The translations under genes and the position numbers were made by a program. Shown one piece after another: positions 1-64,000 of a stretch of DNA of 64,000 nucleotides. The DNA lies in contig JAKOWB010000441.1 in assembly GCA_029781795.1 (NCBI GenBank), forward strand, positions 1 through 64,000. Direction: 5' to 3'. Under the pieces are notes generated by a model. That model worked only from the letters and a program-made list of their open reading frames with translations. It searched no databases and was not told the origin of the DNA. Origin of the DNA: Pseudomonadota bacterium. GTDB lineage: Bacteria > Pseudomonadota > Alphaproteobacteria > Kiloniellales > JACOMY01. The stretch's first letter is position 1; every line of letters starts with the position of its first letter.

Positions 1-171
1 CAGGTGCTGCAGGGCGACTGGTCGGGCTGGTGGCTGGTCGCCGTCGGTGCGCTCAAGGCGCCGGCCTATGCCATCGGCTGGGGCCTGTCCAAGGGCCGCC
101 GCGCGACCGAGCTGGGCGAGTGGTTGACGGGCGCCGCCGGGGGCGCCGTGGCGGGGGTGACGCTGTTCTGA
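1..171 (+). CDS. C-terminal end of a membrane protein (partial)
   Basis: The frame is open from the first base and ends in TGA at 169-171, giving the last 56 residues of a protein that starts outside the window. The residues are rich in Gly, Ala, Trp and Val, with hydrophobic runs at both ends around a basic turn (SKGRRAT), as expected of a membrane protein's C-terminus. No family is recognised. A strong hairpin with a T-rich tail follows at 225-266, consistent with the end of a transcription unit. The G/C third-position bias matches the surrounding genes, which supports real coding. Confidence 0.6.
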   Translation, partial: QVLQGDWSGWWLVAVGALKAPAYAIGWGLSKGRRATELGEWLTGAAGGAVAGVTLF

Positions 172-224
172 GGTTGCTCGCCGCGCGGCCCGCGGCTGAG
201 CCTGGCTCCGAGCGCAGGAGCCCG

Positions 225-266
225 AGCCCGCCGGTCCCTTCGGGGGCTGGCGGGCTTTCTGCTTTT
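225..266 (+). terminator. Intrinsic terminator-like hairpin
   Basis: AGCCCGCC (225-232) pairs perfectly with GGCGGGCT (249-256). An inner CCC-TTCG-GGG helix closes the loop, and TTCTGCTTTT follows. It lies 54 bases after the stop of the partial membrane-protein gene and probably ends that transcript. The rest of 172-377 shows no gene; 290-375 is noticeably less GC-rich than the surroundings. Confidence 0.65.
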
Positions 267-377
267 CAGGCCGGCGCTCAAACGGAACTCAAACGAGGAT
301 GCCGCTAAACGATGCCGTTTCCCGTTTCGTTCTGGTAGGCTCTGCCAAGCAATTTCAATTACTTAAGACATTCACCG

Positions 378-426
378 TACCTTGACATGGTAGGGGTCAC
401 AGGTTCGATCCCTGTCGCGCCCACCA
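378..426 (+). pseudogene. 3' fragment of a tRNA-Val(GAC) gene
   Basis: Positions 382-388 form a 7-base anticodon loop (TTGACAT) with anticodon GAC at 384-386. The 3' anticodon strand, a 5-base variable loop, a perfect T arm (ACAGG 399-403 / CCTGT 411-415, loop TTCGATC), the acceptor strand CGCGCCC (416-422), discriminator A and CCA (424-426) all follow. The 5' half is missing: nothing like GGGCGCG or a D arm exists around 350, where a 76-base tRNA would begin. Only TACC (378-381) remains of the 5' anticodon strand. A clean 3' fragment of this kind is what site-specific integration into a tRNA gene leaves behind, but no integrase is visible here. Bases 427-518 show no gene. Confidence 0.75.
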
Positions 427-518
427 CTCCACCGCCCGACAGCAGGCTGTCTCATGCCGGCCAGACCCGGTCGCTTTTCCGCCGGTGCGGCGCTGCGCGC
501 ACATGCTCTGATCCCGAC

Positions 519-702
519 CGTTCGAGGTGCCGCCCGGTGACGAGCCGGGTGGAGAATTGGGAAGCCGGTGCGAAACCGGCGCTGCCCCCGCAACGGTAGG
601 GATGCCAGCAGTCGCGGCGAGAGCCACTGGGCCGGATGGCCTGGGAAGGCGTCGCGACGGGTCGCCAGAGGGCGACCGCTTCCGAGCCCGGAAACCAGCC
701 TC
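519..702 (+). promoter_or_regulatory. Cobalamin (B12) riboswitch
   Basis: The hallmark segments of the cobalamin aptamer occur in order: GGTGCC near 526, GGGAAGCCGGTG..GAAACCGGCGCTGCCCCCGCAACGG split over about 555-597, the B12 box (GCCACTGGGCC, then TGGGAAGGCG) at about 622-650, and the closing GAGCCCGGAAACCAGCC near 684-700. Downstream, CGGCGGGC (725-732) can pair with GCCCGCCG (769-776), and CCTCC (787-791) could pair with the ribosome-binding GGAGG at 823-827. Control of translation is therefore plausible. No cobalamin synthesis or transport gene follows; the only downstream ORFs on this strand are those at 836 and 916. Confidence 0.9.
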
Positions 703-835
703 GAGCTTCGTGTTCGGTCGATCGCGGCGGGCGGTCGGGGACGCCGCGGCCGCTCCGAAACGGGTCAGGCCCGCCGTCCAGCCTCGCCTCCGCCCTCGCG
801 CCGGACTGGCGCCTGCAGGAACGGAGGGTTTCCCG

Positions 836-919
836 ATGACGGTTGGCGATGTACGCGGGCTTCGGTCGGGGCCCGCGGGCCATGCGGGCCTGGCTGTCCG
901 GCGCGGGCCGATGCCATGA
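836..919 (+). CDS. 27-residue ORF directly below the B12 riboswitch
   Basis: ATG at 836 is preceded by a good ribosome-binding site (GGAGGG, 823-828). The frame gives 27 residues rich in Gly and Arg and ends in TGA at 917-919, which overlaps the ATG of the next ORF (ATGA). The start context and the overlap suggest translation coupled to the 83-residue ORF. It has no recognisable family, signal peptide or membrane segment. It could be a regulatory leader, the remnant of a deleted riboswitch-controlled gene, or a chance ORF. Coding is inferred from the ribosome-binding site and overlap only. Confidence 0.35.
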   Translation: MTVGDVRGLRSGPAGHAGLAVRRGPMP

Positions 920-1167
920 GGCTGCACTACCATCCCGGCCACCCCACGCCCGAACAGCGCCGCGCGCGCGTCCACCTGCTGGCCTGGATCGTCGCCCTGC
1001 CGGGCAACGTCGAGCCGGCGCTGGCGGCCGGCGCGGAGATCGCGCGCCTGGCCCAGGCGGCAGGCGGCGGCGACTGGCGCCTGGAAGCCATCGCCCTGCT
1101 GAAGCAGGTGCAGAGCGGCCGGGTCGTGCCGCCGCGCGGGCGGCCGCGGCTGCGGCTGGTGAGCTGA
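916..1167 (+). CDS. 83-residue hypothetical protein under the B12 riboswitch
   Basis: The ATG at 916 overlaps the stop of the 27-residue ORF, so translation is probably coupled and the gene sits in the cobalamin riboswitch transcript. The 83-residue product starts with a His-rich segment (MRLHYHPGHPTPEQRR), continues with a predicted helical middle containing LLAWIVALPG, and ends in an Arg-rich tail. No signal peptide is evident. I recognise no family and assign no function. The next gene is on the opposite strand, so these two small ORFs are the only visible targets of the riboswitch. Codon use is GC-biased like the neighbours. Confidence 0.55.
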   Translation: MRLHYHPGHPTPEQRRARVHLLAWIVALPGNVEPALAAGAEIARLAQAAGGGDWRLEAIALLKQVQSGRVVPPRGRPRLRLVS

Positions 1168-1204
1168 GGCGGCGCCCCGCCGGCGCGCAGGCGAGGAGGC
1201 GCGC

Positions 1205-2314
1205 CTACCAGTGGTTCGCCCGCGTCCAGCGGTCGACGATCGCCGTGCCGCCCTCGACCACCTGATAGGCCGGATAGGCCGCCGCCATCATGCAGGCGTG
1301 GTTTGGCCAGATGCGCAGGCGCGTGCCGATGGGCAGGCGCATCGCCTGCGCCGCGTCCTCGAACTGTACGAAGCCGTGCTCCTGGTTCACGCGGGCGACG
1401 CGCACGCCGGCCCAGGGCGGGCCGTCGAGCGGCCCGACCAGGCCATAGCCGATGTCGAGCGGCTGGCCGGCGGTGGAGCGGTCCTGCGACAGGGCGAGGC
1501 CGCCGGCGTCGATCAGCAGCAGGCCTTCCTCGGGCCGGCCGCCGACCACCGAGGCGATGACCGAGAGCGCCAGCGCCTCGCCGCCGCAGCAGCCGAGGCC
1601 GGCCTGGAAGACGTCCATCAGGAAGAAGACGCCGGGCCGCATCTCGGTGACGCCGTCCAGGTCGTCGGCGAAGAGCGCGGTGGGCGTCGAGCCGACCGAG
1701 ACGATGGGACAGGGGAAGCCCGCCGCCTCCAGACGCGCCGCCGCCACCACCACGGCGTCCCGCTCGGCCGCGGCAATGGACTGGATCTCGGCAACCTCTG
1801 CGGCGCCATAGGAGTGGCCGGCGTGGGTCATGACGCCGGCGACCCGGGCGCCCTGGCGGCCAAGCCGGCGGGCAATTGCGATCAGGGCGGGCGCGTCGGG
1901 CGCGATGCCGGCGCGGCCCTGGCCGCAGTCGATCTCGATCAGCACCGGCAGGCCCCCTGCCTCGCCCAGCGCGGCGGCCGCCGCCTCGCTGTCCAGCACG
2001 ACCTTCAGGTCCACGCCGGCGGCGCGCAGGGCCTGCACCCGCGCGAGCTTCGTGGGCACGATGCCGACGCCGTAGAGGATGTCGCGGTAGCCGGCGGCGG
2101 CGAAGTGCTCGGCCTCGGCCAGGGTCGAGACCGTGATGGCCGTGACCTCCGGCAGCGCGTGGCGCAGCGCCGCCACCGACTTGATGGTCTTGACGTGGGG
2201 GCGCAGCGTCACGCCGAGCACCAGCGCGCGCTCGCGCATCCGCCTAGCATTGGCGGCCAGGCGCGCGCGGTCCAGCACCAGGGTGGGGGTTTCCAGGTCC
2301 TCGAGGTTCGGCAC
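1205..2314 (-). CDS. D-threonine aldolase / DSD1-type PLP enzyme
   Basis: This 369-residue protein belongs to the fold-III alanine-racemase-like family that includes metal-dependent D-threonine aldolase and D-serine dehydratase. It opens with the typical LETPTLVLD strand and carries the PLP lysine in RPHVKTIKS. The C-terminal metal-binding pair (PNHAC, His and Cys) is present, as required for Zn/Mn-dependent D-threonine aldolases and DSD1 enzymes. The GTG at 2314 is preferred because family similarity begins there; the frame stays open upstream to 2443, but those residues look unrelated. It probably cleaves or dehydrates a D-beta-hydroxy-amino acid in the cytoplasm. The exact substrate cannot be told. 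Confidence 0.85.
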   Translation of the reverse strand: MPNLEDLETPTLVLDRARLAANARRMRERALVLGVTLRPHVKTIKSVAALRHALPEVTAITVSTLAEAEHFAAAGYRDILYGVGIVPTKLARVQALRAAGVDLKVVLDSEAAAAALGEAGGLPVLIEIDCGQGRAGIAPDAPALIAIARRLGRQGARVAGVMTHAGHSYGAAEVAEIQSIAAAERDAVVVAAARLEAAGFPCPIVSVGSTPTALFADDLDGVTEMRPGVFFLMDVFQAGLGCCGGEALALSVIASVVGGRPEEGLLLIDAGGLALSQDRSTAGQPLDIGYGLVGPLDGPPWAGVRVARVNQEHGFVQFEDAAQAMRLPIGTRLRIWPNHACMMAAAYPAYQVVEGGTAIVDRWTRANHW

Positions 2315-2554
2315 GGGGGGTCTTCTCGCTTCAATGGTCTCGGGCAGTGGCAGAGACTGCGCCAAAGCCGGGCGGAACGGCAGGGGGCAGCGGCGCAGGG
2401 CCGCCCCCTGGAACTGTGACCGGCGCCTCACACCCGGCACCAAATCACCGCGACTGGTGGGTGACGGCCGCCCGGGGTTTCTCTAGTCTTGGCAGCGCGA
2501 GGCGCTCGCAGGTCAGGTGGCGGCGCCGCGCGCTTCCGCGGCGGAGGACTCCCG

Positions 2555-3316
2555 ATGCGCCCTATCCTGGCCCTGCTCGCACTGCTGATATGCGGCCTTT
2601 CCGCCGCCGGCCTCGCGGCCGACACCTCGCCCAGCATGCCGACCATCCCCGGCCCGGCGCAGCCGCCGGGGCCGCCGCCACCGCCGCCGGGCGGTGCCAT
2701 CCCGCCGCCGCTGCCGGCGCCGCAGCCGGCGGAGACGCCGGAGTGGTTCTACGGCCAGAACGGTCAGGCGCTGGGTCCCTTCACCGTCAGCTACCTGCGG
2801 GACCTGGCGGCGCGCAACGAGCTGTCGGTCGACACGCCGGTCTGGAAGCAGGGCATGGCCGCCTGGGCGCGCCTTGGCGACGTGGCCGAGCTGGCCAGCG
2901 TGGTGGCCGCGATTCCGGGCAATGCCAACAAGGGCAACCAGCCGCCGCCGCCGCCCGATACCCAGGCCCTGCTGAACGACGCGGCGCGTAAATTCCTCCT
3001 GGGGACCTGGCGTTACGACGGCCCGATCACCCAGGGCAATATCACGGCCTATGTGAGGATCGAGATCACCTATCGACCCGACGGCAGCTATGCCGGCACG
3101 CAGATGATCCAGATGCCGCCGATGGGCGGCGTGCAGCCGCCGCCACAGACCGTGGGCCGCTCGGGCCGCTATTCCATCACGGCGATCGACCAGCAGCAAT
3201 TCGTGCTGACGATGAACGAGGTCGGCAGCCCGCCGGCGCAGATCAGCCTGAAGATCGTCGACCAGAACACCGTCGAGGACACCTCGAACCAGCTACGGAG
3301 CTTCCGGGTCCGGTGA
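2555..3316 (+). CDS. Exported GYF_2-domain protein with a lipocalin-like C-terminal half
   Basis: The start is ATG 2555 with GGAGGA about 8 bases upstream. The 253-residue product has a clear signal peptide (LLALLICGLSAAGLAA), a proline-rich linker at about residues 35-60, and a GYF_2/DUF4339 domain at about 60-115 (EWFYGQNGQALGPF ... VWKQGMAAWARLGD). After a second Pro-rich linker comes a C-terminal domain beginning LLGTWRYDG, which reads like a small beta-barrel lipocalin-like domain. GYF_2 domains typically bind proline-rich partners. The stop overlaps the GTG of the Crp/Fnr regulator gene (GTGA), so the two are probably co-transcribed and translationally coupled. Function is unknown. Confidence 0.8.
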   Translation: MRPILALLALLICGLSAAGLAADTSPSMPTIPGPAQPPGPPPPPPGGAIPPPLPAPQPAETPEWFYGQNGQALGPFTVSYLRDLAARNELSVDTPVWKQGMAAWARLGDVAELASVVAAIPGNANKGNQPPPPPDTQALLNDAARKFLLGTWRYDGPITQGNITAYVRIEITYRPDGSYAGTQMIQMPPMGGVQPPPQTVGRSGRYSITAIDQQQFVLTMNEVGSPPAQISLKIVDQNTVEDTSNQLRSFRVR

Positions 3317-4062
3317 GCGGGAGCGGAGAGAGCGCCGGTCAGCAGGCGACTGGCCCGGCGCCGCTGGGGCAAGGCGCACAGAGCGAATTGCTGCGGCGCC
3401 ATCCGCTCTTCCGCAGGCTCGACCCGGCGCTGCTGGGCGAACTGGTCAAGTTCGCCGTGGTGCGCCGTCTCGGCGACAGCGAGCTGGTGTTCCGCCAGGG
3501 CGACCCCGGCAACGCGCTCTATGGCGTGCTCGGCGGGCGCGTGCGCATCTTCGCCCCGGGGCCCGAGGGCGGCGAGATCACGCTCAACCTGCTGGAGCCG
3601 GGCGAGCTGTTCGGCGAGATCGCCACGCTGGACGGCAAGCCGCGCACCGCGAGCGCCGTGGCGATGGAGGCGACCGTGCTGCTGCAGCTTCGCCGCGACG
3701 CGCTGCTGGCAGCCCTCAGGCAGCACCCGCAGCTCGCCGAGGCGGTGATCCTGCTGCTCTGCGAGCGCATCCGCTGGACCAGCGACCTGATCGAGGACGC
3801 CGCCTTCCTGCCGCTGCCGCAGCGCCTGGCCAAGCGCCTGCTGGCCCTGGCGCGGCTGCATGGCGACGCCGAGGGGCGCATCCGCCTGCGCCTGTCGCAG
3901 AAGGAGCTGGCGACCCTGGTCGGCGCCAGCCGCGAGTCGGTGAACAAGCTGCTGTCGCAGTGGCGCGAGCAGGGGCTGGTGCAGCTCCAGCGCCAGCGCC
4001 TGCTGCTGGTCGACCCCGCCGGCCTCGCCCGCGTCGCCGAGCGCGACGCCGAGGCCGCCTAG
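3313..4062 (+). CDS. Crp/Fnr-family transcriptional regulator
   Basis: The 249-residue protein has an N-terminal cyclic-nucleotide-binding (cupin) domain at about residues 30-145 (VFRQGDPGNALYGVLGGRVRI ... PGELFGEIATLDGKPRTASA split by linkers) and a C-terminal winged helix with LSQKELATLVGASRESVNK as the recognition segment. There is no Cys cluster, so it is not an Fnr-type oxygen sensor. The effector pocket has the GE.A..DG.PRTA layout of cyclic-nucleotide binders but may be degenerate. Translation starts at GTG 3313, overlapping the upstream stop. A cyclase-domain gene lies directly opposite (4059-5936), which makes a second-messenger link attractive but unproven. Its stop interlocks with that gene's stop in CTAG. 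Confidence 0.88.
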   Translation: MSGSGESAGQQATGPAPLGQGAQSELLRRHPLFRRLDPALLGELVKFAVVRRLGDSELVFRQGDPGNALYGVLGGRVRIFAPGPEGGEITLNLLEPGELFGEIATLDGKPRTASAVAMEATVLLQLRRDALLAALRQHPQLAEAVILLLCERIRWTSDLIEDAAFLPLPQRLAKRLLALARLHGDAEGRIRLRLSQKELATLVGASRESVNKLLSQWREQGLVQLQRQRLLLVDPAGLARVAERDAEAA

Positions 4063-5936
4063 CCGCCCTTCGCCGTCAGCAGGTACATGCGCAGGTAGCC
4101 GGCGCCCTTGGCCAGCGGCACGCGCCCGACGTACTCGTAGGCGACCGGCACCTCGGCCTCCAGCGCCAGCAGGGCGGCGAAGGCCTCGCTGACGTAGACC
4201 TGGCCTTCGGGCGTCACCGGCTCCATGCGCGCGGCGCGGCTGATGTGGCGGCCGGTGTAGAGGCGCTGGCGCATCACCGGGTCCTCGACCGGGAAGACCG
4301 GGCCGGCGTGCAGCGCGGCGCGCAGGCCGAGCGTCGGCGGCAGGCGCAGGGCCGAGAAGTCCAGCAGGGCGAAGCGTGCCTGCAGCGCCAGGGCGCAGGA
4401 GGCGGCGACCGCCACGCTGTCGAACACCAGGTAGAGCCCGTCGCCCCAGGTGTGGCGGATCTCGACATGGCCGCCGAAGCGGTCGACCACCTCGGCCACG
4501 GCCGGCAGGACCGAGCGGTTGTAGGCCAGCAGCTCCGGCTCGCTGAGGCGCGAGAAGCCGTGCAGATCGCCGAACAGGAAGGCGCGCAGCGGGCGCTGGA
4601 TCGGCAGGCTGTCGCGGTTGCCGCTGTGGCCGCCGCCGGTCGGCCGGCTGTCGACCGTCGTGGTGGGCAGGCCGAGCGCGCGCCAGACATCGATGTCCGC
4701 CGCCGTGCCGGCGACGCCGTTGCCGGGCTGCCCGTCCCAGATCGCGAGCTGGTGGCAGGCGCCCTCGTCCATCGCCGCGCGCAGCCGGGCGAGGCCCATG
4801 GCGAGGCGCGAGCAGTAGGCGAAGACCTCGGCATCGCCGAGGTAGTCGCCCTCGGTCGCCAGCACGACGTTGCTGGCCCTGGCCAGCACGGCCTCGAAGC
4901 GCCGCACCCAGTCCGGCCCGGCCGGCGCCACCGAGGCCTCGAGGAAGGCGGCGCGATCGAAGGGCAGCACGACGGTCAGGTCGCAGCCGCGCCGCAGCAG
5001 CGCCTCGGCCACCAGGATGTCGCCGCCGGCCGCCAGCGAGCCGAAGCCGGCGTCGACCGGCAGGCGGTCCAGCGCCGCCTCGATGTCGGCGGCAACCGCG
5101 GCCTCGGCCGCGGCCGGGAAGCGGCCGGGCTGGCCGGGTTGCGCGAGGATGTGGCCGCTGTAGTGCAGGGCGAGGCCGGGCCTCAGCCGCTCGGCCAGTG
5201 CGCCGCCGCGGCCCAGCGCCGCCACCAGGCGTTTCAACTGGCGGCGGGTCGAGGCCAGCGCGGTCTTGTTGCCGGCGCTGTCCAGCAGGCGGCTGGCGGC
5301 GGCGTCGGCGCGCGCCATCTCGCCCAGGATCAGGCTGGCCTGCAGCTCGTCGGCGGCGAGCTGGAATCGCATCTCCCGCTCTTCCGGCGGGGTCGTGGGC
5401 AGCAGATCCAGCACCGCGCGGGCGGTCGCCGCCGCCGTGGCCTGCTGGCCGGCCAGGGCATAGAGCACGGCGGCGTTGATGCCGGGAAAGGTCTCGCGGC
5501 TGCGCGCGAAGATGCCCTGGTAGGCGTCGGCGGCGCGGGCCAGGGCGGCGCGGTTGTCGCCGCCCTGGCGGAAGGCGCGCTCGCGCAGCAGGCGGGCGCC
5601 GAGCGCGGCGTAGTTCACGTTGTCGGCCGGCAGGGCATAGCGCGGCCAGAGCTTCTCGGCCTCGGTCAACGCCCCGGCGCGCGCCAGGCTCAGCAGGTGG
5701 TGGTAGCGGAAGGCCTGGTCCGCGGGAAAGCGATCCAGCGCGTCCGCGGCCTGGTCGGCGGCCATGAGCTGGTCGCCCGAGCGCTCGGCGCGCAGGATGC
5801 GCTCCAGCAGGACCTCGCGGGGCGTGTCGTCGGACTCCGGCGTCATGGGGGGCGAGACTAGCGGGGATTTGGCGGGCGCCCTAGCGCCGGCGGGGAGGCG
5901 GCGCCGAGGCTTGCCCTTTGCGGCCATTGGTGGCAT
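4059..5936 (-). CDS. Tetratricopeptide-like protein with a C-terminal class III cyclase domain
   Basis: A 625-residue protein. Residues from about 450 to the end match an adenylate/guanylate cyclase catalytic domain: FGDLHGFSRLSE supplies the first metal Asp, WGDGLYLVF the second, and GLRAALHAGPVF and GRHISRAARME follow in the usual order. Both metal-binding Asp residues appear present, but the classical DIVGFT is altered to DLHGFS. The N-terminal part is a helical Ala/Arg/Leu-rich region that reads like degenerate TPR repeats, followed by a segment predicting sugar- or ligand-binding-like alpha/beta structure. No membrane segment is seen. An alternative start is ATG at 5846. It lies divergent from prfC and convergent with the Crp/Fnr gene. 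Confidence 0.75.
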   Translation of the reverse strand: MPPMAAKGKPRRRLPAGARAPAKSPLVSPPMTPESDDTPREVLLERILRAERSGDQLMAADQAADALDRFPADQAFRYHHLLSLARAGALTEAEKLWPRYALPADNVNYAALGARLLRERAFRQGGDNRAALARAADAYQGIFARSRETFPGINAAVLYALAGQQATAAATARAVLDLLPTTPPEEREMRFQLAADELQASLILGEMARADAAASRLLDSAGNKTALASTRRQLKRLVAALGRGGALAERLRPGLALHYSGHILAQPGQPGRFPAAAEAAVAADIEAALDRLPVDAGFGSLAAGGDILVAEALLRRGCDLTVVLPFDRAAFLEASVAPAGPDWVRRFEAVLARASNVVLATEGDYLGDAEVFAYCSRLAMGLARLRAAMDEGACHQLAIWDGQPGNGVAGTAADIDVWRALGLPTTTVDSRPTGGGHSGNRDSLPIQRPLRAFLFGDLHGFSRLSEPELLAYNRSVLPAVAEVVDRFGGHVEIRHTWGDGLYLVFDSVAVAASCALALQARFALLDFSALRLPPTLGLRAALHAGPVFPVEDPVMRQRLYTGRHISRAARMEPVTPEGQVYVSEAFAALLALEAEVPVAYEYVGRVPLAKGAGYLRMYLLTAKGG

Positions 5937-5974
5937 CCCCTTGCGCCTTCGCGAAAAGCAGGACGTTAGGACCC

Positions 5975-7579
5975 ATGGACGCCACCCAGGCGGCGCCGCG
6001 ACCGGGCGACAGCGCGCTCCGGCCGGAGATCCTCCGGCGGCGCACCTTCGCCATCATCTCGCACCCGGACGCCGGCAAGACCACGCTGACCGAGAAGCTG
6101 CTGCTCTGCGGCGGCGCCATCCAGCTCGCCGGCCAGGTGCGTGCCAAGGGCGAGCGGCGGCGCACCCGTTCGGACTGGATGCAGATCGAGCGGCAGCGCG
6201 GCATCTCGGTCGTCACCTCGGTGATGACCTTCGAATACGGCGGGCACGTGCTGAACCTGCTGGACACGCCGGGCCACGAGGACTTCTCGGAGGACACCTA
6301 TCGTACGCTCACGGCCGTCGACGCCGCCATCATGGTGATCGACGCGGCTAAGGGCATCGAGGCGCGCACCCGCAAGCTCTTCGAGATCTGCCGCCTGCGC
6401 GACATTCCCATCGTCACCTTCGTCAACAAGATGGATCGCGAGTCGAAGGACCCGCTGGAGCTGCTGGACGAAATCGCGCAGACCCTGCAGCTCGAGACCG
6501 CGCCCGCCACCTGGCCGATCGGCCGCGGCCGCGACTTCAAGGGCACGGTCGAGCGCGGCAGTGGCCGCATCCGCCTGCTGGAGGAGGCCGACCGCGCCAG
6601 CGACGTCGCCGAGGTGACGCTGGACGGCCTGCTGGGGCCCGGCGCCGCGCTGGTGAAGGAGGAGCTGGAGCTGATCGAGGCCGGCTATCCGCCGGTGGAG
6701 AAGCAGGCCTTCCTGGAGGGCAACCTGACGCCGGTCTTTTTCGGCTCGGCCTTGAAGAACTTCGGCGTGGTCGACCTGCTGGAGGGCCTGATCGCCCTGG
6801 CGCCGCCGCCGCGCGACCAGCAGGCCGACCGCCGCGTGGTGCATGCCGAGGAGGCGAAGCTGACCGGCTTCGTGTTCAAGATCCAGGCCAACATGGACCC
6901 GCAGCATCGCGACCGCATCGCCTTCGTGCGGCTCTGCTCGGGCAAGCTGACGCGCGGCATGCGAGTCAAGCTGCCGCGCACCGGCAAGACGCTGGGCCTC
7001 AACGCGCCGCAGTTCTTCTTCGGCCAGGACCGCGGCCTGGCCGAGCAGGCCTTCGCCGGCGACGTCGTGGGCGTGCCCAACACCGGCCTCTTGCGCATCG
7101 GCGACACCGTGACCGAGGGCGAGGAGCTGCGCTTCCTCGGCGTGCCCTCCTTCGCGCCCGAGATCCTGCGCCGCGTGGTGATCCTGGACGCCATGAAGGC
7201 GAAGAAGCTGCGCCAGGCGCTGCAGGAGCTGGCCGAGGAGGGGGTGATGCAGATCTTCCGCCCGCTCGACGGCAGCCTGCCGGTGATCGGCGTGGTCGGC
7301 CAGCTGCAGCTCGACGTGCTGGGCGACCGCCTGGCCAACGAGTATGGCGTCGACGTGCGCCTCGAGGCCTCGCCCTACACCCTGGCGCGCTGGGTCAAGG
7401 CCAGGGACCGCGCCACGCGCGACGCCTTCGTCGAGCGCCACCGCGCCGAGATGGCCGAGGACCTGGACGGCGATCCCGTGCTGCTGGCGAGCTCGATCTA
7501 CTCGCTGGAGTACACAGCCCGCCAGAGCGAGGGCATCGCGTTCCAGGACATCAAGGACGGACAGACCCCGGCGGTCTAG
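5975..7579 (+). CDS. prfC: Peptide chain release factor 3
   Basis: A 534-residue translational GTPase of the RF3 type, matching the family's usual length (about 530). The P-loop is AIISHPDAGKTTLTEK, switch II is DTPGHEDFSEDTYRTL (diagnostic for RF3 rather than EF-G), and NKMD and the C-terminal domains follow. RF3 recycles RF1 and RF2 from the ribosome after peptide release. ATG 5975 is preferred over an upstream in-frame ATG at 5918 because the family N-terminus starts close to it. It is divergent from the cyclase-domain gene, with under 40 bp between starts, and its stop interlocks in CTAG with the convergent glycosyltransferase gene. Confidence 0.95.
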   Translation: MDATQAAPRPGDSALRPEILRRRTFAIISHPDAGKTTLTEKLLLCGGAIQLAGQVRAKGERRRTRSDWMQIERQRGISVVTSVMTFEYGGHVLNLLDTPGHEDFSEDTYRTLTAVDAAIMVIDAAKGIEARTRKLFEICRLRDIPIVTFVNKMDRESKDPLELLDEIAQTLQLETAPATWPIGRGRDFKGTVERGSGRIRLLEEADRASDVAEVTLDGLLGPGAALVKEELELIEAGYPPVEKQAFLEGNLTPVFFGSALKNFGVVDLLEGLIALAPPPRDQQADRRVVHAEEAKLTGFVFKIQANMDPQHRDRIAFVRLCSGKLTRGMRVKLPRTGKTLGLNAPQFFFGQDRGLAEQAFAGDVVGVPNTGLLRIGDTVTEGEELRFLGVPSFAPEILRRVVILDAMKAKKLRQALQELAEEGVMQIFRPLDGSLPVIGVVGQLQLDVLGDRLANEYGVDVRLEASPYTLARWVKARDRATRDAFVERHRAEMAEDLDGDPVLLASSIYSLEYTARQSEGIAFQDIKDGQTPAV

Positions 7580-8352
7580 CCAGTCTCGCCCTCGCCGAGC
7601 CAGGGAAAGCGGGCCGAGAGGCGCGCGTCGATCTCCGCGCGGCGGGGGATGGCGCTGCTGGCCGTGCGGCTGTCCGGGTGCACGCGGTAGGCGGCCAGGA
7701 TCTCCGGCACCAGGGCGCCCTGCAGTCCCTTCTCCAGCAGCGCCAGCCAGAAGGCATGGTCCTCGTGCCCCTCGCGCAGGCTGGGGAAGCCGCCGACCGC
7801 CCGCCAGGCACTGACCCGGACCAGCGCGAGCGTGTCGATGTAGTTCTTGCGCTTCAGCCGCTCGGGGTCGAAGGGCAGGAAGCCCTGCAGCCCGCTGTCC
7901 AGGCCGATGCGCTGCAGGATGGGATAGACGAAGGCGGCGCCCGAGGCTTCCAGCCCCGCCAGCAGCCGCGAGAGGCAGCGCGGGAAGAGCCGGTTGTCGG
8001 CGTCGAGCAGCAGCGCCGCCGGCCCGCGAGCGTTGCGCAGCGCCGTGTCGCGCGCCGCCGCCGGACCGGCCCGCGCCGCGTGGCGCAGCAGCAGGGCGCG
8101 AGTGAAGCGTGGCGCGTTGCTCCGCACCCAGTCCAGCGCCAGCCGCCCGGTCTCGTCGTCCGAGGCATCGTCGACCAGGATCAGTTCGACGTCCCGCTGG
8201 TCCTGCGCCAGGACGCTGTCGAGGCACTCGCCGAGGAAGGGCGCGGCGCGCCAGGCGGGGATCACCACGCTCGCGGCGGCGGCAGGCCCGCCGTCGTGCG
8301 AAAAGACGATCCCGAAGGGCGTCGGCGGTGCCGGTGCCAGCAGGTCCGTCAT
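7576..8352 (-). CDS. Family 2 glycosyltransferase
   Basis: The 258-residue protein has a GT-A fold: ASVVIPAWRAAPFLGECLDSV at the N-terminus, VELILVDDASDDET with the nucleotide-binding acidic residues, then LLLDADNRLFP as the DXD-like motif and a C-terminal GHEDHAFWL segment. It probably transfers a sugar from a nucleotide-sugar donor onto a polysaccharide or lipid acceptor at the inner face of the membrane. ATG 8352 overlaps the stop of the preceding gene (ATGA), so it is the third gene of a translationally coupled operon. The longer upstream reading is a shadow of that gene. Confidence 0.85.
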   Translation of the reverse strand: MTDLLAPAPPTPFGIVFSHDGGPAAAASVVIPAWRAAPFLGECLDSVLAQDQRDVELILVDDASDDETGRLALDWVRSNAPRFTRALLLRHAARAGPAAARDTALRNARGPAALLLDADNRLFPRCLSRLLAGLEASGAAFVYPILQRIGLDSGLQGFLPFDPERLKRKNYIDTLALVRVSAWRAVGGFPSLREGHEDHAFWLALLEKGLQGALVPEILAAYRVHPDSRTASSAIPRRAEIDARLSARFPWLGEGETG

Positions 8353-9767
8353 GCGGCCACCTCCACCAGCAGGTCGCGCAGGTAATCGCCGAGGCGCGTC
8401 GCCTCGGTGAGCTGGCGCCAGCCCTGCAGGCGCACGCGCTCCGCCAGGGCCTGGCCGGCCGGGTTGCCGAGCAGCCAGTCGATCACGTCCGGCAGCTCGT
8501 CCAGCGGCGCCGCCAGGAAGTGCTCGCCGGCGCGCCAGGGGGCCGAGACCGGCCCCGGCTCGCTCAGCACCAGGCTGCGCTGCCAGATGCCCTGCAGCAC
8601 GATGCGGTGCCATTCGAAGTAGGCGGTCTCCCCCTGGTGCAGGTTCAGCACCAGCTTGGCGCGCTGCGCCAAGCCGACCGTGGCGTGGCTGTCCAGCAGC
8701 GCGTTGACGCCGGCGACCTGTGGCCGGTCGCCCTCGGTCAGCAGGAAGTGGCAGCGCCAGCGGGCCAGGCGCTCGGCCATGCGGGCGAGGATTCCCATCC
8801 GCCGCGGCGAGAGATAGCCGACGAAGAGCAGGTCGAGCGGGCGGCGCGCCAGCGGTGCATCCATGGGCGGCTGCGACTCGCGGATGGCGGGCTCCAGCGT
8901 CGCCAGCGCCGGCACCGACGGCAGGCGCGGGCAGGGCGCCAGGTCGGGATGGCTCGGCACATGGCCGAGCGGCAGGAAGACCGCCGGCAGACCGTGGTCG
9001 CGCAGGCGTCCGGCCACATCCTCGCTGATGTCGAGCACGCCCCGCGCGCGCATCAGGGCCGGCAACCCCTGGCGGAACCAGTCGGTCTGCGGCTGCTCGA
9101 CGTTGACCAGCAGCGCTTGCCGCGCCAAGCGCAGCGGCGGGACCTGGCCGCCGGGACCGGGCAGACGAAAGAATTCGTGCGGCGCCACGATGATGCGCAG
9201 CGGCGCCGTGTCCTCCAGCACCGTGCGCTCGTCCAGCAGGCGCGGCACCAGGCCGGCGTCCTTGAGGCCGCTGGCGATCAGCCGCGCGATGTCGGCCATG
9301 AAGAGGTTGCCCGCGCTGTGCACTGCCACCGAGGCCGTGCTGCCGGCGGCCACGCGCGGCCAGTTCGCCGGCAGCGGCGGCAGCGCCGGCAGCGGGCGCA
9401 GCGGCGGCAGCGGCAGCGCCGGCCGGCCTTCCGCCCGGCCATGGTCGAGATAGTGCAGCAGGGCATTGCCCCGCAGTCGCGGCACCTGCGTGCGGTAGAA
9501 GCGGCTGTCGAAGGCGGGGCCGGGGTCGCGATGCTCGTCCGCCCCATGCAGCAGGAAGTGCAGTAGCGGGTCCTGGCCGCCGGCGACGGCGCCTGGATAG
9601 CGCGCTGCGTACCAGGCCGGGTCGAAAAGTCCGCTGTCGGCCAGCCGTCGGTACTCGGCGGCGATCGGGGCCAGCCGTCGCAGCGGCAGCCCGCGGCGCA
9701 GCCAGAAGCGCGGCGCGCGGGCGATCTCGCGCAGGCCCGCCGCCCGTCGCTCGCGGCGTCCGTTCAT
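8349..9767 (-). CDS. Glycosyltransferase-like protein with N-terminal FDPAWY repeats
   Basis: A 472-residue protein. The N-terminal 120 residues hold two or more degenerate repeats (FDPAWYAARYPG ... DPLLHFLLHG, FDSRFYRTQVP ... NALLHYLDHG), a module found in front of many alphaproteobacterial glycosyltransferases. After a Pro/Leu-rich linker comes a Rossmann-like region with LLFVGYLSPRRMGILARM and a C-terminal KLVLNLHQGE / EWHRIVLQGIWQRSLVLSE part. That is the layout of a GT-B enzyme acting with a nucleotide sugar, or of a DUF-type partner of one. It is translationally coupled to the methyltransferase gene upstream and the family 2 glycosyltransferase downstream (ATGA overlaps at both ends). 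Confidence 0.7.
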   Translation of the reverse strand: MNGRRERRAAGLREIARAPRFWLRRGLPLRRLAPIAAEYRRLADSGLFDPAWYAARYPGAVAGGQDPLLHFLLHGADEHRDPGPAFDSRFYRTQVPRLRGNALLHYLDHGRAEGRPALPLPPLRPLPALPPLPANWPRVAAGSTASVAVHSAGNLFMADIARLIASGLKDAGLVPRLLDERTVLEDTAPLRIIVAPHEFFRLPGPGGQVPPLRLARQALLVNVEQPQTDWFRQGLPALMRARGVLDISEDVAGRLRDHGLPAVFLPLGHVPSHPDLAPCPRLPSVPALATLEPAIRESQPPMDAPLARRPLDLLFVGYLSPRRMGILARMAERLARWRCHFLLTEGDRPQVAGVNALLDSHATVGLAQRAKLVLNLHQGETAYFEWHRIVLQGIWQRSLVLSEPGPVSAPWRAGEHFLAAPLDELPDVIDWLLGNPAGQALAERVRLQGWRQLTEATRLGDYLRDLLVEVAA

Positions 9768-10750
9768 CGCGGCCGCGCGACCAGGGTGACGAAGTCGCTG
9801 ATCAGCTCGCCGCTCCCCTGCATCCGCTCTTCCAGCGCGATGGCCGTGTCGAGGATCTGCTCGGCGATCTGGTCGCCCGGCGCGAAGGACCAGGCGATCT
9901 CGTTCAGCATGGGATGCAGCAAGGTGCCGCCGTAGGGGCGTTCCCACAGCACCTCGAAGCGCTCGCGCAGCAGCGGCAGCACCTCGGCGGCGCGGATCGC
10001 CTCGGACGGATCGACCCGCTGGAAGAAGGCCTCGCTCTCGCGCTGGATCGGCGGCTTGCGGATGCCCTCGGGCGTATGTCGCAGCCGCTCGGGCATCAGC
10101 TCGAGCAGGGCGTTCACCACCTGCATCTGCCGATCGCTCCACTGGAAGCGCGTGGGGCCGGCGTACTCGTCGATGACGAAGAGGCCGCCGGGCTTCAGCG
10201 CCCGCGCCACGGCCTCGTAGAGCGCCTCCAGCCGCACGACATGGTGCAGCGACATCTCGGCCAGGATCAGGTCGAAGCTGGCCGGCGGCAGCGAGAGCTG
10301 GTTGAGGTCGGCCTGGCGATAGCGCAGCCGGCCGAGGCCGGCCGCCTGGGCGGCGGCGGCGGCGGCGGCGAGCGGCGTCGGCGAGATGTCGAGGCCCAGA
10401 TGATCGGACACGATGCCGGCGCGGGCCAGCGTGCGGTCGAGGCGCCCGCGCCCGCAGCCCAGCAGGCAGGACCGCGCCGCCGGCAGCCTCAGCCCCAGCC
10501 GCGGCAGTTCGCGCGCCAGCGCCCCGGGCAAGGCTATGTCGGGATCGCCGCTGATGCGGCGATTGATCGCCCGGATCACCCTTGGGTGCGCGCTCCAGTG
10601 CCGCCAGGGCCAGCTTTCGCGCGTCGGCTCCTGGTCGTAGAAGGCCTGGACGCGCAGCGTCTCGGCCTGGCTCGGGACAGGGGATGGTATGGCAGCCAGG
10701 GCGCCGCTCTCTCGCTTGGGTGATCCGAAGGCAGGGATACTATGCAGCAT
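9764..10750 (-). CDS. Class I SAM-dependent methyltransferase
   Basis: The 328-residue protein carries a Rossmann methyltransferase core: SCLLGCGRGRLDRTLA as motif I, LGLDISPTPL with the ribose-binding acid, DLILAEMSLHHV as motif IV, and LKPGGLFVIDEY. It is the first gene of a three-gene coupled operon with two glycosyltransferases, so it likely methylates a sugar or glycan end group; that role is inferred from context. The start ATG (10748-10750) shares the tetramer CATG with the start of the divergent gene, leaving no intergenic space. No obvious downstream alternative start exists, so the divergent gene's start may be the one to revise. Confidence 0.8.
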   Translation of the reverse strand: MLHSIPAFGSPKRESGALAAIPSPVPSQAETLRVQAFYDQEPTRESWPWRHWSAHPRVIRAINRRISGDPDIALPGALARELPRLGLRLPAARSCLLGCGRGRLDRTLARAGIVSDHLGLDISPTPLAAAAAAAQAAGLGRLRYRQADLNQLSLPPASFDLILAEMSLHHVVRLEALYEAVARALKPGGLFVIDEYAGPTRFQWSDRQMQVVNALLELMPERLRHTPEGIRKPPIQRESEAFFQRVDPSEAIRAAEVLPLLRERFEVLWERPYGGTLLHPMLNEIAWSFAPGDQIAEQILDTAIALEERMQGSGELISDFVTLVARPR

Positions 10751-11633
10751 GAACGATAGTGATTCGCATGATCCGAGACACCTGCTGTCTGCCCGCCGCG
10801 ATGCCTTCTTTGGGCGGGCGGCGGCGCTCGGCTTGCGGCCGGATCCGCGCTGGTTCTGGTATCACACCATCGACCTGGGGCGTGGCCTGATTACGCCTGG
10901 CAGCTTCGACTATCGCGACGTTCTGGCGCGCTACGGCTTCCCGGACCGGCTGGACGGCAAGCGGGCGCTCGATGTCGGCGCGGCCAGCGGCTTTTTCAGC
11001 CTGGCGCTGGCGGCGCGCGGCGCTTCGGTCACCGCCTGCGAGGTGCCGGGCTTCGCCGACTGGGACCACTTTCCCGGCGAAGCGCCGGGCAGCGTCGTCG
11101 AGAAGATCCGCGGCCTGCTGGTGCACCACACGCTCTGGAGCCAGGCGGAGGTCGATCACCTTTTCGCCGGCGCCGACGCGGCGCTGCTGCATGATCTGCT
11201 GCTGGAGCAACCCTTCGCCTTTGCCTGCCGGGCGAGCGGGCTGCCGGTGCGGCGCCTGCGCGCCAGCTGGCGTACGCTGGACCGCGCCCTGACCGGGGAG
11301 CCGCGCTTCGACCTCGTGCTGCTGGCCGACGTGCTGCCGCACGTGGTCGATCCCCTGGCCGCGCTGGCGGCGGTGGCCACATGGTGCGGCGATCGGCTGG
11401 TGGTAGCGCAGGAACTGTGGGGCGCGCCGGAAGACCCGCCGCTGCTGCGCTACATCGGCGGCGATCAGCCAGGGCAGGACGTGGCCGAGTGGTGGCGCCC
11501 GACCTTTGCCTGGTTCGCCCAGGTGCTGGCCAAGCTCGGATTCCGCGAGATCCGCCTGTGGGATCGCTTCGAGACCAGGGTCTTTCCGGCCGGCCACCGC
11601 CAGCCCAAGACCGTCATCCAGGCCCGGCGCTGA
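10749..11633 (+). CDS. SAM-dependent methyltransferase (DUF1698-like)
   Basis: The 294-residue protein contains DGKRALDVGAASGFFSLALAARGASV as a methyltransferase motif I region and RFDLVLLADVLPHVVDPLAAL as the motif IV / post-I region. An N-terminal helical segment (PRWFWYHTIDLGRG) resembles CmoB/DUF1698-type methyltransferases, which act on small molecules or sugars. ATG 10749 overlaps the divergent gene's ATG in CATG. An in-frame ATG at 10689 would extend it into the other gene. It may serve the same glycan-modifying function as the neighbouring operon. The 170-base gap after it holds GC-rich inverted repeats but no clear terminator. Confidence 0.75.
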   Translation: MNDSDSHDPRHLLSARRDAFFGRAAALGLRPDPRWFWYHTIDLGRGLITPGSFDYRDVLARYGFPDRLDGKRALDVGAASGFFSLALAARGASVTACEVPGFADWDHFPGEAPGSVVEKIRGLLVHHTLWSQAEVDHLFAGADAALLHDLLLEQPFAFACRASGLPVRRLRASWRTLDRALTGEPRFDLVLLADVLPHVVDPLAALAAVATWCGDRLVVAQELWGAPEDPPLLRYIGGDQPGQDVAEWWRPTFAWFAQVLAKLGFREIRLWDRFETRVFPAGHRQPKTVIQARR

Positions 11634-11807
11634 CCCTACCCGAAGGGGTGGGTGGTGACCCACCGGAAGCGCCCGACCCGGCCTCTCCGAAAGACGTTCC
11701 GGCCCCGTCGCCCGGGGTGTTCCGGCATCGCATCGATGCGCCCGATAAAGGCGACAGGACAAGCGCTTGCCCGGCCCGGGCAGGCCGGCAGGATAAGGAC
11801 CCACCCC

Positions 11808-11984
11808 ATGGTCATCGTTCTCGACAGCCAGGAGCCCCTGGTCGTGGTGCGCGGCGAAGAGGCCCGGCGCGTGCTGGAGCAGGCGCAGGTCGCCCACCTG
11901 GTCCGCCGAGCTAGCCCGGCGGCGCCCCAGGACTTCGCCGAGGCCATGCGTCGGGTCGAGGCCGAGGTCTGGAACGCCGCCTGA
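11808..11984 (+). CDS. 58-residue hypothetical protein ahead of the serine-cycle genes
   Basis: ATG 11808 has GGATAAGGA about 9 bases upstream, a good ribosome-binding site. The 58-residue product begins MVIVLDSQEPLVVVRGEEA, with two short beta-strand-like stretches, then a helical charged region ending EAEVWNAA. No signal peptide or membrane segment is seen and no family is recognised. It lies 50 bases before serine-glyoxylate aminotransferase on the same strand, so it is probably the first gene of the serine-cycle transcript. A palindromic GC-rich hairpin (near 11769-11784) precedes it. Confidence 0.55.
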   Translation: MVIVLDSQEPLVVVRGEEARRVLEQAQVAHLVRRASPAAPQDFAEAMRRVEAEVWNAA

Positions 11985-12034
11985 TCGCCCGTCGCCCGCC
12001 TCCGACGCCGACCCCGATCAGAAGGATTCCCAAG

Positions 12035-13219
12035 ATGCCCGGCCGCAATGCCCTCTTCATCCCCGGTCCCACCAATGTCCCCGAGCGCGTGCGCCAGGCG
12101 CTCAACATCCCGATGGAGGACCAGCGCGCGCCGGACTTCCCGGACTTCGTGCGCCCGCTGCTGGCCGACCTGAAGCGCGTCTTCCGCACCGAGAGCGGCG
12201 AGGTGCTGGTCTTCCCCGGCAGCGGCACGGCGGGCTGGGAGGCGGCGCTGACCAACACGCTCTCGCCCGGCGACAGGGTGCTGGCGGCGCGCTTCGGCGT
12301 CTTCTCCGACCTCTGGGTCCAGATGTGCGAGCGCCTGGGCTTCCAGGTCGAGGCGGTGGACCGTCCCTGGGGCACCGGCGTGCCGGTCGAGCTCTTCGCC
12401 GAGCGCCTGGCCGCCGACAAGGGCCACTCGATCAAGGCCGTGCTGGTGACGCACAACGAGACCGCGACCGGCGTCACCTCGGACGTCGCGGCGGTGCGCC
12501 GCGCGCTGGACGCCGCCGGGCACCCGGCGCTGCTGATGGTCGACGGCGTCTCCTCCATCGGCTCGCTGGAATTCCGCATGGATGACTGGGGCGTCGACCT
12601 TGCCGTCGCCGGCTCGCAGAAGGGCTTCATGCTGCCGACCGGCCTCGCCATCGTCGGCGTCAGCCGCCGGGCGCTGGAGCAGATCGGCACCTCGCGGCGC
12701 TGCTACCTCGACTTCGCCGCGATGGCCAGGTCGGTGACCACCGGGCACTTCCCCTATACGCCGGCGACGACGCTGCTGCGCGGCCTGCGCGCCGCCGTCG
12801 ACCTGCTGCTCGAGGAAGGGCTCGACGAGGTCGCCAACCGTCACTACCGCCTGGGCGAGGCGGTGCGCCGCGCCGTCGCCGGCTGGGGCTTCAGGCTCTG
12901 CGCCCAGGCGCCGAAGTGGCACAGCGACACGGTCTCGGCCGTGGTGCTGCCCGAGGGCTTCGATTCCACCGCCTTCGCCCGCCATGCCTACGAGAACTTC
13001 AACCTCTCCTTCGGCCTCGGCCTCGCCAAGGTGGCGGGGCGCGTCTTCCGCATCGGGCACCTCGGCGACCTCAACGAGTGGATGGTGCTCTCGGCCCTGG
13101 CCGGGGCGGAGCTGGCGCTGGCCGACTTCGGCGTGCCGGTCGAGCTGGGCAGCGGCGTCGCCGCGGCGCAGCGCTGGCTGCTGGAGCAGCGGGCGGCGCT
13201 GGCCGCCGCCGCTGAGTAG
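12035..13219 (+). CDS. sgaA: Serine-glyoxylate aminotransferase
   Basis: A 394-residue class V PLP aminotransferase. It transfers the amino group of serine to glyoxylate, giving hydroxypyruvate and glycine, a central step of the serine cycle for C1 assimilation. The N-terminus [13 protein letters not shown], the VDGVSSIG strand with the PLP Asp, and the PLP lysine in [12 protein letters not shown] (about residue 196) fit the family. AAGGATT lies about 10 bases before ATG 12035. It is followed within 12 bases by mtkA, then mtkB and ppc, the order seen in methylotroph serine-cycle clusters. Alanine-glyoxylate aminotransferase is the alternative, but context favours serine. Confidence 0.92.
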
Positions 13220-13230
13220 GGAGGCACCGC

Positions 13231-14429
13231 ATGGACATCCACGAGTACCAGGCCAAGGAGCTGCTGGCCGAGTTCGGCGTGCCGATCCCCAAGGGCGGCC
13301 TGGCCTACAGCCCGGAGCAGGCGGCCTACCGCGCGCGCGAGATCGGCGGCGAGCGCTGGGTGGTCAAGGCGCAGGTGCACAGCGGCGGGCGCGGCAAGGC
13401 CGGCGGCATCAAGCTCTGCGCCGACAGCCACGCCGTGTGGCACGCCGCCGACGAGCTGCTGGGCAAGCGCCTGGTGACGGCGCAGAGCGGCGCGCGCGGC
13501 CGCCTGGTGCACCGCCTCTATGTCGAGGAGGCCAAGGCGCTGGCGCGCGAGGTCTACCTGGGCTTCGTGCTGGACCGTGTCAGCGAGCGCATCATGGTCG
13601 TGGCCTCGGCCGCCGGCGGCATGGAGATCGAGGAGATCGCCCGCGAGCGGCCGGAGACCATCGTGCGCGCGGTGGTCGAGCCCGCCGTCGGCATGCAGGC
13701 CTTCCAGGCGCGCGAGATCGCCTTCAAGCTGGGCTTCGACGGCAGCCTGCTGGCCGACGCGGTGAAGACCATCCTCGGCTGCTACCGCGCCTTCCGCGAC
13801 CTCGACGCGACGATGGTGGAGATCAATCCCCTGGCGGTGACCGCCGAGGGCCGGCTGCTGGCGCTCGACGCCAAGATGGCCTTCGACGACAACGCGCTGT
13901 TCCGCCGGCCGCAGATCTCGGAGCTGCGCGACAAGAGCCAGGAGGACCCGCGCGAAACCCGCGCCGCCGACCGCGGCCTGGCCTACGTCGGGCTGGAGGG
14001 GCAGATCGGCTGCATCATCAACGGCGCCGGCCTCGCCATGGCGACGCTCGACATGATCAAGCTGGCGGGCGGCGAGCCGGCCAACTTCCTCGACATCGGC
14101 GGTGGCGCGACGCCCGAGCGCGTGACCAAGGCCTTCAACCTCGTGCTCTCGGACGAGCGGGTGGAGACGATCCTGGTCAACATCTTCGCCGGCATCAACC
14201 GCTGCGACTGGGTGGCCGAGGGCGTGGTGCAGGCCTATCACAACGCCAAGGTCGACGTGCCGCTGATCGTGCGCCTGGCCGGCACCAACGTCGAGGAGGG
14301 CCGCGGCATCCTGGCCCACAGCGGCCTGCCGATCATCACCGCCGAGAGCCTGGCGGAGGCGGCGGAACTCGCCGTCGGTGCCTGGAAGCGCAACCCCGGC
14401 CAGCGGCGCCAGCCGCGGGAGATCCACTG

Positions 14430-14430
<1 letters not shown>
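13231..14430 (+). CDS. mtkA: Malate-CoA ligase (malate thiokinase) beta subunit
   Basis: The 399-residue protein is related to the succinyl-CoA synthetase beta subunit: an ATP-grasp fold starting [18 protein letters not shown], nucleotide-binding [16 protein letters not shown], metal-binding MVEINPLAV, and the [13 protein letters not shown] region. Together with the alpha subunit it makes malyl-CoA from malate, CoA and ATP. The assignment as malate rather than succinate enzyme rests on the flanking sgaA and ppc genes and on the MtkA-like stretch [20 protein letters not shown]; succinyl-CoA synthetase beta is the close alternative. Its TGA (14428-14430) overlaps the next ATG. Confidence 0.88.
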
Positions 14431-15323
<893 letters not shown>

Positions 15324-15360
15324 CGCAGCAGACCTTCGTCCACTTGCCGGGGCCGGCGCC

Positions 15361-18141
15361 ATGACGGCTATGCTTCAGGTCGTGGAGAGGGACGGCACGC
15401 GGCAGCGCCCGGACGGGCAGGCACAGGCGCTGGAGCGCGAGATCCAGCGCCTGGAACGCCTGCTGTTCGACCTGCTGCTGGCGGTGGTCGGCGAGCGCGA
15501 GCCCGCCGTGGTCCCGGTGCTGCTGGGCGAGGCGCCGCCGCCGGCCGACCGCCTGGGCCTGATCCACGCGCTGCAGGCCATCGGCATCTGGTTCCACCTG
15601 CTGGCCATCGCCGAGGAGAACGCCGCCATGCGCCGGCGCCGGCGTCTGGAGAGCGAGGGCGGGCCCGACGCCGTGCCCGGCAGCTTCGGCCAGGTGCTGG
15701 CGGCGGCCAGGGCGCGCGGCCTCTCGGCCGGGCAGGTGGCCGAGGTGCTGGGCAGTCTGTCGGTCGAGCCGGTCATCACCGCGCATCCGACCGAGGCCAA
15801 GCGCGTCACGGTGCTGGAGATCCACCGCCGCATCTATCGCCTGCTGTTCGACCTGGAGGCGCCGCGCTGGACGCCGGAGGAGCGCGCCGAGCTGGTCGAG
15901 CGCCTGCGCCTGGAGATCGACCTGCTGTGGCTGACCGGCGAAATCCGCCTCAGCAACCCCTCGGTCGAGGACGAGGCCGCCTGGGGCCGCTACTTCTTCA
16001 GCAAGACGCTGTTCGAGCGCACCCCGCGCGTGCGCCTGCAGCTGCAGCGCGCGCTGGCCCGTCACTATCCGGAGCTGGCGGACAAGGCGCCGGGCTGCGT
16101 CACCTTCGGCTCCTGGATCGGCGGCGACCGCGACGGCAATCCCTTCGCCACGGTGGCGGTGACGCGCCGCGTGCTGCTGGCCAACCGCCGCGCCGCCCTC
16201 AATCGCTACGCCAAGCGGCTGGAGGAGCTGCTGCGCATCCTCTCGCCGGCCCGGCACGCGCTGCGGGTCTCCACCGGGCTGCAGCAGGCGCTGGAGCGGG
16301 TGCTGGCCTCCTGCCCGCGCGCCGACGAGATCGTCGAGCGCAACCCGGGCGAGATCGTGCGCCACTACCTGGCGGCGCTGCGGGACCGCATCGAGCGCAC
16401 CCTGGCGGAGGAGCCGGAGGCCGAGAGCCTGGCGCCCGAAGCACCGGTGCGCCGTCGCGGCTATCCCTCGGCCGAGGTCTTCATCCGCGACCTCGGCGCC
16501 CTGACCGAGGGCCTGGCGGCGAGCGGCGCCGCGAGCCTCGCCGAGACCTATCTGAAGCCGCTGCTGTGGGAGGCCGAGGCCTTCCGCTTCTGCACCGCGG
16601 GCCTGGACCTCAGGCAGAACTCCGAGGTGGTGAACGAAACGCTGGTCGAGCTCTGGGCCCTGCGCAGCGGCCAGCCGGCGGCCGAGGCGCCGGCGCCGCG
16701 TAGCCCGGCCTGGGGCGCCTGGCTGCGCGCGGAGCTGGCACGCCCGCTGGAGATGCCGCTGTCGCTCGAGGGACTGTCGCCGGAGGCTGCCGAGTGCCTC
16801 GGCCTCTTCCGCCTGGTGGCGGAGCTGAGGCCGCGCCTGGATGCGCGCGCCTTCCATGCCTTCATCCTGTCGCTGACGCGCGGCGCCGACGACCTGCTGG
16901 GTGTCTACCTGCTGGCCAAGTGGGGCGGCCTCACCGAGGACGCCGAGGGGCGCGAGGCGGTGATCCTGCCGATCGTCCCGCTGTTCGAATCGATCGACGA
17001 CCTGCAGCGCGCCCCGGCGATCTTGCGCGACCTTTTGAAGGAGCCGCTGGTGCGCCGCTCGCTGCACCGCCAGGGCAGTCGGCAGGAGGTGATGATCGGC
17101 TACTCCGACAGCAACAAGGACGGCGGCTTCCTCGCCGCCACCTGGCAGCTCGCCAAGGCGCAGCGCGCGCTGGCCGAGCTGGGCGAGAAGGCGCGCATCG
17201 CCGTCAGCTTCTTCCACGGCCGCGGCGGCTCCATCGGGCGCGGCGGCGCGCCGACGCAGCGCGCGGTGGGTGCGCAGCCGGCGGGCTCGCTGCGCGGGCG
17301 CATGCGGGTGACCGACCAGGGCGAGGTGGTCTCCAGCAAGTACGCCAATCGCGGCACCGCGCTGGTGGAGCTGGAGACCCTGGCCGCCGGCGTGCTGGAA
17401 CAGAGTCTCGCCGGCGCCACCGAGATGCGAGATGCCGAGGCGACGCAGCTGCTCGACGCGCTGGCCGGCGCTGCCTTCGCCGCCTATCGCCGTCTGGTCG
17501 AGGACCCGGCGCTGGTCACCTTCTTCCGCGGCGCCAGCCCGGTGGACGAGCTGGCCTTCCTGCGCCTCGGCTCGCGCCCGGCCAAGCGGCGCGGCGCCGC
17601 CTCGCTCGCCGACCTGCGCGCCATTCCCTGGGTCTTCGCCTGGAGCCAGAACCGCCTGATGGTGCCGGGCTGGTACGGCTTCGGCAGCGCCGTTGGGGCG
17701 TTGGGCCGCGTGCTGGGGCAGAACCTCGACCGCACGCTGCTCGGCCTGTTCCAGCGCGACCCGCTGTTCCGCCTGATCGTCGACGAGACCGAGAAGTCGC
17801 TGATGCTGGTCGACCGCCAGGTGGCGCGGGCCTATGCCGCGCTGCTGCCCGACGAGGCGCTGGCGCGCGGCCTCATGACCCTGATCGAGCGCGAACTGGT
17901 GGCGAGCGAGCGCGCCGTGCTGGCGATCACCGGCGAGGGCGACCTCGGCGAGCGCTTCCCCATGCTCTACGCGCAGCTCCGCCGCCGCCGCCCGCTGCTG
18001 GCCGCCGCCGGGCTGGAGCAGGCGCGCCTGGTGCGCGCCTTCCGCGATCCTGGCGCCGACGAGGCGGCGCGGCGCGACGCGCTGACCCCGCTGCTGCTGT
18101 CGATGACCTGCGTGGCCAGCGGCCTCGGCTGGACCGGCTAG
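15361..18141 (+). CDS. ppc: Phosphoenolpyruvate carboxylase
   Basis: A 926-residue cytoplasmic enzyme that carboxylates PEP to oxaloacetate, feeding malate to malate-CoA ligase in the serine cycle. Family motifs are all present: VITAHPTEAKR (catalytic His about residue 142), GGDRDGNPF, GYSDSNKDGG, FFHGRGGSIGRGG with the mobile-loop basic residues, and a C-terminal SMTCVASGLGWTG. The N-terminus is longer and more divergent than in E. coli PPC, as in other serine-cycle bacteria; ATG 15361 or 15370 could be used. The gene lies 37 bases after mtkB. Its stop interlocks with serB in CTAG. Confidence 0.95.
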   Translation: MTAMLQVVERDGTRQRPDGQAQALEREIQRLERLLFDLLLAVVGEREPAVVPVLLGEAPPPADRLGLIHALQAIGIWFHLLAIAEENAAMRRRRRLESEGGPDAVPGSFGQVLAAARARGLSAGQVAEVLGSLSVEPVITAHPTEAKRVTVLEIHRRIYRLLFDLEAPRWTPEERAELVERLRLEIDLLWLTGEIRLSNPSVEDEAAWGRYFFSKTLFERTPRVRLQLQRALARHYPELADKAPGCVTFGSWIGGDRDGNPFATVAVTRRVLLANRRAALNRYAKRLEELLRILSPARHALRVSTGLQQALERVLASCPRADEIVERNPGEIVRHYLAALRDRIERTLAEEPEAESLAPEAPVRRRGYPSAEVFIRDLGALTEGLAASGAASLAETYLKPLLWEAEAFRFCTAGLDLRQNSEVVNETLVELWALRSGQPAAEAPAPRSPAWGAWLRAELARPLEMPLSLEGLSPEAAECLGLFRLVAELRPRLDARAFHAFILSLTRGADDLLGVYLLAKWGGLTEDAEGREAVILPIVPLFESIDDLQRAPAILRDLLKEPLVRRSLHRQGSRQEVMIGYSDSNKDGGFLAATWQLAKAQRALAELGEKARIAVSFFHGRGGSIGRGGAPTQRAVGAQPAGSLRGRMRVTDQGEVVSSKYANRGTALVELETLAAGVLEQSLAGATEMRDAEATQLLDALAGAAFAAYRRLVEDPALVTFFRGASPVDELAFLRLGSRPAKRRGAASLADLRAIPWVFAWSQNRLMVPGWYGFGSAVGALGRVLGQNLDRTLLGLFQRDPLFRLIVDETEKSLMLVDRQVARAYAALLPDEALARGLMTLIERELVASERAVLAITGEGDLGERFPMLYAQLRRRRPLLAAAGLEQARLVRAFRDPGADEAARRDALTPLLLSMTCVASGLGWTG

Positions 18142-19031
18142 AGGATCTCGACCTCGGGATAGCCCTGGAAATAGAGGATCGCCGTCAGGTCGCCGTGGTC
18201 GATGGCGAAGGGTGCCTCGGCCCGCACCAGCGGCTTGCCGTGGAAGGCGACACCGAGGCCGGCCTCCTTGATCATCGCCAGGTCATTGGCGCCGTCGCCC
18301 ACGGCGCAGGCCTGGTCCAGCTTCACATCCTGCTGCTTCGCCAGGGCGCGCAGCGCCTCCAGCTTGCCGTGGCGGCCGAGGATCGGCTCCTGCACGTGGC
18401 CGGTCAGCCGCCCGTCGCTGTGGGTCAGCAGGTTGGCGCGCTGCTCGTGGAAGCCGCAGAGCTCGGCCACCGGCTCGGTGGCGAAGGTGAAGCCGCCGGA
18501 GACCAGCGCGGTGTAGCAGCCGTGCGCCCGGAGCGTGCGCACCAGCGAGCGCGCGCCGGGCATGAGGCGCAACTCGCGCACCACGTCGCCCATCAGCTCG
18601 ACCGAGAGGCCGGCCAGCATGGCGACGCGCTGGCGCAGGCTTTCCTCGAAGGGCACCTCGCCGCGCATGGAGCGCAGGGTGATGGCGCTGATCTCGTCCT
18701 TGAGGCCCGCCTTGCCGGCCAGCTCGTCCAGCGTCTCGGACTGCACGATGGTGGAGTCCATGTCGGCGATGAAGAGCTGCTTGCGCCGCCCCTCGCACTC
18801 CTGCGCCGCGAAGTCGACCGGCTGCCCCTCCAGCGCCTTGGCGACGGCGGTCTTGGCGGCGGCGGGTTTCAGGTGATCGAAGAGGATGTCGACCGCCAGG
18901 CCGGGGGCCAGCCATTCGGTCGGGCCGGGTTCGCCGCCGGCGGCGGCCAGCGCGTCGCGCGCAGCCTCCAGGATCTGGTTGGACACCAGCCTTGTCTGCG
19001 GATCGCCCACGAGGGTAAGCACGTAGCGCAT
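18138..19031 (-). CDS. serB: Phosphoserine phosphatase
   Basis: The 297-residue HAD-family enzyme hydrolyses O-phosphoserine to serine, the last step of serine synthesis. It has an N-terminal ACT-like domain (about 1-75) and the HAD core: FIADMDSTIVQSETLDELA with the nucleophile Asp, VSGGFTFATEPVA, and GDGANDLAMIKEAGLGVAF. ATG 19031 is chosen because family similarity begins at MRYVLTLVG; an in-frame ATG 10 codons upstream is possible. It is divergent from miaA with 41 bases between starts, and convergent and interlocked with ppc. Confidence 0.95.
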   Translation of the reverse strand: MRYVLTLVGDPQTRLVSNQILEAARDALAAAGGEPGPTEWLAPGLAVDILFDHLKPAAAKTAVAKALEGQPVDFAAQECEGRRKQLFIADMDSTIVQSETLDELAGKAGLKDEISAITLRSMRGEVPFEESLRQRVAMLAGLSVELMGDVVRELRLMPGARSLVRTLRAHGCYTALVSGGFTFATEPVAELCGFHEQRANLLTHSDGRLTGHVQEPILGRHGKLEALRALAKQQDVKLDQACAVGDGANDLAMIKEAGLGVAFHGKPLVRAEAPFAIDHGDLTAILYFQGYPEVEIL

Positions 19032-19072
19032 GGCGGCTTCATGCCGGCTAAAGCGCCGCAAGACAAGGATTC

Positions 19073-20017
19073 ATGTCGCCACCTGAGACCAGACCTGTCC
19101 TCGCCATCGCCGGGCCGACCGCCAGCGGCAAGTCGGCGCTGGCCCTCGCGCTCGCCGCCGAAGTGGGCGGCTGCGTCATCAATGCCGACGCGCTGCAGGT
19201 CTATCGCGAGCTCAGCATCCTGACGGCGCGCCCGAGCGCGGCCGAGGAAGCGCGGGTGCCGCACCGCCTCTATGGCACGCAGCCGGCGGCGGAACCCGGC
19301 TCGGCGGGACAGTGGCGGCGGCAGGCCATCGCCGCCATCGCCGCGGCGCGCGCGGCCGGGCAGGTCCCGATCCTCTGCGGCGGCACCGGCCTCTACCTCA
19401 AGGCGCTGGAGGAGGGGCTGGCGCCGACGCCGCCGATCCCGGCGTCGGTGAAGGCCGAGGCCGCGGCGCTGCTGGACAAGGTCGGCGCCGGCGGCCTGCG
19501 CGAGCGCATCGCGCACCACGACCTGGACCTGGCGCGGCGCCTCCCGGAAAGCGACCCGCAGCGCCTGCTGCGCGCCTGGAGCGTCTGGCGCGCCACCGGG
19601 CGCTCGCTCGGCGACTGGCAGCGCGAGGCCGGCGCGCCCGGCCAGCCGCTGCGCTGGCTGGTGCTGCTGCCGCCGCGCGACTGGCTGCGGGAGTCCGTGG
19701 CGCGGCGCTGGCAAGGCATGCTCGATGCCGGCGCGCTGGAGGAGGCGCGGGCGCTCCTTGCCCTCGGCCTCGATCCGGCCCTGCCGGCGATGAAGGCCGT
19801 GGGGGTGCGGGAGCTGGGCGCGGTGCTGGCCGGGACCATGACGCTGGAGGCCGCGAGTCTCGCCGCCGTCACCGCCACGCGGCAGTACCTGAAGCGCCAG
19901 ACCACGTGGCTGCGCACCCAGGTCCTGGCCAGCCATGCAGCGGCGGAAGTGCTGCATGCGAAATTTTCTGACCTCGATATGTCATCGTTGGTCAAAAAAG
20001 TTCGCGGCATGGGTTGA
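19073..20017 (+). CDS. miaA: tRNA dimethylallyltransferase
   Basis: The 314-residue protein transfers a dimethylallyl group to A37 of tRNAs reading UNN codons. It carries the P-loop AIAGPTASGKSALALALA, the DALQVYRELSI segment (usually DSMQVY), CGGTGLYLKALEEG, and the C-terminal TRQYLKRQTTWLR. A terminator-like hairpin overlaps its stop codon. It lies directly upstream of ilvB, as in other Rhodospirillales-type genomes, so uncommon tRNA modification could in principle affect attenuation of the downstream operon; that is an inference. Confidence 0.95.
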   Translation: MSPPETRPVLAIAGPTASGKSALALALAAEVGGCVINADALQVYRELSILTARPSAAEEARVPHRLYGTQPAAEPGSAGQWRRQAIAAIAAARAAGQVPILCGGTGLYLKALEEGLAPTPPIPASVKAEAAALLDKVGAGGLRERIAHHDLDLARRLPESDPQRLLRAWSVWRATGRSLGDWQREAGAPGQPLRWLVLLPPRDWLRESVARRWQGMLDAGALEEARALLALGLDPALPAMKAVGVRELGAVLAGTMTLEAASLAAVTATRQYLKRQTTWLRTQVLASHAAAEVLHAKFSDLDMSSLVKKVRGMG

Positions 20018-20030
20018 CCGCGAAATTTTC
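20001..20030 (+). terminator. Terminator-like hairpin over the miaA stop codon
   Basis: TTCGCGG (20001-20007) pairs perfectly with CCGCGAA (20018-20024) across a 10-base loop that contains the miaA stop, and ATTTTCT follows directly. The stem is short (7 bp), so termination is probably partial. The same palindrome could also be an operator for ilvB. Confidence 0.5.
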
Positions 20031-20031
20031 T

Positions 20032-20137
20032 ATGCTAGTTTGCGCCGCCCGCGGAGCCTCCTTAGGCTCCCGGGTTCTTTTATTGCCAGAAGGCGGCCGG
20101 CGAAGGTCCGGCGCCTTGAAACGGAAGGACTTGGGTC
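20032..20137 (+). promoter_or_regulatory. Possible ilvB leader/attenuator region
   Basis: Between miaA and ilvB lie two strong hairpins. One spans about 20048-20073 (core GGAGCC-TCCTTA-GGCTCC) and is followed by TTCTTTTATT. The other is at 20090-20117 (AAGGC, bulged G, GCCGG pairing with CCGGC, GCCTT). An ORF from ATG 20032 reads through the first hairpin and contains a Val-Leu-Leu-Leu run in codons GTT CTT TTA TTG, which are rare in this genome. That fits branched-chain attenuation, but the ORF has no good ribosome-binding site and runs on into ilvB out of frame. The first hairpin plus T-run could simply be a terminator. Confidence 0.4.
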
Positions 20138-21898
<1,761 letters not shown>

Positions 21899-21959
21899 CG
21901 CTGGCGAGCTTCACGCGTCCGGCCGAACCCCTCCCTTCCCTCGAGCATCAGAGACTCCC

Positions 21960-22481
21960 ATGCCTGCCAAAGAGCAGAAGACGGAAAAGCGCATCTTCGC
22001 CATCCTGGTCGACAACGAGCCGGGCGTGCTGGCGCGCGTCATCGGCCTCTTCTCCGGCCGCGGCTACAACATCGAGAGCCTGACGGTGAGCGAGGTCGAT
22101 GCCGGCAAGCACCTGTCGCGCATCACCATCGTCTCGACCGGCACGACGCAGGTGCTGGACCAGATCCAGGCGCAGCTCGACCGCATGGTGCCGGTGCACC
22201 GGGTCAGCGACCTGACCAACGACTTCGCCGGCGAGCACGTCGAGCGCGAGACCGCGCTGGTCAAGGTCATGGGTCAGGGCGAGAAGCGGGTCGAGGCGCT
22301 GCGCATCGCCGGCATCTTCAAGGCCGAGGTGGTCGACGCCGGGCTGGAGCACTTCGTGTTCGAGATCACCGACCGCTCGGACAAGCTGGACCGCTTCATC
22401 GACCTGATGCGCCCCCTGGGCCTGGTCGACATCAGCCGCAGCGGCGTGGTGGCGATCAGCCGCGGCCCGAAGGGGATGTAG
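21960..22481 (+). CDS. ilvN: Acetolactate synthase, small (regulatory) subunit
   Basis: The 173-residue protein has an N-terminal ACT domain (RIFAILVDNEPGVLARVIGLF, GRGYNIESLTV), which binds valine for feedback inhibition, and a C-terminal domain (ALVKVMG ... RSGVVAISRGPKGM) that activates the large subunit. The length is standard for IlvN/IlvH. It is co-directional with ilvB and 61 bases downstream, so it shares the operon. ilvC, normally next, is displaced by a convergent histidine kinase gene whose stop lies 5 bases after the ilvN stop. Confidence 0.95.
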   Translation: MPAKEQKTEKRIFAILVDNEPGVLARVIGLFSGRGYNIESLTVSEVDAGKHLSRITIVSTGTTQVLDQIQAQLDRMVPVHRVSDLTNDFAGEHVERETALVKVMGQGEKRVEALRIAGIFKAEVVDAGLEHFVFEITDRSDKLDRFIDLMRPLGLVDISRSGVVAISRGPKGM

Positions 22482-22485
22482 GCGC

Positions 22486-24888
22486 TCAGGCGGCGACGCC
22501 GTCCAGCACCCTGCGCACCTTCTCCGCCAGCTCGCGGCGGCGGTAGGGCTTGCTCAGCAGGTGCAGTCCGGCATGCTGCCACTCGTTGGCGTCGATCGCA
22601 CTCTCGGCGTAGCCGGAGGAGATCAGCACCCTGAGGTCCGGGCGCAGCGCCCGCGCCGTCTCGGCCAGTTCGCGCCCGTCTATGCCTCCCGGCATCACCA
22701 TGTCTGTCAGCAGCAGGTCGAAGGTCTCGCCGCCGCGCAGGATCGCCAGGGCGGAGGGCCCGTTCTCCGCCGCCACCACCTTGTAGCCAAGGCTACTCAG
22801 CAGCTGCTCGGCATAGACGCGCACCATCTCGTCGTCCTCGACCAGCAGCACCCGTTCGGAGCCCTTGTGCGACGTCGCTACGGGTGCCCTGGGCTCCTCG
22901 GTCGGCTTCGCCCCGCCGGTCGCGCGCGGCAGGTAGAGCGCGACCTGGGTGCCGCGGCCGGGCTCGGACTGCAGGACCACATGGCCGCCGGACTGCTTGA
23001 CGAAGCCATAGACCATCGAGAGGCCGAGGCCGGAGCCCTTGCCGACCTCCTTGGTGGTGAAGAAGGGTTCGAAGGCGCGCTCGCGGACCTCTGCCGGCAT
23101 GCCGCAGCCGTTGTCCGACACGGTCAGCAAGACGTACTCGCCCGGGGAGACCTCGCCGGGCAGCCCGACCGCGTCGGTGCCCAGCCGCCAGTTGCGCACC
23201 TCGATCTCGATCCGGCCGCCGCCTGGCAGGGCATCGCGGGCATTGATGCAGAGGTTCAGCACCGCGTTCTCGAGCTGGGCCTCGTCGACCAGTGCCGGCC
23301 AGATACCGGGCGCCACCATGACCGCGATTTCGATCGACTCGCTGATGGTCCGGCGCAGCAGCGTCGACGCGCGCTCGATGGTCGCCGCGACGTCGATGGC
23401 GTCGGGCAGCAGCGACTGGCGGCGGGCGAAGGTCAGCAGCTGGGCGGTGAGCTGCGAAGCGCGTTCGGCGGCGCGCCTGGTCACGCCGGCGACCTCGGCC
23501 AAGCCCGGCTCGCCCGCGGCGGCTTCCTGCAGCACCTCGGCATTGCCCAGGATCACCGTCAGCAGGTTGTTGAAGTCATGCGCCACGCCGCCGGTCAGCT
23601 GGCCGAGCGATTCCAGGCGCTGCGCCTGGTTCAGCAGCGCCTCCTGGCGGGCCACGGCCTCCTCCGCGGCGCGCAGCGCGGTCACGTCGCGCGCCACGAT
23701 GAGCCGGGCGGCGCGCCCGTCGTAGCGCACCGCCCGCCCGCGCATGGCGACGATGATCTCGCGGCCGTCCTTCGTGCGGTGCCGCCATTCGGAGTCGGTC
23801 GAGCCCAGCGGGTCGACCCGCGTCAGGAACTCGCACAGGCGCTCTTGCTCCGCCTGTACCGGAATGTCGGGCGTGCGCATCGTCAGGAACTCGGCGCGGC
23901 TGTAGCCGTACAGCTCGACGGCGGCGTCGTTGACCAGCAGGAAGCGCAGGCTTTCGGGATCAACCACCCACATCGGATCGGGATAGTGCTCGAAGACCGC
24001 GCGGAAGTTTTCCTCGCTGCGCGCCAGCGCCTCCTGCGCCTCCAGCCGGCGGGTCTGGTCGCGCGATGTGCCGCGGTAGCCGGCGAACACGCCGGCTTCG
24101 TCGAAGATCGGCTTGCCGCTGATGCTGATGGCGATGCGCGCGCCGTCGCGGGTCCGGCCCTCCACGGCGAGCTCACGGAAGGGGCGACGGGCCTCGAGGT
24201 CGGCCTTGTGCCGGTCCCAGAAGCCGGGGGTGGCCTGCGTGCCATGCGCCTCCCAGCGGCGCCGGCCGATGAACTGCTCCTGCAGCGGCATGTCCGGCAG
24301 GTTACCTGCGATGGTGGTGAAGCGGAGGTCGGCGTCCAGTTCCCAGTACCAGTCGGCCGAGGTCTCGACGAAGTCCTGAAAGCGGCGAGCCGCCTCGCGC
24401 GCCTCTTTCGTCGCACGTCGCCGCTCCAGTTCGCTCTCCGCCAGCCGGGCGAGGGCCTCGAGCGTCTTGCGCTGCTGCGGCGTGAGATCGCGACGCGGTG
24501 CCGAATCGATGACGCAGACTGTACCCAGCGGCTGGCCGTCGGCGCTGGAAATCACCGCGCCAGCGTAGAAGCGAACGGCGTGCGGGCCGGTCACCAGCGG
24601 GCTTTCGGCGAGCCCGGGGGCCTGCAGCGCATCGGGAACAACCATAAGTGGCGGATTCTGGATTGCGCGGTTGCAAAAGGCCCACTCGCGCGGCGTCTCC
24701 GCCAGGTCTAGCCCGATCCGGGCCTTGAACCACTGGCGTCGCTCATCAATCAGAGAGATCAGGGCCGTGGGCGCCCCGAAAATCGCCGAGGCCAGCTCGA
24801 CAATGCGATCGAAGGGTTCCTCTGGCGGCGTATCCAGGATCGAGTAGGACCGCAACGCCCTGAGCCGCTCCTTTTCCGAGCCGATCAT
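22486..24888 (-). CDS. Hybrid sensor histidine kinase (GAF-PAS-PAS-HisKA-HATPase-REC)
   Basis: An 800-residue soluble kinase. Domains in order: GAF (about 15-150), PAS (about 165-285), PAS (about 290-405), HisKA with the phospho-acceptor His438 in [11 protein letters not shown], HATPase with [21 protein letters not shown] and [13 protein letters not shown], and a C-terminal receiver with Asp729 in [11 protein letters not shown]. There is no transmembrane segment, so it senses a cytoplasmic cue. GGGAGG lies upstream of ATG 24888. The reading frame stays open upstream across ilvC, but that is antisense shadow. It sits between ilvN and ilvC on the opposite strand, an unusual insertion into a normally contiguous operon. 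Its partner regulator is not visible. Confidence 0.93.
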
Positions 24889-25107
24889 GCGCCTCCCAAA
24901 TCCTACGTACAGTACAATGGTATTCAGTTGCATTGGCAGTGACAACCGGCAAGGGCGCCGCTGTGGCCGCCAACCCGATGCCGCCGGCCGCGGGAACCTC
25001 AGCCCTGCGTGGCTCGCAGGCGGGCCTGGGCAGGAAGCGCCTTGCCCCTGGCGAGCCGGCAGCCTAAGAACGGCGCCCGTACGACTGCCCCGGTCTAGCG
25101 GGGTTAG

Positions 25108-26160
<1,053 letters not shown>

Positions 26161-26183
26161 AGCCTTCGCCAGACCGGCGCCGG

Positions 26184-26217
26184 AAAGGGCGGGCAGCGAT
26201 GCCCGCCCTTTTTGTTT
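26184..26217 (+). terminator. Intrinsic terminator of ilvC
   Basis: AAAGGGCGGGCA (26184-26195) pairs perfectly with TGCCCGCCCTTT (26200-26211) around the tetraloop GCGA, and the T-run TTTTTGTTT follows. This is a textbook rho-independent terminator 24 bases after the ilvC stop. Confidence 0.95.
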
Positions 26218-26284
26218 CCGGGCGCGGCGGCGCCCAACTGCCGCCGCCCAACTGCCGCCACAGTGCGGCGGCATCCAGGCCGGC

Positions 26285-27337
26285 ATGATCGGGTCCCGTC
26301 TTCTCGCCGTCGCCGCCTTCGCGGCCTGCCTTGCCGCGCCGGCCCTGGCCGATGCCCCGCAGCCCATCACGCCGCTCGCCATCCCGGTGAAGCCGGCGCC
26401 GGTGAACCTGACCGAAGAGGTGGAGCCCGGCGGCGGGCGGCTGGTGGTGACGCTGGAGAACGACATCCTGGGCAGCGGCACCGACCGCAACTACACCAAC
26501 GGCCTGCGCTTCCTCTGGCTGGGCGAGGCCGGCGCAGTGCCGGACTGGCTGAACCGCCTGGCCGGTATCCTGCCGCTGGTGCAGGAGGGCAGCTCCAGCC
26601 GCCTGGTGCTGGAGCTGGGGCAGTCGATCTTCACGCCGGAGAGCCTCGACGCCTCGCGTCCGCCCGAGGGTCAGCGGCCCTATGCCGGCTGGCTTTACCT
26701 CGGCCTCTCGGCGCTGCTGGAGGACGAGACGCAGATCTCGCGCCTCGGCATCCTGGCCGGCGTGCTGGGGCCGCTGGCCGGCGCCGGCTCGACCCAGTCG
26801 GCGGTGCATGGGTGGCTCGGCATGGAGCATCCCAACGGCTGGGACAGCCAGCCGGGCTCGCGCCCCGGCTTCCAGATCCTGCTCGACCGCTTCTGGAAGC
26901 TGGTGCAGGCCGATCCGGCCGACGCCATCGAGCTGGAAATCCTGCCGCATGCCGGCGTCGCGGCCGGCAATGTCTACGATCAGGCCTCCGGCGGTGTGCT
27001 GATCCGCTTCGGCGGCGACCTCGGCCAGCAGCCGCTGCCCAGTTCCATCGCCCCCGGCCTGGCGCCGGGCGGCGCGGCCAAGGCCGAGGATGGCGGCTTC
27101 CACTGGTCCTTCTTCATCGACCTGACCGGCCGGGCGGTGGCGCACAACGTCCTGGTCTCGGGCCTCGATGGCGCCGGGCCGGAGGCCAACTGGCTGGTCG
27201 GCGACGTGACGGCGGGCCTGACCATCACCTACGCCGGCATCTCCATCACCTATGCCCGCACCCTGCGCACGCCCGAGGCGGCGACGCAGGAGTCCCCGGA
27301 TTCCTTCGGCGGGGTTAGCATCAGCGTCGACTTCTGA
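26285..27337 (+). CDS. LpxR-like outer-membrane lipid A 3'-O-deacylase family protein (DUF2219)
   Basis: The 350-residue protein has a signal peptide (LLAVAAFAACLAAPALA) and an LpxR-family beta-barrel. The family landmarks are LENDILGSGTDRNYTNG (Asn59-Asp60 and the Thr in NYTNG), RPYAGWLYLGL, and HGWLGMEHPNGW with the likely catalytic His. It ends in Phe, typical of outer-membrane barrels. LpxR enzymes remove the 3'-acyloxyacyl chain from lipid A and so remodel the outer leaflet. Substrate use here is inferred from the family. It follows the ilvC terminator by about 70 bases and has its own transcription start region, not recognisable by eye. Confidence 0.8.
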   Translation: MIGSRLLAVAAFAACLAAPALADAPQPITPLAIPVKPAPVNLTEEVEPGGGRLVVTLENDILGSGTDRNYTNGLRFLWLGEAGAVPDWLNRLAGILPLVQEGSSSRLVLELGQSIFTPESLDASRPPEGQRPYAGWLYLGLSALLEDETQISRLGILAGVLGPLAGAGSTQSAVHGWLGMEHPNGWDSQPGSRPGFQILLDRFWKLVQADPADAIELEILPHAGVAAGNVYDQASGGVLIRFGGDLGQQPLPSSIAPGLAPGGAAKAEDGGFHWSFFIDLTGRAVAHNVLVSGLDGAGPEANWLVGDVTAGLTITYAGISITYARTLRTPEAATQESPDSFGGVSISVDF

Positions 27338-27356
27338 CCCCTCTCGGGAGGTTCCG

Positions 27357-27752
27357 ATGGCGACGAGGACGGGCGGCTGCCTCTGCGGCCGGGTGCGCTG
27401 GGCCTACGAGGGGCCGGAGAACTGGCGCGCGCACTGCCACTGCACGAGCTGCCGGCGCAATACGGCCTCGCCCTTCACCACCTTCATGGGCGTGCCCTAT
27501 GCGCGCTTCCGCTTCACCGCGGCGGTGCCGGAGACCTATGTCTCCTCGCCCGGCGTGCGGCGCCGCTTCTGCGCCACCTGCGGCACGCCGGTCGCCTACG
27601 AGGCCGAGCGCTACCCGGACGAGATCCACCTCTATGCCGCCAGCCTGGACGAGGTGGCCGACTTCCAGCCGCAGTTCCACGTGCACGTCGCCGAGGCCGT
27701 GCCCTGGGTGGAGCTGGCGGACAAGCTGAAGCGATTTCCGCACAACGGCTGA
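27357..27752 (+). CDS. GFA / CENP-V family zinc protein
   Basis: The 131-residue protein has the full glutathione-dependent formaldehyde-activating (Mss4-like) zinc pattern: Cys8 and Cys10 in GGCLCG, Cys27/29/32 in HCHCTSC, and Cys72/75 in FCATCGTP. Family members bind zinc and some act on S-hydroxymethyl-glutathione; most are uncharacterised. GGGAGG precedes ATG 27357 by 7 bases. A role in formaldehyde handling would suit an organism with serine-cycle genes, but nothing here proves it. It ends 12 bases before a convergent acetyltransferase gene. Confidence 0.85.
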   Translation: MATRTGGCLCGRVRWAYEGPENWRAHCHCTSCRRNTASPFTTFMGVPYARFRFTAAVPETYVSSPGVRRRFCATCGTPVAYEAERYPDEIHLYAASLDEVADFQPQFHVHVAEAVPWVELADKLKRFPHNG

Positions 27753-27763
27753 AACGCGGCGCG

Positions 27764-28402
27764 CTAGGTGAAGTCCCGCAGGGCGGCGACGTCGCCGCGC
27801 ACCAGCAGGGGGATGGCGCGCGTCACCTTGTCGTGCGGCCAGTCCCACCAGGCCAGTTGCAGCAGTTCGCCCACCACCTCGGCGGGGAAACGCTGACGCA
27901 CGATCCGCGCCGGATTGCCGGCGGCGACGCAGTAGGGGGGCAGGTCGCGGCTGACCACGGCGCGGGCGCCGACGATGGCCCCGCTGCCGATGGTGACGCC
28001 GGGCAGCACCAGCGAGTCGTAGCCGAACCAGACGTCGTGCCCGACCGTGGTGTCGCGCCTTGGCCGCAGCGGCAGCTCGGCCAGCGGCAGGCGCTGTTCC
28101 CAGTCGCCGCCGAAGATCGGGAAGGGAAAGCTGGAGATGCCGTCCAGCACGTGGTTGGCGTCGGCCAGGACGAAGGTCGTGCCGTGCGCCAGGGCGCAGT
28201 AGCGCCCGATGGTCAGGCGGCTGCCGCCGAAATTGTAGCGCACGTTGCGCCGGAAGAAGCGCTTCGGATCCTCGAAGTCGGAATAGTAGCTGTAGTCGCC
28301 GACGCTGATGTTGGGCGCCGGCTCCTCGGCCAGCAGCGGCTTCAGGAAAACCGTCCCGCCATGGCCCGGCAGCGGATAGAGCACCCGCGGGTCGGGGGTC
28401 AT
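27764..28402 (-). CDS. Hexapeptide-repeat acetyltransferase (CatB/Vat-like)
   Basis: The 212-residue protein folds as a left-handed beta helix of the xenobiotic acetyltransferase type. It has ISVGDYSYYSDFED, LTIGRYCALAHGTTFVLADANH with the catalytic-type His, and VGHDVWFGYDSLVLPGVTIGSGAIVGARAVV. The C-terminal NPARIVRQRF is shared with chloramphenicol (CatB) and streptogramin (Vat) acetyltransferases and with many sugar acetyltransferases, so resistance should not be assumed. The start lies inside a triplicated 14-base repeat (28399-28440) that supplies three ATG triplets in different frames. Confidence 0.85.
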   Translation of the reverse strand: MTPDPRVLYPLPGHGGTVFLKPLLAEEPAPNISVGDYSYYSDFEDPKRFFRRNVRYNFGGSRLTIGRYCALAHGTTFVLADANHVLDGISSFPFPIFGGDWEQRLPLAELPLRPRRDTTVGHDVWFGYDSLVLPGVTIGSGAIVGARAVVSRDLPPYCVAAGNPARIVRQRFPAEVVGELLQLAWWDWPHDKVTRAIPLLVRGDVAALRDFT

Positions 28403-28440
28403 CTGGCGGGGGTCATCTGGCGGGCGTCATCTGGCGGGCC
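28399..28440. repeat. Three tandem 14-base repeats over a gene start
   Basis: The unit GTCATCTGGCGGGG/C occurs three times in succession (28399-28412, 28413-28426, 28427-28440), differing only in the last base. Each unit carries CAT, which is an ATG on the minus strand. Because 14 is not a multiple of 3, the three ATGs lie in three different frames. Only the one at 28402 opens the acetyltransferase frame. Confidence 0.95.
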
Positions 28441-28452
28441 AGGCCGGCACCG

Positions 28453-29076
28453 TCAGATCGCGTGCGGGCCGCTGCCGGCGAGCCAGGGCAGGGTGCGCTC
28501 GATTTCCTGTGTGACGCGCAGCGTGAGCGCGAGCCAGATCGTCAAACCGTCCTCGCAGCAGCCCCGGTGATTGAAGGCGGTCCCCGCCAGACCCTGGGCG
28601 GGATCGCCGCGGAAGGTCGCGACCAGCCCATAGGACGCGGTTTCGGCGCCCGGCTCCAGGCTGGCCACTCCCGGCGCGGCCAGGGTCGCCGGCGCGCGCG
28701 GCTCGGGCGACCTGGCCAGGCTGGCAAAGCCGAAGCGGCCATGCAGCGAGGCAAGGCGGCGGATCACATCGCTCTCGGCCGGGGTCTCCAGGCTGCTCGG
28801 TGCCGCGGCGGTCCGGGTCAGCAGGGCGCTGAGCGGCCCAGTGGTGGTGATCGGCAGGTGCTCGCTGCCGGCGGGGTGCAGGCCGTCCGGATGGCGCTGC
28901 TGCTGGCCGGACTCCCAGGCGCGCGGCAGGATGCCGCTGGCCCAGCCCAGTGCCAGGACGGCAGCCAGGGCCAGGACCAGACGGCCGGGGCGCCGGTGGG
29001 CGGTCCGGCCCCCCGTGTCAGGGTCCCGCGACGGGTGCGGCCGTGGGTCTGTCATCTTGCTGGCCCCGCGCTTCAT
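28453..29076 (-). CDS. Single-pass membrane or exported hypothetical protein
   Basis: A 207-residue protein with a basic N-terminus, one hydrophobic segment at about residues 33-48 (LVLALAAVLALGWASG), and a long Ala/Pro-rich remainder. The C-terminal half contains SYGLVATFRGDP and NHRGCCEDGLTIWLALTL, where the CC pair may be structural. GGAG precedes ATG 29076; ATG 29055 is an alternative. The orientation would put the bulk in the periplasm. No family is recognised. It ends about 50 bases before the acetyltransferase start on the same strand, so the two may be co-transcribed. Confidence 0.6.
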   Translation of the reverse strand: MKRGASKMTDPRPHPSRDPDTGGRTAHRRPGRLVLALAAVLALGWASGILPRAWESGQQQRHPDGLHPAGSEHLPITTTGPLSALLTRTAAAPSSLETPAESDVIRRLASLHGRFGFASLARSPEPRAPATLAAPGVASLEPGAETASYGLVATFRGDPAQGLAGTAFNHRGCCEDGLTIWLALTLRVTQEIERTLPWLAGSGPHAI

Positions 29077-29172
29077 GATCCGGACTCCAGGTTGTGGTGG
29101 AAATGCGGCGGCATCTTGACCATGTAGGCCTCGTGGGTTTGTCGCTCAAGCCTCTTGCCGCCGAGATTCTCC

Positions 29173-29201
29173 TTGTTCCCTGACGGCAGCCTGACCATAC
29201 T
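29173..29201 (+). promoter_or_regulatory. Candidate promoter of the leuA leader transcript
   Basis: TTGTTC (29173-29178) and CATACT (29196-29201) are separated by 17 bases and lie about 33 bases before the leader peptide ATG. The match to the sigma-70 consensus is moderate. This is the best-placed promoter-like pair in the space between the divergent gene at 29076 and leuA. Confidence 0.45.
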
Positions 29202-29233
29202 GCGGCCGCTTTCGGCAGGAGACGCCCGAAACC

Positions 29234-29335
29234 ATGGGTTTCGCCATGACCAGGACCGGGATGACCAGCGACGCGGCCTTCGCCGCGCGCCGTCCCGCCT
29301 GCGCGCTCCTTCCCCTCCTCCTTATCGGCCCCTGA
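29234..29335 (+). CDS. leuA leader peptide (leucine attenuator)
   Basis: A 33-codon ORF (ATG 29234, TGA 29333-29335) ending ALLPLLLIGP. Five leucines and one isoleucine fall within eight codons near the end, and the Leu codons are CTC/CTT rather than the CTG preferred in the neighbouring genes. AGGAG lies about 12 bases upstream; internal ATGs at 29246 and 29261 are alternative starts. The stop is followed within 7 bases by a strong hairpin (29342-29369) and then leuA at 29454. This is the classic layout for leucine-sensed transcription attenuation. It is an inference from sequence, but the Leu cluster is hard to explain otherwise. Confidence 0.75.
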   Translation: MGFAMTRTGMTSDAAFAARRPACALLPLLLIGP

Positions 29336-29341
29336 ACGCTA

Positions 29342-29369
29342 CTGCCGGCGCTGGCCGGCCAGCGGGCAG
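29342..29369 (+). promoter_or_regulatory. Attenuator hairpin between the leader peptide and leuA
   Basis: CTGCC (29342-29346) and CGCTGG (29349-29354) pair with CCAGCG (29359-29364) and GGCAG (29365-29369), with a GG bulge and a CCGG loop. The stem begins 7 bases after the leader stop codon, so a ribosome stalled at the Leu codons or at the stop would affect its folding. No clean T-run follows, so the actual terminating structure may differ. Confidence 0.5.
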
Positions 29370-29453
29370 GGGCATCCGATCGAAGCAGGAACCAACGGGT
29401 CCGGCGTGACCGCCCACGTGCGCCGCCGGCCAGACACCAGAAGGACGAGACCC

Positions 29454-31061
<1,608 letters not shown>

Positions 31062-31072
31062 AGCGTGTCCCC

Positions 31073-31202
31073 CCTCCCCCTCGATGGGGGAGGGTCGGGG
31101 TGGGGGTGGGTTTCTTATACGACTCCCTCCATCCGCGCCGGCGTTGGCGATGGAATAAGAGACCCCATCCCCTCCCAACCCTCCCCCATCAAGGGGGAGG
31201 GT
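31073..31202. repeat. Inverted pair of GC-rich palindromic repeats
   Basis: CCCTCCCCC / GGGGGAGGG palindromes (31073-31095, loop TCGAT; 31180-31202, loop ATCAA) bracket a larger imperfect inverted repeat made of GGGTCGGGGTGGGGGTGGG and its near-complement CCCCATCCCCTCCCAACCC. The whole could fold into a long hairpin with a loop of about 40 bases. It is the kind of dispersed intergenic palindrome common in alphaproteobacteria and may act as a terminator or mRNA stabiliser after leuA. Confidence 0.85.
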
Positions 31203-31267
31203 TGTCGTTTCTAGGAGAGTCCGTTTTCCGGACCACCTTCCGCCCGCCGGCCTGCTATCCTCTGCCC

Positions 31268-31930
31268 ATGTCCGCCGCCGGCCAGTTCTGCTCCGTCGCC
31301 CGTGCGCTCGACCTGCTGGGTGGGCGCTGGACCCTGCTGGTGGTGCGCGAGCTGTTGCTGGGCGGGCGGCGCTTCAACGAGATCCGGCGCGGCATTCCGC
31401 GCGTCTCGCGAACCGTGCTGTCCGAACGGCTGCAGGCGCTGGTCGCCGCCGGCGTCGTCACACACCAGGGGGATAGCTACGAGCTGGCCGAGGCGGGGCG
31501 GGAGCTGCTGGCCACCGTCGCGGCGCTCGGCACCTGGGGCCAGCGCTGGCTGCCGCGCAATGCCGGCCGCGAGGACCTGGACCTGGGGCCGCTGCTGCTC
31601 GACATGCAGCGGCGCGTGCGCGTCGCCGCGCTGCCGGCCGAGCCGCTGGTGGTGCGCTTCGCGTTGGCGCGCCAGCCGCAGCGCCGCCTGCTGCTGAAGG
31701 CCGGCGAGGCCGCGCTCTGCTCCGAGGATGCCGGCTTCCCCGAGCGGCTGGTGGTCGGCGGGCCGCTGCCGGCGCTGGCCGGCTGGTGGCGCGGCGACCA
31801 GGACTTCGCCGCCGCCCGCCGGGCCGGCCTGACGCTGGAGGGGCCGCGCGCCCTGGCCCGCGCCTTCCCCGACTGGTTCGAGCGCTACCTGTTCCACGCC
31901 GTCGCCCCCGCCAAGGGTCTTGCCGCATGA
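31268..31930 (+). CDS. HxlR-family transcriptional regulator with C-terminal domain
   Basis: A 220-residue protein. Residues 1-100 are a winged helix of the HxlR type: CSVARALDLLGGRWTLLVVRELL with the conserved N-terminal Cys, then GRRFNEIRRGIPRVSRTVLSERLQ split across the recognition helix. The remaining 120 residues form an SCP2-like sterol-carrier domain seen in longer HxlR members. HxlR proteins often sense electrophiles or redox state through the Cys. Its stop overlaps the DUF488 start (ATGA), so the two are coupled. Confidence 0.88.
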   Translation: MSAAGQFCSVARALDLLGGRWTLLVVRELLLGGRRFNEIRRGIPRVSRTVLSERLQALVAAGVVTHQGDSYELAEAGRELLATVAALGTWGQRWLPRNAGREDLDLGPLLLDMQRRVRVAALPAEPLVVRFALARQPQRRLLLKAGEAALCSEDAGFPERLVVGGPLPALAGWWRGDQDFAAARRAGLTLEGPRALARAFPDWFERYLFHAVAPAKGLAA

Positions 31931-32313
31931 CACTGCGCATCGTCCGCCTGGGTTCGCCCCGCCATCCCGAGGAGGGCACGCGCATCGGCACGGTGCGCCG
32001 CCTGCCGCGCGGCGTGCGCAAGGAGCGCTATGCCGCCGACGACTGGTTCGACGTCTGGTATCCCGAGCTCTCGCCCAGCGCGCCGCTGGTGAAGCAGGCG
32101 CTGAGCGCCGAGAGCGAGCAGGACTGGACCGCCTTCGAGCGCGCCTTCCGCCGCGAGATGGCGGCCCCGGCCGCCAGCCGGACGCTGGACCTGCTGGCGG
32201 CGCTGTCGCATGGCGCCAATCTTTCGGTCGGCTGCTACTGCGCCGAGGAGGCGCGCTGCCACCGCCGGGTGCTGCGCGCGCTGCTGACGGAACGGGGTGC
32301 GAGGATCGGCTAG
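31927..32313 (+). CDS. DUF488 family protein
   Basis: The 128-residue protein has the DUF488 layout: an N-terminal GTVRRLPRGVRKERYAADDWFD-like region interrupted by short strands, YPELSPSAPLVK, and the C-terminal signature VGCYCAEEARCHRRVLRALL with Cys and His residues. The family is widespread and of unknown function. ATG 31927 overlaps the end of the HxlR regulator gene, so the regulator probably controls its own operon including this gene. Confidence 0.85.
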   Translation: MTLRIVRLGSPRHPEEGTRIGTVRRLPRGVRKERYAADDWFDVWYPELSPSAPLVKQALSAESEQDWTAFERAFRREMAAPAASRTLDLLAALSHGANLSVGCYCAEEARCHRRVLRALLTERGARIG

Positions 32314-32364
32314 GTCCGGATTTCGGACCGGATCTTCCGCCTGGGCTGGGGCATAGCTGGGGCC

Positions 32365-33288
32365 ATGGACACCATCCTCGACCGTATCGGCGGCACGCCG
32401 CTGCTGCCGCTCCGCCGCATCGCCGCGCCGAACGGCTGCCGCATCCTGCTGAAGCTGGAGGACGCCAATCCTACCGGCTCGATGAAGGACCGCATGGCGC
32501 TGGCGATGATCGCGGCGGCGGAGCGCGACGGGCGCCTGCCGCCCGGCGGGCCGGTGGTGGAGTACACCGGCGGCTCGACCGGCGTCTCGCTGGCGTTGGT
32601 CTGCGCGGTGAAGGGGCACTCGCTGGACATCGTCACCAGCGACGCCTTCGCCCGCGAGAAGCTGGACCACATGCGCCTGCTGGGCGCGCGCCTCACCATC
32701 GTGCCCAGCGAGGGCGGGCGCATGACCGGGCAGCTGACGCGCGACATGATCGCGGCGGCGGAGGCCATCGCCCGGCGGAGCGGGGCCTACTGGACCGACC
32801 AGCTCAACAATCGCGACCAGCTCGCCGCCTATCACGCCCTGGCGGGCGAGATCTGGGACGGGACCGGCGGTGCGGTCGACGCCTTCGTGATGAGCGTCGG
32901 CACGGCGGCGGCGCTGCGCGGCACCGCCGAGGCGCTGCGCCGTCGGCGTCCGGACGTGCGCGTCGTCGCCGTCGAGCCGGCCGAATCGCCGGTGCTGTCG
33001 GGCGGCCAGCCGGGCGGACACCGGATCGACGGCATCGGCGCCGGCTTCGTCGTGCCGCTGTGGCGGCCGGAGCTGCCGGATGCCATCGAGCGGGTCTCGA
33101 CCGACGAGGCCACGACCATGGCCCTGCGCCTGGCGCGCGAGGAAGGCCTGTTCTGCGGCACCTCGACCGGCGCCAACGTGGTGGCGGCGCTGCGCACGGC
33201 GGAAGGGATGGCCCAGGGCGCCACGCTGGTCACGCTGCTCTGCGACACGGGGATGAAGTACCTGCAGAAGTTCGGAGCCCTGACCTGA
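32365..33288 (+). CDS. Cysteine synthase-like PLP enzyme
   Basis: The 307-residue fold-II PLP enzyme has the PLP lysine in NPTGSMKDRMAL (Lys41), the phosphate/substrate loop YTGGSTGVSLAL, a mid-protein SVGTAAALRGTAEAL (usually GTGGT), and a C-terminal LFCGTSTGANV. It is related to O-acetylserine sulfhydrylase and cystathionine beta-synthase, but the middle loop lacks the usual GTGGT glycines. The true substrate may therefore differ from O-acetylserine. It follows the HxlR-DUF488 pair by 51 bases. Confidence 0.85.
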   Translation: MDTILDRIGGTPLLPLRRIAAPNGCRILLKLEDANPTGSMKDRMALAMIAAAERDGRLPPGGPVVEYTGGSTGVSLALVCAVKGHSLDIVTSDAFAREKLDHMRLLGARLTIVPSEGGRMTGQLTRDMIAAAEAIARRSGAYWTDQLNNRDQLAAYHALAGEIWDGTGGAVDAFVMSVGTAAALRGTAEALRRRRPDVRVVAVEPAESPVLSGGQPGGHRIDGIGAGFVVPLWRPELPDAIERVSTDEATTMALRLAREEGLFCGTSTGANVVAALRTAEGMAQGATLVTLLCDTGMKYLQKFGALT

Positions 33289-33369
33289 GCGTCCCGGCCG
33301 CGCCGCGGCGGGCGCTTCCTGTTGCCGCTGCGCCCCAGTGACGCAATCAAGTCACAGTCAAGAGCTGCC

Positions 33370-33398
33370 TTGAAAAGCGCATCCCCGCGCGGTAATCC
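33370..33398 (+). promoter_or_regulatory. Candidate promoter of the mre operon
   Basis: TTGAAA (33370-33375) and TAATCC (33393-33398) are separated by 17 bases, about 80 bases before mreB. The -35 match is good and the -10 match is partial. The region around it (33340-33400) is less GC-rich than the flanks. AAGGAAAAG is the likely ribosome-binding site for mreB. Confidence 0.45.
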
Positions 33399-33417
33399 AT
33401 GAACGCGCGCGCGTTGA

Positions 33418-34518
<1,101 letters not shown>

Positions 34519-34699
34519 GTCGGGATTTCGCCTATTGGGTTATGGCGAGTAGCCGGGAAGTTTTGTCGCGACCTCGGCTAAATTCCTGTTCTTTCTTGGT
34601 TTACCGACGCGACTCCAGTGCTATAGCTTGACCTATCCGAATACGGTTGAGCGCGAGGGGTGCCGTCGCGACCCGATTCGGCGGAGCGGGGGAAGCGTC

Positions 34700-35563
34700 G
34701 TGGCAAAGCGGCCCGGCACGGTGATGCGTCTGGCAACGCCCTTGAAGGCATGGGCGCAGCGCTTCGTGTTCCTGCTGCTGGCCGCCGCCGCCTTCGCGCT
34801 GATGCTGCTGGGCAAGGCCGACATCGCCATCATCGACCGCGCGCGCACCGCCATCCAGGATGCCGTGGCGCCGCTGTTGGAAGGCCTGTCGAAACCGGTC
34901 GGCACGGTCAACGGCATCATCGACTACGCCTCCGAACTGGCCGACCTGCAGGCGATGAACCAGTCGCTGCGCGAGGAGAACGAGCGCCTGCTCCAGTGGC
35001 AGTCCACGGCGCGCGAGCTGATCGCCGAGAACGCGCGCCTGCGCCAGCTGCTGAACTTCACGCCGGATCCCGCGGCGCGCTTCATCTCGGCGCGCGTGAT
35101 CGGCGACCAGGGCGGCGCCTTCGCCCGCTCGATCCTGGTAGCCGCCGGCACGGCCGACGGCGTCAGCAAGGGCCAGGCGGCGATGACCGGCGAGGGCCTG
35201 GTCGGCCGCGTCGCCGAAGTGGGACAGCGCTCCGCCCGCGTGCTGCTGCTGACCGACCTCAACAGCCGCGTGCCGGTGCTGGTCGGCGCCAACCGCGACC
35301 GCGCCGTGCTGGTCGGCGACAACTCGGCCGAGCCGGACCTCACCTACCTCGAGGACGACGTGACCGTCGCGGTCGGCGACTATGTCGTGACCTCCGGTCA
35401 CGGCGGCGTCTTCCCGCCGGGCCTGCCGGTCGGCGTGGTCTCCAGCGTCGCCGACGGCATCATCCAGGTCAGCCCCTTCGTCGACTGGGAGCACCTGGAG
35501 GTCGTGCGGCTGGTCGACTACGCGCTGCCCGGCCTGCTGCAGACGGACGGGGCGCTGCAGTAG
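34700..35563 (+). CDS. mreC: Rod shape-determining protein MreC
   Basis: The 287-residue bitopic inner-membrane protein links MreB and RodA/PBP2. It has a short cytoplasmic N-terminus, one transmembrane helix (FVFLLLAAAAFALMLLG), a coiled coil (LADLQAMNQSLREENERLL), and a periplasmic double beta-barrel (RVIGDQGGAFARSILV ... GDYVVTSGHGGVFPPGLPVG in blocks). GTG 34700 is preferred because GGGGGAA lies just before it; an ATG at 34628 would add 24 non-conserved residues. mreD starts 3 bases after its stop. Confidence 0.93.
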   Translation: MAKRPGTVMRLATPLKAWAQRFVFLLLAAAAFALMLLGKADIAIIDRARTAIQDAVAPLLEGLSKPVGTVNGIIDYASELADLQAMNQSLREENERLLQWQSTARELIAENARLRQLLNFTPDPAARFISARVIGDQGGAFARSILVAAGTADGVSKGQAAMTGEGLVGRVAEVGQRSARVLLLTDLNSRVPVLVGANRDRAVLVGDNSAEPDLTYLEDDVTVAVGDYVVTSGHGGVFPPGLPVGVVSSVADGIIQVSPFVDWEHLEVVRLVDYALPGLLQTDGALQ

Positions 35564-35565
35564 CG

Positions 35566-36081
35566 ATGACCCGGCCCTTCTGGAACCGCGTCGATCTCTT
35601 CGCCCGTGGCCTCACCCCCTTCGCGCTGTCGCTGCTGCTGGTGGTGCTGAGCCTGGTGCCGGTGCGCCTGCCGGGCCTGTCGCCCATCACGCCCTGGGTG
35701 ACGCTGATCGCGGTCTTCTTCTGGACCGCGCATCGCCCGGACCTCTTGCCGCTGGGCGCGGTCTTCCTGCTTGGACTCTTCGCCGACCTGGCCGGCGGCG
35801 GCCCGCTCGGCGTCACCTCGCTGGCGCTGATGGTGGCGCAGCTGGTGGTCAAGGCGCAGCGCCGGCACATCCTGCCGCATCCCTTCATCGTGCAGTGGGT
35901 GATCTTCGCACTGGTCGCGCTGCTGGCCGAGGCGCTGCTGGTGATCCTGCACGTCATGGCCTACACGCAGGCGCTGGACCCCAGCCCGGCGCTGTTCCAG
36001 GCGCTGATGACCATCGCGCTCTATCCGCTGGTGGCCTGGATCTTCGTCCAGGCGCAGCGCGCCTTCCTGCGTACCGGCTGA
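35566..36081 (+). CDS. mreD: Rod shape-determining protein MreD
   Basis: The 171-residue integral membrane protein has about five hydrophobic helices (for example FALSLLLVVLSLVPV, LLPLGAVFLLGLFADL, FIVQWVIFALVALLAEALL). It contains the DLAGGGPLGVTSLALM stretch typical of MreD. The start is 3 bases after the mreC stop and PBP2 begins 11 bases after its end, so it is in the mre operon. It forms part of the elongasome with MreC, RodA and PBP2. Confidence 0.92.
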   Translation: MTRPFWNRVDLFARGLTPFALSLLLVVLSLVPVRLPGLSPITPWVTLIAVFFWTAHRPDLLPLGAVFLLGLFADLAGGGPLGVTSLALMVAQLVVKAQRRHILPHPFIVQWVIFALVALLAEALLVILHVMAYTQALDPSPALFQALMTIALYPLVAWIFVQAQRAFLRTG

Positions 36082-36091
36082 GGCGCGGGCC

Positions 36092-37987
36092 ATGGCACAG
36101 AACAACGAGGAACTGATCCGCCTCAAGCAGCTGGGACGCCGCGCCCTGCTGCTGGGCGGCGGGCAGCTCGCGCTCTTCGGCCTGATCGCCGGCCAGCTCT
36201 ACAAGCTGCAGGTGCTGGAAAGCGACAAGTACAGGCTGCTGGCGGAAGAGAACCGCATCAACATCAAGCTGCTGACCCCGCCGCGCGGCCAGATCCTCGA
36301 CCGCTTCGGCGAGCAGCTGGCGGTGAACGAGCAGAACTACCGCGTGGTGCTGACCCGGGAGCAGACGCCCGACGTCGACGCGACGCTGGACCGCCTGGGC
36401 CAGATCCTCGCCATCGGCGAGGAGGAGCGCGCGCGCGTCCTGCGCGACGTGCGGCGCAACCGCGCCTTCGTGCCGGTGACCGTGGCCGAGAACCTGACCT
36501 GGGAGCAGGTCAGCCGCATCGAGGTCAATGCCCCCGACCTGCCGGGCATCGCCATCGAAGTGGGACAGACGCGGCTCTATCCCTACGGCTCGATCCTGTC
36601 GCACATCCTGGGCTATGTGGCCGTGGTGTCGGAGGCGGAACTGCAGGGCTCGGACGACCCGCTGCTGCAGCTGCCCGACTTCCGCATCGGCAAGAACGGC
36701 ATCGAGAAGAGCCACGACAAGGCGCTGCGCGGCAAGGCCGGCACCAGCCAGGTCGAGGTCAATGCCGTCGGGCGCATGATCCGCGAGCTGTCGCGCCAGG
36801 AAGGCGAGCCCGGCCGCGAGCTCATCACCACGCTGGACGCCAGCCTGCAGGCCTTCGCCATGCAGCGCCTGCTGGGCGAGATCGCGGCCTCGGCCGTGGT
36901 GATGGACGTGACCAGCGGCGACGTGCTGGCCATGGCCTCCAACCCCAGCTACGACAACAACCTTTTCACCCGCGGCATCAGCGCCGCCGAGTGGAAGACC
37001 TTGATCGAGGACCCGCTGAAGCCGCTGGGCAACCGCACCATCAGCGGCACCTACGCGCCGGGTTCGACCTTCAAGGTGGCGGTGGCGCTGGCTGCGCTGG
37101 AAGCCGGGATCAACCCCGAGAACACGGTCTACTGCCCCGGCGTCTACAGCCTGGGCAACGCCAAGTTCCATTGCTGGAAGCGCGGCGGCCACGGCCACAC
37201 CAACCTGCACGACGGGCTGAAGCACTCCTGCGACGTCTACTTCTATGACGTCGCCAAGCGCGTCGGCATCGACCGCATCGCCGAGATGGCCTTCAAGCTG
37301 GGCCTTGGCAAGCCGACCGGCATCGACCTGCCGGGCGAGAAGGGTGGCGTGATCCCGACGCGCGACTGGAAGCTGGCCAACCTGAACGAGCCCTGGCAGG
37401 GCGGCGAGACGCTGGTCACCGCCATCGGCCAGGGCTTCGTGCTGACGACGCCGCTGCAACTCGCCGTCATGTCGGCCAGGCTCTGCAACGGCGGCTTCGC
37501 GGTCACGCCGCGCCTGACCCGCGGCTTCCGCGACCAGCGCACCGACGATCCGGCGCCGCCGGTGTTCGAGCCGCTGGGCGTTTCGGCCGAGCATCTGGCC
37601 GTCGTGATCGCCGGCATGAACGGCGTGACCAACGAGCAGGGCGGCACGGCCTATCGCAACCGCATCACCGAGGAGGGCTGGGAGATGGCCGGCAAGACCG
37701 GCACCAGCCAGGTGCGCCGCATCACGCTGGCCGAGCGCGCGCAGGGCGTGACCAAGAACGAGGACCTGCCCTGGCACCGCCGCGACCATGCGCTCTTCAT
37801 CTCCTTCGCCCCGGTGCATGCGCCGCGCTATGCCTGCGCGGTGGTGGTGGACCACGGCGGCGGCGGCTCGGCGGTGGCCGCGCCGATCGCGCGCGACATC
37901 CTGATCGAGGCGCAGCGCCGCGATCCCCTGGCGCGTCAGGCGCTGCCGATCATCGCCGCCGGCCTGCCGGCGGGCCAGCAGGGCTGA
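36092..37987 (+). CDS. mrdA: Penicillin-binding protein 2 (elongation-specific transpeptidase)
   Basis: The 631-residue class B PBP has a cytoplasmic N-terminus, one membrane anchor (ALLLGGGQLALFGLIAGQL), a pedestal domain with PPRGQILDRFGEQLAVN, and the transpeptidase domain. The catalytic motifs are SXXK in APGSTFKVAV, SXD in KHSCDVYFYDV, and KTG in AGKTGTSQV. It cross-links lateral-wall peptidoglycan with RodA, which follows 5 bases later. Length and motifs are standard. Confidence 0.96.
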   Translation: MAQNNEELIRLKQLGRRALLLGGGQLALFGLIAGQLYKLQVLESDKYRLLAEENRINIKLLTPPRGQILDRFGEQLAVNEQNYRVVLTREQTPDVDATLDRLGQILAIGEEERARVLRDVRRNRAFVPVTVAENLTWEQVSRIEVNAPDLPGIAIEVGQTRLYPYGSILSHILGYVAVVSEAELQGSDDPLLQLPDFRIGKNGIEKSHDKALRGKAGTSQVEVNAVGRMIRELSRQEGEPGRELITTLDASLQAFAMQRLLGEIAASAVVMDVTSGDVLAMASNPSYDNNLFTRGISAAEWKTLIEDPLKPLGNRTISGTYAPGSTFKVAVALAALEAGINPENTVYCPGVYSLGNAKFHCWKRGGHGHTNLHDGLKHSCDVYFYDVAKRVGIDRIAEMAFKLGLGKPTGIDLPGEKGGVIPTRDWKLANLNEPWQGGETLVTAIGQGFVLTTPLQLAVMSARLCNGGFAVTPRLTRGFRDQRTDDPAPPVFEPLGVSAEHLAVVIAGMNGVTNEQGGTAYRNRITEEGWEMAGKTGTSQVRRITLAERAQGVTKNEDLPWHRRDHALFISFAPVHAPRYACAVVVDHGGGGSAVAAPIARDILIEAQRRDPLARQALPIIAAGLPAGQQG

Positions 37988-37991
37988 GGCC

Positions 37992-39146
37992 ATGGCCACC
38001 GCGCGCCTGCTCCGCCGCCAGCCCAAGATGTCGCTCGGCCGCAAGCTGCTGGAATTGAACTGGGGCCTGCTCTTCCTGCTGACCCTGATCGCCGGCTGCG
38101 GGCTGGTGATGCTCTATTCCGCCGCCGGCGGCTCGATGGAGCCCTGGGCCGACCGCCAGGCGCAGCGCTACGGCCTCGCCGTCTGCGGCCTGCTGGTGGT
38201 GGCGATGGTCGACGTGCGCTTCTGGTTCCGCATGGCCTATCCGATCTATTTCGCCACGCTGGCGCTGCTGACCCTGGTGGAGTTCTTCGGCTCCATCGGC
38301 ATGGGCGCGCAGCGCTGGATCGACCTGGGCTTCATCCAGCTGCAGCCGTCGGAGATGATGAAGGTCGCGCTGATCCTGGCGCTGGCCCGCTACTTCCACG
38401 GCGTCGCGCCCGAGGACATCGGCCGCGTCACCACGCTGATCCCGCCGACCCTGCTGGCCGTGGTGCCGGCCGGCCTGGTGCTGATGCAGCCCGACCTCGG
38501 CACTGCCGGCATGCTGCTGCTGGCGGCGTTGATGCTGTTCTTCGTCGCCGGCGTGCGTTTGTGGATGTTCGGCGTGGTGCTGGCGCTGGCCGCCGCCGCC
38601 GTGCCGATCGGCTGGGGCTTCATGCACGACTACCAGCGCCAGCGTATCGAGACCTTCCTCAACCCCGAGATCGACCCGCTGGGTGCCGGCTACCACATCA
38701 CGCAGTCGAAGATCGCCCTCGGCTCCGGCGGGGTCTGGGGCAAGGGCTACATGCTGGGCAGCCAGAGCCACCTGAACTTCCTGCCCGAGAAGCAGACCGA
38801 CTTCATCTTCACCATGCTGGCCGAGGAGTGGGGCCTGATCGGCGCCCTGGTGCTGCTGGGGCTCTACATCCTGCTGCTGGGCTACGGCTTCGCCATCGCC
38901 TTCCGGGTGCGCAACCACTTCGGCCGGCTGCTGGCGATGGGCGTGACCATCAACCTCTTCCTCTACGTCTTCATCAACATCGCCATGGTGATCGGCCTGA
39001 TCCCCGTGGTCGGCATCCCGCTGCCGATGATCTCCTACGGCGGCACGGTGATGCTCTCGCTGATGGTGGCCTATGGCCTGGTCATGTCGGCCTACATCCA
39101 CCGCGACCAGCGCATCTCGCGCCGCGGTCTCAGCGAGGAGGGGTAG
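37992..39146 (+). CDS. rodA: Peptidoglycan glycosyltransferase RodA (SEDS family)
   Basis: The 384-residue polytopic protein has about ten transmembrane segments. The SEDS landmarks are present: QPSEMMKVALILALARY, VLMQPDLGTAGMLLLAAL, the Asp-containing TDFIFTMLAEEWG loop, and PLPMISYGGTVM near the C-terminus. RodA polymerises lipid II into glycan strands with PBP2. It is the last gene of the elongasome operon. Its stop lies 6 bases from the stop of the convergent TPP-enzyme gene, and a weak GAGGA/TCCTC hairpin spans the junction. Confidence 0.96.
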   Translation: MATARLLRRQPKMSLGRKLLELNWGLLFLLTLIAGCGLVMLYSAAGGSMEPWADRQAQRYGLAVCGLLVVAMVDVRFWFRMAYPIYFATLALLTLVEFFGSIGMGAQRWIDLGFIQLQPSEMMKVALILALARYFHGVAPEDIGRVTTLIPPTLLAVVPAGLVLMQPDLGTAGMLLLAALMLFFVAGVRLWMFGVVLALAAAAVPIGWGFMHDYQRQRIETFLNPEIDPLGAGYHITQSKIALGSGGVWGKGYMLGSQSHLNFLPEKQTDFIFTMLAEEWGLIGALVLLGLYILLLGYGFAIAFRVRNHFGRLLAMGVTINLFLYVFINIAMVIGLIPVVGIPLPMISYGGTVMLSLMVAYGLVMSAYIHRDQRISRRGLSEEG

Positions 39147-39152
39147 TCTTCC

Positions 39153-40862
39153 TCACTCCCCTTCCGGCACCGGCTTGGCCAGCGAGGCGGCGCGAATGGC
39201 GCTGAGGGTGGTGGTCGGGGTGATGACCTCGGCCGAAAGGATCAGTTCCAGCAGCGCCGGCTTGCCGCTGGCCAGCGCGCGCTCCAGCGCCGGGGCGAAG
39301 GCCGCGGTCGTCTCCACCCGCTCGCCGTGGGCGCCGTAGGCGCGGGCGAGGGCGGCGAAGTCGGGATTGCGCAGCTCCGTCGCCGAGACGCGGCCGGGAT
39401 AGTGCCGCTCCTGGTGCATGCGGATCGTGCCGTAGCTGCCGTTGTTCACCACCACGATCAGGATCGGCAGGTCGTACTGCACCGCCGTCGCCAGCTCCTG
39501 CCCGTTCATCATGAAGCAGCCGTCGCCGGCAAAGGCCACCACCGGGCGGCGCGGGTCGAGGCGCTTGGCCCCCACCGCCGCCGGCGTGCCGTAGCCCATG
39601 GAGCCCGAGGTCGGCGCCAGCTGCGTGCCGAAGCCGCCATAGCGGTGGAAGCGGTGCAGCCAGGTGGCGTAGTTGCCGGCGCCGTTGCACCAGACCGCGT
39701 CGGGGCCGAGCTTCGCCTCCAGCGTGCGCACCACCTCGCCCATCTGCAGCGGGCCCGGCGTCACCGGCGGCGTCGACCAGGCGAGGTAGTCGGCGCGTGC
39801 CGCCGCGCGCCAGGCCGCCCAGGGCCTCGCCTTGGGCGGCGGCAGGGCGGCGATGGCCTCGGCGAAGGCGCCGGGCGTGGCGTTGATGGCGAGGTCGGGC
39901 TGGTAGACGTGGCCCAGTTCCTCGGCGCCCGCATGGACGTGGATCAGCGGTTGAATCGGATCGGGAATCTGCAGCAGCGAATAGCCGCTGGAGGGCATCT
40001 CGCCCAGGCGGCCGCCCAGCAGCACCAGGCAGTCGGAATCCTTTACCCGCGCCGCCAGCTTCGGGTTGATGCCGATGCCGACGTCGCCGACGTAGTGGTC
40101 CGAGTGGTTGTCGAAGCGATCCTGGCGGCGGAAGGAACAGCCCACCGGCAGGTCCCAGGCGGCGGCAAAGCGCTCTATCGCCGCCACGCCCGCCGGCGAC
40201 CAGCCGCTGCCGCCCAGCACCAGCAACGGGCGCTCGGCCCGGCCCAGGCGCTCGGCGAAGAGCGCCAGGTCCTCGGTCCCCGGTCGCGTCACCGTGCGCT
40301 GCCAGGCGCGGGCCGTCGGGGCTGCCACCTTCTCGCGCAGCATGTCTTCGGGCAGGGCCAGCACGACCGGGCCGGGGCGGCCGCTGGTGGCGGTGGCGAA
40401 GGCGCGGGCCAGGTACTCGGGGATGCGGCGGGCGTCGTCGATCTGCGCCACCCACTTGGCCATCTGGCCGAACATCCGGCGATAGTCGATTTCCTGGAAG
40501 GCCTCGCGGTCCTGCATGCCGCGGCCGACCTGGCCGATGAAGAGGATCATCGGCGTCGAATCCTGGAAGGCGATGTGCACGCCGGGCGAGGCGTTGGTGG
40601 CGCCGGGGCCGCGGGTGACGAAGCAGATGCCGGGGCGCCCGGTCTGCTTGCCGTAGGCGTCGGCCATCATCGCGGCCCCGCCCTCCTGCCGGCAGACCGT
40701 GACCTGGATCGAGGGCACGTCGACGAAGGCGTCGAGCACCGCGAGGTAGCTTTCGCCCGGCACGCAGAAGACATGCTCGGCGCCGTGCAGCGCCAGGGCC
40801 TCGACGATGAGCTGGCCGCCGCTGCGGAGATTCGGGCGGCTGGCGGGCGCGGGGCTGGTCAT
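39153..40862 (-). CDS. Acetolactate synthase-like TPP-dependent enzyme
   Basis: The 569-residue protein has the POX/AHAS fold. The N-terminal TPP domain carries FCVPGESYLAVLDAF and the catalytic Glu in CRQEGGAAMMADAYGKQTG; the C-terminal domain has GSMGYGTPAAVGAK and the canonical AGDGCFMMNGQELATA ... VVNNGSYG. It probably decarboxylates a 2-oxo acid, but the substrate cannot be told; it could be a catabolic acetolactate synthase, benzoylformate-like or sulfoacetaldehyde-type enzyme. It has no small subunit nearby and is distinct from ilvB. It ends head-on with rodA. Confidence 0.85.
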   Translation of the reverse strand: MTSPAPASRPNLRSGGQLIVEALALHGAEHVFCVPGESYLAVLDAFVDVPSIQVTVCRQEGGAAMMADAYGKQTGRPGICFVTRGPGATNASPGVHIAFQDSTPMILFIGQVGRGMQDREAFQEIDYRRMFGQMAKWVAQIDDARRIPEYLARAFATATSGRPGPVVLALPEDMLREKVAAPTARAWQRTVTRPGTEDLALFAERLGRAERPLLVLGGSGWSPAGVAAIERFAAAWDLPVGCSFRRQDRFDNHSDHYVGDVGIGINPKLAARVKDSDCLVLLGGRLGEMPSSGYSLLQIPDPIQPLIHVHAGAEELGHVYQPDLAINATPGAFAEAIAALPPPKARPWAAWRAAARADYLAWSTPPVTPGPLQMGEVVRTLEAKLGPDAVWCNGAGNYATWLHRFHRYGGFGTQLAPTSGSMGYGTPAAVGAKRLDPRRPVVAFAGDGCFMMNGQELATAVQYDLPILIVVVNNGSYGTIRMHQERHYPGRVSATELRNPDFAALARAYGAHGERVETTAAFAPALERALASGKPALLELILSAEVITPTTTLSAIRAASLAKPVPEGE

Positions 40863-40954
40863 GGCGGCTGGTCCGGATGGGGGAAGGGGCGCCGCCGGGC
40901 ATAGCCGGGGCGCCCGGCAAGGTCAATCGGGCGCCCGGGGGAGAGGGTCGGGGA

Positions 40955-41866
40955 CTATTCCGCCGCCTCGAGGCCTTGCGGGATGCGGGGCATCAGCGGC
41001 AGGGCCGGCCGCGCCTGCAGCCGGCGCCAGACGAAGGGCGCCGCGAGCTGCCCCAGGAAGCCTCGCGGCATGGCCTCGCGAATGCCGATCGCCGCGGGCG
41101 GGCGGCGGCCGGCGGGGCAGAACCAGGTGCGGAAGAGCTGGTCCCAGAGCAGGAAGTTCTCGCCGTAGTTCCGGTTGCCCTCGGCGAGGTCGGGGGAGTG
41201 GTGCCAGCGGTGCGTCTCGGGCGTGTTGAAGATCCGGTTCAGGGGGCCGCAGCGCATTTCGACGTTGCAATGGGTCAGCAGGCCGCAGAAGGCGGTGATC
41301 GAGGCGACGTAGAGGAAGATCGGCCCGGGCGCGCCGGCCAGGAACAGCAGCGGCTGGCTGAAGGCGATGGCCAGCAGCGTGTCGCCGAAGTGGAAGCGCC
41401 CGGTGTTGACGATCCAGAGGCGCGTCACGCTGTGGTGCACGGCATGGTAGGGCCAGAGCGGCGCCCACTCGTGCTTGAGGCGGTGCGCCCAGTAGAAGCC
41501 GAACTCGGCGATGATCAGGCCCAGCAGTACCTGGGCCCAGAGCGGCCAGGCCGTGGGCCAGGAGGCGCCGCCGTCGGGCGAGACAGCCTCGGAGATGCCG
41601 AGCGCCGCGCCCATCACCACCATGACCTGCACCACGCTCTTGTTCAGGACCGTGTGCAGCAGGTCGGCGGGAAGCTGGCCGTCGCTGCGCTGCCAGGCGC
41701 GCTCGTGCGGCATGACGCGCTCCAGCAGCAGCAGCAGGGCGGCGAGGCCGAAGTAGGTGAGGTTGAAGACCAGCACGGTGCGGTCCGCCTGGATGCCCAG
41801 ATGGGTCAGCCAAATGCAGCCGGCCAGCAGGCCTGGCCAGAGCAGAGCGGACAGCACCAGACGCAT
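40955..41866 (-). CDS. Sterol desaturase / fatty acid hydroxylase family membrane enzyme
   Basis: The 303-residue membrane protein has four or five hydrophobic helices and the three histidine clusters of the di-iron hydroxylase superfamily: HRLKHE, HAVHHS and HRWHHS, with a further His in RFHFGD. It likely hydroxylates or desaturates a lipid such as a hopanoid, ornithine lipid or carotenoid; the substrate is unknown. AAGGGGG precedes ATG 41866. Reading upstream of this start is not family-like. It is co-directional with the TPP-enzyme gene, 92 bases away. Confidence 0.88.
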   Translation of the reverse strand: MRLVLSALLWPGLLAGCIWLTHLGIQADRTVLVFNLTYFGLAALLLLLERVMPHERAWQRSDGQLPADLLHTVLNKSVVQVMVVMGAALGISEAVSPDGGASWPTAWPLWAQVLLGLIIAEFGFYWAHRLKHEWAPLWPYHAVHHSVTRLWIVNTGRFHFGDTLLAIAFSQPLLFLAGAPGPIFLYVASITAFCGLLTHCNVEMRCGPLNRIFNTPETHRWHHSPDLAEGNRNYGENFLLWDQLFRTWFCPAGRRPPAAIGIREAMPRGFLGQLAAPFVWRRLQARPALPLMPRIPQGLEAAE

Positions 41867-42026
41867 CCCGGACCCCCTTTCACCCTCCGGGGCCACACGC
41901 CCCGGGACTTGAGCCACTGGCACCTCCCCGGGCCGGCGGACCCTGACGAACCAGATCAATTGCCCTGTGTTCGGGCAAGTTTGCGGCGCCTCGCGCGGCG
42001 GCGCAACTCTTTGCGGGTTCAAGTGG

Positions 42027-42054
42027 TTGACAGGCGCCGCCGGGCGCCTAGCTT
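42027..42054 (+). promoter_or_regulatory. Candidate promoter of the small lipoprotein gene
   Basis: A perfect -35 hexamer TTGACA (42027-42032) is followed after 16 bases by TAGCTT (42049-42054), 36 bases before the lipoprotein ATG. The spacer contains a GGCGCC...GGCGCC inverted repeat that could bind a regulator. Confidence 0.5.
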
Positions 42055-42089
42055 TCCCTTCCGAACCGCTCGCAGGGAGTGCCTCGCCG

Positions 42090-42224
42090 ATGCGCCGCCT
42101 GATCATCGTCCTCGCCCTGGCCGCCGCCGGCCTGCTCGCCGCCTGCGCCGGCCCCACCCAGCTCGGCAGCTACCCCGAGGACTGCGTCACCGCCGGGGCG
42201 CCCTGCCCGCCCGGCGGGGAGTAG
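42090..42224 (+). CDS. Small lipoprotein
   Basis: The 44-residue product begins MRRLIIVLALAAAGLLAAC, a lipoprotein signal peptide ending in a good lipobox (LAAC). The mature part would be about 26 residues with two further Cys residues (PEDCVTAGAPCPP) that could form a disulfide. Entericidin-like and other tiny lipoproteins share this size, but no specific match is claimed. A consensus TTGACA promoter lies just upstream. Family and function are unknown. Confidence 0.65.
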   Translation: MRRLIIVLALAAAGLLAACAGPTQLGSYPEDCVTAGAPCPPGGE

Positions 42225-42265
42225 GAGCCATCGGGACGTCATCCCGTCGCAGGGGCGATCCGGGC

Positions 42266-42294
42266 TTGCGGCCCGGGATCGAACTTGCTATCAA
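42266..42294 (+). promoter_or_regulatory. Candidate promoter of tRNA-Lys
   Basis: TTGCGG (42266-42271) and TATCAA (42289-42294) are 17 bases apart, and the tRNA begins 45 bases after the -10. Spacing and position suit a tRNA promoter; the hexamers are only partial matches. Confidence 0.45.
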
Positions 42295-42339
42295 CCGCGC
42301 CGCTTCGGCGGCCGGCCAGCCCGGACCGCCACGAAGGAT

Positions 42340-42408
<69 letters not shown>

Positions 42409-42415
<7 letters not shown>

Positions 42416-42442
42416 TCCTTTCCAGACGAACCGCGGTCCCGG
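42409..42442 (+). repeat. Direct repeat copy 1 (tRNA-Lys 3' end plus flank)
   Basis: These 34 bases (the last seven of tRNA-Lys and 27 downstream) match 60527-60560 at 32 positions, the first 25 being identical (CCCACCATCCTTTCCAGACG onward). Copies are in the same orientation, 18,118 bases apart. This is a candidate attachment-site pair; see the paired copy. Confidence 0.85.
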
Positions 42443-42721
42443 AGACGTATGCGCTGAAAGCCCGCAACGCGGCGGGCCCTTGGCTGAGCCGCTGGCACGC
42501 AGAGACTGCTGGAAGTGCGGTTTTCCTGCTGAGATTCCCGTAAGTCTCTGGAGGGAGCTGGCCTAGACCAGCCTCTGCCTCAGCGAGGTATGGCGCCACC
42601 GATCCGAATGAGCCGCTTGATGAGATCGGTGAGGTCGGCGGTCGTGGCTATTCCTCCTGCTAGCGCAAGCTGACTGGGCGCGTGAGGCCTTGCCTTTCGA
42701 TCTGAAGACCACGTGGTTCGT
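42416..42721. other. Non-coding flank between tRNA-Lys and the LysR gene
   Basis: The direct repeat occupies the first part. A GCCCGC-AACGCG-GCGGGC hairpin (42460-42477) follows with only CCTT after it, a weak terminator for the tRNA. The minus strand around 42670-42590 reads as a short fragment ending in LIKRLIRIGGAIPR before a stop, which could be a decayed gene end but is too short to name. Nothing else is seen. Confidence 0.5.
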
Positions 42722-43639
42722 TCAGTCGTTCAGCGTCGGCAGGATTCCAACCAGCGGAAGCAGTGCGCGGGCCTCGGTGATGACCGAACGCAGGTGCGCG
42801 CTGTCATTGTCGCGGTGGAAGGCGGCATAGAGGCGGTGCGCGGCGATCGGCGGATCCGCGGCCAGCACCCGCAAGGTCGACCACTGGCTTTCCAACGCCG
42901 GCATGATGGCGGGCAGCAGGGCGACGCCGAGGCCCGCGGCCGCTAGGCGCGCCATGATCCACAGGCTGTCGCAGGTGCCGAGCCGCTCGGGCCAGAGGCC
43001 GCTGGGGGCGAACCAGTCTCGCACGGAGGCAAAGAGGTGAGACGGTTCCGGGTTGGTGAGGATGCGGTGCCGCACGAGGTCGGCGGGCCTCACGGCGGCG
43101 CCGTCGCTGCCGAGGCCGAGCGACGGGGCGGCGACCCAGGCGACCTCTACAGATCCCATGGGCAGCATGACCAGCGAATCCGGCCCCTCGGGATTGGTCA
43201 GGAAGGCCAGGTCGAGTTCGCCTTCCAGCAGCCGGCGGTTGATCGAGCGGCTGAAAGCCACGCTGACCTCGACCTGCAGATTGGGATAGTCGGCGTCGAT
43301 GATCGACAGCAGCCGTGGCAGGCAGCCGTGCGCGAAGATGTCGGCGGTGCCGAGGCGCAGCAAGTGCCGGGCCGGTTCGGCATCGCGTCCATAGCGCTCG
43401 ATCGTGCCGGCCAGCGACAGGAGCTGTTCGACCTGGTGCCTGAGAGCGGCGCCGTGCCGGCTGGGACGAAGGCGTCGCCCCGCCCGCTCGAAAAGGGCAA
43501 CGCCGAGGTTCTTCTCCAGCTCCTGCAGGCGCAGTGTGACGGTCGGCTGGGTCAGGTTGAGATGCTCCGCCGCCGCCCGGACGCTGCCGTAGCGCAGGGT
43601 CCAGTAGAAGGCTTCGAACTGGGGCAGGGAGGCACGCAT
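42722..43639 (-). CDS. LysR-family transcriptional regulator
   Basis: The 305-residue protein has an N-terminal winged helix (FEAFYWTLRYGSVRAAAEHLNLTQPTVTLRLQELEK in two blocks, with the recognition helix TQPTVTLRLQ) and a periplasmic-binding-like effector domain from about residue 90. It is divergent from the hydantoinase operon and probably activates it in response to the substrate or an intermediate. A perfect palindrome (43642-43656) sits 3 bases upstream of its start codon, a likely autoregulatory site. The start ATG 43639 has only a weak ribosome-binding site. Confidence 0.92.
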   Translation of the reverse strand: MRASLPQFEAFYWTLRYGSVRAAAEHLNLTQPTVTLRLQELEKNLGVALFERAGRRLRPSRHGAALRHQVEQLLSLAGTIERYGRDAEPARHLLRLGTADIFAHGCLPRLLSIIDADYPNLQVEVSVAFSRSINRRLLEGELDLAFLTNPEGPDSLVMLPMGSVEVAWVAAPSLGLGSDGAAVRPADLVRHRILTNPEPSHLFASVRDWFAPSGLWPERLGTCDSLWIMARLAAAGLGVALLPAIMPALESQWSTLRVLAADPPIAAHRLYAAFHRDNDSAHLRSVITEARALLPLVGILPTLND

Positions 43640-43641
43640 TA

Positions 43642-43656
43642 ATAAGGAAACCTTAT
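43642..43656. promoter_or_regulatory. Likely LysR-type operator
   Basis: ATAAGG-AAA-CCTTAT is a perfect 6-base inverted repeat with a 3-base centre, and it contains a T-N11-A pattern typical of LysR recognition sites. It lies in the divergent space between the LysR gene and the hydantoinase operon, next to the LysR start. A nearby AT-rich stretch (43655-43690) may contain the promoters. Confidence 0.6.
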
Positions 43657-43862
43657 CATATTCAGCATGATGTTCTAATTGGATTTAATGAGTTGGCCTT
43701 TCTAGCCTTGCTCTCGGAAGGACGGGGAAACGGGCGAGCCCCCGGCTGGGTCCTTGGCGATTGCCGGGTTCTGGCTGGGGTCGGTCCCCGGCCTTCCGCT
43801 CAATTCTGGACGGACCGCCACGGACAGGTCAGAGCCGCCGCGGCGGGCGGGAGCGCAGCGCT

Positions 43863-45992
43863 TTGGCCGAGAGCAAGGACCTGGACGCAGGCAAGGGGCG
43901 CGCCGCGCCCGTCACCTACCGGATCGGCGCCGACATCGGCGGCACCTTCACCGATCTGGTGCTGCTGGGGTCCGACGGACGGCTGCTGCGCCGCAAGGTC
44001 TCCTCGACGCCGGACGACTATGGCCGGGCCATCATCGAAGGCGCCGAGGCGCTGCTGCGGGAGGCCGAGGCCACGCCCGGGCAGTTGGAGGACCTGGTAC
44101 ACGCCACCACGGTGGTGACCAACACCGTGCTGGAGGGCAAGGGCGCGCGCACCGCGCTGGTCACCACGGCCGGCTTTCGCGACCTGCTGGAAATGCGCCG
44201 CCTGCGCATCCCCGAAATGTACAACCTGCAGTACGACAAGCCCGCGCCGCTGGTGCCGCGCCGCCGCTGCCTGGAGGTGAGCGAGCGGCTGGGGCCGGGC
44301 GGCGTCGTCTGGCAACCGCTCGACGAGGCCTCGGTCGAGGCCGTTGCCGAACGCCTCGCCGCCGAGCGCGTCGAGGCGGTGGCGATCGCCCTGCTGCACG
44401 CCTATGCCAACCCGGAGCACGAGATCGCGGTCGAGGCCCTGCTGCGCGCGCGCCTGGGCGAGGCGGTCTACATCGCGCGCTCCTCCTCCGTGCTGCCGGA
44501 GGTGCGGGAGTACGAGCGCGCCAGCACGACGGTGGTCAGCGCCTATGTCGGCCCCGTGGTGCAGCGCTACCTCGGGCGCCTCAGCCGGCAGCTCGCCGCC
44601 GCCGGGATCAGCGCGCCGCTGCGCGTGGTGCAGTCGAACGGCGGCGCGATGACCGCCGAGGCCGCGGTCGGCAAGCCGGCGCAGATCCTGGAATCGGGTC
44701 CCGCCGCCGGCGTGATCGCCTGTGCCGGCCTGGCCCGCGCGCTGGAGGTGCGCAACGCGATCTCCTTCGACATGGGCGGCACCACGGCCAAGGCGGCGAT
44801 CATCGAGGACGGCGAGCCCGCCAGGACAACGGAGTACGAGGTCGGCGCCGGCATCAACCTCAGCAGCAAGCTGGTGAAGGGCGGCGGCTACGCGGTCAAG
44901 CTGCCCTTCATCGACGTGTCCGAGATCGGCGCGGGTGGTGGCAGCATCGTGTCGCTGGGGCCGGGCGGCAGCCTGCGCGTCGGCCCGCAGAGCGCCGGCT
45001 CGGTGCCTGGGCCGGTCTGCTATGGCGCCGGCGGCGAGCAGCCGACCTTCACCGACGCGGTGCTGACGCTCGGCTACCTCAACCAGACGCACCTGGTGGG
45101 TGGGGCCCTGCCGATCGACGCGGCGCGGGCGCGCGAGGCCCTGACGCGCCTGGTGGCCGCGCCGCTGGAGCGTCCGCTGCTGGAGACCGCCTTCGGCATC
45201 TTCCGCTTGGCCGCCGTCACCATGACCCGCGCGGTGAAGGCCGTGACCACCTATCGCGGTCGCGACCCGCGCGACTTCACGCTCTTTGCCTTTGGCGGCA
45301 ACGGGCCGGTGGTCGCCGCGGCGATCGCGCGCGAGCTGCAGATCGGCCGCGTGGTGATCCCACCGGCCCCCGGCGTCTTCAGCGCCTTCGGGTTGCCCTT
45401 CTCGGAGATCGAGCACGAGTTCCAGGCCTCGCTGCTCGTGCCGACCGCCTCGCTCGACGCGGCCGGGCTGCGGGCGGCCTTCGCCGCGCTCGAGGCCAAG
45501 GCCCTGGCCGGGATGGCGGCGGAGGGCTTCGCCGCCGGGCGGGTCACGCTCTCGCGCGCCGCCGACCTGCGCTACGAGGGCCAGGCCTACGAGCTGACGG
45601 TGCCGGTGCCGGACGACCTCGAGCCGCGCGCGCTGGAGCTGGCCTTCGCCGGCGAGCATCGCCGTACCTACGGGCACGGCGCCGAGGACGACCCCATGGA
45701 CCTGGTGAACATCAAGGTGACCGCGCGCGGCGACAGCGGCCGGGCCCGTCGCTACCAGGACGAGGTGCTCGCCGCCTCGCCGCGCCCGCTGCCGACGCGG
45801 CCGGCCTATTTCGGCCCGGAGCATGGCCTGCTGGACACGCCGGTGCTGACGCGCGGTGACCTGGCGACCGGCCCGGTGACGGGGCCGGCGATCGTCGAGG
45901 AGTACGATTCGACCTGCATCGTCCCGCCCGGCTGCCGCCTGTCGCTGGGCGCCGCCGGCAGCATGATCATCGAGCTTGGAGAGCTGTCATGA
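43863..45992 (+). CDS. Hydantoinase/oxoprolinase family protein, A (HyuA-type) subunit
   Basis: A protein of about 709 residues. The N-terminal actin-like ATP-binding motif is RIGADIGGTFTDLVLLG. The core has ATTVVTNTVLEGKGA, the second phosphate loop ISFDMGGTTAKAAII, and AFGGNGPVVAAAIARELQI. It is the ATP-binding subunit of ATP-dependent N-methylhydantoinase, 5-oxoprolinase or acetone-carboxylase-type enzymes. The start is uncertain: TTG 43863 (GGGAG upstream) is used because similarity begins shortly after; ATG 43761 would add 34 atypical residues. Its stop overlaps the B subunit start (ATGA), so the two subunits are made together. Confidence 0.9.
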   Translation: MAESKDLDAGKGRAAPVTYRIGADIGGTFTDLVLLGSDGRLLRRKVSSTPDDYGRAIIEGAEALLREAEATPGQLEDLVHATTVVTNTVLEGKGARTALVTTAGFRDLLEMRRLRIPEMYNLQYDKPAPLVPRRRCLEVSERLGPGGVVWQPLDEASVEAVAERLAAERVEAVAIALLHAYANPEHEIAVEALLRARLGEAVYIARSSSVLPEVREYERASTTVVSAYVGPVVQRYLGRLSRQLAAAGISAPLRVVQSNGGAMTAEAAVGKPAQILESGPAAGVIACAGLARALEVRNAISFDMGGTTAKAAIIEDGEPARTTEYEVGAGINLSSKLVKGGGYAVKLPFIDVSEIGAGGGSIVSLGPGGSLRVGPQSAGSVPGPVCYGAGGEQPTFTDAVLTLGYLNQTHLVGGALPIDAARAREALTRLVAAPLERPLLETAFGIFRLAAVTMTRAVKAVTTYRGRDPRDFTLFAFGGNGPVVAAAIARELQIGRVVIPPAPGVFSAFGLPFSEIEHEFQASLLVPTASLDAAGLRAAFAALEAKALAGMAAEGFAAGRVTLSRAADLRYEGQAYELTVPVPDDLEPRALELAFAGEHRRTYGHGAEDDPMDLVNIKVTARGDSGRARRYQDEVLAASPRPLPTRPAYFGPEHGLLDTPVLTRGDLATGPVTGPAIVEEYDSTCIVPPGCRLSLGAAGSMIIELGELS

Positions 45993-47746
45993 AGGCGCTG
46001 GGCGATCCCATTACCTTAGAGGTGCTGAAGCACGCGCTGGCCTCCATCGGCGACGAGATGGCGCTGGTCGTCATGCGCTCGGCCTACTCGCCGGTGGTGC
46101 GGGACTCGATGGACTACTCCACCGCGCTGCTCGACCGGCAGGGGCGGATCATCGCCCAGGGGCTGACGCTGGCGGTACAGCTCGGTGCCTTTCCCGATGC
46201 CATGACCTACGTGCGCAGCGAGATGGCGGAAGGACTGGAGCCGGGCGACGTGCTGATCGCCAACGATCCCTATGGCGCCGGCGGCCAGCACCTACCGGAT
46301 CTCTACATCATCAAGCCGATCTTCGCCGGCGGCGCGCTGCTGGGCTACGCGGCGACCATGGCGCATCACGCAGACGTCGGCGGCATCGCGCCCGGCAGCG
46401 TCGCGATCCATGCCACCGAGGTCTACCAGGAGGGCCTGCGCCTGCCGTTGGTGAAGCTCTACCGCGGCGGCAAGGCGGCTGCCGACATCTTCCGCATCAT
46501 CGAGAAGAACACCCGCAACCCGGTGCATGTGCTGGGCGACATCCGCGCTCAGCTCGCCGCCTGCGAGGTCGGCGAGCGCGGCCTGATCCGCCTCGTCGAG
46601 CGCTACGGCGCGGCCCTGCTCGAGGGCTTCTACGAGGATCTGCAGGGCCAGGCCGAGGCGATGATGCGCGCGGAGATCGCCGGCCTGCCCGACGGCACCT
46701 ATCGCTTCACCGACTGGATCGACGGTGTCGGCGAGACGCCGGAGCCGCTGCCCATCGCCGTGGCGCTGACCATAGACGGCGACCGCTTGGTTCTGGACTT
46801 CACTGGCACCGCGCCGCAGGTGCCGGCGGCGATCAACTGCCCCATCGCCATGACGCGCTCGGCCGCCTACTGCGCGATCCGCTGCATCGGCACCAGCGAG
46901 ATCCCGAACTGCGAAGGCTACATGTGGCCCATCGAGCTGCGCGTGCCGGAGGGGACGATCATCAACCCGGTCCTGCCGGCGGCCTGTGGCGCGCGCGGCG
47001 TCATGGGCTACCGGGTGTTCGACGCCATCATGGGCGCGCTGGCGCAGGTGGTGCCCGACAAGGCGATCGCCGGCTGCGAGGGCGGGCCGACGCTCTTCTC
47101 CGTCGGCGGGCGGCGCGACGGCCGGCCCTTCACCCTGACCGAGGTGATGGTGGGGACCTGGGGGGCGCGCGCGACTCGCGACGGAGTCGAAGGCATCTCC
47201 AACCCGGCGGCGAACCTGTCGAACCAGCCGGTCGAGCTGATCGAGGCGACTTTGCCGCTGCAGATCGAGCGCTATGGCCTGGTGCGTGACAGCGGGGGCG
47301 CCGGCCGCAGGCGCGGGGGCCTCGCCTTCGAGCGCTCCTTCCGCCTGCGCGAGGGCGAGGCCAGCTTCACCGCGCGAGCCGACCGGCGCGACCACCCGCC
47401 CTATGGCCTGGATGGCGGCGAGCCGGGCGCGCCTTCCTCGAACCGCCTCTGCCGCGGCGGCCGCTGGCGCGACCTGCCGACCATGCCGATGGAGAGCCTC
47501 GCCATGCGGGCGGGCGATCTTTTCCACCATGTCGCGGCCGGCGGCGGTGGCTTCGGCTCGCCGCTTGAGCGCGAGCCGGCGGCGGTGCTGGAGGACGTGC
47601 TGGACGACAAGGTCAGCCCGGGCGAGGCGAGAGCCCGCTACGGCGTGGTGCTCGATGCCTCCGGCCGCGCCCTGGACGAGGTGGCGACGGCGCGCCTGCG
47701 CCAGGACTTGAGGCGCGGCGGAGGAAGCCATGGCACCGCGGCCTGA
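45989..47746 (+). CDS. Hydantoinase/oxoprolinase family protein, B (HyuB-type) subunit
   Basis: The 585-residue partner of the A subunit. Conserved HyuB segments are present: DPITLEVLKHALASIGDEMA, VVRDSMDYSTALLDRQG, ANDPYGAGGQHLPD, MAHHADVGGIAPGS with the metal-type His residues, and the C-terminal HHVAAGGGGFGSPLERE. Together A and B hydrolyse a cyclic amide or carboxylate with ATP. N-methylhydantoin, 5-oxoproline and similar lactams are all possible substrates. It overlaps the next gene by 17 bases, so the three form one coupled operon. Confidence 0.9.
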   Translation: MKALGDPITLEVLKHALASIGDEMALVVMRSAYSPVVRDSMDYSTALLDRQGRIIAQGLTLAVQLGAFPDAMTYVRSEMAEGLEPGDVLIANDPYGAGGQHLPDLYIIKPIFAGGALLGYAATMAHHADVGGIAPGSVAIHATEVYQEGLRLPLVKLYRGGKAAADIFRIIEKNTRNPVHVLGDIRAQLAACEVGERGLIRLVERYGAALLEGFYEDLQGQAEAMMRAEIAGLPDGTYRFTDWIDGVGETPEPLPIAVALTIDGDRLVLDFTGTAPQVPAAINCPIAMTRSAAYCAIRCIGTSEIPNCEGYMWPIELRVPEGTIINPVLPAACGARGVMGYRVFDAIMGALAQVVPDKAIAGCEGGPTLFSVGGRRDGRPFTLTEVMVGTWGARATRDGVEGISNPAANLSNQPVELIEATLPLQIERYGLVRDSGGAGRRRGGLAFERSFRLREGEASFTARADRRDHPPYGLDGGEPGAPSSNRLCRGGRWRDLPTMPMESLAMRAGDLFHHVAAGGGGFGSPLEREPAAVLEDVLDDKVSPGEARARYGVVLDASGRALDEVATARLRQDLRRGGGSHGTAA

Positions 47747-49310
47747 GCTGGTCGTCCGCGGCGGCCGCGTGGCCGACGGCGGTGGCGGCGCGCCGCGGGA
47801 TGCCGACCTGCTGCTGGGCGAGGGGCGCATCCTTGCCATCGGCCGCGTCGAGGCCGCGGAGCTGCCGGTGCTGGATGCCGGGGGCGCCCTGGTGGCGCCG
47901 GGATTCATCGACATCCACAGCCATTCCGACTTCACCCTGCTGCTCGATCCGCGCGCGGTCAGCGCGCTGCACCAGGGCGTCACCACCGAGGTGATCGGCA
48001 ATTGCGGCTACGGCTGCTTCCCACTGCGGCGGCCGGCCCTGGCGGGCAATGCCATCTACGGCTTCGACGACAGCCTGCCGCTGACCTGGTCCGACGCGCC
48101 GGGCTATATGGCGCGGTTGGAGGCAGCGCGGCCGGCCGTGAACGTGCTGACCCTGGTGCCCAACGGCCAGCTGCGGCTCTCGGCCCTGGGGATGAGCGAC
48201 CGGCCGTCGGATGCGGCGGCGCTGGACAGCATGGGACAGGCGCTGGAGGCGGGCCTGGAAGCCGGTGCCTGGGGCTACTCGACCGGCCTCGAGTACCCGG
48301 CCGAGGCCGCCTGCAGCGAAGAGGAGATCGCTCACCTCTGCCGCATCACCGCGCGGCATGGCGCGCTCTATGCCACGCATACGCGCGATCGCGACGCCGG
48401 TGCCCTGCAGGCGGTGGAGGAAGCGCTGACGACCGCCGCCAAGGCCGGCGTGCGGTTGCAGATCTCGCATCTGCTGCCGCGCAGCGGGCAGGCCATCGGC
48501 GATGCCTGCGTCGCGGCCGTGGAGCGCGCCCGCGCCGACGGGCAGGACGTCGCCTTCGACATGCACACGCGGCTTTTCGGCTTCACCTATCTCGCCGCGG
48601 CGCTGCCCTCCTGGGCGCAGCGCGAGGGGCCGGAGGCCCTGCGCCGGCATCTTTCATCGCCCGCCGACCGGCGACGCATGGCGGAGTTCCGCAGCATCCT
48701 CAGCGCCGGCAAGGATTGGAGCCGGGTGCTGCTGCTGGACAACGACCTCTGGCCGGCCTACGGGCGGCGCGACATCGCCGCCATCGCGGCGGAGCGGGGG
48801 CAGGAGCCCTATGACTGCATCTGCGATCTGCTGCTGCCAGCGGTCGAGCGGCTGCAGTCGCTGATGGTCATGATCCAGGCCTATTCCCCGGCGCAGCAGC
48901 ACGCCGTCTTCGCGCACCCCGACTGCATGCCGGCCTCGGACGCGACGACGCTGGCGCCCGACGGCCCGCTGGCCGGCAAGGTGTTCCACGGCGCCTATAC
49001 CTGGGCGGCCTGGTTCTGGCGGACGATGGTGATCGAGACGCGGCGCCTGAGTGAGGGCGAGGCGATTCACAAGCTGACGCGGCAGCCGGCGGACCGCCTG
49101 GGGCTGGCCGACCGGGGGCGGCTCGAGGTCGGTGCGCGCGCCGACCTGGTGGTCTTCGATCCGGCCCGCTTCGGCGAGCGCGGCACGACCTTCGATCCGA
49201 ACCAGCTCGCCGCCGGAATGCGCCATGTCGTGGTGAACGGCAGGGTGACGCTGGCCGACGGCAGGCTGACCGGCGAGCGGGCCGGCGCCGTCATCCGCCG
49301 CGGCGGCTGA
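47730..49310 (+). CDS. N-acyl-D-amino-acid deacylase-type amidohydrolase
   Basis: The 526-residue protein is in the metal-dependent amidohydrolase superfamily, D-aminoacylase/dihydroorotase-like group. The metal site begins GFIDIHSHSDFTLL; TTEVIGNCGYGCFPL supplies the typical Cys ligand; GAWGYSTGLEYPA, THTRDR, ISHLLPRSG, a C-terminal SDATTLAP (Asp ligand) and GRLEVGARADLVVFDP follow in order. It probably hydrolyses the ring-opened carbamoyl or N-acyl product of the upstream hydantoinase, yielding an amino acid, possibly the D-form. That pathway is inferred from operon order. Confidence 0.88.
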   Translation: MAPRPELVVRGGRVADGGGGAPRDADLLLGEGRILAIGRVEAAELPVLDAGGALVAPGFIDIHSHSDFTLLLDPRAVSALHQGVTTEVIGNCGYGCFPLRRPALAGNAIYGFDDSLPLTWSDAPGYMARLEAARPAVNVLTLVPNGQLRLSALGMSDRPSDAAALDSMGQALEAGLEAGAWGYSTGLEYPAEAACSEEEIAHLCRITARHGALYATHTRDRDAGALQAVEEALTTAAKAGVRLQISHLLPRSGQAIGDACVAAVERARADGQDVAFDMHTRLFGFTYLAAALPSWAQREGPEALRRHLSSPADRRRMAEFRSILSAGKDWSRVLLLDNDLWPAYGRRDIAAIAAERGQEPYDCICDLLLPAVERLQSLMVMIQAYSPAQQHAVFAHPDCMPASDATTLAPDGPLAGKVFHGAYTWAAWFWRTMVIETRRLSEGEAIHKLTRQPADRLGLADRGRLEVGARADLVVFDPARFGERGTTFDPNQLAAGMRHVVVNGRVTLADGRLTGERAGAVIRRGG

Positions 49311-49338
49311 CGGCGCGCAGCCCGGTTCACGCGGGGGG

Positions 49339-50334
49339 TCAGTGACCCCGCTTGGCGCGGTAGTCGGCCAGGATCTTGGAGCCGGCCTCGCCGGCCTTGG
49401 CTTCCCATTCGGCCGTCGCCTGGGCGCCGGCAGCGGACAGTGCCTGCAGGAACTCCGGCGGCATGTTGTCGACCACCGTGACGCCGGCCGCCCGCATGGC
49501 CGCGTAGTTCTCGGCCTCGCGGCTGACGGCGCGCTCCCAGATCATCGCCTCGGTCTCGGCCGCGGCCTCGCGCACCGCTGCCTGCTGCTCGGGCGTGAGC
49601 GCGTCCCAGGCATCCTTGTTGATGTGCACGATGCTGAGCGGCGAGGCGTAGTTGATCTCGTTGTAGTGGCTCAGCAGGTCGGCGAACTTGTTGTGGAACC
49701 CGCCCTCCGCCGAGGTCAGCACAGCCTCGATGCCGCCGGTGGTGAGCTGCGGCACCACGTCGGTGAAGCTGAGCGTGATGGGCGCGGCGCCGGCCGCTTC
49801 GAAGGTCATCTGGCCCAGCGGATCGTAGGTGCGGATCTTCAGGCCCTTCAGCGCCTCCAGCGAAGAGACTTCCTTCTTCGCCCAGATGCCCGAGGCGGTC
49901 CAGGGAATGGTGTAGAGCAGCACCATGTTGTCGGCCGCCAGCGTCGCCTCATAGACCGGCTTGGCGGCCTCATAGAGCAGCTTGGCGTCGGCGATGCTGG
50001 ACGTCAGGAATGGCAGGGCACTGACCTGCCAGATAGGGCTGAGGCCGACCAGCGGGCCCGTGTAGCTGTCGGCCAGGATCAGCGCGCCCGAGCTGACCGC
50101 GTCGTACTGGTCCTTGGTCTTGTAGCCGAGCGATCCGCCGAAGTGGACCGTGATCTCGATGGCACCGCCGGTCTTGGCCTTCACCGCCTCGGCAAAGGCC
50201 AGGTCGGCGATTCCGGTCAGCGAGGTCTGGGCCTGCTCGGTCGGCAGGTCCCATTGCATCTCCGCCTGGCTCGGCACGGCGCAAACAGCAAGCGCCGCAG
50301 CCAGGGCAGCGGTCTTCATAAGCCTCCAATTCAT
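49339..50334 (-). CDS. TRAP transporter solute-binding protein (DctP family)
   Basis: The 331-residue periplasmic protein has a signal peptide (AALAAALAVCAVPSQAEM) and the DctP fold. The features are GADLY-like positions in SSGALILADSYTGPLVG, the specificity-helix region LKGLKIRTYDPLGQMTFEAAGA with the conserved Arg that binds a carboxylate, and TGGIEAVLTSAEG. Substrates are usually organic acids. It is convergent with the amidohydrolase and divergent from dctQ/dctM, with which it forms one transporter. GGGAGA lies 8-9 bases before ATG 50334. Confidence 0.92.
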   Translation of the reverse strand: MNWRLMKTAALAAALAVCAVPSQAEMQWDLPTEQAQTSLTGIADLAFAEAVKAKTGGAIEITVHFGGSLGYKTKDQYDAVSSGALILADSYTGPLVGLSPIWQVSALPFLTSSIADAKLLYEAAKPVYEATLAADNMVLLYTIPWTASGIWAKKEVSSLEALKGLKIRTYDPLGQMTFEAAGAAPITLSFTDVVPQLTTGGIEAVLTSAEGGFHNKFADLLSHYNEINYASPLSIVHINKDAWDALTPEQQAAVREAAAETEAMIWERAVSREAENYAAMRAAGVTVVDNMPPEFLQALSAAGAQATAEWEAKAGEAGSKILADYRAKRGH

Positions 50335-50436
50335 GACACGATCTCCCGACGTGTGTCATGGACGGGGCGATGTCAACGGGCGAGCGGTTCGGTCCCCGAT
50401 CCGCGGGAGCAACGCTAGCGACGATGCGCCCTGCAG

Positions 50437-50492
50437 GTCAACAGGCTCGCGTTGACAGGCCCGCGTTGACAGGCCCGCGTTGACAGGCCCGC
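50437..50492. repeat. Four tandem 14-base units containing TTGACA
   Basis: The unit GTTGACAGGCCCGC occurs three times exactly (50451-50464, 50465-50478, 50479-50492), preceded by a diverged unit GTCAACAGGCTCGC (50437-50450). Each exact unit carries the -35 consensus TTGACA, so up to three -35 elements are spaced 14 bases apart in the divergent space between dctP and dctQ. Confidence 0.95.
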
Positions 50493-50609
50493 CCGACGCG
50501 CGCCAAATTCCGCCGCTCGCTCATCTCTGCCGCCGATCCAGCGGGATCGGTGCCTCTGCAACTCGCGGCGCCGCCGGCGCGCGACATGACAAGGGAGCGG
50601 GCATCACCC

Positions 50610-51164
50610 ATGTCGGTCTTCAAGCGCTTGGTAGCCGGCTACAGCGCGGCGATGCGGCGGGCCGCCGGGCTCTTCGCCGTCCTCGCCGCGGCCGCGCTGG
50701 TGGCAATGCTGCTGCAGGTGCTCTACGAGGTCGCGCTGCGCGCCTTCGCCGGCCGCTCGACCGGCATCGCCGACGAGTTCGTTGGCTACGAGGTGGCGGC
50801 GGCCAGTTTCTTCGGCCTGGCCTACGCGCTGGAGCGACAGGCGCTGATCCGGGTGATGCTGCTCGGCCGCCTTGCCGAGCGCCGCCCGGCGGTGGGCCGT
50901 CTGCTCGAGGCTTTCGCCATCCTGGCGACGCTTGCCGCCTTCGCCCTGGTGATCCGCTATTTCTGGTCCAGCGTGGCGCGCCACTGGGTCCGCGGCACGG
51001 TCAGCGAGACCATCGCCGAGGTGCCGATGTGGATTCCCGAGGGCGCCATGCTGCTCGGCATGACGGTCTTCTGGCTGGCGTTGCTGGCGCGCCTGCTGCG
51101 GCTTCTGGCTGGAGAGCCGCCGCACCTCGGTGGCGCCTCCGGCGCGCTGGCGGGCGAAGGCTGA
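50610..51164 (+). CDS. TRAP transporter small membrane subunit (DctQ family)
   Basis: The 184-residue protein has four hydrophobic segments (LFAVLAAAALVAMLLQVLYEV, YEVAAASFFGLAYALERQA, AILATLAAFALVIRYFW, GAMLLGMTVFWLALLARLL in order) and the DctQ-like LYEVALRAF / DEFVGY region. It scaffolds the large membrane subunit, which starts 10 bases after its stop. ATG 50610 is chosen over the in-frame ATG 50586 on ribosome-binding-site spacing (GGGAG). A 14-base tandem repeat with TTGACA units lies upstream. Confidence 0.85.
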   Translation: MSVFKRLVAGYSAAMRRAAGLFAVLAAAALVAMLLQVLYEVALRAFAGRSTGIADEFVGYEVAAASFFGLAYALERQALIRVMLLGRLAERRPAVGRLLEAFAILATLAAFALVIRYFWSSVARHWVRGTVSETIAEVPMWIPEGAMLLGMTVFWLALLARLLRLLAGEPPHLGGASGALAGEG

Positions 51165-51174
51165 GGGCGGGTCG

Positions 51175-52491
51175 ATGGAAGCCTTGCAGGCGGGCGCGCT
51201 GACGCTGCTGCTGATCGTCTTCTTCCTGGGCGCGGGGATCTGGGTCTTCTCCGGCCTGCTGCTGGTCGGCATCGCCGCGCTGGTGCTGGTGCTGGGCTAC
51301 CCGCTCGATCGCGTCGGCAACATCCTGAAGGGCATCATGTGGCGCTCGGCCAGCAGCTGGGAGCTGTCGGCCATCCCGCTCTTCGTGCTGATGGGCGAGA
51401 TCATCTTCCGCACCGACCTGTCGGAGCGCATCTTCCGCGGCCTGTCGCCCTGGCTGAACTGGCTGCCGGGGCGGCTGCTGCACACCAACATCGCCGGCTG
51501 CACCATCTTCGCAGCCGTCAGCGGCTCCAGCGCGGCGACCACCGCCACGATCGGCAAGATCACCGCCGGCGCGCTGCTGGAGCGCGGCTACAACCCCGAC
51601 CTCGCCATCGGCTCGCTGGCAGGCGCCGGCAGCCTGGGCCTGCTGATCCCGCCGTCGATCGTGATGATCATCTACGGCATCCTGGCCGAGGTCTCGATCG
51701 CCCGGCTTTTCGCCGCCGGCATCCTGCCGGGGCTGATGGTCGCCGCGCTCTACTCCGGCTACATCATGCTGCGCGGCCTGCTGAACCCGCGGCTGGCGCC
51801 ACAGGCTGCCGTGCGCTTCACCCTGGCCGACCGGCTGCGCGGGCTCCTCGACCTGCTGCCCGTCGGCTTCCTGGTGGTCGCGGTGCTGGGCGGGATCTAC
51901 AGCGGCATCGCTACGCCGTCGGAGGCGGCGGCCCTCGGCTGCGGGGCGACGGCGCTGATCACCCTGGCGATGCGCCAGCTCCGCTGGTCGGTGCTGCGCG
52001 ATGCGCTGATGAGCACGGTGGTCACCTCCTCGATGATCGTCTCGATCGTGGTCTGTGCCGCCTTCCTCTCCTCCGCCATGGGCTACATCCATCTGCCGCA
52101 GGACCTCGCCGCGGCGATCGCCGGCCTCGAGCTGGGGCCCTTCGGCCTGATGCTGATCCTGGCGCTGTTCTACATCGTGCTGGGGCTCTTCCTGGACGGC
52201 TTCTCCATCACGGTTATGAGCCTGCCGATCACCCTGCCGCTGGTCGTGCAGGCCGGCTGGGATCCGCTCTGGTTCGGCGTCTTCCTGGTCATCATGGTCG
52301 AGCTGGCGCAGATCACCCCGCCGATCGGCTTCAACCTCTTCGTGCTGCAGGGCCTGACGGGCTGGTCGATCTATCGCATCGCGCGGGCGGCGCTGCCCTT
52401 CTTCCTGCTGCTCTGCCTGGCGGCCGCGCTGCTGACGCTGCTGCCGCAGATCGCGCTCTGGCTGCCGGGACAGCTTTGGCAGGGGCGGTGA
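51175..52491 (+). CDS. TRAP transporter large membrane subunit (DctM family)
   Basis: The 438-residue protein is the ion-coupled translocating subunit, with about 11-12 transmembrane helices. DctM signatures include IPLFVLMGEIIFRTDLSERIF, the AAVSGSSAATTATIGKI discontinuous helix that forms the Na+/substrate site, LLIPPSIVMIIYGIL, and TPPIGFNLFVLQGL. Together with the DctP protein encoded divergently it imports a carboxylate-type solute, plausibly the substrate of the neighbouring hydantoinase cluster. Its end faces the end of the metalloenzyme gene on the other strand, with a CCGGCGC/GCGCCGG palindrome between them. Confidence 0.93.
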   Translation: MEALQAGALTLLLIVFFLGAGIWVFSGLLLVGIAALVLVLGYPLDRVGNILKGIMWRSASSWELSAIPLFVLMGEIIFRTDLSERIFRGLSPWLNWLPGRLLHTNIAGCTIFAAVSGSSAATTATIGKITAGALLERGYNPDLAIGSLAGAGSLGLLIPPSIVMIIYGILAEVSIARLFAAGILPGLMVAALYSGYIMLRGLLNPRLAPQAAVRFTLADRLRGLLDLLPVGFLVVAVLGGIYSGIATPSEAAALGCGATALITLAMRQLRWSVLRDALMSTVVTSSMIVSIVVCAAFLSSAMGYIHLPQDLAAAIAGLELGPFGLMLILALFYIVLGLFLDGFSITVMSLPITLPLVVQAGWDPLWFGVFLVIMVELAQITPPIGFNLFVLQGLTGWSIYRIARAALPFFLLLCLAAALLTLLPQIALWLPGQLWQGR

Positions 52492-52519
52492 AGACGGCTC
52501 CGGCGCGGCGCCGGCCGCG

Positions 52520-53563
52520 TCAGCCCAGTTCGCGCGTCATCGCGTCATGCAGCGCCATCAGGTGGGCGGGGCCGACCATCCGGCCTTCCTCGGCCAGCTT
52601 CTCGTTCCCCAGCCAGAGGGTCTGGTCGTAGACGATGCCGTCGGGGTGGTTCTCGCCGCCGCCCGGCTCCCACCAGGGCAGGCCCATGCCGATGGCGTTG
52701 GAACCCGGGACTCGGATGTCCTCGATGAAGTTCTGGCCGGTGAACTTGGTGCCCGGGTGGAAGCCACAGGTGAAGTGGATGAAGTAGCCGTAGTCGCCGG
52801 TGCCGCTGGCGCGCCGCAGCGCGCGATCGAAGCTCGGCCGGTCCTCGGTGCCGCCGCCGCTGAAGCCCTTGATCTTGCCCTCGACCTCGATGGCGATCGG
52901 CCGGCGCAGCGCGCGGTGATACTCGTCGAACAGCGCCTGGATGACGATGGTGCCGCTGACGCTTTCCTTCACCGGATAGAAGCTCTGGGTGCCGGGGACG
53001 GTGTGCATGCCGGGCGCATCGGCGACGCGGGCCCGGCGCGGCTGCTTCTCGGCCAGGGTGAAGGTGACGTCGGTGCCGAGCGGGCAGGTGAAGCGCATCG
53101 GCTGTCCGGCCTTGCTGGCCAGGTATTCGGCGAAAGCGACGTTGAAGTCCATCATCGCGCCGAAGTCGACGTTGCCGTAAAGCCGCTCGAAGGCCTCGGC
53201 GCTGGCCAGCGCCAGCAGGGCATAGCGGCAGCGCCCGCCCTTCATGGCGGCGTCGTGCGCGCCCGATCCCGCGTGGTAGGGGAAGCAGAAGTCCAGCCAC
53301 ACGTCCGAGGCGACGGCGGCGGCGCGCAGCGAGTCGGAAACGTAGGGATCCGACAGGCCGCCCTGGAAGGGAATCTGCGGCGCGACGGCGATCAGCGGCT
53401 TGCCGCCGGCCCGCAGCACGCTGCTGCCGACCGCGTCGAGCAGGGCCGGCTCGGTTCGCGTGTCGGCGCTGATCAGCACCGACTCGCCCGGACGCACCGC
53501 GAAATGCTGGACGACCAGCGCATCGGCGGCGTTGTTCAACCTCTTGTGCGAGAGCAGCGGCAT
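52520..53563 (-). CDS. NicX / M29 aminopeptidase superfamily metalloenzyme
   Basis: The 347-residue protein shares the two-domain layout of the superfamily that unites M29 aminopeptidases and the iron enzyme 2,5-dihydroxypyridine 5,6-dioxygenase (NicX). The landmarks are an N-terminal VRPGESVLISADTRTEPALLDAV segment, CPLGTDVTFTLAEKQPR, SGTIVIQALF, IAIEVEGKIKGFSGG, and C-terminal His residues in FTCGFHPG and GGGENHPDGIVYDQ. Sequence alone does not decide peptidase versus dioxygenase; the neighbouring Rieske ferredoxin and hydrolases make a catabolic dioxygenase worth testing. ATG 53563 is chosen (GAAGGA upstream); ATG 53614 is an alternative. Confidence 0.7.
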   Translation of the reverse strand: MPLLSHKRLNNAADALVVQHFAVRPGESVLISADTRTEPALLDAVGSSVLRAGGKPLIAVAPQIPFQGGLSDPYVSDSLRAAAVASDVWLDFCFPYHAGSGAHDAAMKGGRCRYALLALASAEAFERLYGNVDFGAMMDFNVAFAEYLASKAGQPMRFTCPLGTDVTFTLAEKQPRRARVADAPGMHTVPGTQSFYPVKESVSGTIVIQALFDEYHRALRRPIAIEVEGKIKGFSGGGTEDRPSFDRALRRASGTGDYGYFIHFTCGFHPGTKFTGQNFIEDIRVPGSNAIGMGLPWWEPGGGENHPDGIVYDQTLWLGNEKLAEEGRMVGPAHLMALHDAMTRELG

Positions 53564-53656
53564 GGCGCGCGATCCTTCGTGAAGTGACGATGCCGAATAA
53601 TACATTTGTATCATTCGCGTGACCTTGGCAAGCGGGCAGCGCGTCTTCGCTTTCTC

Positions 53657-54286
53657 TCAGGGTGCGGTGAAGGCGAGCAGCGGCTCGATCTGCTGGAAGA
53701 TCCGGCGGGGCCGCGTGCGGGCGGGATTGAGGCTCCACTCCAGCCACAGGCCTTTCAGCAGCGCGACGATCAGCTGGGTGCGCTGGCGCAGCGAGGCCGC
53801 CGGGACGTCCGCGCCGGCGGCGGCGCGCAGCAGCCGGGCGACGCGCGTCTCGAAGCGGCCATAGATCTCGTCGTGCACCTGGCGCACGGCGGCGTTGGTG
53901 TGGGTCAGGCCCCAGAAGAGAAACCGCGCGCGGACATAGTCGGCGCGCAGGATGGGCGCCCCCAGCCCGGCGCTCAGAAAGGCGCGCAGCCGCGCGGCCG
54001 GGTCCTCGCCGGCGGCGGCCATGGCGCGCTCGGCCTCCTCCTGCAGCAGCAGCGAGAGATGGCGATAGGTCGCCGCCAGCAGCGCGTCCTTGCCGCCGAA
54101 GTGGTGCCGGATCATGCCGAGGGAGAGGTCGGCGGCCGTGGCGATGCGCCGGACAGTCGCGCGTTCGACCCCGTGGCGGATCAGGCAGGCCAGCGTCGCC
54201 TCGACAAGACGCTGCTTCTGTTGATCCGGCGGCAGGCGCCGATAGGGCTTGCGGCGTGTCTCGGCCTGGCCGGTCTTGCGCGTCAT
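53657..54286 (-). CDS. TetR/AcrR-family regulator (BetI-like)
   Basis: A 209-residue protein. The N-terminal helix-turn-helix is ATLACLIRHGVERATVRRIA ... LSLGMIRHHFGGKDALLAATYRHL (in blocks), close to the BetI pattern, and the ligand-binding C-terminal domain has WGLTHTNAAVRQVHDEIYGRF. It lies upstream of and co-directional with the metalloenzyme gene (94 bases apart) and divergent from the ABC transporter, either of which it may control. An AT-rich tract at 54345-54380 in the divergent space is a likely promoter/operator area. Confidence 0.9.
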   Translation of the reverse strand: MTRKTGQAETRRKPYRRLPPDQQKQRLVEATLACLIRHGVERATVRRIATAADLSLGMIRHHFGGKDALLAATYRHLSLLLQEEAERAMAAAGEDPAARLRAFLSAGLGAPILRADYVRARFLFWGLTHTNAAVRQVHDEIYGRFETRVARLLRAAAGADVPAASLRQRTQLIVALLKGLWLEWSLNPARTRPRRIFQQIEPLLAFTAP

Positions 54287-54436
54287 CTGCCCGTCATGCC
54301 GTCACTCCGGCCTTTCGCCCCACCCACGCACAGCATCATCCCAATCGATCCGCACATAAAAATTATCGATTTGAGTTATGGCGCTCCAGACCTCTTGAAT
54401 GCTCCTGCCGTCGAGGGTGAAGGCCGCGCAAGCGAC

Positions 54437-54547
54437 CCGCCGCCCGGCGGTCGAGGACGCCGCAGAGCGTCCCGCGAAGATCGCGGCAGGCTCGTCGCAA
54501 CGAGCAGCCCCCAGGATCCAAGTCTCGGCTTGCAAGGGCCGCGCGGC
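54437..54547. other. Run of consecutive perfect hairpins, possible structured RNA
   Basis: Five short perfect inverted repeats follow one another: CCGCC-GCCC-GGCGG (54437-54450), GGACGC-CGCAGA-GCGTCC (54455-54472), CGCGA-AGA-TCGCG (54473-54485), GCTCGT-CGCA-ACGAGC (54490-54505) and GCCGCGCGGC (54538-54547). The 317-base space between the TetR gene and the ABC permease gene holds no convincing gene; both strands have open frames, but neither reads like a protein. This may be a structured RNA, a leader of the ABC operon or a dispersed repeat. The tract at 54345-54380 is AT-rich and promoter-like. Confidence 0.5.
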
Positions 54548-54618
54548 AAGGCCGTCGCGCCCAAGGGGGAAGGCTTGCCTGCCGCCAGGTCGCCTGGGGT
54601 TCGATGGAGGGCTCGCGC

Positions 54619-55671
54619 ATGTCGCGTGCTGGGACAGCCTTGCGGGGAAGCGGCGAAACGGGTGCACGGACGGCGCCGCCGGCGGTGCAGTTCCTGCGCC
54701 GCTCGTTCATCGGGAACGGGATCCTGCCCGTGGCGCTGCTGCTGGCCGTCGTGGGCTTCGGGCTGTCGGCGCCGCGCTTCCTGACCTACGACAACCTCTT
54801 CAACGTCGCCCGGCACTCCAGCTACCTCATCGTCGTCTGCCTGGGCCAGATGCTGACCCTGCTGGAGCGCGGCATCGACATGTCGGTCGGCTCCACCGTC
54901 GCCCTGGTCAGCGTCACCACCGCCCTGGCCGGCGCCGCCGTGCTGGCCGCCGATCCCGAGGCCGTGGGCCTCGCCATCGCCGCCGCCATCGCCGCGGGCC
55001 TGGCCACCGGCGCCGCCGTCGGACTGGTCAACGGCATCGGCATCGCCCTCTTCCGCGTCAATCCCTTCATCATGACCGTGGGCATGCTCTCCATCCTCAC
55101 CGGCCTCGCCCTCACCATCAGTGGCGGCATGCCGGTCTACGGCCTGCCCGACGCCTTCGGCCGCCTGCTCGCCTACAGCGCACCCCTCGGCGTGCCGGTC
55201 CCCATGCTGCTCGCCGCCGCCCTCGCCGTCGTCATGGCCTACCTGCTCTACATGACCCCCTTCGGGCGACGCATCTACGCCCTCGGCGGCAACCAGCTCG
55301 CCGCGCGCCTGGCCGGCATCAACACCACCCTCACCCTCGTCCTCACCTACGTCCTCTGCTCAAGCATCGTCGCCTTCGCCGCCGTCCTGCTCACCGCACG
55401 CGTCGCCACCGGCGAGGCCACCCTCGGCGCCACCCTGGTCCTGGAGTCCATCACCGCCGTCGTCATCGGCGGCGTCTCCTTCTTCGGCGGCATCGGGCGC
55501 CTCTCCCACGTCGTCCTCGGCGCCCTCTTCGTCACCATGATGACCAACGGCATGAACCTGCTGCGCGTCGAGAGCTACGTCCAGCAGATCGTCCTCGGCG
55601 CCCTGCTCATCGCCGCCGTCGTCGTCGACCAGCTGCGCATGCGCCTGCTGCGCCAGCAGCGCGCGGAGTAG
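54619..55671 (+). CDS. Sugar-type ABC transporter permease (RbsC-like)
   Basis: The 350-residue protein has about 8-10 membrane helices of the BPD_transp_2 family (ribose/xylose-type importers): IVVCLGQMLTLLERGIDMSVG, NPFIMTVGMLSILTGLAL, FGRRIYALGGNQLAARLAGI and VLGALFVTMMTNGMNLL. GGAGGG lies 8 bases before ATG 54619. Codon use from about 54880 onward strongly favours CTC, ATC and GTC, whereas neighbours favour CTG; this persists through the ATPase gene and suggests separate ancestry. No periplasmic binding protein is encoded next to it. Confidence 0.9.
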   Translation: MSRAGTALRGSGETGARTAPPAVQFLRRSFIGNGILPVALLLAVVGFGLSAPRFLTYDNLFNVARHSSYLIVVCLGQMLTLLERGIDMSVGSTVALVSVTTALAGAAVLAADPEAVGLAIAAAIAAGLATGAAVGLVNGIGIALFRVNPFIMTVGMLSILTGLALTISGGMPVYGLPDAFGRLLAYSAPLGVPVPMLLAAALAVVMAYLLYMTPFGRRIYALGGNQLAARLAGINTTLTLVLTYVLCSSIVAFAAVLLTARVATGEATLGATLVLESITAVVIGGVSFFGGIGRLSHVVLGALFVTMMTNGMNLLRVESYVQQIVLGALLIAAVVVDQLRMRLLRQQRAE

Positions 55672-55677
55672 ACCGGC

Positions 55678-56481
55678 ATGACACTCGCCCTCGCCACAGA
55701 GCCCACCCAGGCCCCAGCCACCCAGGCCACAGCCATCCAGACCCCGCTCCTCCAGGCCAGCGACATCGTCAAGACCTTCGGCGGCAACAAGGCCCTCGCC
55801 GGCGTCTCCCTCGACGTGCGCCACAACGAGGTCCTCGCCCTGGTCGGCGACAACGGCGCCGGCAAGTCCACCCTGGTCAAGATCCTCTCCGGCGCCGAGA
55901 CCCCAGACAGCGGCGCCATCGCCATCGAGGGCAGGACGCACCACATCGCCTCGCCGCAGGACGCGCTCGCCGCCGGCATCGCCACGCTGCACCAGCACCT
56001 CGGCCTGGTCGACTGCTTCAACGTCCCGCAGAACGTCTTCCTCGGCCGCGAGCTCTCGACCCGCGTCCTCGGCCTCTTCCCCAGGCTGCTGCACGCCCGC
56101 ATGCTGCAGGAGACCCGGCGCCTGCTGGCCGAACTCGACATCCGACTGCCCCACCTCGACAGGCCCGTCTCAACCATGTCCGGCGGGCAGCGACAGGCCG
56201 TCGCCATCTCCAGGCTCCTGCTCGGCGACACCAGGCTCATCATCATGGACGAGCCCATGGCCGCACTCGGCGTCAACGAGGGTCAGAAGGTCCTCGACCT
56301 CATCCAGCGTCTCGCCGCAAAGGGCATCTCCTTCCTCATCATCTCCCACAACCTCGAACACGTCATGTCGATCTCTAGCCGCGTCGCCGTCCTCAAGAAC
56401 GGTCGACTCGTCGGGGCCGTCGACACCAACAAGACCTCACGCCAGGACATCACGTCCATGATCGTCCATGGCAGGACCTAG
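55678..56481 (+). CDS. Sugar-type ABC transporter ATP-binding protein
   Basis: The 267-residue protein has a single nucleotide-binding domain: Walker A GDNGAGKSTLVK, the Q loop near LHQHLG, signature TMSGGQRQAVAI, Walker B LIIMDEPMAAL, and the switch His in ISHNLEHV. It resembles the N-terminal half of the duplicated RbsA/XylG type or the single-domain FrcA/RbsA-like ATPases. It follows the permease gene by 6 bases and shares its unusual C-ending codon preference (CTC, ATC). The N-terminal 25 residues are a Thr/Ala/Pro-rich extension. M20 peptidase starts 3 bases after it. Confidence 0.92.
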   Translation: MTLALATEPTQAPATQATAIQTPLLQASDIVKTFGGNKALAGVSLDVRHNEVLALVGDNGAGKSTLVKILSGAETPDSGAIAIEGRTHHIASPQDALAAGIATLHQHLGLVDCFNVPQNVFLGRELSTRVLGLFPRLLHARMLQETRRLLAELDIRLPHLDRPVSTMSGGQRQAVAISRLLLGDTRLIIMDEPMAALGVNEGQKVLDLIQRLAAKGISFLIISHNLEHVMSISSRVAVLKNGRLVGAVDTNKTSRQDITSMIVHGRT

Positions 56482-56484
56482 GCC

Positions 56485-57612
56485 ATGACCGCGCCCGACG
56501 CCGTCGCGCTGACCCAGTCGCTGGTGCGCCTGCGGTCGATCAATCCGCCAGGCGAGGAGCAGGCCTGCGCCGAGCTGCTGGGAGGCCTGCTGCAGGACGC
56601 CGGCTTCACGGTGGCGCGCTTCGACCATGCGCCGAGGCGGCCGAGCCTGGTGGCGCGGCTGGACGGCAGCGCAGGGGCGCCGCCGCTCTGCTTCACCGGG
56701 CACCTCGACACCGTGCCGCTGGGCGCCACGCCCTGGAGCCGCGATGCCTTCGCCGCCGAGATCGACGGCGACCGGCTCTATGGCCGCGGCAGCAGCGACA
56801 TGAAGAGCGGCGTCGCCGCCATGGTGGTGGCGGCGATCGCGGCGGCGCGGGCGGGGCGCGGGCGCGGCGGCCTGGCCCTGGTGCTGACCGCGGGCGAGGA
56901 GACCGGCTGCGACGGCGCCAAGCACCTTGCCGGCCTCGGCGATGCGCTGCCGGCGGCCGCCGCGCTGCTGGTTGGCGAACCCAGCTCGAACTACCCGCTG
57001 GTCGGCCACAAGGGGGCGCTCTGGCTGCAGGCGGAGTTCAAGGGCGTGACCGCGCACGGCTCCATGCCGGAGAAGGGCGACATCGCGGTCTACAAGGCGG
57101 CCAAAGGCGCGCTGCGCCTCGCCGAGTACCGCTTCGCCGCGCAGCCGCACCGCATCCTTGGCTATCCCACGATCAACGTCGGCACGCTGCAGGGCGGCCT
57201 CAACGTCAACTCGGTGCCGGACCGCGCCACGCTCGGCATCGACGTGCGCACGGTCCCGGGCCAGGGCAACGACGAGGTCTGCGACGAGCTGACCGCGCTC
57301 TTCGAGCCCGGCAGTGGCCTGCAGCGCCAGGTCGACGTCGGCTTCGTCGCCAGCGACCCGCGCGATCCCTGGATCCAGGAGGTCTTCCAGCTCTGCGCCG
57401 CGGCGCTGGGCGAGGCGCCCGAGCCGCGCGGCGCCAGCTACTTCACCGACGCCTCGGTACTGACGCCGGCCTTCGGCGGGGTGCCGACGCTGGTGCTGGG
57501 CCCCGGCGAGGCGGCCATGGCGCACAAGACCGACGAGTACTGCCTGGTCTCGCGCATCCATCAGGCGGTCGAGCTCTACGGCGCCATCGCCAGCCGCTGG
57601 CTGGCGCACTGA
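56485..57612 (+). CDS. M20-family metallopeptidase (ArgE/DapE-like)
   Basis: The 375-residue di-zinc hydrolase of the ArgE/DapE/ACY1 group has metal ligands in CFTGHLDTVPLG and GRGSSDMKSGVAAMV, the catalytic Glu in LTAGEETGCDG, VGEPSSNYPLVGHKGALW, and a dimerisation domain with GGLNVNSVPDRATLGIDVRT in two parts. It probably removes an acyl group from an amino acid or peptide-like substrate. It starts 3 bases after the ABC ATPase gene and lies with hydrolase, ferredoxin and deformylase genes. Codon use returns to the CTG-rich pattern of the chromosome here. Confidence 0.9.
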   Translation: MTAPDAVALTQSLVRLRSINPPGEEQACAELLGGLLQDAGFTVARFDHAPRRPSLVARLDGSAGAPPLCFTGHLDTVPLGATPWSRDAFAAEIDGDRLYGRGSSDMKSGVAAMVVAAIAAARAGRGRGGLALVLTAGEETGCDGAKHLAGLGDALPAAAALLVGEPSSNYPLVGHKGALWLQAEFKGVTAHGSMPEKGDIAVYKAAKGALRLAEYRFAAQPHRILGYPTINVGTLQGGLNVNSVPDRATLGIDVRTVPGQGNDEVCDELTALFEPGSGLQRQVDVGFVASDPRDPWIQEVFQLCAAALGEAPEPRGASYFTDASVLTPAFGGVPTLVLGPGEAAMAHKTDEYCLVSRIHQAVELYGAIASRWLAH

Positions 57613-57622
57613 GGGCAGGGGC

Positions 57623-58516
57623 ATGGCCGTCACCGGGTTGCAGTATCCGCTGGTCGCCGAGGGCAGGGCGCTGCGCGCCGTGCAGTGGGGCCTGGCTGGC
57701 GAGACTGTGCTGATGCTGCATGGCCTTGGCTCACGCGCCGAGACCTTCGAGCCGGTCGGCCGCCGCCTCGCCGAGCAGGGCTACCGCTGCGTCGCGCTGG
57801 ACCTGCCGGGGCACGGCCTGTCGTGGAAGGGCGGCGACTTCGACTACAGCGCCGCCGGGCACGCGCGGCTGCTGCGCGCGGTCGTTGCGCAACTCGGCGC
57901 GCCCTGCCACCTGGTCGCCTCCTCGCTCGGCGGGCTGCATGCCGCGGCCTATGCCGTGGCGGCGCCGGAGACGCTGCGCTCGCTGACCCTGATCGGCAGC
58001 ATCGGCCTCAAGGCCCTGGCGCCGCAGCGCCGGCAGTGGACCGCCGACTACCTGAAGGACATGAGCCGCGGGGCCATCGCGCGGCGCTTTACCTTCGCCG
58101 TCAGCGATCCCGCCATCTTCGACGCGGCCTACATCGAGGAGTCCTGGCGGGTGAACGTCTCGCCTGGCGCCGCCGAGTCCTTCGCAGCGATTGGCCGCTA
58201 CTACCTGGAGCGCATCAACGACGACGTGCAGACGCCGGCGCTGGCCGCGCTGGGCGGGCGCCTGCCGATTCTTCTGCTCTGGGGCCGGGACGATGCCACC
58301 GTGACACTGGACGCCGCCGAGGACGCGCTGGCGGCCATTCCCGGCAGCGCACTGGCGATCCTTGCGGGTACCCGACACATTCCGCATCTGGAACAGCCGG
58401 CGCTGGCCGCGGCCTGCCTCGCCGCGCACCTGGCGGGCGATGCCGGACGCCTCGGCCGCCTGTCGGCGCCGACGCTGGAGATCCGCCGGCATGGCAGCCC
58501 GGCGCGCCAACCCTAG
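57623..58516 (+). CDS. Alpha/beta hydrolase
   Basis: The 297-residue protein has the oxyanion strand VLMLHGLGSRAET, ALDLPGHGLS, a nucleophile elbow VASSLGGLHAA (nucleophile Ser), the acid in LLLWGRDDATV, and the catalytic His in GTRHIPHLEQP. It resembles meta-cleavage-product hydrolases (MhpC/BphD-like) and haloperoxidase-type enzymes. The elbow reads A-S-S-L-G rather than the common G-x-S-x-G. It starts 10 bases after the M20 gene and is followed by the Rieske ferredoxin, an arrangement found in aromatic catabolic operons. Confidence 0.88.
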   Translation: MAVTGLQYPLVAEGRALRAVQWGLAGETVLMLHGLGSRAETFEPVGRRLAEQGYRCVALDLPGHGLSWKGGDFDYSAAGHARLLRAVVAQLGAPCHLVASSLGGLHAAAYAVAAPETLRSLTLIGSIGLKALAPQRRQWTADYLKDMSRGAIARRFTFAVSDPAIFDAAYIEESWRVNVSPGAAESFAAIGRYYLERINDDVQTPALAALGGRLPILLLWGRDDATVTLDAAEDALAAIPGSALAILAGTRHIPHLEQPALAAACLAAHLAGDAGRLGRLSAPTLEIRRHGSPARQP

Positions 58517-58527
58517 GAGCATTCAGC

Positions 58528-58842
58528 ATGACTTGGTACCGTGCCGCCGCCGTGGCGGACCTCGAGGGACGCGGCGTCCTCGGCATCGAGATCGACGAGG
58601 CGCAGGTGGCGCTCTACCGCGTCGATGGCGCCTACTACGCCACCGACAACATCTGCACCCACCAGCATGCCTTCATGTCGGACGGCTACCTCGACAAGGC
58701 CTGCATCGAGTGCCCGCTGCACCAGGCGCTGTTCGACGTGCGTACTGGCGAGGTGCTGGACGGACCCGCCAGCGAGCCGCTGGCCACCTATCCCGTGAAG
58801 GTCGAGGGTGACGAGATATTCGTCGACCTGCCGGCCCGCTGA
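58528..58842 (+). CDS. Rieske-type [2Fe-2S] ferredoxin
   Basis: The 104-residue protein has a complete Rieske site: CTHQHAFMS and CIECPLHQALFD provide the Cys-X-His and Cys-X2-His ligands. Size and sequence match ferredoxin components of ring-hydroxylating dioxygenases (BphF/NahAb-like), which pass electrons from a reductase to the oxygenase. No oxygenase large subunit or reductase is in this window, so its partner is unknown; a NirD-like role is a less likely alternative. TAGGAGC lies 8 bases before ATG 58528. Confidence 0.92.
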   Translation: MTWYRAAAVADLEGRGVLGIEIDEAQVALYRVDGAYYATDNICTHQHAFMSDGYLDKACIECPLHQALFDVRTGEVLDGPASEPLATYPVKVEGDEIFVDLPAR

Positions 58843-58864
58843 ACCGAGAGGCGAAGGAGCTGCC

Positions 58865-59446
58865 ATGAGCCAGTCGAGCATCCTCAAGCTGGGTAACGAG
58901 AAACTGCTGCGTCCTTCGGTCCCGGTGGCCGATCCCACCGCGCCGGACATCAAGGCGCTGCTGGCTCGCATGCAGCACGAGCTGGATCTGGTCGGCGGCA
59001 TCGGCCTGGCCGCTCCGCAGCTCGACGACCACCGGCGGGTCATCCTCTTCTGCCTGCCGGCGCACCGCATTCCGGCCGGTGCCAGAACGCAGCCCGAGCC
59101 GCCGACCGCGGTGATCAACCCGGTGCTGGAGCTGCTGGGCGAGGACGCGCGGCCGATCTGGGAACGCTGCCTCTCGCTGCCGGGCCTCTATGGCCGGGTG
59201 AAGCGCCACAACCACATCCGCCTGACCTTTCAGACGACCGAGGGCAAGACCGTGGTGCGCGAGTTCCGCGGCTACCTCGCCATGCTGCTGCAGCACGAGT
59301 ACGACCACCTGGAGGGCCTGCTCTATCCCATGCGGATGGAAAAGCTGAGCGACCTCGCCTACGCCTCCGAACTGCCGCTGGTGAATGGCCTCTTCGCCTA
59401 TTCGCCCGAGGAGTTCGACGGCACGGCGCCGGGCGCCGCGGCCTAG
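58865..59446 (+). CDS. Peptide deformylase-like protein
   Basis: The 193-residue protein has the three deformylase motifs in order: GGIGLAAPQLD (motif 1), WERCLSLPGLYG (motif 2, with Arg where standard enzymes have EGCLS), and LLQHEYDHLEGLLY (motif 3, HEXXH-type metal site). The metal Cys and both His residues are kept. Being in a catabolic/transport cluster away from fmt, and having the altered motif 2, it is probably a secondary deformylase, either a backup for protein maturation or one acting on a small N-formyl compound. ATG 58865 is chosen with AAGGAG upstream. Confidence 0.88.
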   Translation: MSQSSILKLGNEKLLRPSVPVADPTAPDIKALLARMQHELDLVGGIGLAAPQLDDHRRVILFCLPAHRIPAGARTQPEPPTAVINPVLELLGEDARPIWERCLSLPGLYGRVKRHNHIRLTFQTTEGKTVVREFRGYLAMLLQHEYDHLEGLLYPMRMEKLSDLAYASELPLVNGLFAYSPEEFDGTAPGAAA

Positions 59447-59459
59447 CGGCGGCAGCGCC

Positions 59460-60293
59460 ATGCTGATGCGCTTCATCGCGGCCGGCGGCGTGCCGACGCG
59501 CTGCCTCGTCGCCGGTGATCCGGGCAAGCCGGCGCTGCTGTTGCTGCACGGCCTGACGCTGACCGCCGACGTCTGGCTGCGCAACATCGACGCGTTGGCG
59601 GCGGACTTCCACGTCATCGCGCCGGACATGCTGGGGCATGGCTTCACCCGGCCGCCAGACGACCGCCCGCCCGGCATCGAGGAGAAGCTGGCGCACCTGC
59701 TGGCGCTGGCGGATGCCCTGGGCCTGGAGCGCTTCTCCCTCGACGGCAGCTCCTATGGCGCGCTGATCGCCGCCAACCTGGCGCTGCGCGCGCCGGCGCG
59801 CGTGACGCGGCTGGTGATCACCGGCAGTGGCTCCTGCTTCAACAGCGAGGCCGACCTGTCGGTCTTCATGGAGCGGCTTTGGAACACCTACAGCCGGGAC
59901 CTCGAGACCATGTCACCGGCCGACTGGCGCCAGCGGCTCGCCGGCACGGTGCATGACCTTGCCTCGGTGCCGGCAGAACTGCCGGCCTTCCTGGCGCTCT
60001 GCTATGCGCAGCCCTGGATTCGGCCCTGCTGGGAGCGGACCATCGGCGACCTGCGCGAGTCGGCGCGCTTCCGCCCCTTCCGCATCCTCGACCGGCTGGA
60101 ACAACTGGTACTGCCGACGCTGGTGGTTTGGGGCCGGCAGGACCGCGGCGGCGTCTATGAGAGCGCCCAGGCGGCGACCGCCCGCCTGCCGCATGGCCGC
60201 ATCGAGGCTTTCGAAGACTGCGCCCATGTGCCGATGCTGGAGGTGGCGGGCCCTTACAACTTGCTTGTAACAAACTTCTTGCTCGAGGATTAG
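59460..60293 (+). CDS. Alpha/beta hydrolase (meta-cleavage hydrolase-like)
   Basis: The 277-residue protein has LLLLHGLTLTADVW, APDMLGHGFTRPP, the nucleophile elbow DGSSYGALIAA (G-x-S-x-G), the acid in VVWGRQDRGG, and the catalytic His in CAHVPMLE. It is like MhpC/BphD-type C-C hydrolases. It starts 14 bases after the deformylase-like gene and ends the co-directional run that begins with the ABC transporter. Two different alpha/beta hydrolases in one operon with a Rieske ferredoxin suggest sequential hydrolytic steps in catabolism. Its AT-richer 3' end (about 60255-60295) borders the repeat region. Confidence 0.88.
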   Translation: MLMRFIAAGGVPTRCLVAGDPGKPALLLLHGLTLTADVWLRNIDALAADFHVIAPDMLGHGFTRPPDDRPPGIEEKLAHLLALADALGLERFSLDGSSYGALIAANLALRAPARVTRLVITGSGSCFNSEADLSVFMERLWNTYSRDLETMSPADWRQRLAGTVHDLASVPAELPAFLALCYAQPWIRPCWERTIGDLRESARFRPFRILDRLEQLVLPTLVVWGRQDRGGVYESAQAATARLPHGRIEAFEDCAHVPMLEVAGPYNLLVTNFLLED

Positions 60294-60473
60294 CTAGGCA
60301 AGATCTGCTGGCGGATTTGGCCAAACCCGCCTGCAACTCGCGCTGTCCCTGTTCGTGGCGGGCTGTTTCCCTGTTCAGCATTGAAGGGAAATGACCGCGA
60401 GACACGCAAAGCGTCGACGATGCCGAGCGGCGCGAAAGCCCTCAATCCGTCGTGGAGCGGGTCGGCCCAGAAA

Positions 60474-60540
60474 GTTCCCTGAAACCAGGGAACCGTCCGG
60501 AGACCTGTTCGCTCCGGACTGTGTCCCCCACCATCCTTTC
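60474..60540. repeat. Two-hairpin repeat, copy 1
   Basis: Hairpin 1 is GTTCCCTG-AAAC-CAGGGAAC (60474-60493). Hairpin 2 is GTCCGGAG ... CTCCGGAC (60495-60502 with 60512-60519), with GTTCG in the loop. CCCCACCATCCTTTCC follows. The same layout occurs at 63917-63982 in the same orientation, beyond the E1 gene. Confidence 0.85.
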
Positions 60541-60560
60541 CAGACGAACCGGAGTCCCGG
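60527..60560 (+). repeat. Direct repeat copy 2 (tRNA-Lys 3' end plus flank)
   Basis: 32 of 34 bases match 42409-42442, the first 25 without a mismatch. Here the bases before CCCACCA do not form a tRNA. It marks the right end of an 18-kb candidate island that begins at tRNA-Lys. Confidence 0.85.
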
Positions 60561-60858
60561 CGATAGAGGGGCACAAATCCCGCGACACCGCGCGTTTCGG
60601 TGCGGCCGGCCCATCTGCGGCGCTCGGCTTGTCTGCGGACCCCACCGAAGCCAGGAGAGTCACTGGATGACGTGAGGGCTGCCGCGATCCCTCTGAACGA
60701 GCCCTTCGCCCGGCGGCACGCGCCCGGGTGCAGCGTCCCCTCATCGAGGCGGGCCGCCGTTTCAATTCACCCGATGAACTCAGAATCCAGAATCTCGACG
60801 CATGCCGCCCTGAATAGGTACTTTCCGGATCGTTGCAGAGGACAGTCCAGGGCAGGCC

Positions 60859-63549
60859 ATGACCTTTCCACCGCTCGGCGGCGACAACGCGTGTTTCTTG
60901 GACCTCTATGCTCGCTATCTCAAGGACCCGGCGTCGGTGCCCGCGGACTGGCGGGTGAGATTCGCCGAACTGGATGGGCCCTCGACCCTGATCGCCGACG
61001 ATGGCGAGCGCGTTGCAGACCTGTTTCGCATCTATGGTCATCGCCAGGCCAGGTTGGATCCGCTCGGTCTCAACAATGGGGCTGCATGTCCGGAGCTTGG
61101 ACAGGTCCATGAGGGACCGAGCAGCATAAGAGTCACGCTGGCGGGCCGGACGAGCGAGCTTCCACGCCAGGAAGCCATCGACCGCTTCTCGGCGGTCTAT
61201 TGTGGCAGCGCGGCCATCGAGGCGGGCCACATTTCCGACGCGAGGGATCGTGCGTGGCTGTTCGAGCGCTTCGAAGCCGAGATGACGGCGGTAGCCGACG
61301 AGGCGGTCCATGCCCGTACGCTCGAAGCCGTCTTGCTCGCCGACGCGTTCGAGAACTTCATCAAGACCAAATGGCCGACCAAGAAGCGCTTCGGGATGGA
61401 AGGGGCCGAGTCTTCGAGCGTCATCGCGCGGGAGATTTTCCGGTCAGCGGCGGGCGCAGGAATTCGAGAGGTCGTCATCGGGGGCATGCATCGCGGCCGT
61501 CTCGCGATGCTGGCCACCGTGCTGGGGAAGTCGCTGCCGGCGCTGATCGCCGAGATCAAGGGTAGAGACGCCACGGATGGCGACGTCGCCTTCACGGGCG
61601 ATGTCCCCTACCACAACGGCCTGGCTGCAACCGTCGAGTCGGGGGAAGGGCCGATCGATGTAAGGCTCTTGCCGCATCCGTCACATCTGATCGTCGTTGC
61701 GCCCGTGGCTGTCGGAGCTGCCCGGGGGCGCCAAGAAGCCAAGGCCGCGGAAGCCGGAAGCCTCGGCGGCCGGTCCCAGGTGCTGCCCTTCCTCATGCAC
61801 ACCGACGCTGCATTCGCCGGACAGGGCCTGGTGTGGGAGCTGTTTCAGCTGTCGGGCCTCGACGGATACAGCGTGGGCGGCACGGTCCATCTGGTCGTCA
61901 ACAATCAGATCGGCTTTACGACGCTTCCCTCCGAAGGGCGCTCTTCGCCCCATCCCAGCGATGTCGGAAAGGCCTTCGGCGTTCCCGTTCTCCATGTGAA
62001 TGGCGACGATCCCGTAGCCGCGGCGGCGGTGGCGCGTGTGGCGCTCGCGTGGCGCAACGCCACCGGCAAGGATGCGATCATCGACCTGGTCTGCTACCGC
62101 CGGAACGGGCACAACGAGCTGGACGAGCCGCGCTTCACCCAACCTACGATCTGGTCGCAGGTCGACGCGCGGCCGCCGCTGAAGCAGCTGTACACCGAGA
62201 CCGTGAGAGCGTCGTCGCCGCGCTCGCTCGACCAGGCGGAGGCCAGGCGATCGGCCTTCCACGATGCGCTGGTCCGTGCCTACGAGAGCTTCGACCAGGT
62301 ACGCCAGAATGCGGCAGAGACCGACATCTTCGCTCCGCCTCAGCCCCCGGGGCCCATGCCGTCGGACGTCGGAACGGGGGTCGAGCGCGACCGCCTGCTC
62401 GCGCTGACGCGCCTGATCGCGAACCTCCCTGCGGATCTCGTGCCAGACGGCAAGGTTCGCAGTTTTCTGAACGCCCGCCTGCAATCTGTCGAGCAGGACA
62501 GCGGCTTCAACATCGCGACGGCCGAGGCCCTCGCATTCGCAACGCTCCTGGACGAAGGCACGTCGGTGCGCCTGAGCGGACAGGACAGCGTGCGCGGGAC
62601 CTTCACGCAAAGGCACCTCGCCGTGCACGATCAGGCGACCGGTCGTAAGGCCCTGCCGATCGCGCAGGCAGCGAAGGCAAACGCGCGCTTCGACGCGATC
62701 AATTCACCCTTGATCGAGTATGGCGTGCTCGGCTTCGAGTACGGCATGAGCCTTGCCGACCGCGACAGGCTGATCATCTGGGAAGCCCAGTTCGGCGACT
62801 TTCTCAACGGTGCCCAGGTCGTCGTCGATCAATTCATCGTCACGGCCGAAGCCAAGTGGAAGATGAGCTCCGGCTTGGTGATCGCGCTGCCGCATGGCCT
62901 TGAAGGGCAGGGCCCTGATCACTCGTCGGCCAGGATCGAACGCATACTTCAATCCTGCGCGGGCGGAAACGTGGTGGTCGCCAATCCGTCAACGCCGGCG
63001 AACATCTTTCACCTCTATCGCCGCCAGGTCCGCTCGCCGCTGCGAAAGCCGCTGTTCCTGATCGCGCCGAAGTCGTTGCTGCGCGTGAGAGAATGCAGCT
63101 CCAGGCTTGCAGAGATCGGCGCCGGTACGTCGTTCGTGCCGGTGATCGTCGATCCCCCGTTGTCGCAGAAGCCCTGCGGCAAGGTGATCCTGTGCTCGGG
63201 GAAGGTCGCGTACGGATTGAAGGCGGCGATCGCACAGGATGCCATCGATGACGTCGCGGTGCTGAGGATCGAGCAACTCTATCCCTTTCCGGCTGAGGAA
63301 GTGCTGGCCAGCCTCGGCCGCTTCCCGACCGCCCGGCTGGTGTGGTGCCAGGAAGAGCCGCGCAACCAGGGGGCCTGGTCCTTTGTCCGCGATTCGATCG
63401 GCGAGATCGCGCCGGACCGGACGCTTGCCTACGTCGGGCGGCCTGCCATGGCTGCGGCCGCCGGCGGGTCGATCGATCGCCATGAGGACGAGCAGGCCGA
63501 GATTATCCGGGCCGCCCTTTCACCGATGGCGCAGGCCGCCGCCGCCTGA
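60859..63549 (+). CDS. 2-oxoglutarate dehydrogenase E1-type protein, orphan paralogue
   Basis: An 896-residue TPP enzyme, somewhat shorter than usual SucA/OdhA (about 930-990). The N-terminal E2-interacting segment FLDLYARYLKDPASVPADW is kept. Core motifs include GGMHRGRLAML, NNQIGFTT, YRRNGHNELDEP, RLSGQDSVRGTFTQRH, HGLEGQGPDHSSARIERI and CQEEPRNQGAW. The usual GDVKYHLG reads GDVPYHNG, and IERILQ / GAWSFV segments also occur in 2-oxoadipate dehydrogenase. No sucB, lpd, sucC/D or sdh genes are adjacent. Codon use is less CTG/CGC-biased than neighbours, and the gene is bracketed by two-hairpin repeats. It may be a second 2-oxoacid dehydrogenase acquired by transfer. Confidence 0.88.
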   Translation: MTFPPLGGDNACFLDLYARYLKDPASVPADWRVRFAELDGPSTLIADDGERVADLFRIYGHRQARLDPLGLNNGAACPELGQVHEGPSSIRVTLAGRTSELPRQEAIDRFSAVYCGSAAIEAGHISDARDRAWLFERFEAEMTAVADEAVHARTLEAVLLADAFENFIKTKWPTKKRFGMEGAESSSVIAREIFRSAAGAGIREVVIGGMHRGRLAMLATVLGKSLPALIAEIKGRDATDGDVAFTGDVPYHNGLAATVESGEGPIDVRLLPHPSHLIVVAPVAVGAARGRQEAKAAEAGSLGGRSQVLPFLMHTDAAFAGQGLVWELFQLSGLDGYSVGGTVHLVVNNQIGFTTLPSEGRSSPHPSDVGKAFGVPVLHVNGDDPVAAAAVARVALAWRNATGKDAIIDLVCYRRNGHNELDEPRFTQPTIWSQVDARPPLKQLYTETVRASSPRSLDQAEARRSAFHDALVRAYESFDQVRQNAAETDIFAPPQPPGPMPSDVGTGVERDRLLALTRLIANLPADLVPDGKVRSFLNARLQSVEQDSGFNIATAEALAFATLLDEGTSVRLSGQDSVRGTFTQRHLAVHDQATGRKALPIAQAAKANARFDAINSPLIEYGVLGFEYGMSLADRDRLIIWEAQFGDFLNGAQVVVDQFIVTAEAKWKMSSGLVIALPHGLEGQGPDHSSARIERILQSCAGGNVVVANPSTPANIFHLYRRQVRSPLRKPLFLIAPKSLLRVRECSSRLAEIGAGTSFVPVIVDPPLSQKPCGKVILCSGKVAYGLKAAIAQDAIDDVAVLRIEQLYPFPAEEVLASLGRFPTARLVWCQEEPRNQGAWSFVRDSIGEIAPDRTLAYVGRPAMAAAAGGSIDRHEDEQAEIIRAALSPMAQAAAA

Positions 63550-64000
63550 TCCTCCGATTGGCCGCGTCGGGCGAACTTGGATCGCCGGGCCGTCGTCCTG
63601 CTGGCAAACCGCTCGCCCAACGATGTGGGCTTTGGGGGCGGATGCCGACGTTCGTACCCGTCCGTGCCCTCCACCGCGGCCCGCCTGTTCTTCGACCTGT
63701 CAGCGAAAGGGGGCCCATAGCGGTTTCGAAACCCGTCGCGTTCTCCCGCCTGCCACAGCCGACCGTGGTGCGGTCGGTCGAGACGCTCACAGGTTGCAGG
63801 TACGTCTATCGCGTTCCGGGCAAGACGACCTGTCGCGTGACTTGGAATGGTCCGGTCGCGCGATCTCGATCGGAACTGGGTTCATCGATCCGCCGCCCGG
63901 AGGATCTTCCCAGGAAGTTCCCTGGAAGCTGGGAACCTTGCGGAGGCCGGTTCGCCCATGACGGCCTCCACCACCATCCTCTTCCGCCAGTCCACTACCG
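63550..64000. other. Non-coding end of the window
   Basis: No convincing gene on either strand. Possible remnants include a plus-strand stretch near 63780-63900 reading CRYVYRVPGKTTCRVTWNG, too short and uncertain to assign. The second copy of the two-hairpin repeat lies at 63917-63982. No terminator with a T-run follows the E1 gene. Confidence 0.5.
63917..63982. repeat. Two-hairpin repeat, copy 2
   Basis: Hairpin 1 is GTTCCC-TGGAAGCT-GGGAAC (63917-63936). Hairpin 2 is GGAGGCC (63942-63948) with GGCCTCC (63963-63969), again with GTTCGC in the loop, followed by ACCACCATCCTCTTCC. The second stem differs in sequence from copy 1 on both arms, yet pairing is kept. Confidence 0.8.

Follow-up and report, generated by a model that had tools for sequence, protein, structure and literature searches.

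The window, i.e., the whole stretch of 64,000 nucleotides analysed here, contains an orphan 2-oxoglutarate dehydrogenase-like E1 gene enclosed by two similar repeats, which raises the question of what these repeats are and how the segment between them came to lie there. The two copies, designated A (60472-60536) and B (63915-63979), are present as the first-pass annotation had described them: 51 of 65 positions are identical in an ungapped alignment, with a local alignment score of 72 against a shuffle maximum of 35, and weak similarity between them extends upstream as far as 63834. Hairpin 1 (GTTCCC..GGGAAC) is exact in both copies, being formed in A by the plus-strand inverted repeat GTTCCCTG..CAGGGAAC at 60474-60493 and in B by positions 63917-63936. 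Each copy then ends in a stretch resembling the 3' end of a tRNA. In A this terminus spans 60498-60533 on the plus strand and reads CGGAGACCT-GTTCG-N16-CCACCA, with GTTCG at 60507; in B, which as a feature occupies 63915-63976 on the plus strand, GTTCG lies at 63950 and is likewise followed by N16-CCACCA. Exact matches to hairpin 1 in the 5.4-Mb assembly number two, namely A and B, and no third copy was found in this genome by blastn with A or B as query. The host genome is a fragmented assembly with an estimated contamination of 7.8%; A and B lie inside one contig.

The genes of the two proposed islands

The E1 gene (60859-63549, plus strand) encodes a full-length protein of 896 aa with the Pfam domains 2-oxogl_dehyd_N, E1_dh, Transket_pyr and OxoGdeHyase_C. 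It shares about 44-45% identity with every SucA of the order, including that of its own genome, which is encoded on another contig. By the first-pass annotation, fixation of the gene at this locus in relatives would have told against its reading; the gene is absent from all 62 order mates (63 genomes in all), each of which has its own SucA. Among named organisms the nearest SucA is that of Pelagibius (73%), so that the order is probably Kiloniellales. Its GC3 of 0.80 compares with 0.87-0.96 for its neighbours, and the 3.4-kb segment around it (60534-63976), which we propose to be the second of two islands, has a GC content of 0.65-0.66 against about 0.71. The orphan E1 is an acquired gene that is not fixed at this locus. 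The nearest parallel in layout was an orphan E1 of Azospirillum doebereinerae (L143:5974-8655; 893 aa, 44% identical), which lies in a cluster with a TRAP transporter, an acyl-CoA dehydrogenase and a CoA-transferase; that cluster suggests a catabolic role for such E1 proteins.

Upstream of this segment lies the proposed first island, which measures 18.1 kb (42416-60533) and carries catabolic genes according to Pfam and the list of open reading frames, i.e., LysR, hydantoinase A/B, a D-aminoacylase-like amidohydrolase, TRAP and sugar ABC transporters, and hydrolases. Downstream of its TRAP solute-binding gene we noted a 14-bp tandem repeat, ACAGGCYCGCGTTG, at 50441-50492. Pfam identified no integrase among the genes of either proposed island. 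Phage_integrase was not found on the contig of the window, all six hits in the genome being on other contigs.

A DNA signal common to related bacteria

Strict exact patterns retrieved no relatives of A and B from 62 genomes of the order and 384 of the class, which at first suggested a two-copy repeat. A profile search overturned that view. The covariance model called for by the first-pass annotation was built from A and B, i.e., from two sequences, with hairpin 1 as the sole structure included, and it retrieved many full-length matches in the same order (best E 3.5e-10), from which an alignment of 33 distinct copies in at least 13 genomes was made. Copies sharing a contig (G000, G019, G020, G021, G022, G024) always lie on one strand, 3.4-20 kb apart, and paired same-orientation copies like those of the window occur in five other genomes. 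No match to the family was found in Rfam at the copies in the window and at ten relatives' loci, in viral contigs by exact patterns, or in plasmids and phages by blastn, and none of the literature searched proved relevant to its sequence motif. A and B are thus copies of a previously unnamed DNA signal that is common to many related bacteria.

The family unit is about 190 nt long. It has TCCCTG repeats at intervals of 21-22 bp, then AGGGAA, ~80 nt of spacer, the inverted repeat TTCCCTG..CAGGGAA, and GAGAC..GTTCG-N16-CC-RCCA. Relative to GTTCG, the motifs are nearly fixed in position in 24 members, TCCCTG lying near -184, -163 and -142 and AGGGAA near -125 and -21; the intervals between neighbouring repeats were 21 bp in 37 cases, 22 bp in 5 and 11 bp in 10. 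Such intervals, being whole helical turns, suggest that the DNA is bound by a protein. The terminus reads ACCA or GCCA in 30 of the 33 copies, and the N16 spacing between GTTCG and CCA, which in A equals that of tRNA-Lys, is kept in the family. Copy A preserves most of the unit (60346-60533): its left part (60346-60473, plus strand) has TCCCTG twice in direct orientation, at 60346 and, 22 bp further on, at 60368, followed by AGGGAA at 60385. These three motifs lie at -161, -139 and -122 from GTTCG, within 1-3 nt of the family positions, and form the sole such array in the window. Only the last third is kept in B, where the TCCCTG array upstream is absent or has eroded. In five members (L181, L184, L191, L194, L203) a GGTTGCGNGCCCGGGATTTGAACCTG-like stretch lies ~190-235 nt upstream of the family core; with its look of a reversed tRNA 3' end at the left border of many members, it is possibly a second attachment core. 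Several contigs start or stop at or near family copies, i.e., at L212 (G019:C135) and on C70 and C181 of G019, which indicates that the family breaks assemblies and that short-read genomes will hide arrays.

The first-pass annotation had described compensatory changes in a second stem and concluded that structure matters, which would make the repeats a structured RNA, either cis-regulatory or small, kept for its fold. Two hairpins can be drawn in each copy, the second being an 8-bp inverted repeat of a kind that dinucleotide shuffles yielded in just 1.1% of cases for A and 0.4% for B, and the strand of A gives a better fold than most of its shuffles do (z -2.85). The second stems, however, are out of register in the ungapped alignment, columns 24-31 pairing with 41-48 in A and columns 28-35 with 48-55 in B, and two-sided changes amounted to no pairs in the register of A and to one pair, the chance level, in that of B. 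Covarying conserved secondary structure was absent both between A and B and among the 33 members, for which the RNAalifold consensus is a 4-bp stem of about -0.1 kcal/mol; B shows no folding advantage over shuffles (z -1.0), Rfam offers no match, and the genes preceding or neighbouring the copies have functions unrelated to one another. We therefore regard a structured RNA as highly improbable, and the compensatory changes did not survive the comparison.

Two known DNA elements were also considered. An EcfG-type promoter (GGAAC..GTT) was rejected on account of the spacing. Integron attC sites have R and L boxes (RYYYAAC/GTTRRRY) and a conserved imperfect hairpin, and are recombined by the integron integrase; judged by eye, GTTCCC..GGGAAC is not arranged like attC, and here the cargo is the size of an operon.

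Junctions with tRNA genes and the proposed tandem arrangement

A and B lie downstream of a tRNA-Lys(CTT) gene (42340-42415, plus strand; ARAGORN, Rfam), and the copies of relatives are tied to the flanks of tRNA-Lys, -Ser and -Met, so that the advice of the first-pass annotation to look for flanking tRNAs proved sound. Its observation that A overlaps a tRNA-Lys-derived repeat was also borne out: positions 60520-60592 match the 3' end of tRNA-Lys(CTT) and its downstream flank at 42403-42474. Starting in both cases from the first base after CCA, the sequence directly following the tRNA (42416-42474, plus strand; proposed left arm 1) and that following A, 18 kb further on (60534-60592, plus strand; proposed left arm 2), are identical at 45 of 59 positions, with an anchored score of 60 against a shuffle maximum of 25. 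Since the left part of A matches B, and its right part together with the following bases matches the tRNA-Lys flank, A is a chimera whose switch lies at the tRNA CCA. The copies are not degenerate tRNA-Lys 3' halves, their left parts being no more tRNA-like than shuffles.

We compared the bases after RCCA in 30 family copies with those after CCA in 35 tRNA genes, 29 of them tRNA-Lys. Eight of the 30 copies matched a tRNA-Lys, -Ser or -Met flank with scores of 39-104, against a shuffle maximum of 25: those of the window and G011 matched their own tRNA-Lys, that of G003 its own tRNA-Ser, and those of G030, G021 and G022, and G024 and G017 a tRNA-Lys, tRNA-Ser and tRNA-Met flank, respectively. 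The null was drawn from single random pairs, whereas every copy had 35 flanks to match, so that a score close to 25 carries little weight, and one copy with a score of 26 (L183) was left out; the eight matches stand well above this level. The G003 copy agreed with the flank of its tRNA-Ser 25 kb upstream at 107 of 115 nt (93%); the intervening unit contains ordinary metabolic genes and one IS240-type transposase, with no integrase among the ten proteins scanned. The base before CCA agrees with that of the matched tRNA in six of the eight copies and differs in L207 and L211. A clear match to the 35 flanks was absent in the remaining 22 copies, and the flank of B likewise matched none of them. 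In G058, G011 and G020 a tRNA lies upstream of a copy on the same strand and the flanks do not match. Overall, tRNAs upstream of family copies (five on the same strand, one on the opposite) are not clearly above background density, so that the case for tRNA linkage rests on the junction matches.

Taken together, these data make it probable that A and B are the right-hand ends of islands inserted at tRNA CCA ends, and that two such units stand in tandem behind tRNA-Lys(CTT) in the window. The order would be tRNA-CCA, left arm 1, 18.1 kb, A-ACCA, left arm 2, 3.4 kb with E1, B-ACCA and flank, with the tRNA, leftmost in the array, as the proposed attachment target. As in tRNA-targeted islands, an intact tRNA-Lys stands at one end, with the ACCA of A and a tRNA flank at the other, the displaced tRNA part being very short; the site-specific integrase that such an element would carry was not found on the contig. 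As in tandem accretion and CIMEs, the units are head-to-tail in the same orientation with common ends (tRNA-arm1...A-arm2...B). The flank occurs twice, behind tRNA-Lys and behind A, which agrees with a left arm common to both units, as expected from tandem accretion; alternatively, the native tRNA trailer may have been duplicated during insertion. We infer that the family units are mobile. A site-specific recombinase, or an accessory protein, would act in trans and bind the TCCCTG repeats, which are two helical turns apart, unless the recombinase has been lost, and RCCA would be, or adjoin, the crossover. The two units, now integrase-less, may have been piled up by successive integration. Neither an empty site nor an excised circle was seen, and no integrase tied to the family was found.

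Two other routes to this arrangement were weighed. The family could be a transposon-like end, or a non-autonomous MITE-like repeat preferring tRNA 3' ends or their surroundings, with the genes merely caught between two insertions. Copies are dispersed behind genes of unrelated function, two of them have an IS240-type DDE transposase nearby and a linked recombinase is lacking, all of which would suit such an element; yet same-contig copies always share orientation, the flanks after RCCA correspond exactly to those of tRNAs, no terminal inverted repeat was found, and a phased repeat array is atypical of simple transposon ends, making this origin unlikely. The second route is that suggested by the first-pass annotation, i.e., gain or loss of the 3.4 kb by recombination between direct repeats, which as ordinary duplication would involve homologous recombination between dispersed repeats and no site-specific recombinase. 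The segment does look gained, its E1 being unique among the 63 genomes and low in GC3; A and B are 78% identical direct repeats, and such repeats are multi-copy in relatives. Only two copies, however, are detectable in the genome itself, and the exact tRNA-CCA junctions, together with the fixation of copies at tRNA flanks across several genera, call for site-specific action at some stage. Duplication of this kind is distinctly unlikely; tRNA-linked islands with site-specific junctions fit the evidence better than general homologous recombination between a pair of repeats does.

tRNA-linked islands in relatives and in known systems

Throughout the order, tRNA-Lys(CTT) is a hotspot for islands. 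In relatives the gene follows rodA closely, the gap being about 85-250 bp in most, and displaced tRNA-Lys 3' halves occur 6-37 kb beyond it in G010, G015, G052, G057 and others, with tyrosine integrases adjoining one end of the islands. Two of these islands are tandem (G057:C1:1613137-1635632 and G052:C4:232520-267593), each with an integrase unit (16 and 33 kb, respectively) followed by a unit in which no integrase is detectable (6.1 and 1.6 kb), which parallels the arrangement of the window. The integrase-bearing islands of G010, G015, G052 and G057 use the same target tRNA and the same side as the window units. In them, however, the duplicated part of the tRNA runs from the anticodon region to CCA (~46-48 bp), whereas the window copies include only the last tRNA bases and the flank, and the right arms of those islands showed no similarity to the arms at A and B. 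Synteny with G001, the one member of the same taxonomic family compared, or with the tRNA-Lys loci of relatives is limited to genes upstream of the tRNA. What lies downstream of tRNA-Lys varies, and G001 is too distantly related to reveal an empty site.

The ssrA islands of Dehalococcoides are a further point of comparison: they are arranged in tandem, with a repeat that comprises 20 bp of one target gene and with a serine recombinase, about half of them lack an integration module, they carry metabolic cargo, and tandem accretion has been proposed for them (PMC3146451). The window resembles them in its tandem units behind an RNA gene, its short 3'-end repeats and a conserved motif directly upstream of the repeat (PMC3146451), but its family shares essentially RCCA only and is seen behind Lys, Ser and Met flanks, and no recombinase was found for it. 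In the ICE/CIME accretion of Pavlovic et al. (2004), as far as it is described in PMC3146451, integrase-less units keep their attachment sites and stack beside a mobile element, as the window units would; compared with that description, conjugation genes, integrase genes and an active element were not found beside them. Repeats of the final 20 bp of tRNA-Lys(ctt) mark an additive island at this gene in Methylophilaceae, and both this island and tycheposons resemble the window in having metabolic cargo at tRNA genes (PMC10872708). Tycheposons carry a tyrosine recombinase (PMC10872708), which the window units do not.

What sets the family apart from known tandem islands is one conserved, phased end-site behind several tRNA isotypes that have RCCA alone in common. 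Use of one end-site at several isotypes would be unusual because tRNA integrases normally rely on identity with one tRNA. As a tentative possibility, the family may belong to a new mobile system of this alphaproteobacterial order that moves metabolic cargo the size of an operon to the CCA ends of several different tRNA genes. It would do so through a phased end-site mimicking a tRNA 3' end (GTTCG-N16-CCA), in place of a long block of identity to one tRNA, with a recombinase supplied in trans. If the family does form island ends as proposed, a 190-bp sequence signature would mark the ends of metabolic islands throughout one bacterial order, integrase-less islands that are usually invisible to island finders would become mappable, and the question of how they move would become directly testable.

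Two further features of the window were noted. The 3.2 kb between rodA and tRNA-Lys (39153-42157) carry two minus-strand genes, one for a TPP-dependent enzyme and one for a fatty-acid hydroxylase, and a cobalamin riboswitch is present at 507-717 (100 bits).
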